From positions 1-32,719 of the IMG/VR virus record IMGVR_UViG_3300020731_000055: 32,719 bases of DNA; one strand, given 5' to 3'. Below, piece by piece: positions 1-32,719 of this stretch (positions within the stretch are counted from its first letter, which is position 1; every line of letters begins with the position of its first letter). A program made the position numbers and the translations under genes. Source of the stretch: a virus. The notes beneath the pieces were generated by a model. That model was not told the origin of the DNA. It ran no database searches and worked only from the letters and a program-made list of their open reading frames with translations.

Positions 1-3000
1 CAGCAGCAATTTGATATTCGTAATCAACTGTTTTTGTTATAATAGTATCTTTGCTATATCCAGTTGCATACCAATCTGTATATGACCAATAATTTCTAAC
101 ATCATATGATTGAGCAACAATAATTTGCCATGAAATTTTAGTAGCATCTGCAGGATCTACCATCAATTCTCTGATGGTCCAGCCGCCAGTAACACTGTCA
201 CTTTCAACAATTGCCTTCTGTCCGTTCTTATATAATACACTGTTATAGTAAGAAAGTTCGGTGTCATTTGCAACCATAAGATTTAATGTAATGCCATCAA
301 TTACAGGAATAGGATCATGTGATTGAAATGGAGTTACATCACGTAGTAGTGCCATAGGATATTTTGCAAGTATTGCATTTACATTTTCAACCCAAATTTG
401 TCTTCCTGCAAACTTATCAACAAAAGTTGATTGTCTTGGTATAGTAGACAATCCATACTTTTCCTTAGTAGTTAATGCAGGATCGGGTACTAATCTACCT
501 TGACTATCTTCACCTGACAGGCTGTCATTTAGTCTATCTAGGAATTCTGTTGCAACCCCAAAATCTGTGCCATCATCAAACATACTCCATTCTTGATGTA
601 CAGGATTGACATCACGACTATCAGTTAATGAAATATGCAAGCATGTGTCATTGTTAATAATATCCTGGCAGTTAAACAGTGCCATGGCATTTGTTCCAAT
701 TACAGCAGCAAATGGCTCATTGGAATTTCTTGGATTTGCAATTAGATTTTGAATCTGTAGTGCAGTCATTCCACGACGTGGACTATTGCCATTACTGTTT
801 CGAATCCAAAAATAGTATTTGGTTGAACTAGTAAGAGTTGACGAATCAATAACAACCTTAGATGTATAAACATCACTGACAGTGTAAGTAGGACCTGCAT
901 TTGGATTAGCTTTTGCATACTGACTAGGAGTCAAATCGCTTTCAATCCATTCGTAAACACTAACAAAACTGCTAGGGAATGAAAGACCCCAGTTGTTCAA
1001 TCTATCAAGTACAGTACCTTGATTCCAATCAACATATCTAATACCACTGGTATCCCACCATAGTTCGCCTACGTGTTCAGCGCCCCATGATTTAGTCTGA
1101 CTGACTGAGAAGCTATAGGTATTTGGAACATTAGTATAAGTTGCAGGATCATAGTTTACAATATATCTAATCTGCTCAGGTGTTGTTTCAGTTGGTAATC
1201 CATGTTCTGGATCTATTACTGGTAATTCTGACATCAATATTTTAGTATTATTATTGTAGAGATATACTCTTTCAATTTTTCTAGTATCAACTGCATTTGA
1301 GCTGCTACGAGTTAATGTCCAATTTGGATTACCAGTGGAGTTTTGATAACTGTAAACAGTTCCTGCATTGACATTACTATTCAATGCTGTTATCATTAAC
1401 CAATTTTCACTCATTGCAACACCTGTGCTAAAGAGATCATTTGTCTCTAATGCATCAACTGTTAGTGTTTGTGTGAAAGCAAAGTTACCATGTGACAACA
1501 TAGTTTCGTTTGTGTCGCTTTGGTATTCATATAGATACGCAGCACCTGAACGGTATTTTGCATTGAAGAATGTAGTTGACTTACCATCAAATGTTGTGAA
1601 ACCTAAATCAAAAGTCTTAGTAGTTTGATTTGTGGCAATATTTGATCCAATAATCAACTTATCACCTGTGTTATTAACATATACAGTGCTACCATAATTT
1701 GTAGTAGTTTGACTGTTGTTAGTTGATAACAACTGATATTGACTAAACACAGTAAAGCCTAAATCACTTAACTTATAATATGATGTAGTTGAATTGATGT
1801 TTAGCTTATTGTAGATAATATTACTATTACTCGAAATTGTAATTGTACTGCCAAATGCTGTTGCAGTTACACCTGGGATATTAGCTTTATTAATATCAAG
1901 TGCTGCTTGAGCACTGGTATATCCTGTAAATGTAACCTTAAATCCGTTGATTCTAATACTACTATCAAAATTAAACAGTGGATTTGAGTTATTAGCAACA
2001 ATTGTTCCATATAGTTTACCGGTGTTAACAAAACGGAATACTGCACCATTGGTAGTTGAATAGTTATTATAGCCAGGAGCACCAACATATAGACTGCAAG
2101 TAGTTGGGCATATAACAACACATAATCCAAACTTCAAATTAATTTGTCCGGTAGCATTTGGAATAGCAGGCAATTTCTTTTCTACTAATAGAAAATTATT
2201 AGTTTCAACTGTTACTATACTGCCAGTTTCTAATAGATTAGTAAATTTCAAAGTTGTGCTAACAATAGTATAAGCAAAATTCTCTACACCATCTACATAT
2301 ACACGAGGCATTATAGGAGTATTTTCTAATGTAAATGTTTCGCCTGCTGAACCTACAGAGAAGAAGCTTTCAATTGTACGCTCATAAACATATGCTGCAC
2401 CCATATTTGAATAGCTAATATTATTAATTGTATTAGTTAATGTTGGGGCGCCAATGGCTAACTGACTGCCATCATCAGTGAAATTCATGCTAAAACCAAA
2501 GCTTCCAGCAGCATCTGCACTGGTAAAGTCAGTTGCATAACGATACCAACTTTCATAAGTTATTTCAACGGAGTCAGTTGCACTAGGAGTTGTTAATAAT
2601 GTTACAATGTCATGAGTTAATACTGAAAATATTAAAACATCACCTAATGTATAATCAAGATAAGGAATTAATAGTTTACCGTTAACTCTAACTTTTACAT
2701 CGTTAGCGGTTAGATTTAACCCTTGAGCTGATAATGGAATTGAAAAATTAACTTGAGACTGAGCAACATATGTAGACACCGATGTTGTAACAGTATTATA
2801 TTTGTAAACATAAACTCTATTAGTGCCGGGGGCACCAACAGCAAGCCAATTTCCATCTCTACTTAATGCAACTGCTTTACCAAAGTTAGCAGATGAACTT
2901 ATTCCATTTACACAAATTGCTTGTTTTAAATGTACTGTGCTGCTAGTTGTAGTTCCAATGTAAGCAAGACCAGCATTTGAATTACTGTTAGGAGCACCGA

Positions 3001-6000
3001 TGACCATCAAATCTAGATTATTATATTTTACACAATAACCAAAATTAGCTGCGTGTGAATCTTCAGGAAGAATATTATCTATAACAGCCCATGTTGCATC
3101 ATCATTTTGTTTGTAAACATAAACAGATCCTGAGTTGCTATAATTAGGAGCACCAACAATCATAATGTCTTGGCTGGCTTTAATATCCACACTCATACCA
3201 AAATTGTCAGACGTACTAGAAAAAGCAGGAGTAAGTGATTCAGTGAGTTTCCACTGGTAGCTGTTAGTTAAAACTTCATAGCTGCCATCATCATTATTAA
3301 TCCAGGCCATATCACCTTCTTGCCAATTTGGGTGACTAGTTAGTTGTCTTGCAAAATTTAATTTGCCTGGATAGTCAAGTGCAAATGATCCTTTTGCTGA
3401 TAAGTTTGAACTGGCATTTGAAGAATACTTCACTGATTTTAGTTTAAACATTAATCCGCCAGATGGTTGATTAATATTTCCACTTGCAGCAGTCATATTA
3501 GTATACATCGGAGTTCTAAATGTGTTATCAGTGCCACTGGTAATTCTATAGAAACCTGCTAGTGTTGTCTTAGTATTATTAACAACACCATTCTTGATCA
3601 TGATGATATCTTGATTCGATAAGCCATGTGATACATTTGTTGTGAATTCAATTTCTTTATTGATAATAACAGCAGACATAACACGCAATGCATTATTGTC
3701 CATTGTTAATCTATAAACATTCCAACTATTTGCTGGATCTGCACCGACCCATATTCTACTGCCTTCACCTAAGATAGTGGCAAATCCACTAATATTAGGA
3801 ATTTTAACAATATCAAATACTGTAGTATCAACTTCATTAATTAATACTGGACCAGTCATTCCAATCTGTGCAGGATTTTTTTCTGTTGCTTTGAATATTT
3901 CAGTATCATAAATGGTTGGTTTGATCAATAAATCTTGAGGTTTATAGCTGTTCCATAAAGTAGATTTCTCATCACTGTTGTTGATCAATTCAATGACATA
4001 TGCACCGTTCAATGGAGTTGCATTAGCAAGACTTAATTCAACATCACTTTTTTGTTTTGATCCGCCATAATTACCTAATCTAATAGCCCACTGCTCGTCA
4101 ATAACAACACTGTTGTCAAGATAAGGAAGTTTAACTCGTAGGAAAGCATTTACCGCAGCTTGTGTTCCTTTTTCACGAATCATTCCAAGATAGAACTTAT
4201 GTTGACTGATGTCATCAAGACCAATGTCAGTCATATATTGTCTTGGCACAAATCCTGTAGAATTTCTTGCACTCATATCAGCACTTGCATTAACATCAAA
4301 GTTATCTACATCGTAGAATCCTTCAAATTGCTGTGCATTAAATGCCATATTTGGAATCAATTGCTTGCTCAACAATCTACCGTCAATCTGATACCAATCT
4401 TTGTTGTTAAACTTAGTTGCACCAGGGATAAACTGTCTTGCTGTATAGTATTGATTCTTATGTAATACAACCTCGCCTTTTCTATAATCAGTAATAGGTA
4501 ACCATTGATCAACAGGACGATAGTTTACTAAGAATCCGGGAGCAAATAAACTTCCATCCCACTCGCTAGTTTTAAATCCTCTGATTTTTAATCTATACTG
4601 TCTGTTGCCTAAACTTGGCTCATAGATAACATCATTGAACACTGTAGTATTATCAAATATTAATGTGTGCTCATAAAGAACAACAAACATATCTATTAGA
4701 TGCACACCCTTAGTAGGATCTCTGAACATTAGTTCGAAATTATTACCAGTGCGATATGCGGCATAATCAGTTGCTTGTAAAGTCTTTCCGTCACTGTCAA
4801 TTATTCTTGCATCTGAGAAACCATTTGTGATATCATCTACAATACCAAATTGGCTGGTAAATTTAACATTTGACCCAGTTGGTGTTAAGCTTAATACTGT
4901 TCCATTGTCCCAACCCTGTTCGAGCCAATATAAAAACTCTTTAACAGGCAATACCCAGTCAGTGACTGAATTGCCGTTTTCATCACTGAATTGGAACCCT
5001 TGAGCAGTGAGAAACTTGCCGTAACTTATTATAAAATCAACAACTTGTTGCACACTAGTTAATGAAGTTCCATATGGAATAACATTTACTGTACTTTGAT
5101 TGTCCTGGTATACCAATGCAGAACTGTTGCTTACTTTAATTGTATAGTTGTTATTATTATAATTTCTAGGAATTATAGTAAAGTAAGGACGTTGATTATC
5201 AAAACCATAAACCTTAAATCCATAAGATCCCTTTTGAATTATAATTGCACTGTAAGAGGCAATAGCAATTGGTGCACTTTTTGTCAGCACAACATTATAG
5301 TTTTCTTGAGGAATCAATATGCCGCTATTTGTACTGTTAGGACTTGATTGAGTAGCAGTTATCTGAAGATATTCTTTATCAGTGAAGCTGCTGGTTTTAT
5401 ACAACAGATTTAATTTATAATTGTTAAAAATTTCAATGAAGTTAACAGTGATGTCTAAACCAATATCAGCTAATCTGTCTCTAATCCATATGTTGCTACC
5501 TGGCACATATTGATTATCATCTGACACCAACAGATTAAAAGTTCTTTTTCCTGTAATCTTATTAATGATTTGATTAAGAGAATCAATTCTGACCACATCA
5601 CGACGATTTAAACTTAATGCACTATACTCAGCTGGTCTTGCAAGTGCCCAAGCAATTTGTACTGCGAAAGGATAATCACTTGAACGGCGCCATGCTGTTT
5701 CTTGTGGGCTTTGATCACCAAATTTCCAATCTGCTCCTGCGGTTTGTTCTTTCCAATTAACAACAATAGAACTAATTGGAGGTAATAAGAATCCATGATC
5801 ATCAACTGGGATAATACTAGTTAGTCCAGGTCTTGCATATCTGACATCAACATAACTGTCAATGCCATGTTGATAAACTAGCCCAAGTTCTAAGTCTTTC
5901 CATAAAACTAAGTTACCAGCAGTATAAGGTGCAGGACCATAACGTACTGCCCACCACGATGGCTGTTGACTAAATCCTAACATTTCCCATGGACGTAAGT

Positions 6001-9000
6001 GAGGGCTATCAGTATCATAAAAATACTTGTAAATTCCTCTCCAATATCCTGGAACAGACTCATTGAATAACTTATCAAACCCTGCACTATAATTAAAACT
6101 AAATGCATCATTTTGTACAGTAATAGTATTGTTGAAAACATTTACATTATTGTTTCCTGCCCAATTTAAGTAAGACAAGCTTAATAACTGAGTCCACTCA
6201 TCTATACTATAATCAGTATTCCTAAATGCGCCTGGTTCTATTGTAGTATAACTAGTCTGCATATCATTGGTAAATTCAACTGAAATATTATTGTAGATTC
6301 TTTTTTCAAATTCTAATATAATATCATCTCTGTAGTCACCAAAAGCAATTATTTTACTGCCATCATGGCCTTGAATTACGTTTATTGGATTACCAATGTA
6401 CGTGTCGTCGAGAAATAGTGCAGGAGTAAATTTTGGATACAGGCCTAACTTGGTTGGTGTAGCAGGAATCATGCAACCTTTAGTTGATGCATATTCATAA
6501 ATGCTTACAGTATCATTAATTGCAATTGTTAAATCACTGCTTAGTGTAATAACTGAACCATTATTTGTATAATCACTACCAATTAATAACTGTGTTCCAT
6601 TTAGATACACTAATACTGCTTGATATGTTGGGTTAACAACATCAAATGAATTAATAAGATTAAAGTGTCTATAATTTGTATCATAAACTGGATAATCATT
6701 GCGAATATATTTGTTAATGCCAAATGGCATCATGTCAGTAAAATAGAAAGCTTGATTACTGCTGACGTTGGCTACAATTTCTTCCATAATAATATCAAGA
6801 TTAGCTTGAGCATCTGCAGAATCACCAAATTCCATTGTCTTTAGAAGATAGAAAAATCTATCTTTAAATCTGCTATAAGATTGTCTATTAAAATTTAATG
6901 ATCTAATAATATTAGTACTATCATTATTAAACATTAGCTGTGCTAAATGCACACCTGAACTATGCTGTAGAATCTTTCCGGGAATAACCTTATAATTAAT
7001 GTCTCTGAGATTATTATTGCCAAATGAATTTACAGAATAATCTAAACTATTGTTAGACATTTCAACAAGATGATTTCTTACTTGACCAAGCGTTAAAGTT
7101 TTGAAATTATTATTCTCACTATTATCTACCAGGTTTTTTGGTAATGTAAAGTTTTCTTTAAGATTTAATGTTGTGCCACGAATATTAATTACTAATACAT
7201 CGCCATCTACTAAATCATTTGTCAAATGAATCTGAGATTCTTGACTATTACCCAACAAAGTAAAATCAACAGTGTCTGTTAAAGCAACATTATTCACATA
7301 AACAAAAATGTTCTTTTCATTAAAACTATTTTGATAAACAATGTCTATAGTAAAGTCATTGACTTTATATTTTGTTGCGGTGAACTTTCTTTGAATAAAT
7401 TGTTTGCTAGGATCAGCAATTCTGGTCCAATTATTTCTTAGACGAATACTTGAGCTTGCAGGAACAAGTTCATGAGCAAATCCGCTGTTGATATCAACAG
7501 TAAAGTCGGCATCGTTTAAGCTATAATTAAAAGTATCTACGTCATAGAAATTTTGAAATAATATGTCGCCAATATTTCCAATGGATTTATAGCTTAGTGC
7601 AAATCCTAATTCTGTATCTCTAGTTCCATTTGCATTTTCTAAATAACCAAATAAAGCAGATCCTGCAAAATTTGTACTGGGATAATATGTTTGATCGCCA
7701 AAGCTATTTCCATTGATGTCAAATATATCAAATAAAGGATTTTGATTCAAACTAAATTTCTGTTGGGCAACTTGCCAATTTCCATCATGCCACCAATAGC
7801 TAACATTCTGTCTACTTACTCCACTAATAGCAACAACACTATCGCCTTCCTGCATTGTATGCACAGGCATCAAATGTACTTGTGCAACATTAGATCTGAA
7901 AGTTAATACAGTGCTGGTTGCAATATCATTTGAAATTTCATTATTGAAAGTAACGATGTTATACGAAGTATCAATTGCTGTTATCACTGTGTTTGCAGGG
8001 ATATTAGTTCCTGTTACTGCCATATTAACCAAAAGATTAGCTATGTTATTAACTTTTACTTGTGTGCTGTTAATGGGGGTGAAAGTAACAGTTGTCTTAT
8101 TAAGAGTTGTGTCAGTATATGGATTAATATTTTGTACAAGATATATTTTGTTCTTAGTATTTTCATACTTCTCTGCGGTGAAGATAACATAAGTTCCATC
8201 TTCTAATGCAACATTGTCACTATAATAATTTCCAGTTGAATCAATTAATGCATATGGACTATGGCCTTCAACTTGATTACCAATATCAGTAACTTCAGTA
8301 TCGATTACCGTTACTGATTGCACATAATTTGTCCCATGATCCCAAAGTCTAAGATTGCAATCAAATTCAACAATTGGTCTGATAGCTCTGTAACTGTTAT
8401 CCAACACAACTGTTTCAGATGCGTTTAAGAAAGTATCAGCATATCTAATAACATCTTCATGAAACCAACGGTTAGTACGACTCCATGCATTTCCGTCAGT
8501 GCTTGCACGATTAATAACAATATAATCTTTACGTAATGGAGCATTTAAGCTTAGATCATAGTTTAGACTGTCATACGGCTCTGACGAAGAATCAAAACCA
8601 GAACCTTGATTTGGATTATTTGGATCAGGTGTAACTAAACTAGCATACGGAACCAACTGAATACCAACACCAACACCTTCAACAATATATTCGTTGTTTA
8701 GATAAGTTGCTGGATCAACTGAATTAGTAAACTTAACTTTTAATCCATTGGTAAACTTAACTCCATTTGGACTATTATAATTTGCCTTACCAACAACATC
8801 ACTGATTTTAATAGTACCCTGTGTACCTTGCTCAACAATTCTAATCTCACCAAATGCATTTGGATCTATACCATCTTGATAATATAGTACATCAAGATTG
8901 GCAGTAATGTTAGGCAGCTTGTTAATGTTGTTTAATGTGTCTTTAAAAATATATAAGTGTCCAAATTCAACACCTTCATTGACAAATATTTTAGTGTTAG

Positions 9001-10057
9001 AAGGCCAATCTTTAATATATGAAAGTACAATTATGCCATTAACATTGCTGATCTGCCAGATACCACGACGTTGGTTGGTGGGAATATCTCCCCATTGGTC
9101 ATCTTGATTATTTGTTAAAACAATAGTCTTAGATAAGAATTGATGATTGCCATCAATCGAATTTGTCAGCGTGAAATCTGCATAATTAGCACCCTGTAAC
9201 TGACTGTATGGTAAGTCAGTTACTTGATCTACTGTATCAAAAGTAGTCATGTTTTCATAAAAATCTTGATCATCAACTTTAGGTACATTGAAAATAATGT
9301 TGCCAGATACAGCGCCGTTATTAGTAACTCCATAAATGTTTCGTGTACTAATGTTATTTTGAAAAGCAGCAGCTCCTTGAATACCAGGAGCTGTTTGAAT
9401 ATAGAAAGGATGTCCAGGCTGACCTACATTAAATGTATAATTGCCGCCTCTTACTAACGTGATTACAGGATTTATACTTCCAGGAAATCTATCAATACTA
9501 TATCCAACTTGCCCAACATTTTGATTAATCAATGTTTCAGAAAGTATGTCAGTTGCATTTGGGCGCGACACTGTGAATGTTTCTATTAATGGCAAACCAC
9601 CACTGTTTACTTCAAGTGTAGTTGGACCATTTGGCAGCCAATAATATCTACTATAATTAATCAACTTATCAAGATCGACAAATCCTTCATAATTATAATA
9701 TTCATTAGCAAACAAGCGACTATGATCATTAGTGATACCACCGCCAAGTGTGATTGCATTTAGCAAATCTACATAATTGAAAGCATTATCCACTTTAAAA
9801 TTATTAGTGTTAAACACTCTCTTGTTAATAACAAGACCAGGTTCAAGTTGATAAAATTGACTGTAGCTGTCTGTCTCTTGAACATAAGCATCGCCTTTTT
9901 GAAAAGCAGGACTGAGATCCTGACGACCTACATATCCATAGAGCCTGTCAAGATTAGGCTCCTGCAATAATTGATCCATCGTCGCATTCAAAAATCTACG
10001 ATTTGTATTACTCTGAAAAACTTTAGGAAGAAAGTCTAAGGATTTTTTATCAACCAT
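1..10057 (-). CDS. Giant baseplate/tail structural protein, partial (C-terminus outside window)
   Basis: One reading frame stays open from ATG at 10057 to the left edge, so at least 3352 codons are present and the C-terminus is missing. I checked the frame for stops over most of its length and found none. It begins MVDKKSLDFLPKVFQSNTNR, 20 bases after the gp6 stop and behind an AGGATAGG-type ribosome site. It occupies the place of T4 gp7 (about 1030 residues), so it is probably a wedge-periphery or fibre-network protein. Around residues 1330-1420 it carries an aromatic segment (YKYFYDTDSP, then PWEMLGF) that I associate with large structural proteins of marine T4-like phages. Several small beta modules of the type VYLNGTQLLIGSDYT recur near residues 920, 1150, 2430 and 2560. 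Residues about 2279-2906 hold seven FG-GAP-like repeats, listed separately. The existence of the gene is certain; its exact role is inferred from position. Confidence 0.9.
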   Translation of the reverse strand, partial: MVDKKSLDFLPKVFQSNTNRRFLNATMDQLLQEPNLDRLYGYVGRQDLSPAFQKGDAYVQETDSYSQFYQLEPGLVINKRVFNTNNFKVDNAFNYVDLLNAITLGGGITNDHSRLFANEYYNYEGFVDLDKLINYSRYYWLPNGPTTLEVNSGGLPLIETFTVSRPNATDILSETLINQNVGQVGYSIDRFPGSINPVITLVRGGNYTFNVGQPGHPFYIQTAPGIQGAAAFQNNISTRNIYGVTNNGAVSGNIIFNVPKVDDQDFYENMTTFDTVDQVTDLPYSQLQGANYADFTLTNSIDGNHQFLSKTIVLTNNQDDQWGDIPTNQRRGIWQISNVNGIIVLSYIKDWPSNTKIFVNEGVEFGHLYIFKDTLNNINKLPNITANLDVLYYQDGIDPNAFGEIRIVEQGTQGTIKISDVVGKANYNSPNGVKFTNGLKVKFTNSVDPATYLNNEYIVEGVGVGIQLVPYASLVTPDPNNPNQGSGFDSSSEPYDSLNYDLSLNAPLRKDYIVINRASTDGNAWSRTNRWFHEDVIRYADTFLNASETVVLDNSYRAIRPIVEFDCNLRLWDHGTNYVQSVTVIDTEVTDIGNQVEGHSPYALIDSTGNYYSDNVALEDGTYVIFTAEKYENTKNKIYLVQNINPYTDTTLNKTTVTFTPINSTQVKVNNIANLLVNMAVTGTNIPANTVITAIDTSYNIVTFNNEISNDIATSTVLTFRSNVAQVHLMPVHTMQEGDSVVAISGVSRQNVSYWWHDGNWQVAQQKFSLNQNPLFDIFDINGNSFGDQTYYPSTNFAGSALFGYLENANGTRDTELGFALSYKSIGNIGDILFQNFYDVDTFNYSLNDADFTVDINSGFAHELVPASSSIRLRNNWTRIADPSKQFIQRKFTATKYKVNDFTIDIVYQNSFNEKNIFVYVNNVALTDTVDFTLLGNSQESQIHLTNDLVDGDVLVINIRGTTLNLKENFTLPKNLVDNSENNNFKTLTLGQVRNHLVEMSNNSLDYSVNSFGNNNLRDINYKVIPGKILQHSSGVHLAQLMFNNDSTNIIRSLNFNRQSYSRFKDRFFYLLKTMEFGDSADAQANLDIIMEEIVANVSSNQAFYFTDMMPFGINKYIRNDYPVYDTNYRHFNLINSFDVVNPTYQAVLVYLNGTQLLIGSDYTNNGSVITLSSDLTIAINDTVSIYEYASTKGCMIPATPTKLGLYPKFTPALFLDDTYIGNPINVIQGHDGSKIIAFGDYRDDIILEFEKRIYNNISVEFTNDMQTSYTTIEPGAFRNTDYSIDEWTQLLSLSYLNWAGNNNVNVFNNTITVQNDAFSFNYSAGFDKLFNESVPGYWRGIYKYFYDTDSPHLRPWEMLGFSQQPSWWAVRYGPAPYTAGNLVLWKDLELGLVYQHGIDSYVDVRYARPGLTSIIPVDDHGFLLPPISSIVVNWKEQTAGADWKFGDQSPQETAWRRSSDYPFAVQIAWALARPAEYSALSLNRRDVVRIDSLNQIINKITGKRTFNLLVSDDNQYVPGSNIWIRDRLADIGLDITVNFIEIFNNYKLNLLYKTSSFTDKEYLQITATQSSPNSTNSGILIPQENYNVVLTKSAPIAIASYSAIIIQKGSYGFKVYGFDNQRPYFTIIPRNYNNNNYTIKVSNSSALVYQDNQSTVNVIPYGTSLTSVQQVVDFIISYGKFLTAQGFQFSDENGNSVTDWVLPVKEFLYWLEQGWDNGTVLSLTPTGSNVKFTSQFGIVDDITNGFSDARIIDSDGKTLQATDYAAYRTGNNFELMFRDPTKGVHLIDMFVVLYEHTLIFDNTTVFNDVIYEPSLGNRQYRLKIRGFKTSEWDGSLFAPGFLVNYRPVDQWLPITDYRKGEVVLHKNQYYTARQFIPGATKFNNKDWYQIDGRLLSKQLIPNMAFNAQQFEGFYDVDNFDVNASADMSARNSTGFVPRQYMTDIGLDDISQHKFYLGMIREKGTQAAVNAFLRVKLPYLDNSVVIDEQWAIRLGNYGGSKQKSDVELSLANATPLNGAYVIELINNSDEKSTLWNSYKPQDLLIKPTIYDTEIFKATEKNPAQIGMTGPVLINEVDTTVFDIVKIPNISGFATILGEGSRIWVGADPANSWNVYRLTMDNNALRVMSAVIINKEIEFTTNVSHGLSNQDIIMIKNGVVNNTKTTLAGFYRITSGTDNTFRTPMYTNMTAASGNINQPSGGLMFKLKSVKYSSNASSNLSAKGSFALDYPGKLNFARQLTSHPNWQEGDMAWINNDDGSYEVLTNSYQWKLTESLTPAFSSTSDNFGMSVDIKASQDIMIVGAPNYSNSGSVYVYKQNDDATWAVIDNILPEDSHAANFGYCVKYNNLDLMVIGAPNSNSNAGLAYIGTTTSSTVHLKQAICVNGISSSANFGKAVALSRDGNWLAVGAPGTNRVYVYKYNTVTTSVSTYVAQSQVNFSIPLSAQGLNLTANDVKVRVNGKLLIPYLDYTLGDVLIFSVLTHDIVTLLTTPSATDSVEITYESWYRYATDFTSADAAGSFGFSMNFTDDGSQLAIGAPTLTNTINNISYSNMGAAYVYERTIESFFSVGSAGETFTLENTPIMPRVYVDGVENFAYTIVSTTLKFTNLLETGSIVTVETNNFLLVEKKLPAIPNATGQINLKFGLCVVICPTTCSLYVGAPGYNNYSTTNGAVFRFVNTGKLYGTIVANNSNPLFNFDSSIRINGFKVTFTGYTSAQAALDINKANIPGVTATAFGSTITISSNSNIIYNKLNINSTTSYYKLSDLGFTVFSQYQLLSTNNSQTTTNYGSTVYVNNTGDKLIIGSNIATNQTTKTFDLGFTTFDGKSTTFFNAKYRSGAAYLYEYQSDTNETMLSHGNFAFTQTLTVDALETNDLFSTGVAMSENWLMITALNSNVNAGTVYSYQNSTGNPNWTLTRSSSNAVDTRKIERVYLYNNNTKILMSELPVIDPEHGLPTETTPEQIRYIVNYDPATYTNVPNTYSFSVSQTKSWGAEHVGELWWDTSGIRYVDWNQGTVLDRLNNWGLSFPSSFVSVYEWIESDLTPSQYAKANPNAGPTYTVSDVYTSKVVIDSSTLTSSTKYYFWIRNSNGNSPRRGMTALQIQNLIANPRNSNEPFAAVIGTNAMALFNCQDIINNDTCLHISLTDSRDVNPVHQEWSMFDDGTDFGVATEFLDRLNDSLSGEDSQGRLVPDPALTTKEKYGLSTIPRQSTFVDKFAGRQIWVENVNAILAKYPMALLRDVTPFQSHDPIPVIDGITLNLMVANDTELSYYNSVLYKNGQKAIVESDSVTGGWTIRELMVDPADATKISWQIIVAQSYDVRNYWSYTDWYATGYSKDTIITKTVDYEYQIAA
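1340..3222 (-). other. Seven FG-GAP-like repeats (predicted beta-propeller domain) inside the giant protein
   Basis: Seven repeats run N to C in decreasing coordinates. Each has an FG or similar turn, a hydrophobic strand ending in GAP or a variant, and a strand such as YVYK. The GAP-type cores lie near 3146-3154 (IMIVGAPNYS), 2990-2998 (MVIGAPNSNS), 2828-2836 (LAVGAPGTN), 2444-2452 (LAIGAPTLTN), 2075-2083 (LYVGAPGYNN), 1640-1648 (LIIGSNIATN) and 1382-1390 (LMITALNSN). Seven such repeats is the number found in integrin-alpha-type propellers. Repeats 1-3 are tightly spaced. Repeats 4-6 are separated by inserted small beta modules, and 6 and 7 have lost the exact GAP sequence. The fold is inferred; the repeats are directly visible. 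Confidence 0.75.
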
Positions 10058-10077
10058 TTTATTATTAACCTATCCTA

Positions 10078-13000
10078 TTATATCTGACTTGCGTTTATAG
10101 TACCGACACCACTTTGATTTATTCCAACATATACGCCACTTACGACTTGCACGTTATCTGCTGTTGCTGCACTAATTAATATTTCATTTGGTTGACTACG
10201 AATTTCATATAGGTTACCAAATTTACTGTTAGGGCTAGTGGGAATTAAAATTACGCTACTTAAGAAAGTCCCTAATTTAGTATGCAAATATGCAGACAAT
10301 TCACTGAAGTAAAATGTTTGTCCAAAATCCCAATTTTCTAAATTAAAATAGTTGTTGATTTGCTCAACTAGCATACTTTTTAATTCATTGTCACTGATTA
10401 CAGTATTTGGATTTTTTACAATTTGAAAAGTTGCTTGAAGAGATTGATCAGCTTTCTTACCAAACAATGGCTTATAACTACCTGAATTTAAAATCATTTC
10501 ATCACTGATCATCTTCAATGTCATTAACTGTGCATAAGTGTTGTTTAATGTTACACTGTCTAAAACAGCCGGTTCTGTTAAAGTTCCTGTGAAATCAGTA
10601 ATGTAATTTCTATAGGCTTCATCATAGCTGCGTGTCAAGATGTAAGTGTCAATTAAGTTACTGGCAGCAGGATCAATTCTTCTGCTGTCGCTGGCATTGT
10701 GACGATACTGGAATATCAAATCTTGTCTTCCAGTAAAAGCAAGATAGTTTGTGCTGACATCAACAAGTGTATTAGCAACGCCATTATTAACAATCTGATA
10801 AAACAACTGATCAGTTGTTGCGTAGAATAATCTGCCAGCTGGAAAATTATTTCTAACATTGTCAATTGCTACTTTAGTTGGGTAACTATAATTCACAGTG
10901 CCACTATCTAATAATTGAAATCTAATTAAATTATCATAATCTACATACTGCTGATAGAAAACATAAGTGTTTACTGCAACTGCCGACGAGAAAATATTTG
11001 GATCCAGTGGTAAACTACCAGTTGACCCAGTTGGGAAAGTTACTTGAACTTTAGTACTGTCGATATATCCATCTGCTTCGATACCATTCTTGTATATTTC
11101 AAGTGTTATTACTCTTGGTAATTTACTTGTTCCAGCAGTGTTTAAATTGGTCTGCAATAACTTTATATTGTCTTTAATGATAGTATTAGTTCTGCTATCA
11201 TAAACAGGAGTAGGATTAGTGTTTAAAAATCTAACACTATTTGTACTGCTGAAAATATAATCTAATCCTCTGTACTTTACAGTGTATTCAATTCCGTTAG
11301 TATTGAATAGTAATACCCAACTGCTGTCATTTGACACCCCTGCATTATTCAGTGAAAATGCACTTGTAGAATCTACATTACTAATAGGAATTATTTTCCA
11401 CGGATCACCAGTAACAGTGTTAGTATAATCATATCTTAAAGCAAATTCTATGTTGTTTAACACATAAGTTGTTATAGTATTGATTAGTAGATTACTAAAA
11501 GAAGTTGTATAAGGTGCATAAATTTCAGTGATTACTGCACCAGTGGGAATACTTTCACTGATAGTTACTGCACCTATAGATCTGCCTGCTAGATAAATTG
11601 GGGTGCTACCGTCGCCAATTTGGCTGTTGATAGTTGCCCAAATTTCTGTTTTGTCGTTGGGTAAAGATGGTGTGCCCAGTATCAAACTGTTGCTGCTATC
11701 AAAATAATATCCAATTGGCGCAGAGAATTTAATTAAACTACCCATTAACAAATACCTCAATGTAGTTGAAGTAAATGCACCAATCGGGGAATAAGTTGTT
11801 GCTCCACCCTCAAAGAAAAATCCAGTTGAGGTATTAGTATCGTCAGTTTGTCTTTGCCAATATGTATTAGTTGGAAAAAATTTAGGATAATTTTGATAAT
11901 AAAAATGAATATTACTCTTACTAGCAATAATTGGTTGTACTTCACCAAAGATAGTTTTCAAAACATCATTACGGCTGCTAAAAGTAAATTTAATTGTGTT
12001 TAAAGTTTCATTTTTGTAGAAACTGCCATCACTGCCAAACAAATCAGTTGAGCTGTATTTTCCAGTTGGATCAATAATATCAAGATATCGACTAATGCCG
12101 CTGCTATAACGGTTTACTGATTTTACTTTTACAATGTCAGCATATGTGGTATAAGGAACAATATTATAATCCTCACCATTTACCATACGACCTTGACTGT
12201 AGAAATTTTGCGGAGCTTTGTCTTTAATTTCTTGGATAAGATCACGACGACTGCTATTAGCAACAGTATATTGCAAGCTTGCAGTAACAGTTAATTTTTG
12301 AGGACTGCCATCTTTAGCAACGTATGGAATCACAACTGTAATGCCAGACATGTCTGCAGGACTAATACGATAAGTTAAGCCATTACTAACTCTGAAAAAG
12401 CTTCTAAAATTTCCGATTGGAATGTCAGAAAATGTATCGTCACCAAACACAAGATCAATTTGATCATTGGCGCGAGTATTAACACTATAAAGTGTTCTGA
12501 TACCTCTTGCGGTACTATTATAGATTGCGTTGCTACCTGAGATTGACGGTACTTTTGTCCACTGTGTTGATAGATTTCCTGTGGTGTCTATTTCATAAAG
12601 CCAAATATCTTCATTGTTGACGTTGTCAAGATTTATTCCAAGTAGTCTATTAGGAATTTTATCTGTTAAAGCAAAATCTATTGCGTTAATAGAACCCTGT
12701 TTAAAATAAACAAAGTATCCTGAATTATTACTGCTGTTACCAAGACCATCATTTTGATACACAATACCAAATGCTCCCACTATTCCAGGATCTTGTTCAG
12801 TAATTGCATTTGAATTAGTGATACTTGCACTTAATAGTTCAAATGGAAATGTTGTATCATTTACAACAGAATTAAAAGGAAATACAGGAGGACTTACTGT
12901 AGTAGGCACTGCAATATTGTATTGCTCAGTTTTAATGTTGTTAATTGTCTTACTAGCAAAAGGCTTACCAATACGCTGACCTGGACTTAATGCGGCATTC

Positions 13001-13479
13001 ATAACAATACTAAACTGACTAGCCCAGTCTGGATTAGTTGAGTCATTCCATACGATAGAAGTACGTGATAAGTTTTTACTGCTGAAATCAAATATTGTTT
13101 CAGTTGTACTAATGCTTTGAATCTTTAGTAAACCATTAGCAGCTTTATTTCTATTTGGAACATAATTTAATTGTTTTACAAGCTTTAGTACTGAATCTTT
13201 ACGTTCAGCAGTTTCAAGAAAGTTTTCTCTTGCATTTAAATCAGTACGAAATGCAAGACTCTGAGCTTGGAAAGCAATAAGATCAATTAGAGCAATAAAT
13301 TCACTTGATTCGATAAAGTCGTTATAATCCTCAGCATAATATGTGCGAAGATAATCAACCATAACCTTACGAATTGATTCAAAGTCATATGATTGAAAGT
13401 CTGCTTCACTGAAAGTTGTGTAAAGCTTTTTCCAATCTTCAACTGCAAATAAGTTTGTTTGTCTGTTATTAATTGCCAT
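10078..13479 (-). CDS. gp6: Baseplate wedge protein gp6
   Basis: This 1133-residue protein starts MAINNRQTNLFAVEDWKKLY. Its first 120 residues (dense in YLRTYY, FIALIDLIAFQAQSLAFRTD and ENFLETAERKDSVLKLVKQL) are typical of T4 gp6, which forms the inner ring of baseplate wedges and changes shape during sheath contraction. A later segment near residues 430-460 (GRMVNGEDYNIVPYTTYADI) and a C-terminal part ending about 60 residues after SELSAYLHTKLGTFLSSVIL also fit the gp6/baseplate J-like family. It is clearly longer than T4 gp6 (660 residues), the extra length lying in the middle. It follows gp25 by 50 bases, a gap that holds its own late-promoter candidate, and precedes the giant gene by 20 bases. 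The order gp25 then gp6 supports the call. Confidence 0.9.
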   Translation of the reverse strand: MAINNRQTNLFAVEDWKKLYTTFSEADFQSYDFESIRKVMVDYLRTYYAEDYNDFIESSEFIALIDLIAFQAQSLAFRTDLNARENFLETAERKDSVLKLVKQLNYVPNRNKAANGLLKIQSISTTETIFDFSSKNLSRTSIVWNDSTNPDWASQFSIVMNAALSPGQRIGKPFASKTINNIKTEQYNIAVPTTVSPPVFPFNSVVNDTTFPFELLSASITNSNAITEQDPGIVGAFGIVYQNDGLGNSSNNSGYFVYFKQGSINAIDFALTDKIPNRLLGINLDNVNNEDIWLYEIDTTGNLSTQWTKVPSISGSNAIYNSTARGIRTLYSVNTRANDQIDLVFGDDTFSDIPIGNFRSFFRVSNGLTYRISPADMSGITVVIPYVAKDGSPQKLTVTASLQYTVANSSRRDLIQEIKDKAPQNFYSQGRMVNGEDYNIVPYTTYADIVKVKSVNRYSSGISRYLDIIDPTGKYSSTDLFGSDGSFYKNETLNTIKFTFSSRNDVLKTIFGEVQPIIASKSNIHFYYQNYPKFFPTNTYWQRQTDDTNTSTGFFFEGGATTYSPIGAFTSTTLRYLLMGSLIKFSAPIGYYFDSSNSLILGTPSLPNDKTEIWATINSQIGDGSTPIYLAGRSIGAVTISESIPTGAVITEIYAPYTTSFSNLLINTITTYVLNNIEFALRYDYTNTVTGDPWKIIPISNVDSTSAFSLNNAGVSNDSSWVLLFNTNGIEYTVKYRGLDYIFSSTNSVRFLNTNPTPVYDSRTNTIIKDNIKLLQTNLNTAGTSKLPRVITLEIYKNGIEADGYIDSTKVQVTFPTGSTGSLPLDPNIFSSAVAVNTYVFYQQYVDYDNLIRFQLLDSGTVNYSYPTKVAIDNVRNNFPAGRLFYATTDQLFYQIVNNGVANTLVDVSTNYLAFTGRQDLIFQYRHNASDSRRIDPAASNLIDTYILTRSYDEAYRNYITDFTGTLTEPAVLDSVTLNNTYAQLMTLKMISDEMILNSGSYKPLFGKKADQSLQATFQIVKNPNTVISDNELKSMLVEQINNYFNLENWDFGQTFYFSELSAYLHTKLGTFLSSVILIPTSPNSKFGNLYEIRSQPNEILISAATADNVQVVSGVYVGINQSGVGTINASQI

Positions 13480-13499
13480 GCTACTAACGCCTCTATTAG

Positions 13500-13507
13500 T
13501 ATTTATG
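13500..13507 (-). promoter_or_regulatory. T4-type late promoter candidate for gp6
   Basis: The minus strand reads CATAAATA here, seven of eight bases of the T4 late consensus TATAAATA. It ends about 20 bases before the gp6 start and lies in the only sizeable gap inside the baseplate cluster. Placement matches other candidates in this window. Confidence 0.55.
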
Positions 13508-13529
13508 AGTTTTATAAAGTGGGCAGTTT

Positions 13530-13967
13530 TTAGTAACCGACAGTAGAATTAACAACACCAGTGGTGCCATCAAATGCAAGATTTAAGCTCACCAGTTCAT
13601 TTGTACTTTTTATAACAATTTGAGCGTCTAATAATATAGCTGTGCCGGTTGAATCTTGTGTGACCGCAACTTGTTTTAATACTGAGATTCTAGGATCCCC
13701 GTTAATAATATCAGTTATGTCATTTACAATGGCATTCTTCAATGTTGGCGTAAGTGGATCAAATAGTCTATCCCAAATTAAACAACCATAGTTGGGATTC
13801 ATTAATTTCTCACCCTTACGAATATTAAAATGGTTAATGAGATCCATTATAATAATGTTCTTGTCTGTCAATGAATAAGGACCAAAGTCATTGTCCTGCA
13901 ATCCAGTGATAACAGTTGAACTATCATAATTAAAACTTTTTGTACTAAAACCTTTGTAGATTGCCAT
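13530..13967 (-). CDS. gp25: Baseplate wedge protein gp25 (gpW/gp25 family)
   Basis: This 145-residue protein is close to T4 gp25 (132 residues). Diagnostic stretches are NDFGPYSLTDKNIIIMDLIN near residue 26 and the block RKGEKLMNPNYGCLIWDRLF near residues 50-70, where the MNPNYG and IWDRLFDPLTP motifs are the family hallmark. This fold is shared by contractile phages and type VI secretion baseplates, where it joins the wedge to the inner tube/sheath start. The start codon follows AAGGTAAATAACTGACC; the preceding gene ends 15 bases upstream. It sits directly before gp6 as in other T4-like genomes. Confidence 0.9.
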   Translation of the reverse strand: MAIYKGFSTKSFNYDSSTVITGLQDNDFGPYSLTDKNIIIMDLINHFNIRKGEKLMNPNYGCLIWDRLFDPLTPTLKNAIVNDITDIINGDPRISVLKQVAVTQDSTGTAILLDAQIVIKSTNELVSLNLAFDGTTGVVNSTVGY

Positions 13968-13982
13968 GGTCAGTTATTTACC

Positions 13983-16316
13983 TTAACATCCACCACCACC
14001 GCCGCCCGCGCCACTTGATCCAGCTGCTGCTGCACCACCTGGAGAACTTGGATTCGACGATCCAGCTACGCTACTATCTGTTGAATTAGCAGTATCAACT
14101 GATGGAGATGAACTACCAGCTGATGTTGTGTTATTACTTGATGTATTAGCAGATATACTAAATTGATTAACAGATTGATCCGAATAACCCGCTGATCCTA
14201 TAAATGGCTGACTAATTGATCCAGGACCCGATTGATCTAAACTTTCTATCATACTACCATTTGGTGTAATTTGCGGCAATACAGCAGCTCCATTTACTTG
14301 TGAAGTGCCAGTAAAGTCTAACCCATTTGTAGGATAAGAAAGATTATTGTAATTATTAGTGTTTGTATTAACTACATCATAGCCAACTGACTGCCCATTA
14401 GCATCAACTTGTGAAGAAGGTACATAACTTACCCCATCAGGTAAAGGCTGTGCTTGCTGTACATTAACAGGAATTGGAACATTTTGATTATTATAATATC
14501 CTATAACTTGTCCTGCCTGATTAAATTGAGGGAACCCAGGTGCAACTGTATTTCCAAAATTTGTCTGTGTATTCTGAGGTCCATAGCTGGTATCAACAGC
14601 AATAGGAGGAGAATTAACATTGGATGGAGCAGCAGGACTAATAGTGGCAGTAACTTGTTCATACCCTATTACTGATCCACTACCCGCAGGATCATATATC
14701 GGAACAAGCGTAGCTGCTTGAGTTGACTGAGTTGCTTGCTGACTAGTAGTTTGCACAGACGTATCTGTTACAAATCCACTTGGTGTAATTGTAACAGCAG
14801 GTGCTGATGGAGTAGTTTGAAAATCCAATAGATATTGCTGATACGTCGGTGCATTTGGATTCGAAGCAGCTTGAGTTTCATATGTTGATAAGTCAAGCGG
14901 AGTTGCAGCTTGAGTAAAAGACCCAGTTGGCACAATTGTAGCAGATCCTGGAATCAGTGGCACATTTGACATAGGCACAGCAACTTGCCCAACATCAGGT
15001 TTTGTAGCGTCAAGTGAAGTAGTTGATGCAGGAATAAAAGTTTCTGCAGATGTTGGGGCAGATTGTTGTATTAATCCGCCATTACTGTTAATCGTAAAAA
15101 AACTACCTGTTACAGGGATTGGTACTTGCCCAGCATTACCAATCGATGCTGCGGTTAAATCTGTGCCTGCAACTACTTTTCCTGACAGGTCAACTGATCT
15201 AATTGTATTGTCAGACGCTGTAAAAGTATATCCTAAAGTATTATTATTTGTGTCTTTTATTGTTGTTACAGTGCTATTAACAGGTAATCCAACTGTAGCA
15301 GCAGTAGGAGCAAAATCTGAAGATATAGTAATGGGAGTGGCATTAGTACTGACAGGTAATGCAATAGTTTGAATATCGCTAGACGGTCCTCCAGAAGGAC
15401 TAATTGTTGGTGCAACTGTTGCTATTTCGTTATCAGCTGAATCGTAAATTGTTCCTGTTTGAATATTTTGATAATAAACTAATCCATTGTTTCCTGTAAT
15501 TTCTCTATATGCTCCTGTACCATCACTGGATACAAAATATGGATCAGTAACTGTATATTTTGCTCCTTGAAATGGAAGATTATTATACAAAGCATCATAT
15601 GTAGCGCCAGTGATAGTTGTACCTGCAGGAATTATGCCAGTGGTATTAACAACAGCGCCACTGGCATCTGTAAATGAGCCATCTGCTTGTTTTATTAACG
15701 TGTCACCAGTTTTAGGATTTGTATATGCTGTTGTTCCATTTGCATTAATTACTTGTGCTGTGAATCCATTAGCTGATGGATTAAAACTATTCGTAGTTGC
15801 AGCAGTCTTTGCAGCATTAACAACTGGTGTTGTACTAGCTCCAAATATAGTATCTTTAACTGTTTGAATTGCATTGCTGATTGGTGTTGTTATACTTGAT
15901 ATAGCAGATGAGATAGAATTAGGCAATGTTATTGTTGGCAGTGGTCCCAATGCTGTGCCAGCACTGATATAACCACTAACATTAACAGAAGTTATACTAC
16001 CTCCCCCAGTACTAACAGCAGTGGATGCAGGACTTACAAATCCAGAAGTTCCACTATTATTTTCAATACCCAGCTGAGTGGGATTTAATTCTTTATCTAA
16101 TGTTCCAGGATCAATGCCTATACCTTTAGCAATGCCTTTAACGTATTGATCATAACTGTAGTTGTCTCTGCCTTGTTCAGCAGTAGTGATCGCAATGGCC
16201 ATAGTAAGTTTAGTCATTGGATCGTTAACATCAATTTGTTGATTTGGATCTAACCCAAACTTAGTAACAACTTTAGTTAGGAAATTTATATAAGCGGGAT
16301 CTGTTTTTGTTACCAT
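13983..16316 (-). CDS. Low-complexity virion protein carrying the second half of a hydrolase-like domain
   Basis: 777 residues. The first 50 or so (DPAYINFLTKVVTKFGLDPN, then DVNDPMTKLTMAIAITTAEQ) resemble the C-terminal half of the phage muralytic-type domain that in other proteins starts with NNPGN. The matching N-terminal half ends the gp5-like gene just upstream. The rest is rich in Ser, Thr, Gly, Asn, Ala and Pro, with loose repeats of the type GxxxGY (NTLGYTF, GSVIGYEQV, GQVIGYYNN, GQSVGYDVV) that suggest an extended or beta-rich stalk. It ends in a run of glycines followed by a single terminal Cys. Its ATG overlaps the upstream TAA (TAATG) with AAAGGGA nine bases before, so translation is probably coupled. 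Its position between gp5 and gp25 makes it a tail-tip or baseplate component; no T4 counterpart is recognised. Confidence 0.75.
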   Translation of the reverse strand: MVTKTDPAYINFLTKVVTKFGLDPNQQIDVNDPMTKLTMAIAITTAEQGRDNYSYDQYVKGIAKGIGIDPGTLDKELNPTQLGIENNSGTSGFVSPASTAVSTGGGSITSVNVSGYISAGTALGPLPTITLPNSISSAISSITTPISNAIQTVKDTIFGASTTPVVNAAKTAATTNSFNPSANGFTAQVINANGTTAYTNPKTGDTLIKQADGSFTDASGAVVNTTGIIPAGTTITGATYDALYNNLPFQGAKYTVTDPYFVSSDGTGAYREITGNNGLVYYQNIQTGTIYDSADNEIATVAPTISPSGGPSSDIQTIALPVSTNATPITISSDFAPTAATVGLPVNSTVTTIKDTNNNTLGYTFTASDNTIRSVDLSGKVVAGTDLTAASIGNAGQVPIPVTGSFFTINSNGGLIQQSAPTSAETFIPASTTSLDATKPDVGQVAVPMSNVPLIPGSATIVPTGSFTQAATPLDLSTYETQAASNPNAPTYQQYLLDFQTTPSAPAVTITPSGFVTDTSVQTTSQQATQSTQAATLVPIYDPAGSGSVIGYEQVTATISPAAPSNVNSPPIAVDTSYGPQNTQTNFGNTVAPGFPQFNQAGQVIGYYNNQNVPIPVNVQQAQPLPDGVSYVPSSQVDANGQSVGYDVVNTNTNNYNNLSYPTNGLDFTGTSQVNGAAVLPQITPNGSMIESLDQSGPGSISQPFIGSAGYSDQSVNQFSISANTSSNNTTSAGSSSPSVDTANSTDSSVAGSSNPSSPGGAAAAGSSGAGGGGGGC

Positions 16317-16515
16317 TATTTTATATTCCCTTTACGATCCATATATCCTTGGATGAAGTCTGCAACAGTCATAGCACCATCACTTTGTATTATGTCTAAA
16401 GCAACACCCAATGCTGCAATACCATCTTCGGGAGTTGAATATAAGTTCAATCCATTGGTTTGTCCAATTGCAAATGGATCTTCTAATAATCCATTTAAAT
16501 CGCCGGGATTGTTTT
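16168..16515 (-). other. Muralytic-type domain split over two genes
   Basis: The last 67 residues of the gp5-like protein contain NNPGDLN, then IGQTNGLNLYSTPEDGIAAL, then MTVADFIQGYM. This is the order seen in the N-terminal half of phage lysozyme/transglycosylase-like virion domains (NNPGNI, GQ, F-x-S/T-P-x-x-GI-x-AL, TI-x-x-II). The next gene opens with the remaining half (AYI-x-x-V, G-x-x-P, D-x-x-DP, AI-x-x-x-E-x-G). The two halves are in different frames, joined by a TAATG overlap. Motif matching was by eye. Confidence 0.6.
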
Positions 16516-18154
16516 GTTTTTCGCCTTGTGTTAAATCAGGAACTGTTGCCAACTTGGCATTAGTTACATCAACAGCAAAGCCGCTAGTTGCAAGTGGTAA
16601 GCTAATACTTGTATTTGTAAACAATACGGAATTTTGATCAAATTGATTTAATCCTGCTGTTGCACCTTGATCAGCAGCTTGTCCTGCCATACTAGCCTGT
16701 AAGCCTGTATTAAATTTAATAGGTCCATTGGCATTTGTATATGCTCCATAGTAGTTGGGATTATTAGGAGTAGCACCAAAACTTGCAGCAGCTCCATAAT
16801 TACCCGACGCACCTGCAGGAACACCACTGGCTGCGGCATAGCTAGTACTAGACACAGGACTGTTTGTTCTACTGCTAATATGCTGATATGGTTCGTGACT
16901 GGGACCTTGTACTTTTAATGGAATATTTGGCATACTGGGAAGACTGGGAGTTGGCAAACTTGTATTAAGTGTAACGCATCCGCCTTTAATATCAGTATGC
17001 ATCAACCCCGAGATACTTACGCAAGTTAACGCACTAGCACTAACTGATAACCCTGACAGGCTAATTGCTCCAGCAGTTGCACCTAAACTGACACCCATGG
17101 TGCCTTTAACACCAACATTCATACCACCAATACTAACAGATGATTGGGCACTAAGATTAATAGAACCAGCACTTACCACAAAGCTGCCTGGCGTATCAAA
17201 TTGAAACCCGCCGGTTGCATGTGCTTGCACTTGTCCTTGACTAAACATTTTAATGTTGCCCTGAGCATCCATTTCAAACCATGCAGTGCCGGTGCTATTA
17301 ATCATATAGATAATGCCTGCACTATCATTCATTAATAACATATTGCCGTTACTAGTTCGCAATCTTATTAATTGATTGTTGCCATTGACATCACCATCAT
17401 CCATAACAAACTGATGACCGCCTTGACGTGCTGTTATTCTTAAATCTACATATTGATCATCACCTGTACTAGCAGTAGCAGGAGGAGCAACTTCAGGCCC
17501 TGGTGTACTAATACCAAATACTCTGCTGGGAGTTTCTCTAAATGCACTGCTTGTCCCTGGACCTCTAAAAGGATCTTGTGTTAGTCCTTGTCTTGCCCAA
17601 ATTTGATTTTGATAATCATGTATTGTTGTAGCACGATTATAGAAAGTTGATGTAGACGAACTTGATGCACTAACATTTGCATCATTATATTCAACTACAG
17701 GCTCAGGTCCGCCTCCGTGCCAGCTTGCATTGCTAATACCAGGAACCATGTGTAGATTTGGAAAATCCGGAATACATCCAAACCAATATCCTTTGAAAGG
17801 ATCACCATTAATGAATGTGCATATAACCTTAACGTCAATATCAGGAGGCACAAACCACATGCCGTAACTGTGTGGGCTATCAGTAAATGTTTGATCTTGT
17901 CCTCTTGCTGAGGAAGGAGTAACTCCGTAAAATGGAGTACAATATTGTACAGTTCTCCAGCTGGCAGAATCTGCAGGATCGCCGCCTAGTTCTGGAATCC
18001 AAACTTGTAGTCTGCCAGAACGCATTGTATCTAGATTATTTTTAACCATGCCGATATATGGACCAGGACTAATTCTAACACCAGGAGCACTTTCGTGTAC
18101 AGTATGCTTAGGTGCTTTTGAAGTTGTTGTACTTGAACCAGTTATTGCTGCCAT
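16316..18154 (-). CDS. gp5: gp5-like baseplate hub / central spike protein
   Basis: 612 residues. Residues about 25-75 (PGVRISPGPYIGMVKNNLDT followed by GRLQVWIPELGGDP) are the OB-fold of gp5/VgrG-type spikes. Residues about 240-270 (GHQFVMDDGD) and the following repeats (NMLLMND, AWFEMDAQGNIKMFSQ, INLSAQSSVSIGG) have the alternating pattern of the triple-stranded beta-helix needle. The internal lysozyme domain of T4 gp5 is not seen. Instead the C-terminus (residues 546-612) is half of another hydrolase-like domain that continues in the next gene. A Ser/Ala/Gly/Asn-rich linker lies between. The start follows AAGGAAATATAA, 10 bases after the upstream hub gene. Expected role: trimeric membrane-piercing spike at the baseplate centre. 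Confidence 0.85.
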   Translation of the reverse strand: MAAITGSSTTTSKAPKHTVHESAPGVRISPGPYIGMVKNNLDTMRSGRLQVWIPELGGDPADSASWRTVQYCTPFYGVTPSSARGQDQTFTDSPHSYGMWFVPPDIDVKVICTFINGDPFKGYWFGCIPDFPNLHMVPGISNASWHGGGPEPVVEYNDANVSASSSSTSTFYNRATTIHDYQNQIWARQGLTQDPFRGPGTSSAFRETPSRVFGISTPGPEVAPPATASTGDDQYVDLRITARQGGHQFVMDDGDVNGNNQLIRLRTSNGNMLLMNDSAGIIYMINSTGTAWFEMDAQGNIKMFSQGQVQAHATGGFQFDTPGSFVVSAGSINLSAQSSVSIGGMNVGVKGTMGVSLGATAGAISLSGLSVSASALTCVSISGLMHTDIKGGCVTLNTSLPTPSLPSMPNIPLKVQGPSHEPYQHISSRTNSPVSSTSYAAASGVPAGASGNYGAAASFGATPNNPNYYGAYTNANGPIKFNTGLQASMAGQAADQGATAGLNQFDQNSVLFTNTSISLPLATSGFAVDVTNAKLATVPDLTQGEKQNNPGDLNGLLEDPFAIGQTNGLNLYSTPEDGIAALGVALDIIQSDGAMTVADFIQGYMDRKGNIK

Positions 18155-18164
18155 TTATATTTCC

Positions 18165-20111
18165 TTATGCTCCTGCTGCTCGTTGACTTGCAGTAGGAGT
18201 TGTTTGTGTACGAAGTCTTACATTGTTTAGCGATTGAGTGAATCTACCTTTCATAAATTTACTGGTTACAGTTAATACCTGATAGATTCCACTGAAGCTT
18301 GCTGTATTTGCATCCGTAACATCGAATATTCCAGTAGTGTCATCATAATCTTTAGTTGGACTTTTGAAACTAAATTTGAAGCATGTTATACTATCTTGAA
18401 AATTAATAGTACCATTGCTTAATGTCTTAGCGTTCTTAGCTACATTTGGTCCGTACAATATATTGTCCTGTATAATCCAGTCTGGGTCACCTACAATTTC
18501 AATATCCAATGTCATTAAATCGACACCGTTGTCAAAAAGTTTACTGACCATTTCTGCTAAGGTCAATGATCTATTGTCAGTTGATGTAGCACCTGAGTTA
18601 TCCATATTTTGAATACCGTTGACCTGAGGTGTTATAGATCTATGTACATTTTTATTAGGTGCAGCACCTTCACTCTGCGATCCAGCTGCTGTTGTATTTG
18701 GATTTGATGGATCTCCCGAAGAATCTCCTGCTGCACTCACTGTATTATTTTTAGTACCATTTCTAACATCGAAGAAAGCTACTTTATAATCTAACCCAAC
18801 TTTCATTATATCTTTGTTATTACCTGTGAAAATATATTCATAGTTCTTAACCACAGCAGCAGGATCATAAGCCTTTTGACTTAGCTCAGGATGATCTTCT
18901 CCATAATATTCATAAGTTTTAACTACATAAGTTACAATTCGTTGAAAGTAATTTGTTTTACTGTCATAATTTCCCAGTTCCATCTTAGGAGTTATTTTAA
19001 TTCCGGTAAAAGGTTTACTGTTGTCAGGCGCTACACCAGCAGCCGCAACTTGCTTCTTCATAAAATCAGTGTTCAACATTATTGATTGAATAAGATCAGT
19101 AATTCTAGTTCCTGTTGCAGATCTAAAAGTTCCTGTTGTTTTATCTAACTGAATTGTACCTGAGACAGATTGTTGTTTAGACTGTTGTCCTGCTGCACCT
19201 TTAACAGGAGCCATTGCGACGCTATTGTCAGGTAATTTTGTCGGATCTTGAACAATTGCATTTGCTAATACATCTTCAAATTCAAACTTATACACGTTGG
19301 CGTATGTTTGACTCTTTAATGTTACTTTGTAATTTTCGTTATCATTTAAAGCTTTTGCAATGCCATTGATAATTGTTGTGTTGTTATTATTAGGTGCGGC
19401 AGTAGTGTCAGTTCTTGCTGCTGTACCAGAATCTGTTTTAGATTGAAAAATGCCAGGTGTACTGCCATCGCTGAACAAATCTTTAACTGTTTGACCCTTA
19501 AGTTCAACATGAAATGGAACTATGTTATCCAGCACTGTTAATGCCATATTTTGCATAGGTATACCTTCACAGGTATAAACAGCGCCTTTGTGAGTAATAC
19601 TAAACTGCATGTTTAGCATTGTAAACGGTAACCACTTAGTGGTATTAGGTATAGTAGAAGGAACACCCTGACTATCATAACCAAAAAACTGAATTTTGAA
19701 ACAATAGATTAGAGTTTTAAAATCTTGATTCAACCCATATGCACCGCTTGCCACATTTACTAATCTATCTATTAGAGTTACAGTATATGGTTCAATGATT
19801 TCAAATTTTAAACTGATAGAATCTGATCCTCTATTAGGACCTTTATTACCAACAATAGTTTCAATCTGTAAGTTATCCAGTATCATATCAGTGGGAAACG
19901 CAGTACTACGTTTATCGGTTGCATTTGCACCACCGTTGCTTATCAGTAATTGCCCATTGGCAACAATATCCTGTTCTTTACCTACAACAATAGAACCTTG
20001 AGATATCTTATTAAAATCACTTTTGCTTATGACCCATAATTGTAAATTATAGGTATAATTTGCATAACCGTGTAGTACATTTGTTCTTGCTGTTGCTGTT
20101 GGATCAGCCAT
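18165..20111 (-). CDS. Probable baseplate hub protein (gp27 position)
   Basis: 648 residues. It lies directly before the gp5-like spike and after gp53, where a hub protein that holds the spike (T4 gp27 role) is expected. The N-terminal third is beta-rich (YANYTYNLQLWVISKSDFNK, then LDNLQIETIVGNKGPNRGSD). The C-terminal part (IEIVGDPDWIIQDNIL near residue 540, then FSGIYQVLTVTSKFMKGRFT near residue 610) has the pattern of hub/late-control-D-type proteins, in which a final strand reads G-x-Y-x-V-x-x-V-x-x-x-F-x-x-G-x-F-x-Q. A low-complexity Ser/Asn/Thr region sits around residues 440-500. It is longer than T4 gp27 (391 residues). The structural role is well supported by context; orthology to gp27 is inference. 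Confidence 0.65.
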   Translation of the reverse strand: MADPTATARTNVLHGYANYTYNLQLWVISKSDFNKISQGSIVVGKEQDIVANGQLLISNGGANATDKRSTAFPTDMILDNLQIETIVGNKGPNRGSDSISLKFEIIEPYTVTLIDRLVNVASGAYGLNQDFKTLIYCFKIQFFGYDSQGVPSTIPNTTKWLPFTMLNMQFSITHKGAVYTCEGIPMQNMALTVLDNIVPFHVELKGQTVKDLFSDGSTPGIFQSKTDSGTAARTDTTAAPNNNNTTIINGIAKALNDNENYKVTLKSQTYANVYKFEFEDVLANAIVQDPTKLPDNSVAMAPVKGAAGQQSKQQSVSGTIQLDKTTGTFRSATGTRITDLIQSIMLNTDFMKKQVAAAGVAPDNSKPFTGIKITPKMELGNYDSKTNYFQRIVTYVVKTYEYYGEDHPELSQKAYDPAAVVKNYEYIFTGNNKDIMKVGLDYKVAFFDVRNGTKNNTVSAAGDSSGDPSNPNTTAAGSQSEGAAPNKNVHRSITPQVNGIQNMDNSGATSTDNRSLTLAEMVSKLFDNGVDLMTLDIEIVGDPDWIIQDNILYGPNVAKNAKTLSNGTINFQDSITCFKFSFKSPTKDYDDTTGIFDVTDANTASFSGIYQVLTVTSKFMKGRFTQSLNNVRLRTQTTPTASQRAAGA

Positions 20112-20115
20112 ACGA

Positions 20116-20424
20116 TTACCCTAAGTTAGCTAATATTGTTGAAAGTTTAGGAATGTATATAAATTTATCTTCAGTGAAATCCCAAATTGGGTCAACAAGT
20201 ATATCCCTGTTTCTCAGAATAAACACCCACCAAAACTCTACCGTACCATAAAGATCATAACTCATTAAATCAGGACGACGATGGTATGTTGCAGTTATCT
20301 GTTTGTAAACATCATCTGCTTGAGGAGGTATAGTTCTATAATCTAATATATCTAAAAATTTACCATCAAATAACCCAGTGGTACTATAAGGGCTAGATGA
20401 TTTATATGAAACAGGCCCTGCCAT
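20116..20424 (-). CDS. gp53: Baseplate wedge protein gp53
   Basis: 102 residues from MAGPVSYKSSSPYSTTG. The core RRPDLMSYDLYGTVEFWWVF followed by ILVDPIWDF and FIYIPKLSTIL is the gp53/LysM-like pattern (RPDLISY-x-x-YG-x-x-x-x-WW) of T4-type wedges. I prefer this start over one three codons upstream. The stop of gp48 and this ATG share an A (TAATG), and a GGAGG lies nine bases upstream, whereas the upstream ATG would sit directly against that GGAGG. gp53 helps join wedges to the hub. The hub gene follows four bases after its stop. Confidence 0.82.
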   Translation of the reverse strand: MAGPVSYKSSSPYSTTGLFDGKFLDILDYRTIPPQADDVYKQITATYHRRPDLMSYDLYGTVEFWWVFILRNRDILVDPIWDFTEDKFIYIPKLSTILANLG

Positions 20425-21485
20425 TAAATCCATCCTCCAGCTCGCTGACCAAATCCACCAGTTAATAATTGACCATTACTAAATTTAACAAGATCAAAAT
20501 TATCACTAATTTGATTTCTGCTGTATGTGGGTATAGCATCAATGGTTATCTGTAGATCAACTGGCACCTTATTAATTTTTCCATAGTAGTTTACTGAAAT
20601 ATAGTTGGCATCATTGGGCAAATTGTAACTAAAATTTGAAATAACGATAGGGATATGATCCAATACATTTTTCCCATAACCATCTAAGAATAACACAGGT
20701 GGTGGAGTTCCTCTATTTTGACTTGCTCCGTAAAACATCTTAGTTGCTGTTCTAAAAAAAGTCATCATCGCCAGAATATACAATGCTTCTGGTTCAGTTT
20801 GGGCAGTGAATCTACCCTGAATATTAATTGAATCTACACTACTGTTAATGTAATATGGAGTAGGATAGTTAGTTTGAATTAGGTTTTCTAATTCGTAATT
20901 AGCTTTATGTGCAATTGATATAACAGGAGTATAAGGGAATAATACGCCGCCGGTGTCGAGCAATGCTTGAAAATTGCCACCTTTACTAATAAACAATCCA
21001 GTTTGATCACTTATTATTACACGGTCTTCGGCCGAGTCGCTGAATGCAGCAACTTGATCTAGCGACGGAGCTGGTTCTGATGCTGTTGAATCAATGCCTA
21101 ATGTATATACACCTGCTTGCGGAAGACCACTGATTGCAAGGCGATTCATACTTGGATTTAATAACGCAGCATTAAATCCGCCTGTTGTAGAGTACCCAAT
21201 TGCGCCACTTAAATTAACTCCACCTACATTAAAACTAGTGCCAATGGCAATACCCGATGTCCCCACACTTGCAGCAAAATTTACAGGAGGAACAAAATTT
21301 GGTTGTGCAGGATTGTTAATGTTATTAGATGCTCCAGGGGTAACATTGCTTCTTGTTTTGTTAGCAGTTGATGATCCTGTACCATTTAAAGAGTTACTGC
21401 CTCCCTGTATGCCAGTCACTGAACTAGTGTTGGCAGCTTTAGTTCTGCCATAAAAATTAGGAGGTATCGGAGCAAAAGTTACCAT
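20424..21485 (-). CDS. gp48: Tail tube cap / initiator protein (gp48/gp54 family)
   Basis: 353 residues, close to T4 gp48 (364). The N-terminal 130 residues are Asn/Ser/Gly/Pro-rich and probably flexible. The conserved part is C-terminal: residues about 195-300 contain INIQGRFTAQTEPEALYILA, FFRTATKMFYGASQNRGTPP and VLFLDGYGKNVLDHIPIVIS, typical of the proteins that cap the baseplate hub and start tail tube polymerisation. gp48 and gp54 are related, so the exact paralogue is less sure than the family. It is the first gene of the leftward baseplate cluster and has a late-promoter candidate 29 bases upstream. Its stop overlaps the gp53 start. Confidence 0.8.
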   Translation of the reverse strand: MVTFAPIPPNFYGRTKAANTSSVTGIQGGSNSLNGTGSSTANKTRSNVTPGASNNINNPAQPNFVPPVNFAASVGTSGIAIGTSFNVGGVNLSGAIGYSTTGGFNAALLNPSMNRLAISGLPQAGVYTLGIDSTASEPAPSLDQVAAFSDSAEDRVIISDQTGLFISKGGNFQALLDTGGVLFPYTPVISIAHKANYELENLIQTNYPTPYYINSSVDSINIQGRFTAQTEPEALYILAMMTFFRTATKMFYGASQNRGTPPPVLFLDGYGKNVLDHIPIVISNFSYNLPNDANYISVNYYGKINKVPVDLQITIDAIPTYSRNQISDNFDLVKFSNGQLLTGGFGQRAGGWI

Positions 21486-21513
21486 ATCTTTTTTTGTCTT
21501 TTCTTAATAAAAA

Positions 21514-21521
21514 TATTTATC
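21514..21521 (-). promoter_or_regulatory. T4-type late promoter candidate for the baseplate cluster
   Basis: The minus strand reads GATAAATATT here, matching seven of eight bases of TATAAATA, 28 bases before the gp48 start. It lies in the 64-base divergent gap between gp48 and gp55. It would drive gp48, gp53, hub, spike and the following genes, which are spaced by 0-15 bases. Confidence 0.6.
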
Positions 21522-21549
21522 AATTCTTAATATGGCTATATAATAAGCT

Positions 21550-22401
21550 ATGGTCACAAAACGCACCCCTTACTTAACTAATAAAGATCTATTAAAAGAG
21601 ATACACAGAAGTAAAAATTCTTATTGTAGCTATCTAACTACTGACGATCATCAATTTGATTTAATTCTTCCTAGCTTATCTAAGATTAATAAACTTACCA
21701 TTGCAGAAGCTAAACGAGCACGAGCAACTAGAATTGCTAAACTTGCTTGGGAAGCTGCGGGGTTAAGTGGAGTTAAAACTAAATTAGACGATCATATGCC
21801 AGACTGGCATAAGATTAAGAAGCAGGAAGTTGTATTTCGTATAATGACATGGGATCATGTCCCACTTGCTCCAGGTCGTAAGAAGACTCCAAAGACAGCA
21901 AGTGATCTACATGCTAAAATTAACTTTCCTCCATTCCAACATTATCGATTCAATGATGATGATGAACTTGTCTGTGTAGGCAAGAGTCACTGGGAAGGTG
22001 GTATTGACAACGGATGGTTCAACAAGGATCACGGCGCTATGACCAATAATTTGGCCAGAATGTTTATGAAACTATGTGAACGTTTTGGATCAAAAGGCAA
22101 CTGGCGAGGCTACACATACAATGATGAGATGCGTAGCCAAGCACTATTGCAGTTAAGCCAAGTTGGTCTACAGTTTGATGAATCCAAGTCAAATAATCCA
22201 TTTGCTTATTATACAGCAACAATGGCTAATAGCTTTACTCGTGTATTGAATGTTGAGAAGCGTAGTCAGCATCTCAGAGATGACATTCTTGAGATGAATG
22301 GATTGAATCCAAGTTATACTCGTCAAACTGAAAATTCAATCAAAGCTAAGGAAATAGTGTCAGTTGACATTGATCCTACAAGCTTAATAGGCAAAAGTTA
22401 A
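21550..22401 (+). CDS. gp55: Late-transcription sigma factor gp55
   Basis: 283 residues. The start YLTNKDLLKEIHRSK matches the opening of T4 gp55 (YVNNKELLQAI). Residues about 184-245 (GYTYNDEMRSQALLQLSQVG, then NPFAYYTATMANSFTRVLN and EKRSQ) match the T4 core GYTQSWKQEMI, then NPHAYITQACFNAFVQRI-x-KERK. In T4 this small sigma replaces the host factor and, with the sliding clamp and gp33, recognises TATAAATA late promoters. T4 gp55 has 185 residues. The extra length here is a roughly 100-residue insertion (about residues 30-155) rich in basic and Trp/His residues that I do not recognise. It is the first gene of the rightward cluster. No strong ribosome site is visible; the promoter is uncertain. 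Confidence 0.85.
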   Translation: MVTKRTPYLTNKDLLKEIHRSKNSYCSYLTTDDHQFDLILPSLSKINKLTIAEAKRARATRIAKLAWEAAGLSGVKTKLDDHMPDWHKIKKQEVVFRIMTWDHVPLAPGRKKTPKTASDLHAKINFPPFQHYRFNDDDELVCVGKSHWEGGIDNGWFNKDHGAMTNNLARMFMKLCERFGSKGNWRGYTYNDEMRSQALLQLSQVGLQFDESKSNNPFAYYTATMANSFTRVLNVEKRSQHLRDDILEMNGLNPSYTRQTENSIKAKEIVSVDIDPTSLIGKS

Positions 22402-22552
22402 AGGTATTTCCAGTCAGCAAATTTTAATTGTTGTGTGCGTAAATATTCATATGCTGTTGCTCCTCAAAGCAGTAGAGTAGTTGGGACCTCGGAATCCGCG
22501 AACTACAACTTTATTTATTGATTTTACCCAATAATGTTTGTATAATAGTATT
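22402..22552 (+). other. Intergenic region between gp55 and gp47 with a stem-loop
   Basis: This 151-base gap holds an imperfect hairpin at 22477-22506 (arms GTAGTT and AACTAC, with an inner GGA/TCC pairing), followed by an AT-rich stretch without a clean T run. It may be a weak terminator or a processing site for gp55 mRNA. Just before gp47 the sequence TATAATAGTATT could serve as a -10-like element, but no matching -35 is evident. Confidence 0.35.
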
Positions 22553-23566
22553 ATGGCAAATTTATTCAAAAGAGCAGCAATATTCAGTGATCTACACGTT
22601 GGTCAGAAATCAAATAGTCAAATACATAATGAAGATTGTTTGAGATATATTGATTGGTTTATCGATCTTGTAAAAACAAATAACTGCGATACCATTTTGT
22701 TTTTAGGTGATTTTCATCATAATCGAAATTCAATTAATATTCAAACTATGGACTATAGTTTGCGTATATTAGAAAAATTAGATTCAGTTGGTTGTAGAAT
22801 TATGGTGATTCCAGGAAATCATGATTTATTCTATAAAGATAAAAGAGCTATCAGTAGTATCAAATATATGTCTAAATTTAAAAATATTCAACTGATAAAC
22901 GATCAATATAGCGAGGGTGATGTTTGTTTTGTTCCCTGGCTCATTGGCGAAGAACATAAGAATATTCGTAAGATCAAAGATAGGTATGTCATGGGCCACT
23001 TTGAATTGCCAAAATTTATGATGAATTCTATGGTGGAGATGCCAGATCATGGAGAACTACGTCGCGAAGATTTTGGTCATGTAGAAAAAGTCTTCACCGG
23101 ACATTTCCACAAGCGACAGACTCAAAATAATATTCATTATATCGGTAATGCTTTCCCTCATAATTTTGCTGATGCATGGGACAATGATCGCGGTGCTGTT
23201 ATATTAGAATGGGGCAAAGAGCCACAGTTTATTAATTGGACTGAAGGCCCTGAGTATCGTGTTATGAATCTTGCTCAATTGATTGACGATACTGACAAAT
23301 ATCTAAATGATCGTACATATGCTCGTGTCAATTTGGATATTAGTATTAGCTATGAAGAAGCTAATTTCATCAAAGAAACTATGGCTAAGCAGTATAATCC
23401 AAGAGAAATTAGTTTAATTCCTCATAAGCAAGAACTAGACTTCAACGGAGTTCAAGTTGACAGTTCATTTGAATCAGTTGATCAGATTGTGATGAATCAA
23501 ATTGAATCGATTGATACCAACAGTTATGATCGCAAACTGTTGATGGAAATTTATGCAGGACTTTAA
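22553..23566 (+). CDS. gp47: Recombination nuclease subunit gp47 (Mre11-like phosphoesterase)
   Basis: 337 residues from MANLFKRAAIFSDLHVGQ, almost the length of T4 gp47 (339). All metallophosphoesterase motifs are visible: SDLHVG (D13, H15), FLGDFHH (D53), IPGNHD (residues 87-91), YVMGHFE and TGHFH. The ATG at 22553 is preferred over a TTG five codons upstream because the family starts just before the first motif. With gp46 it forms the Mre11/Rad50-type nuclease that resects DNA ends for recombination-dependent replication. In T4 the two genes are neighbours. Here they are separated by a terminator, a palindrome and an endonuclease gene. Confidence 0.93.
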   Translation: MANLFKRAAIFSDLHVGQKSNSQIHNEDCLRYIDWFIDLVKTNNCDTILFLGDFHHNRNSINIQTMDYSLRILEKLDSVGCRIMVIPGNHDLFYKDKRAISSIKYMSKFKNIQLINDQYSEGDVCFVPWLIGEEHKNIRKIKDRYVMGHFELPKFMMNSMVEMPDHGELRREDFGHVEKVFTGHFHKRQTQNNIHYIGNAFPHNFADAWDNDRGAVILEWGKEPQFINWTEGPEYRVMNLAQLIDDTDKYLNDRTYARVNLDISISYEEANFIKETMAKQYNPREISLIPHKQELDFNGVQVDSSFESVDQIVMNQIESIDTNSYDRKLLMEIYAGL

Positions 23567-23604
23567 TATAGATTTTTCTTCAATTTTAATATAAAATTAA
23601 GATT

Positions 23605-23666
23605 AACTGTAGAAACTAAACTTTTAAGATAGGGAGGTGATAATTTATCACAAAGTTTCTACAGTT
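23605..23666 (+). repeat. Nested inverted repeats with an embedded Shine-Dalgarno-like sequence
   Basis: Arms AACTGTAGAAAC (23605-23616) and GTTTCTACAGTT (23655-23666) are a perfect 12-base inverted repeat with a 38-base centre. Inside lies a second perfect palindrome, GTGATAA-T-TTATCAC (23637-23651). It overlaps AGGGAGGTGA (23631-23640), an excellent anti-16S match with no start codon at useful spacing. Ends immediately before the terminator at 23669. Confidence 0.7.
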
Positions 23667-23668
23667 TT

Positions 23669-23703
23669 AACCTGCCTTGCTGATAACCATCAGGGCAGGT
23701 TTT
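23669..23703 (+). terminator. Strong intrinsic terminator after gp47
   Basis: AACCTGCC (23669-23676) pairs with GGCAGGTT (23694-23701). Inside, CTGAT (23680-23684) pairs with ATCAG (23689-23693) around an AACC tetraloop, leaving a 3-base bulge. The stem is followed by a T run. This would stop gp47 transcription before the endonuclease and gp46. Confidence 0.8.
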
Positions 23704-23755
23704 TCCACGATACTTATAGCCAGCAATATATTTTTAGACTTTCCTGTTCCATTAG

Positions 23756-23763
23756 TTAAATAT
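23756..23763 (+). promoter_or_regulatory. Late-promoter-like element before the HNH endonuclease
   Basis: TTAAATAT lies 18 bases before the ATG at 23782, with AGGAG between. It resembles the CTAAATAT element upstream of gp26. It could restart transcription after the terminator for the endonuclease and gp46. Confidence 0.4.
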
Positions 23764-23781
23764 ATGTAACAGGAGACACAG

Positions 23782-24663
23782 ATGTCAGCATTCTCTATTA
23801 ATACATGGTTAAAAAAAGGATACTCAGAGGAACAAGCAAGATACCAAATTGCTATTAGAAGACCAAATAATGTATTATATTATATCAACAAAGGATTTAC
23901 AGAAGAAGAAGCGAAGGAAAAGATAAGAGAAAGGCAATCTTTAGGCGGTTTAAAAAGAGCTAATATGACCATAAAAGAAAAAAGAACCTTAAGTCCAAGG
24001 TGTGTAGAATTTTATACAGCGAAAGGTTTCTCAGAGGAAGAAGCGAAAGAGTTAGTATCTGAGTTTCAGTCAGTTTTTAGTAAAGAAAAATGTATAGAAA
24101 AGTATGGTAACATCGTAGGTCTTGAGATTTTCAATGATAGGCAAGAAAAGTGGCAAGCTACTCTAAAATCTAAACCAGAAGAAGTGATCAAAGATATCAA
24201 CCGTAGAAAAAATCGATGGATCCATCTTACCGAAGAAGAATCAGAACTACTTAAAAAACAAATAGCAGAAAAAATAAAAGAAACCGTATCCAGTAGATCA
24301 GTTGAAGATAGTCGCAGAATTGGACAGACAATAAGAGCGGGACAAGTAACAACCGGAAGAGCTACTCCTGAAGAAATGGTAGATGATTTTCTACGTTATA
24401 AACAAAAAGTATGGGCAGAGACTAAAAGGAACGACCTAACTATCTTAGAAAACTACGACCGTCGCAGCAAACTTGACTATCATCTGGATCACATGTATAG
24501 TATATTTGAAGGGTTTAGAAACAATGTTGATCCTTACATAATAGGACACATTGAGAACTTAAGGATGCTTCCGTATAAAGAAAACTTATCAAAGTTCAAT
24601 AAGTGTTCAATAACACTCAACGAACTTATGTTACGAATTGAGGATATAGATGCTAGTAATTAA
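23782..24663 (+). CDS. HNH-type homing endonuclease-like protein
   Basis: 293 residues, starting after AACAGGAGACACAG. The N-terminal part carries three copies of a short helical motif: GYSEEQARYQI (residue 13), GFTEEEAKEKI (38) and GFSEEEAKELV (82). The middle is a charged helical linker. The C-terminal region LDYHLDHMYSIFEGF, then HIENLRMLPYKENLSKFNK (residues 231-274) fits a beta-beta-alpha-metal HNH nuclease, with the D-H pair at 236-237, Asn 259 and the final N-x-x-K near 268-271. It sits between gp47 and gp46, normally adjacent, and its last 14 bases overlap the gp46 start. Codon use looks more A-rich (many AAA, AGA, GAA) than in its neighbours, consistent with a mobile gene. The family call is from motifs; cleavage specificity is unknown. 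Confidence 0.75.
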   Translation: MSAFSINTWLKKGYSEEQARYQIAIRRPNNVLYYINKGFTEEEAKEKIRERQSLGGLKRANMTIKEKRTLSPRCVEFYTAKGFSEEEAKELVSEFQSVFSKEKCIEKYGNIVGLEIFNDRQEKWQATLKSKPEEVIKDINRRKNRWIHLTEEESELLKKQIAEKIKETVSSRSVEDSRRIGQTIRAGQVTTGRATPEEMVDDFLRYKQKVWAETKRNDLTILENYDRRSKLDYHLDHMYSIFEGFRNNVDPYIIGHIENLRMLPYKENLSKFNKCSITLNELMLRIEDIDASN

Positions 24664-26422
24664 AAATTTAACTGTGAAGAATTTCATGAGCGTAGGTAAT
24701 GCTACGCAAGCTATCAATTTTGACCGACACGATTTAACACTTGTCCTCGGTGTTAACTTAGATCTAGGAGGTGATGATTCTGGTGCTAGAAATGGGACAG
24801 GTAAAACAACTGCTATCAACGCACTAAGCTACGGTCTCTACGGTCAAGCACTTACTAACATCAAGCGTGATAATTTAATAAATCGTACCAACGCAAAAAA
24901 CATGTTGGTCACCGTTGACTTTGAAGTCAACGGCAGAGATTATCGTATTGAAAGAGGACGTAAACATAATGTGTTAAAGCTTTATGTTGATGGTCAAGAG
25001 CAAGAAGGCTATGCAGACGATAGCCAAGGAGACAGTCGTGAAACTCAGCAGGATATTGAACGCCTGTTGGGTATGAAGCATGACATGTTTAAGCATGTGC
25101 TTGCTCTGAACACTTATACAGAACCTTTTCTTAGCATGAGAGCTAACGATCAGCGAACTATTATTGAGCAGTTGTTAGGCATTACTATTCTCAGTGAGAA
25201 AGCTGAATCTCTTAGAAATCAGATTAAATTAACTAAAGATACAATTTCTGAAGAGGAAATGCGTATCAAAGCAGTACAGGATGCTAACAAGCGTATTGCA
25301 GATCAAATTGAAAACCTTAAGCGTAGACAGAAGCTTTGGCTTACAAAGCATGAAGAAGATGTTGTAACACTAGAACGTGGTCTCATGGATCTTGCTAATG
25401 TGGACATTGATATTGAAATTCAATCACACAAGGAACTTTCTGCTTATCACGAACGTGTAAAAAAGAAAACCGAATGCGATAAATGGCTGCGAAGCTTACG
25501 TGCAGATTATGCCAAAGAAGAAAAGCTATATCAAAAGTTAGAAAGTGAAATAGCTGATCTTAAGAATCATACCTGCTATGCTTGCGGATCAATGCTGCAT
25601 GATGCAAACATGGGTATGATATTAGAAACCAAAGCAAAACAATATACCGACTGTCAAAATCATATGCTTGAACTTCAATCAAAAGCAACCGAGTATCAAG
25701 ATCAATTAAATGCACTGGGCACTATAGGTACTGCTCCAACTGTCATTTATGATTCTCTTGAACAGGCACTAAATCATCGTTCAACCCTAGAAAAACTAAT
25801 CGAACAACTTAATCGTAAACGGGAAGATCAAGATCCTTATGCTGAACAAATTGTTGATATGGAAACATCAGCAATTGAAGAAGTTACATGGGATAAGATC
25901 AACACATTAACACAAATAAAAGAGCATCAAGAGTTCTTATTAAAGTTGCTGACTAACAAAGATAGTTTTGTTCGTAAGCGTATCATTGATCAGAATCTTG
26001 CATATCTAAATACTCGTCTCGGAGCATACTTACAGGCCATTGGACTTCCACACGAAGTTAAGTTCCTAAATGATCTTAATGTGGAGATCACCGAGCTTGG
26101 TAGAGAACTTGATTTTCATAATCTTTCAAGCGGGGAACGCAACCGTCTTATACTTTCATTAAGTTGGGCATTTCGTGATGTTTGGGAAAGCTTGTATAAT
26201 CCTATTAATCTATTGTTTATTGATGAAATGATTGACAGTGGCATGGATACAAGTGGTGTTGAAAACAGTCTTGCTATCCTTAAGAAGATGTCACGTGAAC
26301 GTAATAAGAGTATTTTCCTAGTAAGCCATAAGGATGAGTTAGCAGGTCGTGTTAATAATGTTCTTATGGTCACTAAGGAAAATGGCTTTACAACATATGA
26401 TAGCTTTTCAGAACAGTACTGA
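24650..26422 (+). CDS. gp46: Recombination nuclease subunit gp46 (Rad50/SMC-like ATPase)
   Basis: 590 residues, close to T4 gp46 (560). Walker A is GARNGTGKTTA (about residues 45-55). The zinc-hook motif CYAC is at residues 309-312, flanked by coiled-coil helices (about 180-300 and 325-440). The ABC signature is LSSGER (492-497) and Walker B is LLFIDE (residues 521-526), followed by a conserved VSHKDEL near the end. It partners gp47 in end resection for recombination and replication. The ATG lies inside the end of the upstream endonuclease gene (14-base overlap, different frame), so translation may be coupled to it. No separate Shine-Dalgarno sequence is obvious. Confidence 0.95.
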   Translation: MLVIKNLTVKNFMSVGNATQAINFDRHDLTLVLGVNLDLGGDDSGARNGTGKTTAINALSYGLYGQALTNIKRDNLINRTNAKNMLVTVDFEVNGRDYRIERGRKHNVLKLYVDGQEQEGYADDSQGDSRETQQDIERLLGMKHDMFKHVLALNTYTEPFLSMRANDQRTIIEQLLGITILSEKAESLRNQIKLTKDTISEEEMRIKAVQDANKRIADQIENLKRRQKLWLTKHEEDVVTLERGLMDLANVDIDIEIQSHKELSAYHERVKKKTECDKWLRSLRADYAKEEKLYQKLESEIADLKNHTCYACGSMLHDANMGMILETKAKQYTDCQNHMLELQSKATEYQDQLNALGTIGTAPTVIYDSLEQALNHRSTLEKLIEQLNRKREDQDPYAEQIVDMETSAIEEVTWDKINTLTQIKEHQEFLLKLLTNKDSFVRKRIIDQNLAYLNTRLGAYLQAIGLPHEVKFLNDLNVEITELGRELDFHNLSSGERNRLILSLSWAFRDVWESLYNPINLLFIDEMIDSGMDTSGVENSLAILKKMSRERNKSIFLVSHKDELAGRVNNVLMVTKENGFTTYDSFSEQY

Positions 26423-26448
26423 TAAGTATGTCGGTAAAAAGAAGTAAA

Positions 26449-26456
26449 AATAAATA
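26449..26456 (+). promoter_or_regulatory. Late-promoter-like element before the GIY-YIG gene
   Basis: AATAAATA matches seven of eight bases of TATAAATA and lies 36 bases before the ATG at 26492, just after the gp46 stop. It may give the endonuclease its own late transcript. Confidence 0.4.
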
Positions 26457-26491
26457 TATTGGTAAATACAATTATCAATATAGGATTTTTT

Positions 26492-27325
26492 ATGGTAAAC
26501 GATTTTGGTCACTGGATTACCACATGTGAGATAGACATCAATTCTTGGTTTGGTTTTATATACAGAATAACTAACTTAGAAAATAACATGATGTATATTG
26601 GACGAAAGCAATTCCATTCAACAAATCGTAAAAAGATTGCAAACAGGATTAACAGGAAAAAAATAGTTAAAGAATCTGACTGGAAGACATACACATCTAG
26701 TTCATTGTCTGTTAACCAACTGATTGATAAACTTGGTAAAGACAAGTTTAAATTTGAAATTATTGAATTATGCAGAACCAAAGCTGAACTTGTCTATAGA
26801 GAAGTAGAGATACAATGGGAAGAAAAAGTTTTATCTGCTACATTACCTAATGGGGAGAGAAAATATTACAATGGAAACATTGGAGCTATAAAATTTAGAC
26901 TAGACAAGCACTCTGACAAAACAAAAGAAAAAATGTCAGCGAAAGCACAAGGCAATAAGAATGCTTCCGGTAGTATTCGCTCTATTTCTACTAGAAAAAA
27001 AATGAGTGAAGCCAAAAGTGGCGTTCCAAAAACAGAAGAACATAGACAAAAACTTAGTGAAGTGAATCTGTATAAAGAGTTGTCTGACGAAACAAAAGAA
27101 AAAATAGGAATCGCCCATCGAGGAAGAGAAATCAAAAAAGAAACAAGAGAAAAAATGTCAAAAAAAGCAAAAGAGCGAAAATACATCCCGGCAATCAGTT
27201 GTATTGTTGATGGGATCGAATATGATAGCTTGGCGGCTGCTTCTATAGCACTTGACATCTCAAAGGGAGTTCTAAAAAGGCGAATCCTGTCACCGAATTA
27301 CAGTAATTATTCGTTCAAATCTTGA
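26492..27325 (+). CDS. GIY-YIG homing endonuclease with NUMOD repeats
   Basis: 277 residues from MVNDFGHWITTCEI, with AGGA about ten bases upstream. An upstream TTG is possible but less likely. Residues 20-40 (FGFIYRITNLENNMMYIGRK) hold the GIY...YIG pair as FIY...YIG. A downstream REVEIQWEEKVL supplies a likely catalytic Glu. Then come at least three NUMOD3-type DNA-binding motifs (SDKTKEKMSAKAQGN, TEEHRQKLSEVN, SDETKEKIGIAHRGR), and a C-terminal NUMOD1-like helix-turn-helix (EYDSLAAASIALDISKGVLK). This is the layout of I-TevI/Seg-type freestanding endonucleases of T4-like phages. It sits directly downstream of gp46, so the recombination gene pair is flanked by two mobile genes. Codon use is A-rich like the HNH gene. 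Confidence 0.82.
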   Translation: MVNDFGHWITTCEIDINSWFGFIYRITNLENNMMYIGRKQFHSTNRKKIANRINRKKIVKESDWKTYTSSSLSVNQLIDKLGKDKFKFEIIELCRTKAELVYREVEIQWEEKVLSATLPNGERKYYNGNIGAIKFRLDKHSDKTKEKMSAKAQGNKNASGSIRSISTRKKMSEAKSGVPKTEEHRQKLSEVNLYKELSDETKEKIGIAHRGREIKKETREKMSKKAKERKYIPAISCIVDGIEYDSLAAASIALDISKGVLKRRILSPNYSNYSFKS

Positions 27326-27360
27326 AAATAATTTGTATCGAGCCCAAAAAGATAATATAA

Positions 27361-27757
27361 TATATTAAATTACCTAGTGGCATACGCAAGTATTATAATG
27401 GCAACATATCGGCTGTGAAATTTTATCCCCCGGCTCCATTGGCAGAAGAATTGGCTCATCAGGCTATATAGTCCCACATCAGTTAAAAATAGAAGGTCTC
27501 ACGCCCCGATAATCGTGAAAGTGGACAACGTAAGGCCATACGATAGGCTAAATGATTGCGGCTCTGAGAAAAAGCAACCGCAGCGACGATGATGTTTGAT
27601 TAAAGAGGCATTATTCATCGTACCGTTGGATTAATCAGCTGGATTAATGGGGTACCGGCCAACCGCCCCTCTGTTTAAAGACAGTTTCCTTCTTTATAAT
27701 GATGAAGAACTCAACAAAAGTTCCTTTGTCACTGGTCCCGTAAAGGGATCAGTATGA
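27361..27757 (+). pseudogene. Remnants of a second endonuclease gene
   Basis: Positions 27361-27471 encode, without a start codon, a fragment LPSGIRKYYNGNISAVKF ending at a TAG. It matches LPNGERKYYNGNIGAIKF of the intact upstream GIY-YIG gene at 14 of 18 residues, although the DNA has diverged. In another frame, 27647-27757 encodes a 36-residue ORF containing LLYNDEELNKSS and PVKGS. This loosely resembles the YNNG-x-x-NK...KGR repeat found in phage homing endonucleases. The first fragment is a convincing remnant; the second is tentative. The bases between them code for nothing I recognise. Confidence 0.5.
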
Positions 27758-27862
27758 CTTAAATCTAACAAAAAGTTATTAAGAAGTTAAAGTAAAAGAC
27801 CGTAGGAAAATGTTGTTGAACGAAGTGAAAACAACTGGTCACGCCAGTGACCACATAGTGTG
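27472..27862 (+). other. Hairpin-rich intergenic region between convergent transcripts
   Basis: Several stems are visible: TGCGG/CCGCA (27557-27582); ACTGGTCCC/GGGATCAGT with a GTAAA loop (27731-27753, nine pairs including one G-U); and two abutting hairpins GTTGTT/AACAAC (27812-27835) and TGGTCAC/GTGACCA (27836-27853). The last two end ten bases from the minus-strand stop at 27863, so they may terminate gp26/gp51 mRNA or both convergent transcripts, though none has a clean T run. Plus-strand linkers are A-rich, as in structured RNAs. No tRNA or known ribozyme core is recognised. Confidence 0.45.
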
Positions 27863-28093
27863 TTAGAAGAATGGTATTCCTGACTTCTGTGTTACTTCCA
27901 TATTACTCTTGATAATAGTATTAATAATTTCTCGTTCTTGGAATCCCAATTGGAATGCTTCGTCGTAAGTAAGACCGCCACGCATATGCCAACACATGCG
28001 AAGTGCTTCTTCTTTTAGCCCCTTACACTGCTTTTCGTAACTTTCGACTAATGCGATAATTCCGTCACGATCAAGCGTTAAGAGGCGTCCCCG
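27863..28093 (-). CDS. gp51: gp51-like extension, probably read by -1 frameshift from gp26
   Basis: The frame from 28093 to the TAA at 27863-27865 encodes 76 residues, ending EREIINTIIKSNMEVTQKSG then IPFF, with MCWHMRGGLTYDEAFQLGF before it. The MRGG-x-x-YDEA...EREII...K-x-PFF pattern is one I associate with gp51-type proteins next to gp26 in marine T4-like phages. The frame opens after an in-frame TGA, and there is no ATG, GTG or TTG before the conserved part. The first ATG lies 32 codons in and would discard LDRDGIIALVESYEKQC. The frame is exactly -1 to gp26 after a T TTT TTC heptamer, so the likely product is gp26 residues 1-280 plus these 76 (356 in total). A truncated 44-residue product from the internal ATG is the alternative. 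Confidence 0.72.
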   Translation of the reverse strand, partial: RGRLLTLDRDGIIALVESYEKQCKGLKEEALRMCWHMRGGLTYDEAFQLGFQEREIINTIIKSNMEVTQKSGIPFF

Positions 28094-28932
28094 AAAAAAC
28101 GAGTATAATCAAACTCCACTGCGATTGGATATTGTGTACTGCATTCTTCGCATACAACATTAGGCTTTGGTAATTCCATATTTTTAGCAAACATTTCAAA
28201 TCTATCTCTAATAACACGAATAAACTTGTTATCTGCATTGTCATAGAATTCTTTAAGATGATCAAAATTACTTACTTGAGTGCCATCTTCTGTTTCGATA
28301 TATTCAGTTCCAGCTGCGATCATTTCGATATTGATCGTAACTAATCTCTGCATATGTTCATTAAACTTCGATAACTTTTCTTCTTTGTTCATTTCCTCAT
28401 TGTTTGCAATTTCCATTAAACGATTTTCTTCAAACTGAGTCATGTTAATCTTATTAGCTTCGAAATAACTCTGAGGCTTTAGTTTTATCTTTAATCCATT
28501 CATATCAACTGTTGCATTATAATTAGGTGCTCTAATCTGATCTAATACCGCACTCAAATCTAACTGATGATTGTTTTCATGTTTGCAGGATTCATTTGGA
28601 CAAATAGTATCAATGTCCATCATCTGCCCGTAACTGGCAATTCTAATAGCAATAAGTGTTGCATCAACATCAATACTTGGCATCTTCCAAGCATCCTTCA
28701 TTTGTGGACAACAGCTTTGAATAATAGAAACCACGCTTTCTCCGTTTAACAACGCATCTGGAGTTCTAATAGTAATTTCATCTCGTGTAGTCATTGGATA
28801 TACAGCAATTTGTCCATTTAATGGTAAATCAAGAGATCCCAAAGGCCAGTAATTGCCGCCGCTAGGTAAAGTTAGGTAGATAGATGGTTGACGAAAATGT
28901 TTTGCTAATGGATTAGTTGATTGATTCTGCAT
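28078..28932 (-). CDS. gp26: Baseplate hub / tail assembly protein gp26
   Basis: 284 residues. The N-terminal part LTLPSGGNYWPLGSLDLP, then YPMTTRDEITIRTPDALLNG is the hallmark of the T4 gp26 family (PSGG...PMTT-x-DE). Two cysteine pairs, C111-x4-C116 and C261-x2-C264, may form a zinc site. The C-terminus reads VEFDYTRFFGDAS, with the FF encoded by the slippery TTT TTC. It is the only gene group on the minus strand in this part and diverges from the tape measure. This position, together with a -1 frameshifted longer form, matches the layout of tail assembly chaperones (lambda G/GT) that load the tape measure. That functional reading is inference. The start follows TAGGATAG. Confidence 0.88.
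   Translation of the reverse strand: MQNQSTNPLAKHFRQPSIYLTLPSGGNYWPLGSLDLPLNGQIAVYPMTTRDEITIRTPDALLNGESVVSIIQSCCPQMKDAWKMPSIDVDATLIAIRIASYGQMMDIDTICPNESCKHENNHQLDLSAVLDQIRAPNYNATVDMNGLKIKLKPQSYFEANKINMTQFEENRLMEIANNEEMNKEEKLSKFNEHMQRLVTINIEMIAAGTEYIETEDGTQVSNFDHLKEFYDNADNKFIRVIRDRFEMFAKNMELPKPNVVCEECSTQYPIAVEFDYTRFFGDAS
28093..28099 (-). promoter_or_regulatory. -1 frameshift slippery heptamer in gp26
   Basis: The minus strand reads CGT TTT TTC GGG in the gp26 frame, so the heptamer T TTT TTC has the X XXY YYZ form. It lies 12 bases before the gp26 stop. Slipping back one base continues with CGG GGA CGC into the gp51-like frame. No clear stimulatory stem was found by eye downstream. Confidence 0.7.
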
Positions 28933-28942
28933 TTTTCTATCC

Positions 28943-28950
28943 TATAAATA
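28943..28950 (+). promoter_or_regulatory. Perfect T4 late promoter for tape measure and portal
   Basis: TATAAATA, identical to the T4 late consensus, lies 49 bases before the tape measure ATG at 29000, with GAGG near 28982 as ribosome site. Confidence 0.75.
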
Positions 28951-28961
28951 ACTAGTGCCGT

Positions 28962-28969
28962 ATATTTAG
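28962..28969 (-). promoter_or_regulatory. Late-promoter-like element for gp26
   Basis: The minus strand reads CTAAATATA here, 29 bases before the gp26 start. It resembles CTAAATA variants of the late consensus and lies beyond the plus-strand promoter, so the two divergent transcripts would overlap. Confidence 0.55.
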
Positions 28970-28999
28970 TGGTGCAAAAATTGAGGTTAATTTTATTAA

Positions 29000-31720
29000 A
29001 TGGCTGACATTAATGTTCAAATTCTAGACTTAATGAAAAAACAACAAGAGACGCTTGAAAGAATAGAAGCAAGTTTGTCTGGCGGTGCAGCAGGTGCTAA
29101 TAACACTGGCAGAATTAATCTTCAAGAAAAAGATGTTAAAAAATTAACTGAAAGAATTTCAGAACTTGCTAAACAAGTAGGGGAAGAAGTTAATGCCGAG
29201 AAGCTTCTTCTCAAGCAAGTTGAGCAACAGCGTTTAGCAATATTGCAATCTAATAGAACTCTTAAAGAGCAGAAAGAAGCTTTAGATGCACTTAATACTA
29301 GTTTAGAAAAAACAATTGATGAAACTGAAGATTTAACTGAAGTACAAAAAGCATCTAGTAAAGCAATTATAGAATCAACTAAAGCAACTGCTGCAAAAAA
29401 AATAGCTGATATTGAAGGTAAAGAAGCAGTTGATAAGTTTAACAAAGGTATAAGTCAAGTACAAAATACTTTTGCTCCGTTATCAAAAGCATTTGGCAGT
29501 ATTATAAGCTCTTATCAGTCTGGCGGTAGTCAAATTGGATTAGCGTCTGGTATAATGCAAGCCGAGCTAGGATTAGCTAGTTCTAGTGCTACTAGTGCAG
29601 GTGGCAGCTTAATGTCAGCGGGCGCCGCTGCTGCTCAATCAGGAACTAAGCTTGGTAAATTTGGTGGTATTGCTTTAACAGCAGCAGGTGGACTAAGTTT
29701 ATTTGCTGGCAAGATGGGAGAAGTAGCACAAAAGGTGCTACCTGTATTAACAACTGAACTTAACAAATATATAAAAAGCTTCCAATCTATGTCAACGTCA
29801 GGAGCATTGTTTACTGATGGCATTACTGGTATGGCTAATGCTGGTAAAGATTTAGGATTAACATTAGAGCAAACTTCAGAATTTGCTAAAAGAAATGGCG
29901 AATCTGCTGCATTAATGGGATTAGGCGTCACTGGCGCAATGAAAGAACTGGGTAAAGTAAGTAAAGTAATTAAAGATTCTGGAGTTCAAAATCAATTATT
30001 AAACTTAGGATTTACAATTGAAGAACAAGCTGACTTAATAGCTGAAACTTCTTCAACTATGAAAAGATTTGGAGCTAATGTAAGTGATAAGGAAGTAGCA
30101 GCTCAAACAAAATCTTATGCAGAAAATTTGAGAACTATTGCTGCTATTACTGGCGAAGATGCTAAGAAAAAAGTAGCTCAAGTAAAAGCAGAAAATGATT
30201 ATCTTGCATTTACTCAAGCAAAAGCTAAAATGAGTCCAAAACAGCAAGCACAAATTGATGCTGCAATGGCTACTATGACTGCACAGGAAAGAAAAAACTT
30301 TCAAGATAGAATTGCATTTAACGGTCAAGTAGTTAATAAAGAAGGATTAATGTATGAAAGTATGATTGATGGCACTCGAGAGAAAGGTCTTCGCCAACTT
30401 GAATTACTCGAGCAAGGAAACTTAACTGCTCAATCTAACGCTGATTTAAACAAAGAATTTGGAAAAAGAATAAGTGAAAGTGCCCTTAATGCAGATGCTC
30501 TTGGAAAAGGTGCTATAGTTATAGGCGGTGCATTAACAGGAGTTGCTACAGCAGCACAAGATGCTATTAAACAACAACAAATATATACCGGTGCAGCAGT
30601 TGATGCTGCTAAAACTAATATTGCAGGACAAGAAAATACTCAAGACGACGTAACTAAATCGATGAATAAAGTTATTATAGCTAATCAAGAAGCTGCATTA
30701 GCTATACAAAATGCTATCTTAAACAGTGGTGTTATGACACTTTTTGCTGATGAAGTTACTAAAGCTACTAAAGCATTAACTGGATTAATTAATAAATTTG
30801 GCGGCGGCGAAGGCGGTGGAGGCGGTGGTGGTTGGATGGGCGCCCTTACCACTGGATTAACTGCTTTAGATTTAGGATTGCAAGGGTTAAATTTATTTAA
30901 AGGTGGCGGTAGTAAAGGCGGTGGTGGTCCACATGGTCCAGAACCACACGGCGGTGGGCCTAAACCTAAGGGAAGATTAAGTAGATTCTTTGGTGGTGCA
31001 GTTAATATGGGTCGCGAAGCTATATCTGCAGGTGCAGGTATAGTGGGTTCACTTAGAGAAAAAGCCGGCGGCGTTGCTGCTGGTTTAGCAGGTGCAGGCG
31101 GAGTAATCAGTGAGAAAGTCGGCGGTGCTGTAGGCGGCGCTGCTAATGCTGCTAAAGGTGTATTTGGTGGTGCCGAAGCTAAAGCTGCTGAAAAATTAGC
31201 TGGAAAAGAAGCTGCTGAAATAGGTGCTAAAGCACTTGGAAAAACTATACTTAAGAAAATTCCAGGTGTTAGTATTATTGCAGGACTTGGGTTTGGATTA
31301 CAAAGAGCATTGTCTGGCGATTTCTTAGGTGCTGCAGGTGAAGTAGCAAGTGGGGTAGCTTCAACATTCCCTGGTGTTGGAACTGCTGCTAGTATTGCAA
31401 TTGATGCTGGATTAGCAGCAAGAGATGCAGGATTAATTGGCGGAGGTAATGCTGTACCAGCTACTCCAGCTGAGCCAGGTGGTGCAGGAACACCACAAGC
31501 ATTAGATACTAGTGATGCTGATAAAGCTAAGGCAGCAGCAGTTGCAGCCGCAGAAGCTGAAAAAACTAAACCTGTTACTACAGAAGCTGTAAAAACTGCA
31601 AATGCATCTGATCAGTTAATGGAAATTATGTCAAAATTAAACAATTCACTTGATGAATTAAACGATCATATGAGTCGTGTAGCAGTCAATACTAAGTTGA
31701 CATATCAGGCACTGGGGTAA
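29000..31720 (+). CDS. Probable tape measure protein (gp29 role)
   Basis: 906 residues. Residues 1-140 are strongly coiled-coil (MADINVQILDLMKKQQETLE onward, rich in Lys/Glu/Leu). Hydrophobic Gly/Ala stretches follow around residues 195-245, and a helical Gln/Lys/Glu-rich middle section. A Gly-rich linker (GGGEGGGGGGGWMG) lies near 600-613. A second Gly/Ala-rich region contains KKIPGVSIIAGLGFGLQRAL and ASGVASTFPGVGTAASIAID (about 750-810), and it ends in a short coiled coil. Length, helix content, hydrophobic segments and position beside gp26 and the portal fit a tape measure that sets tail length and helps DNA passage. T4 gp29 is shorter (590). At 0.15 nm per residue a fully helical chain would span about 135 nm, an upper bound on tail length. 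Confidence 0.68.
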   Translation: MADINVQILDLMKKQQETLERIEASLSGGAAGANNTGRINLQEKDVKKLTERISELAKQVGEEVNAEKLLLKQVEQQRLAILQSNRTLKEQKEALDALNTSLEKTIDETEDLTEVQKASSKAIIESTKATAAKKIADIEGKEAVDKFNKGISQVQNTFAPLSKAFGSIISSYQSGGSQIGLASGIMQAELGLASSSATSAGGSLMSAGAAAAQSGTKLGKFGGIALTAAGGLSLFAGKMGEVAQKVLPVLTTELNKYIKSFQSMSTSGALFTDGITGMANAGKDLGLTLEQTSEFAKRNGESAALMGLGVTGAMKELGKVSKVIKDSGVQNQLLNLGFTIEEQADLIAETSSTMKRFGANVSDKEVAAQTKSYAENLRTIAAITGEDAKKKVAQVKAENDYLAFTQAKAKMSPKQQAQIDAAMATMTAQERKNFQDRIAFNGQVVNKEGLMYESMIDGTREKGLRQLELLEQGNLTAQSNADLNKEFGKRISESALNADALGKGAIVIGGALTGVATAAQDAIKQQQIYTGAAVDAAKTNIAGQENTQDDVTKSMNKVIIANQEAALAIQNAILNSGVMTLFADEVTKATKALTGLINKFGGGEGGGGGGGWMGALTTGLTALDLGLQGLNLFKGGGSKGGGGPHGPEPHGGGPKPKGRLSRFFGGAVNMGREAISAGAGIVGSLREKAGGVAAGLAGAGGVISEKVGGAVGGAANAAKGVFGGAEAKAAEKLAGKEAAEIGAKALGKTILKKIPGVSIIAGLGFGLQRALSGDFLGAAGEVASGVASTFPGVGTAASIAIDAGLAARDAGLIGGGNAVPATPAEPGGAGTPQALDTSDADKAKAAAVAAAEAEKTKPVTTEAVKTANASDQLMEIMSKLNNSLDELNDHMSRVAVNTKLTYQALG

Positions 31721-31727
31721 ATAGAAT

Positions 31728-32719
31728 ATGAGCTGGCGCAAACATTTTAAAATTGTAACTGATGGTAGTATGAGTCCTGTCAATGGCGGAACTAGTAACT
31801 ATTCATTTGGTTATCTTGACTCGCAGGCAAATGCTGCGTTTCGTAACTATCAGAGTATGTTACCTGATATCTATAGCGGACACCCCAACAGAGTAGACCG
31901 TTATACACAATATGAGAACATGGATCTTGATAGTGAAGTAAACAGTGCATTAGATATTCTAGCAGAGTTTTGTACACAGAATGCTGAAGACACACAAACA
32001 GCATTTGATTTTCATTTTAAAGAAGAAGCCACTGATAATGAAATGGCAATTCTTAAAGAACAGCTTACTAGTTGGTATTCATTAAATGAGTTTGATAGTA
32101 AAATATTTAAAATATTTCGTAATGTATTAAAATATGGCGATCAGGTTTTTGTCAGAGATCCAGAGACATACAAGTGGTTCTGGAGTGAGATGAACCGTGT
32201 TAGCAAAGTTGTTGTTAACGAATCAGCAGGCAAAGTACCTGAAATTTATTATATTAGAGATCTAAGTCCTAACTTACAAAACGATACTATTACAAGACCA
32301 CCTGGGCCAAACGACACTTATGCATTTGCTCCTTACATGGGCGGCAGTCGTAGCTACACAGCAGGCGGTGAATTATTCAGTCCTAACACACGTTTTGGCG
32401 CAGGTAATAATGAATTTCCGGTTGAAGCAGAACATGTTATCCATTGTAGTTTAACAGAAGGTCTTGATGTTAATTGGCCATTTGGTACTAGTGTACTTGA
32501 AGGCATCTTTAAAGTATTCAAACAGAAAGAATTACTTGAAGATTCATTATTAATCTACCGTGTACAACGTGCTCCTGAACGACGTGTATTCCACATTGAC
32601 GTTGGTAATATGCCTGCTCACTTACAGATGAGCTTCTTGGAGCGTGTTAAGAATGAAATTCATCAACGTCGTATCCCAACACAGAGTGGAGGCGGCCAGA
32701 ACTTAATGGATGCAAGTTA
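31728..32719 (+). CDS. gp20: Portal vertex protein gp20, N-terminal part
   Basis: 330 codons are present and the frame runs off the right edge (T4 gp20 has 524 residues). It begins MSWRKHFKIVTDGSMSPVNG, eight bases after the tape measure stop. Highly conserved gp20 segments are present: RYTQYENMDLDSEVNSALDI (about residue 64), FRNVLKYGDQVFVRDP and, near the end, YRVQRAPERRVFHIDVGNMP and LERVKNEIHQRRIPTQ. The protein forms the dodecameric ring at the head vertex through which DNA is packaged and ejected. It is co-transcribed with the tape measure from the perfect late promoter. Confidence 0.95.
   Translation, partial: MSWRKHFKIVTDGSMSPVNGGTSNYSFGYLDSQANAAFRNYQSMLPDIYSGHPNRVDRYTQYENMDLDSEVNSALDILAEFCTQNAEDTQTAFDFHFKEEATDNEMAILKEQLTSWYSLNEFDSKIFKIFRNVLKYGDQVFVRDPETYKWFWSEMNRVSKVVVNESAGKVPEIYYIRDLSPNLQNDTITRPPGPNDTYAFAPYMGGSRSYTAGGELFSPNTRFGAGNNEFPVEAEHVIHCSLTEGLDVNWPFGTSVLEGIFKVFKQKELLEDSLLIYRVQRAPERRVFHIDVGNMPAHLQMSFLERVKNEIHQRRIPTQSGGGQNLMDAS

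Follow-up and report, generated by a model that had tools for sequence, protein, structure and literature searches.

A predicted integrin-type beta-propeller in a giant baseplate-region phage protein is a candidate adsorption module

The window analyzed here, a 32,719-nucleotide stretch of viral DNA (IMG/VR record IMGVR_UViG_3300020731_000055), carries a block of baseplate genes that ends in the gene for a giant protein. The genes, and the regions distinguished within the giant protein, are as follows.

20116-20433, minus strand: gp53-like baseplate wedge subunit (phrog_7145, E = 5.8e-20)
16316-18154, minus strand: gp5-like baseplate hub and tail lysozyme (phrog_13211, E = 6.1e-31)
13530-13967, minus strand: gp25-like baseplate wedge subunit
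10078-13479, minus strand: gp6-like baseplate wedge subunit (phrog_10646, E = 9e-286)
2-10057, minus strand: giant baseplate-region protein, at least 3,352 amino acids, reading frame open at the window edge
6485-6715, minus strand: XD2-like domain of the core region, residues ~1115-1191 (seen in the AlphaFold2 model covering 1100-2025)
3998-6490, minus strand: conserved core (residues 1190-2020), common to RaK2-like and other jumbo phages
4376-4519, minus strand: small domain of chitin-binding type (CBM5/12-like) that precedes the slot, residues ~1847-1894
1310-3259 (approximate), minus strand: integrin-type seven-bladed beta-propeller module (residues ~2267-2916)
338-1342, minus strand: conserved C-block that follows the slot (residues ~2906-3240)

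The giant-protein gene adjoins the gp6-like gene in a gp53/gp5/gp25/gp6 block, which is the position of gp7 in T4; its reading frame runs from position 10057 down to the window edge, and the C terminus lies beyond the window. The protein matched phrog_10938 (virion structural protein) with E = 3.7e-268, the best stretch being residues 913 to 1844, and the PA5oct relative, gp355, carries a virion protein annotation with a mass-spectrometry note. The preliminary description of this DNA had called the product a phage baseplate protein, an assignment backed by the gene order after the gp53-, gp5-, gp25-, and gp6-like genes and by the virion protein annotations of its relatives. RaK2-like, PA5oct-like, and Atu_ph07-like jumbo phages (phrog_10938) share the gene order after gp6, the core, and the C-block. 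No homology to T4 gp7, gp6, gp8, gp10, or gp5 was detected when profiles were compared with the single sequences, the core profile matched no PDB sequence, and the AlphaFold2 fold of residues 1100 to 2025 matched nothing in the PDB at E ≤ 0.001. VIA-align recognized two small domains only in this model, with T4 baseplate 5iv5_B among the rows over one of them, and the lack of gp7 in the fold lists for these residues is no evidence of difference. The CBM5/12-like domain resembled Milano baseplate 8fqc_P1 (Z 8.5, 1.0 Å over 45), and the window's copy had no Pfam match; in a Pfam scan of the whole giant protein at E ≤ 10, FG-GAP_2 was the only family found. The available portions of PMC6102473 and PMC10253068 contain nothing on the fold of the giant protein.

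Residues ~2267 to 2916 are strongly supported, by profile comparison and structure prediction, as a closed seven-bladed integrin-type beta-propeller. Seven FG-GAP repeats had been proposed for positions 1340 to 3222, with repeats 4 to 6 spread by inserts and repeats 6 and 7 degenerate. Seven FG-type glycines are indeed present, at residues 2287, 2340, 2393, 2521, 2644, 2789, and 2879; after spacings of 53 and 53 for the first repeats come 128, 123, and 145, consistent with inserts, and then 90, while in repeats 6 and 7 of the window copy GSN and TAL replace GAP. The region had been placed correctly, although its frame was off by one or two bases, the in-frame interval being 1342 to 3223 (residues 2279 to 2905). 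The Pfam model FG-GAP_2 (PF14312) scored 65.1 bits on the propeller stretch (cutoff, 23 bits; E = 6.5e-18); at a lenient E ≤ 10, it matched five stretches when the propeller stretch was scanned alone and four in the whole-protein scan. AlphaFold2 predicted a propeller whose ring is closed (pLDDT 90.6, pTM 0.92). With a propeller fold predicted and at least four stretches matching FG-GAP_2, neither outcome named beforehand as contradicting the proposal came about. Positions 19 to 668 of the model aligned with the integrin alpha-M/beta-2 headpiece (7p2d_A) with a Z score of 38.9 and 2.6 Å over 351 residues, and among the 50 matches listed, integrins gave Z scores of 36 to 39 and rmsd values of 2.5 to 2.9 Å over 345 to 369 residues. 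A profile from 58 phage sequences retrieved integrin alpha-4 with E = 8.7e-13. Furthermore, a verbatim-repeat profile, built from four members and read at E < 0.05, had matches in all 105 other propeller relatives (1 to 7 each, mostly 4 to 6) and in none of the 42 propeller-less slots or 150 shuffled slots. That the repeats are a chance run or a different repeat fold is scarcely credible: Pfam finds only four or five of the seven, and the older FG-GAP model (PF01839) falls below its cutoff (13.3 versus 22.1 bits), but the integrin alpha-4 match, the predicted model, its structural match to integrins, and the empty result for shuffled slots all argue against this.

The blades listed below rest on DSSP of the model and the propeller alignment, and the relations given for the inserts on profile comparison; the inserts were placed in C-D hairpins by the order of DSSP elements and the gaps in the MAFFT alignment rather than by coordinates.

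3071-3202, minus strand: blade 1, from the FG strand
2915-3043, minus strand: blade 2
2795-2884, minus strand: blade 3, strands A-C (strand D, 2522-2548)
2549-2794, minus strand: insert 1, in blade 3 (C-D hairpin), with insert 2 and the core XD2-like domain as relatives
2360-2500, minus strand: blade 4, strands A-C (strand D, 2174-2218)
2219-2359, minus strand: insert 2, C-D hairpin of blade 4; XD2-like
2024-2131, minus strand: blade 5, strands A-C (strand D, 1724-1747)
1748-2023, minus strand: insert 3, C-D hairpin of blade 5
1463-1696, minus strand: blade 6, whose B-C loop is long, and which has GSN in place of GAP
1304-1432, minus strand: blade 7, degenerate in the window copy

Profile comparison with hhalign linked inserts 1 and 2 at a probability of 96.5 and tied them to the core XD2-like domain at 93.8 and 95.2, respectively, with control domains reaching at most 15; insert 3 was unrelated to either by profile comparison. 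The core domain in turn matched CBA120 TSP4 (7rfv) with a Z score of 8.8 and 1.8 Å over 64. Direct comparison with TSP4 gave a probability of 54.5 for insert 2 (TSP4 residues 207 to 244) and 3.1 for insert 1. Via the core domain, inserts 1 and 2 thus appear to share the jellyroll type of the XD2 docking domains in CBA120 TSP4 and T4 gp10, a likeness drawn from sequence and model, although in the window protein these domains would be mounted in propeller hairpins, unlike those of TSP4 and gp10. All three hairpin inserts were present in 43 of 58 aligned propeller members, and 10 of the 58 had none.

Relatives were collected with three core scans, the best 80 matches being taken from each, and the frequencies given here therefore describe samples near the query rather than the whole collection. 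The propeller was present in 56 of 64 distinct contigs retrieved with the window's core. Among relatives spanning the slot, it was present in 71 of 87 before removal of near-copies and in 108 of 150 distinct proteins afterward, the remaining 42 being without it; no more than 57 of these 108 had served as rows in the propeller-calling profile, and the repeat count outside that profile covers 52 rows, including the window itself, which was unsearched and shows 0. For the propeller alignment, 13 of the 71 propeller rows (near-copies, overlong, or weak) were set aside and 58 retained for listing, from which L033 was later dropped; alignment A4 comprised 69 of the 76 listed loci. The slot was shorter than 310 amino acids in 22 of the 42 propeller-less relatives. 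Two proteins, L060 and L064, pass from the ...WAVYTY strand directly to ...TRQQS..VDI, and their relative L076 has a whole propeller between these flanks. Sequence comparison and prediction show the propeller as one discrete module set into a small beta hairpin of the giant scaffold. Its presence requires four changes on FastTree trees of 80 and 151 rows, and three of the four on the 80-row tree fall inside the propeller-rich clade.

Some propeller-less slots hold other domains. YHYH (PF14240) occupies the slot of L049 and L058 (E = 8e-31 and 4e-29), and a GDSL esterase (PF13472) that of L077, L086, L087, and L234; since GDSL lies further upstream in the slot, only YHYH occupies the propeller's own point. 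Pfam scans covered 10 of a further 11 long slots without a propeller (L115 was left out); they yielded one GDSL and two matches below the cutoff, with no match at E ≤ 0.01 in the other seven. Long stretches of the slot in L007, L008, L109, L113, and L160 had no Pfam domain above the cutoff. A LamG-like appearance of the SCTP-2 slot, judged by eye only, is not claimed, and Pfam found no family there.

Blades change faster than their flanks, though not universally. Over 169 pairs at 50 to 60% core identity, mean identities were 53.4% for the core, 35.0% for the blades, and 48.6% for the C-block, a difference also expected of any peripheral domain; the pair L069/L074 shows the reverse (blades 82%, core 75%).

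Human integrins grip their ligands with a seven-bladed propeller, and integrin-type propellers serve as adhesion devices in animals. The phage module shares seven FG-GAP blades and a closed ring with the N-terminal propeller of integrin alpha, but differs in several respects. The cation-binding loops of integrins follow the motif D-x-D/N-x-D/N-G-x-x-D, whereas none of the 58 phage propellers carried the full motif (D.[DN].[DN]G..D) and 2 carried the shorter D.[DN].DG. Integrin alpha has thigh and calf domains, a membrane anchor, and a beta-subunit partner; the phage carrier is part of a virus scaffold, and the Pfam scan at E ≤ 10 listed no family in it beyond FG-GAP_2. In integrins the alpha-I domain is inserted between blades 2 and 3 and lies on the face away from the C-D hairpins, whereas the extra domains of the phage propeller occupy the C-D hairpins of blades 3 to 5. 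Among annotated phages, no close propeller homologue was found at E ≤ 0.001. With the limit relaxed to E ≤ 10, tblastn gave weak blade matches (E = 0.009 to 0.3) in S-TIM5, S-TIM61, S-TIM66, Vibrio nt-1, S-SCSM2R, and Phosso, whose FG-GAP proteins are encoded by separate genes (that of S-SCSM2R among tail-fibre genes), in contrast to the propeller embedded in the baseplate scaffold here. A literature survey on FG-GAP or integrin-type beta-propellers and phage baseplates or tails, conducted outside most subscription journals and preprints, found no account of such a module.

The preliminary description had offered two possible roles, a receptor-contact platform or a docking site for fibres at the baseplate edge. 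We favor the reading that the propeller is an exchangeable, surface-exposed adsorption module, a candidate for direct host contact, and assign it a probability of about 0.5. This reading is favored because the module is gained and lost, evolves faster, and gives way to an esterase or YHYH in the slot of relatives, and because a chitin-binding-type domain precedes the slot; since relatives keep the scaffold without the propeller, the module would be an accessory on that scaffold. SGNH or deacetylase activity toward host polysaccharide is described for phage tail proteins in the available portions of published sources. The closed ring may serve as a rigid disc: as the tail descends, its loops and the domains in its C-D hairpins would meet the host surface, probably its glycans, near the baseplate. 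Host selection would then alter, decorate, drop, or replace the module. With the cation loops gone, binding would probably not be metal-dependent in the integrin manner. The adsorption reading is weakened because GDSL sits upstream of the propeller point, because faster blade change is not universal, and because two of the three inserts are XD2-like, which points to docking of virion proteins. In addition, the RaK2-like, PA5oct-like, and Atu_ph07-like giant virion proteins have a slot without a propeller in all eight cultured relatives examined, which belong to the 42 propeller-less proteins, and thus no laboratory phage supports an adsorption role.

A possible but rather doubtful alternative is a docking platform: a tail fibre, spike, or gp10-like protein would be carried by the propeller together with the XD2-like inserts, and the docked protein, not the propeller, would touch the host. 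XD2 and XD3 domains take part in protein-protein interactions, according to the available part of PMC8825819, and those of T4 gp10 and CBA120 TSP4 hold their partners in the same way; the relations among the inserts, the core domain, and TSP4, and the retention of all three inserts in most aligned members, fit this scheme. Yet the propellers without any insert, the near absence of a match between insert 1 and TSP4, and the commonness of XD-type jellyrolls among tail proteins argue against it, as do the facts that XD docking operates on trimers and that loss of the propeller would equal loss of the fibre. Less probable still is a structural spacer, which would do no more than make the periphery of the baseplate stiffer or wider and would have no specific ligand; the large scaffold around the propeller and the long slot stretches without a Pfam domain above the cutoff suit such a role, but short slots (22 of the 150 sampled near the query) and catalytic-type domains filling the slot elsewhere do not.

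If the adsorption reading is true, phages would adhere by means of the integrin adhesion fold, their extra domains being mounted opposite to the face that integrins use. More tentatively, many uncultured jumbo-type phages may have a receptor-binding slot within the baseplate scaffold rather than on a separate fibre, in which an integrin-type head would read the host and be swapped elsewhere for an esterase or YHYH. Integrin-type propeller folds have been found in many viral proteins without an assigned role; here the propeller sits at a fixed point, the slot of the giant baseplate protein, and a fold can now be assigned to one region of a very large virion protein whose annotation mostly reads just "virion structural" or "hypothetical protein." Relatives with empty and replaced slots make host recognition within the baseplate scaffold of large phages testable.

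The window, 32,719 bases long, is a virus record of IMG/VR. The repeats reside in a large open reading frame (the carrier) within a baseplate gene block, as follows:

10057 to the window edge, minus strand: carrier open reading frame, at least 3,352 aa, open at the edge
1342-3223, minus strand: repeat stretch, in frame, carrier residues 2279-2905
Neighbor of the carrier: gp6-like gene (phrog_10646, E = 9e-286)
Neighbors of the carrier: gp25-like, gp5-like, and gp53-like baseplate genes

In a profile search, the carrier matched phrog_10938, a virion structural protein (E = 3.7e-268). Cultured jumbo phages carry the same gene, also after gp6, and its PA5oct product is annotated with a mass-spectrometry note. 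T4 has gp7 in this position after gp6; no gp7 homology was found when a profile of the carrier was compared with the single T4 sequence, and "gp7-like" is therefore a label of gene order only. A 777-aa Ser/Thr/Asn/Pro-rich protein (13983-16316), located between the gp25-like and gp5-like genes, had no match in PHROG or Pfam. Elsewhere, an SbcD/SbcC-like gene pair (Metallophos, 22538-23566; AAA_23/SMC_N, 24650-26422) precedes a SegE-type GIY-YIG homing endonuclease frame (26459-27325; PF19835, E = 5.7e-35).

Seven FG-GAP repeats forming an integrin-type propeller had been proposed in the preliminary description, and both proposals were upheld. Pfam FG-GAP_2 matched the repeat stretch at 65.1 bits (E = 6.5e-18; cut-off, 23), with five matched stretches in the repeat region and four when the whole protein was scanned (lenient limit). 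Seven FG-type glycines were traceable across an alignment of 58 propeller members, with window spacings of 53, 53, 128, 123, 145, and 90 residues (family medians: 54, 56, 122, 123, 145.5, and 91; n = 58). A verbatim-repeat profile matched all 105 propeller relatives that had not seeded it; it matched none of 42 propeller-less slots (the slot being the stretch between carrier core and C-terminal block) and none of 150 shuffled slots. Judged by sequence, the repeats are genuine.

An AlphaFold2 model from this alignment was a seven-bladed propeller (pLDDT 90.6, pTM 0.92), for which Foldseek returned integrin headpieces as the best PDB matches (E = 5.4e-12), and VIA-align superposed model residues 19-668 on 7p2d_A with a Z of 38.9 and 2.6 Å over 351 residues. 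The alignment profile alone reached integrin alpha-4 (E = 8.7e-13), as well as alpha-M, alpha-6, and alpha-IIb. Among viral structure models, an uncultured Caudovirales phage supplied the top-matching protein (E = 2.3e-35); many giant-virus proteins, some called FG-GAP, ranked below it. The module is thus predicted to share the seven-bladed fold of integrin alpha; unlike integrin alpha, all 58 members lacked the full cation motif in a motif search of the alignment. FG-GAP proteins are already annotated in phages, and the fold itself is known; literature searches on FG-GAP and beta-propeller proteins of phage tails and baseplates returned no such module in a baseplate scaffold and nothing on its slot behavior or hairpin domains. 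In Synechococcus phage S-SCSM2R (L107:4660-8769), an FG-GAP-like protein annotated TolB lies within the tail-fiber cluster.

Core and C-terminal block are colinear among relatives and the intervening stretch varies; the propeller sits in a slot and is not a fixed part of the carrier. Relatives comprised the best 80 matches from each of three core scans, plus propeller scans and cultured phages. At E < 1e-10, the propeller profile matched 108 of 150 distinct proteins spanning core and C-terminal block; the other 42 lacked any repeat, with no intermediate cases. Among the matches listed, 56 of the 64 relatives from the scan centered on the core of the window had the propeller; the scan centered on a Vibrio jumbo phage added 40 new relatives, 16 of them with it, and the third core scan a further 30, 28 of them with it. 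Scans with the propeller itself as query gave 6/6 and 2/2, and the cultured phages examined gave 0/8. Fewer than 310 aa separate core and C-terminal block in 22 of the 42 propeller-less relatives, and two loci (L060 and L064) have an empty site with flanks as in the propeller-bearing L076. Pfam identified other domains in the slot:

L049:2639-4237 and L058:5973-8252: YHYH domain (PF14240) in the propeller's place
L077:11287-13464, L086:3894-5414, L087:12479-14671, and L234:11494-13914: GDSL/SGNH esterase (PF13472)

YHYH takes the point of the propeller, and the esterase lies further upstream within the slot; the four esterase loci are propeller-less and form one clade. In the rhizobial jumbo phages Atu_ph07 (L007:14443-19170) and Phosso (L008:15277-20049), the slot spans ~1540 residues, in which no Pfam family exceeded its cut-off. 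CBM_5_12 chitin-binding-type modules occur in the same giant protein at L001:3200-17194 and, just under cut-off, L003:3791-16420; in the window, a fold similar to this module precedes the slot.

Both core trees (80 and 151 rows) required four changes of propeller presence, placed on the former at the split from the cultured clade, L063, L060/L064, and the GDSL/YHYH clade; no direction is assigned to the deepest because the tree is not rooted. Pairs with 50-60% core identity averaged 35.0% in the blades and 48.6% in the C-terminal block (n = 169), and 32.6% in the inserts (n = 145). Some pairs showed the reverse (L069/L074: core 75, blades 82, C-terminal block 66; L021/L024: core 70, blades 76), and exchange of the module may account for them.

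Blades 3 to 5 each carry a large insert in the C-D hairpin (inserts 1 to 3), as placed from DSSP order and gaps in the alignment; 43 of 58 members carry all three and 10 carry none. In propellers generally, A-B and C-D loops share one face and B-C and D-A loops the other, and by this geometry the inserts should project from the face opposite that of the integrin alpha-I domain. With hhalign, inserts 1 and 2 matched each other at 96.5 and a core domain (residues ~1115-1191) at 93.8 and 95.2, compared to ≤15 for control domains. That core domain resembled the XD2 jellyroll of phage CBA120 TSP4 (Z 8.8, 1.8 Å over 64 residues); by profile, insert 2 reached 54.5 against TSP4 residues 207-244 and insert 1 only 3.1. 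PMC8825819 describes XD domains of this type as taking part in protein-protein interactions.

Comparison and modeling together show that a protein encoded in the baseplate gene block contains a discrete, removable predicted propeller that bears hairpin domains. We favor direct contact of the propeller with the host, at a probability of roughly one-half, over docking, in which propeller and inserts would hold another virion protein. Docking draws its best argument from the XD2-like inserts; direct contact is preferred because the module is lost, replaced, and fast-changing and because ten members have bare propellers, leaving docking possible but rather unlikely. A spacer role, the least favored of the three readings, appears improbable. 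The module is probably exposed on the particle surface, since relatives manage without it and other lineages place an esterase or YHYH there, and it would act in adsorption.

Follow-up and report, generated by a model that had tools for sequence, protein, structure and literature searches.

A putative Enc34-type peptidoglycan hydrolase domain divided between a gp5-like baseplate spike protein and the product of the adjoining gene in a small environmental phage family

In a 32.7-kb virus record (hereafter the window, meaning the whole 32,719-nucleotide stretch that was analysed), the baseplate genes lie on the minus strand, and the gene of a gp5-like spike meets the next gene at a TAATG junction. 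A preliminary description of this locus proposed that one peptidoglycan-hydrolase-like domain is split over the two genes there, and that the split is a working one rather than an error. The locus thus raises the question of whether such a division inside a domain is inherited, and of whether the two halves could still come together as one wall-cutting domain at the spike.

A hydrolase-like domain shared by two adjoining genes

The gp5-like gene (16316..18154, minus strand) encodes a protein of 612 aa, which matched PHROG 13211 ‘baseplate hub subunit and tail lysozyme’ at 6e-31 and Pfam Phage_base_V at 4.5e-5. Its order is an OB domain, beta-helix-like repeats, a linker and the first half of the hydrolase-like domain, and its neighbours in the window are gp25 and gp53, in keeping with a T4 gp5-like hub-spike. 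The second gene (13983..16316, minus strand) encodes 777 aa, in which the second domain half is followed by a tail rich in T, S, A, G, N and P that ends in Cys (codon at 13986..13988, minus strand), the only Cys of the protein. The N-half of the domain covers gp5 residues 548–612 (16319..16513, minus strand; NNPGDL...YMDRKGNIK, profile positions 1–63) and the C-half covers residues 1–72 of the second protein (16101..16316, minus strand; profile positions 64–132); the gp5-like C-terminus reads NNPGDL...TVADFIQGYMDRKGNIK, and the second protein begins with MVTKTDPAYINFLTKVVTKFGLDPNQQIDVNDP...AEQGR. At the junction (TAATG, 16314..16318, minus strand), the gp5 stop codon TAA (16316–16318) overlaps the start codon ATG (16314–16316), giving a frame offset of −1 from gp5 to the second gene, just as had been described. 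The Shine-Dalgarno (SD)-like AAAGGGA (16327..16333, minus strand), earlier called well placed, is indeed so: it lies within the last gp5 codons, 10 nt upstream of the ATG, and pairs with the anti-SD at a duplex energy of −5.3 kcal/mol, corresponding to approximately the best 5% of random positions and comparable to other genes of the window.

The joined sequence (115 aa) matched 39 phage records, in all of which at least 80% of the query was covered in one place. Against a profile made only from members not split inside the domain, it scored 137 bits, compared with 73 and 62 bits for the N-half and C-half, respectively, and 12 bits for the best of 500 shuffles. It matched PHROG 873 (2e-8), and profile searches against PDB structures hit the Enc34 endolysin 7q47 (7e-5) and 9vvp Gp29 (4e-9), so that the peptidoglycan-hydrolase-like character proposed beforehand can now be assigned to the Enc34 type. 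Alignment to Enc34 by hhalign gave a probability of 94% over 109 columns, with an identity of about 20%, i.e. a distant similarity. The 777-aa protein alone also matched PHROG 873 (1.5e-3) and PHROG 2276 (3e-3). Pfam gave nothing in either half and offered no convincing match to the joined domain of the window, for which PHROGs and PDB profiles did give matches.

The catalytic domain of the Enc34 endolysin is muralytic on permeabilized Gram-negative cells, and its fold is an all-helical version of the lysozyme alpha-lobe with a groove between the alpha1–alpha2 and alpha3–alpha4 loops; Glu131 is named as catalytic, together with Trp79 and Tyr95 (PMC8943055). The break in the window maps to the alpha3–alpha4 loop of this fold, between the equivalents of residues 79 and 95, in the same loop as residues 83–89, which are disordered in one crystal copy of Enc34 (PMC8943055). 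An Enc34-type domain is expected to be one continuous chain, whereas here two ORFs share it. On the basis of the profile matches, we assign the split domain to the Enc34-endolysin (PHA02564) type of peptidoglycan hydrolase as a homologue with putative enzyme status, not as a proven enzyme, because the Tyr95 equivalent is Phe in all six distinct split members described below.

Split and unsplit relatives

Relatives were gathered by scans of viral contigs, and their ORFs were then profile-searched for the domain. The same split position (profile positions ~60–65) was found in seven contigs, six of which are distinct: the window, L134, L135, L136 (with the near-identical L137), L138 and L139. The search for relatives with the domain intact in one gene, a check set beforehand, was also productive, since spike, domain and tail occur in one ORF in about 30 distinct relatives (~1050–1670 aa in the complete ones). 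Scans with each half recovered split members in the same six contigs alone, the final gp5 scan added only L191 and L225, which are truncated close relatives ending before the domain, and the scan of genome contigs found no relative. Two further arrangements were seen: L118 is divided after a canonical domain (7630–8000; ATGA junction with a strong SD, −12.4 kcal/mol), and L143 is divided before the domain (2228–2290), the whole of which lies in the second ORF.

A tree built from gp5 core sequences united the six distinct split members in one clade (support 100/91), to which L143 was sister (100/98), followed by the unsplit L130 and L132 (99/82, 99/93); the other domain-bearing branch comprised 29 intact members, L118 and the fragment L142. 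The branch of L143 is long, so its position in the tree is less sure. The simplest reading is that the mid-domain split goes back to one fission from an intact ancestor; that the gene was divided, and that the division is conserved, is nearly certain.

Every closed one-gene gp5 with the domain ends in Cys, and so does every second protein of the split clade, where it is the sole Cys of the tail, indicating that the 777-aa protein is the counterpart of the C-terminal region of a long one-gene gp5 such as that of L007. This Cys follows a Gly/Ser/Ala-rich end (L007, L093–L142), and it is also found in L218, which has other cargo; the short second protein of L143 is without it. Another 48 gp5 loci (L001, L025–L038 and others) combine a domain-less gp5 of ~450–620 aa with a coupled second ORF that precedes gp25. 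These were considered as products of the same fission and rejected, and they are left uncounted because most of the second ORFs inspected start with a separate domain, sharing (F/Y)TLPSG...APAGTTQ..AD..FY.QVAAG, that a motif search detected in no gp5 ORF.

Active-site residues, conservation and junctions of the split clade

At the alignment columns of Trp79, Tyr95 and Glu131, the split clade has Tyr, Phe and Glu in six of six members, while canonical phages have Trp or Tyr, Tyr and Glu, and the unsplit L132 has Tyr, Tyr and Glu. In the window, these residues are gp5 Tyr604 (16343..16345, minus strand) and, in the second protein, Phe12 (16281..16283, minus strand) and Glu47 (16176..16178, minus strand), such that the Trp79-equivalent aromatic is supplied by the first protein and the equivalents of Tyr95 and Glu131 by the second. 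The Tyr of an ‘AYI’ motif in the second protein, previously taken as the family Tyr, is probably not that residue; it stands three residues before the equivalent column, which by alignment spacing is that of Phe12. Since Phe keeps the aromatic ring and loses the hydroxyl in every split member, the activity may be reduced or lost. Glu, on the other hand, occurs in every member of the split clade and in L132, whereas the 25 other intact rows compared (leaving aside L130 and L132) all lack it, and it is missing from L130, L118 and L143 too; this pattern suggests selection for catalysis in the split clade. In most one-gene gp5 relatives (L007, L093–L131, L133 and L140), Glu is replaced by Ile, Val, Thr, Asn or Leu and the domain is retained, which suggests a non-enzymatic role there.

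These residues bear directly on the main rival to a wall-cutting domain, namely that the halves reassemble with the enzyme function gone, leaving a structural or wall-binding link from the spike to the tailed second protein. We consider this rather unlikely, as the conservation of Glu speaks against it, although several observations speak for it: the Phe at the Tyr95 position, the retention of a Glu-less domain by nearly all unsplit relatives, which makes a non-catalytic role viable, and the presence of other transglycosylase-type domains in two second proteins of the clade. The latter are an SLT domain in the tail of the L139 protein (7746–11186; 3.8e-7) and a Transglycosylase-like domain in that of L134 (7740–9512; 6e-6), indicating that wall cutting may not depend on the split domain alone. 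In the tail of the window protein, no further domain was detected with Pfam. A search of the split contigs gave no intact copy of the domain elsewhere in them, and PF00959 (the T4-type lysozyme domain) was found neither in the window nor in these contigs; as the contigs may be fragments, other hydrolases could lie outside them. C-terminal cargo also varies in the wider gp5 family, with SLT and VanY-like matches in L009 and other long C-termini in L218 and L222.

Alternatively, the halves might have diverged, each persisting on its own protein either as a remnant or as a small new domain, with no reassembly. They are on different polypeptides and are tied by co-conservation alone, as this reading would have it, and yet purifying selection acts on both. 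Between L134 and L138, pN and pS were 0.064 and 0.524 for the N-half and 0.091 and 0.464 for the C-half, compared with 0.140 and 0.545 for the tail. For more distant pairs, in which pS approaches saturation and identity is the one informative measure, the halves were 46–72% identical, the core 58–68% and the tail 24–33%. At matched core identity, the halves were conserved as in unsplit relatives or more, with one exception (the C-half in the 0.64–0.72 core-identity bin, 0.53 versus 0.55 in unsplit relatives, i.e. 0.02 lower). Relative to the unsplit members, the halves are thus not relaxed; both keep the active-site positions and the shared hydrophobic core, whose columns are mostly filled in both, and three-helix halves with an open core are unlikely to be kept at such identities. 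Separate fates of the halves are therefore improbable.

A single long gp5 with an additional short form, made by programmed −1 frameshifting or stop readthrough, would fit the −1 offset of the window and the A AAA stretch before its stop. The junctions of the other members make this very improbable. In every split member, the distance from the gp5 stop to the second start codon falls between −1 and +5 nt, with four geometries: TAATG in the window, L135 and L139, ATGA in L136, TAA-AA-ATG in L134 and TAA-ATG in L138. The offset is −1 in most members and 0 in L138, where TAA is followed by ATG in frame; L134 and L138 share 89% identity over the gp5 core and yet differ in frame, indicating that nothing holds the frame. 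No slippery site common to the split members was seen, and every second ORF has its own ATG and an SD-like sequence in the last gp5 codons (AAAGGGA, AAAGGAAA, AAAAGG, AAAAAAGGA, AAAAGGAGGA and GGAAGGGGGGA; duplex energies −3.4 to −11.6 kcal/mol). A homing endonuclease, intron or intein at the junction was considered and rejected, as the two ORFs abut in all split loci; a GIY-YIG homing endonuclease of SegE type (5.7e-35) is encoded in the window at 26459–27325, away from the junction.

A single-base error of sequencing or assembly in an ordinary long gp5, to which the existence of unsplit relatives might point, is scarcely credible, since the same split recurs with start signals in another five distinct contigs, which come from different metagenomes and differ in their junction DNA, one junction involving no frame change, and the original view that the split is no error stands.

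A proposed two-chain domain at the spike and its known counterparts

Taken together, we regard as probable an inherited mid-domain fission whose coupled products reassemble into a wall-cutting domain at the spike. That the two halves form one domain is likely, and that this domain still cuts peptidoglycan is somewhat likely. According to this proposal, an ancestral long gp5, consisting of spike, Enc34-type domain and a low-complexity tail ending in Cys, would have become two translationally coupled genes. Ribosomes ending gp5 would initiate or reinitiate at the overlapping start, so that both chains would be made side by side; alpha1–alpha3 of gp5 and alpha4–alpha6 of the second protein could then dock as one helical domain at the spike, with an active groove built from the gp5 aromatic and from Glu and Phe of the second protein. 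The reassembled domain would most likely help in opening the wall during infection, as T4 gp5 lysozyme does. A more tentative extension is an assembly-gated hydrolase, in which the cutting domain exists only after gp5 and the second protein have joined.

T4 gp5 is likewise a spike with a wall hydrolase, and its mature form also consists of two chains; however, it is the product of one gene, proteolysed at Ser351/Ala352 between the lysozyme domain and the beta-helix and not inside a domain (PMC3004832). This cut is made after synthesis, and the lysozyme activity is ~10% while the beta-helix is present (PMC3004832). The window chains, by contrast, come from two coupled starts, and both the hydrolase and the domain order differ from T4. 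The earlier suggestion that the domain replaces T4 gp5 lysozyme therefore holds as to place, since it sits in the gp5 protein where T4 has its lysozyme, and needs the qualification that the hydrolase is of a different type. The Enc34 endolysin shares the domain by profile and has an aromatic, an aromatic and Glu at Trp79, Tyr95 and Glu131; it is one chain acting in lysis, whereas the domain of the window is divided between the spike and the next gene, with Tyr changed to Phe.

The one-gene gp5 relatives in IMG/VR (such as L007 and L132) share the spike, the domain, the low-complexity tail, the terminal Cys and the adjoining gp25, but have a single ORF and mostly no catalytic Glu. Epsilon15 gp15 and other virion proteins of PHROG 873/2276 also contain this domain, but as one chain and in virion proteins of other kinds (head/ejection or tape measure). 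PlyC, a streptococcal phage lysin, is a wall hydrolase made from two gene products with whole domains per gene; here too there are two gene products, but a single globular domain is divided between them.

In the literature searched, we found no split gp5 or split tail lysozyme. Natural split single domains with an active site formed from two gene products are rare, and none was found described there for a phage baseplate spike. It is unusual for a gene to break within one compact domain, and this small environmental phage family has conserved such a break. As unsplit members, members split inside the domain, one split before it (L143) and one split after it (L118) occur in one family, the tolerance or exploitation of domain division is directly testable. 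The locus also illustrates how a domain of this kind can escape annotation made gene by gene, Pfam being blank for both halves. Gating by assembly is attractive but unproven; if true, the host would contain no free active enzyme and the spike would be armed on assembly, and the clade that keeps the catalytic Glu would be the very clade that divided the domain. If the reassembly is true, the pair would constitute a natural split-enzyme system.

Follow-up and report, generated by a model that had tools for sequence, protein, structure and literature searches.

A probable programmed −1 frameshift and a putative tail assembly chaperone pair at the gp26 locus of a RaK2-like jumbo phage

Introduction

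In phage lambda, the slippery sequence is GGGAAAG. For T4-like phages, the abstract of Vladimirov, Gautam and Davidson (Virology 2022;566:9-15) reportedly describes frameshifting as conserved in several groups, and the chaperone genes of that study are said to be gp26 and gp51, to which the paralogy of the two T4 proteins seen here also points. The lambda proteins gpG and gpGT bind the tape measure protein, gpGT recruits the tube protein, and both are absent from the virion (PMC5009743). Chaperones of this type were described in a 2016 review as conserved in long-tailed phages 'except T4' (PMC5009743). In the available parts of two papers, Vladimirov, Gautam and Davidson 2022 is cited for poly-T −1 signals in the TAC-N genes of T4-like phages (PMC12846349) and, in the PRFect paper, for the statement that some T4-like phages carry one short and one long gene instead (PMC10885494), which is the situation in T4. 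The former also reports that phage Adele (Vandenendeviridae/Andersonviridae) uses a −1 shift at a conserved T-rich GTTTTT, its extension having been misannotated as a separate gene (PMC12846349, in part). On the accessible text of these sources, a frameshifted tail chaperone is already described for T4-like phages in general, which answers the question of novelty raised in a preliminary description of the locus studied here.

Results

A gp26-like gene is followed by an open −1 frame

The window, the whole stretch of DNA analysed, is a virus record of 32,719 bases. Judged from its best relatives (Phosso, Atu_ph07, PA5oct, PBECO4, RaK2 and CBB), it appears to be a fragment of a RaK2-like jumbo T4-like phage. 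The features considered below are:

28932–28078, minus strand: gp26-like short form (TAC-N), 284 aa, ATG start, two CxxC-type pairs
28099–28093, minus strand: slippery heptamer T TTT TTC, in the gp26 frame and the X.XXY.YYZ register
28099–27863, minus strand: −1 extension (gp51-like, TAC-C), 78 residues from FF plus stop, without a start codon of its own
28086–28018, minus strand: predicted frameshift-stimulating RNA stem, 5' arm 28086–28073 and 3' arm 28033–28018
29000–31720, plus strand: tape-measure candidate, 906 aa, divergent from gp26, with 67 nt between the two starts

The 3' end of gp26 reads CGT TTT TTC GGG GAC GCC TCT TAA, in which TTT TTC are the heptamer codons, exactly 12 bases (28092–28081) separate the heptamer from the stop, and the TAA occupies 28080–28078 of the minus strand. 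The −1 frame, read from the heptamer as FFRGRLLTLDRDGIIALVESYEKQCKGLKEEALRMCWHMRGG...GIPFF, stays open for 71 codons beyond gp26 and ends at a stop at 27865–27863, so that the long form would have 356 residues. The locus combines a zero-frame heptamer of the X XXY YYZ type with an overlapping −1 ORF. Coordinates, register and lengths all agree with the preliminary description, which had placed the heptamer 12 bases ahead of the gp26 stop and the gp51-like frame exactly −1 to gp26, with forms of 284 and 356 residues.

The gp26-like protein matched PF12322 (Pfam T4_baseplate; 2.4e-13, above the curated cut-off) and PHROG 150, 'baseplate hub' (4.9e-22). AF2 models were made separately for gp26 and for the extension, from window and viral-contig sequences; the best BFVD matches of the gp26 model (pLDDT 86) were T4-like baseplate hub proteins. 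By its profile matches, the N-terminal domain is homologous to T4 gp26/gp51 (PF12322). Neither sequence search nor fold search found a solved structure for the family, and no solved tail chaperone was among the gp26 fold-search matches. Foldseek also matched the gp26 model to longer proteins (about 430–670 aa) of other jumbo phages, namely Erwinia phage Special G, Ralstonia phiRSL1 and Klebsiella Eowyn; judging from the models, these may be undescribed gp26-like chaperones.

The extension is under selection as protein

No ATG, GTG or TTG occurs in the first ~25 codons of the extension past the gp26 stop, and the first ATG lies within the conserved part; this codon scan agrees with the earlier observation that no such codon precedes that part. 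Between the window and L003, the extension had a pN/pS of 0.17 when read in the −1 frame, against values of 2.4 and 3.1 for the two remaining frames, and 34 of the 51 differences fell at third codon positions. This pattern points to purifying selection acting on the extension as a protein in the −1 frame only. Its AF2 model was all-helical (pLDDT 83), and the fold search with it gave no match. Aligned by hhalign to the C-terminus of cyanophage/T4 gp51, the extension of this lineage gave a weak match (P about 3e-4 to 4e-4, probability 34–38%). Cyanophage-type extensions matched PHROG 634, which represents the gp51 C-terminus; profile comparison gave no such match for the window's extension. In this lineage, homology between the extension and the C-terminus of gp51 is suggestive. 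In public records (L004, L007, L008, L010, L012–L015) the extension is annotated as a separate short hypothetical gene or omitted (RaK2, PA5oct), and several of these are probably misannotations.

Heptamer and register are conserved among relatives

Viral contigs were scanned with single-protein queries. TTTTTTC in the gp26 frame and the −1 extension are kept together throughout the window's clade, in 46 of 46 loci with 34 distinct extensions. Measured from the first base of the heptamer through the stop codon, the distance to the gp26 end is 13–22 bases in these loci. Past that stop the −1 frame stays open for 215–227 nt, four contigs ending sooner. Of the unique cyanophage-type contigs, 54 out of 55 keep this arrangement, as do 26 out of 28 loci from diverse T4-like phages. 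The cyanophage exception, L138, lacks the heptamer and carries an early stop, which may be an assembly error. The preliminary description had proposed comparing related gp26-gp51 junctions, and both heptamer and −1 register proved to be conserved.

The FF of the junction is encoded NNT TTT TTY in 26 diverse phages (of the 28 T4-like loci), and a few relatives have T7. Given each gene's own codon usage, the joint chance of this synonymous choice is about 1e-17, an optimistic value that ignores relatedness; related sequences are not independent, so combined p-values overstate the evidence. By itself TTTTTTC is unremarkable in the window (17 copies, 13.0 expected). Only one place in the window combines an ORF of at least 60 codons with an in-frame heptamer in its last 60 nt and a −1 extension that is also 60 codons or longer; in 60 shuffled windows the combination never occurred with T6Y and occurred twice with any heptamer. 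Clade conservation, the synonymous-codon constraint and the shuffled windows together led us to reject a chance origin of the junction.

A gp51-like extension in the −1 frame is also present in Kuttervirus (Ackermannviridae) and in K448-type phages, but their junctions have no XXXYYYZ heptamer: ATT TTC ATT TAA in Salmonella phage Se_EM3 (L026, 3200–3420) and CTT TTC AAG TAA in Vibrio phage K448 (L027, 3040–3260). These phages may use another shift site or re-initiation.

A covarying RNA stem lies downstream of the heptamer

The 85 bases after the heptamer fold at −25.1 kcal/mol (z −3.5 against dinucleotide shuffles), and the window's stem begins after a spacer of 6 nt. Against synonymous-codon shuffles, which keep protein and codon use, the stem again had z −3.5 (0 of 200), and the mean z in 27 clade loci was −3.1. 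An uninterrupted helix of 7–15 bp is present in all 27, its 5' arm beginning 3–6 nt past the heptamer; by synonymous shuffles the helix had a p of 0.05 or less in 26 of them, the uninterrupted part of the window's stem alone giving p 0.07. The two arms change jointly among relatives, as in GGCUUUUGAC/GUCAAAAGCC, GGCUCUUGAC/GUCAAGAGCC, GCCUCUUAAC/GUUAAGGGGC and GGAUCUUAAC/GUUAAGAUCC. Across 26 sequences, two-sided changes were found in 6 of 10 pairs, with 26 compensatory cells where 8 were expected, a number that none of 500 shuffles reached; the signal was lost when the partner arm was slid. A −1 frameshift site is expected to have a structure ~5–9 nt downstream; the window's stem is such a structure, its stimulatory effect being predicted from sequence, and it probably promotes the slip.

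The stem is also present in Phosso and Atu_ph07. In cyanophage-type contigs a different, compact hairpin, which has compensatory changes of its own, occupies +14 to +39 at a nearly equal spacing. In the enterobacterial RaK2-like phages (RaK2, GAP32, CBB, BF, Munch) the heptamer is kept and no significant downstream stem was found. No conserved upstream Shine-Dalgarno stimulator was apparent, GGAG being present in few loci of the compared set.

A divergent neighbour is the likely tape measure gene

In all 29 loci checked, a large, fast-evolving divergent ORF starts 30–155 nt upstream of gp26; where not cut by a contig end, it has ~700 to more than 980 codons. By BLASTP, the candidate resembled the tape measure protein of Cr30 weakly (1e-4), through a low-complexity region. 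This neighbour is likely the tape measure, against which counts the assignment of the Atu_ph07 tape measure to gp701, which does not adjoin gp26 (PMC6102473). In Caulobacter phage Cr30, the annotated tape measure lies on the strand of gp26, one gene downstream. The adjacency of gp26 to a tape-measure candidate, noted earlier, holds, with the qualification that the candidate is divergently transcribed; the lambda-type order, in which the gene shares an operon with the tape measure gene and lies directly upstream of it, is not found here.

By gene numbering, the gp26 neighbour is found in the virion proteomes of relatives. In CBB it is CBB_251, with 29 peptides, and the available part of Table 4 goes from CBB_247 to CBB_251 (PMC5259590). 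For phAPEC6, the accessible part of the list has gp231c and then gp238 as the next listed product (PMC7247149). The PA5oct record carries an ESI-MS/MS tag on the neighbour and none on gp26. That gp26 and the extension are unlisted in relatives' virion proteomes is weak negative evidence, as it depends on gene numbering and on parts of tables.

Other features around the locus

Just past the extension stop, on the minus strand, an inverted repeat (TGGTCACTGGCGTGACCA, 27838–27859) is followed by a T-rich stretch and is likely the terminator of the gp26 transcript. Further on, ~400 bases (27460–27860) are without a plausible gene, and between the extension end and a GIY-YIG-like homing endonuclease ORF (26459–27325) a truncated second copy of part of that ORF is found at 27375–27440 (KLPSGIRKYYNGNISAVKFY compared with LPNGERKYYNGNIGAIKF). 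A second endonuclease-like ORF (23782–24663) lies between gp47-like and gp46-like recombination genes. Rfam gave no match anywhere in the window.

T4 gp26 and gp51 are paralogues

T4 gp26 and gp51 matched each other by BLASTP (2e-6), and both matched PF12322. T4 gp51 also covers the extension, matching PHROG 150 to position 280 of 282, plus PHROG 634. This paralogy, together with the span of gp51, indicates that T4 gp26 corresponds to the short form and T4 gp51 to the long form. In T4, the two forms are made from two oppositely oriented genes and no frameshift, whereas the window has one frameshifted locus. The preliminary description had held that relatives with a separate gp51 would refute it; such an arrangement was found solely in T4, and since T4 gp51 is a full-length gp26 duplicate plus the extension, the claim is left intact for the present lineage.

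Discussion

The sequence comparisons show the heptamer, the register, coding selection and a conserved stem. Because heptamer, −1 register and extension coding are all conserved and the downstream stem covaries, programmed −1 frameshifting is by far the best explanation of the locus, as had been proposed for the joining of gp26 to the extension. Architecture, conservation and coding selection point to short and long isoforms arising by a frameshift near the 3' end of gp26, and we regard it as very probable that gp26 and the extension form a programmed, frameshifted tail assembly chaperone pair.

In most public records gp26 and the extension are instead two genes, with ribosomes re-initiating at the gp26 stop, in coupled fashion, to translate the second. 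An ATG or TTG does lie near this stop in some lineages, and a short gene is annotated there in PBECO4, XbC2, BF and Phosso. However, no start codon precedes the conserved part in the window, L003, L032, L045, L046, L056, L065 or L074, the position of the start varies where the heptamer is invariant, and the synonymous positions of the heptamer are constrained. We consider the two-gene arrangement highly improbable and, as the extension has no start codon there, reject a separate gene for the window. A long form could also come from slippage of the polymerase rather than of the ribosome, as realignment is possible on T runs and a T7 run occurs in a few relatives. Yet the codon position is fixed to X.XXY.YYZ, the run length is nearly constant, and a stem with compensatory changes sits at the spacing of ribosomal frameshift sites, so that transcriptional slippage on the T6 run has a very slim chance of being the source. 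Six T is short for efficient transcriptional slippage.

The historical baseplate hub name, and genetic studies that support a place for T4 gp26 in the hub (reviewed in PMC3004832), would suit a structural hub protein whose frameshifted form is a minor structural variant rather than a chaperone. In the same T4 review, however, both gp26 and gp51 are classed as chaperones of hub assembly, and gp51 is placed outside the particle (PMC3004832), and the available parts of the jumbo-phage virion proteomes list the neighbour of gp26 and leave gp26 unlisted (PMC5259590, PMC7247149). A purely structural role is unlikely.

For the frameshifted chaperone pair, we infer the slippage, its rate and the chaperone role as follows. 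In some ribosomes near the end of the gp26 gene, two tRNA-Phe would be held on U UUU UUC; the ribosome would slip back one base and both tRNAs would re-pair with UUU. The gp26 stop would be bypassed and a 76-residue helical domain added, giving a minor 356-residue long form (TAC-NC). The stem, which begins 6 nt past the heptamer, is a probable pause site for the ribosome and probably determines the ratio of short to long form. By analogy with lambda G and GT, the short form (TAC-N) would coat the tape measure protein, the extra domain of the long form would recruit the tail-tube protein, and both would depart before the virion is complete.

The comparison with lambda, already drawn in the preliminary description, fits as an analogy. 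Lambda shifts by −1 close to where its short form ends, makes a minor amount of a long form and has this locus linked to the tape measure gene (PMC5009743), all of which the window would share; the two differ in slippery sequence and in the conserved downstream stem and divergent tape-measure candidate of the window, and no sequence homology between them was shown. The T4-like chaperones of Vladimirov 2022, as far as the available text describes them, are likened to the window by an equivalent locus with short and long forms; beyond them, the window has the −1 arrangement of a jumbo lineage, a stem whose arms covary and a tape-measure candidate that is transcribed divergently. Adele differs in phage family and motif, and the accessible part of PMC12846349 does not mention a conserved RNA stem. 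The additions made here are thus the RaK2-like jumbo lineage, the group-wide rule and the stem; neither the RaK2-like arrangement nor the covarying stem turned up in the searchable literature, which is itself incomplete.

It seems reasonably likely that these loci descend from one ancestral U UUU UUC site, with the spacing of the stimulator nearly fixed and the stimulator itself rebuilt by lineage, and that T4 escaped through duplication into gp26 (short) and gp51 (long). In cyanophages the rebuilt stimulator would be a compact hairpin of 26 nt; in Phosso/Atu_ph07 and the window's clade it would be a long stem that closes about 50 nt.

Our analysis supports extension of the G/GT rule to RaK2-like jumbo phages. 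Reading the locus as frameshifted explains why many records seem to lack gp51 or misannotate it as a short gene, and a specific stimulator supported by covariation is now open to frameshifting studies. It also offers a simple history for T4 gp26 and gp51, long treated as unrelated hub proteins.
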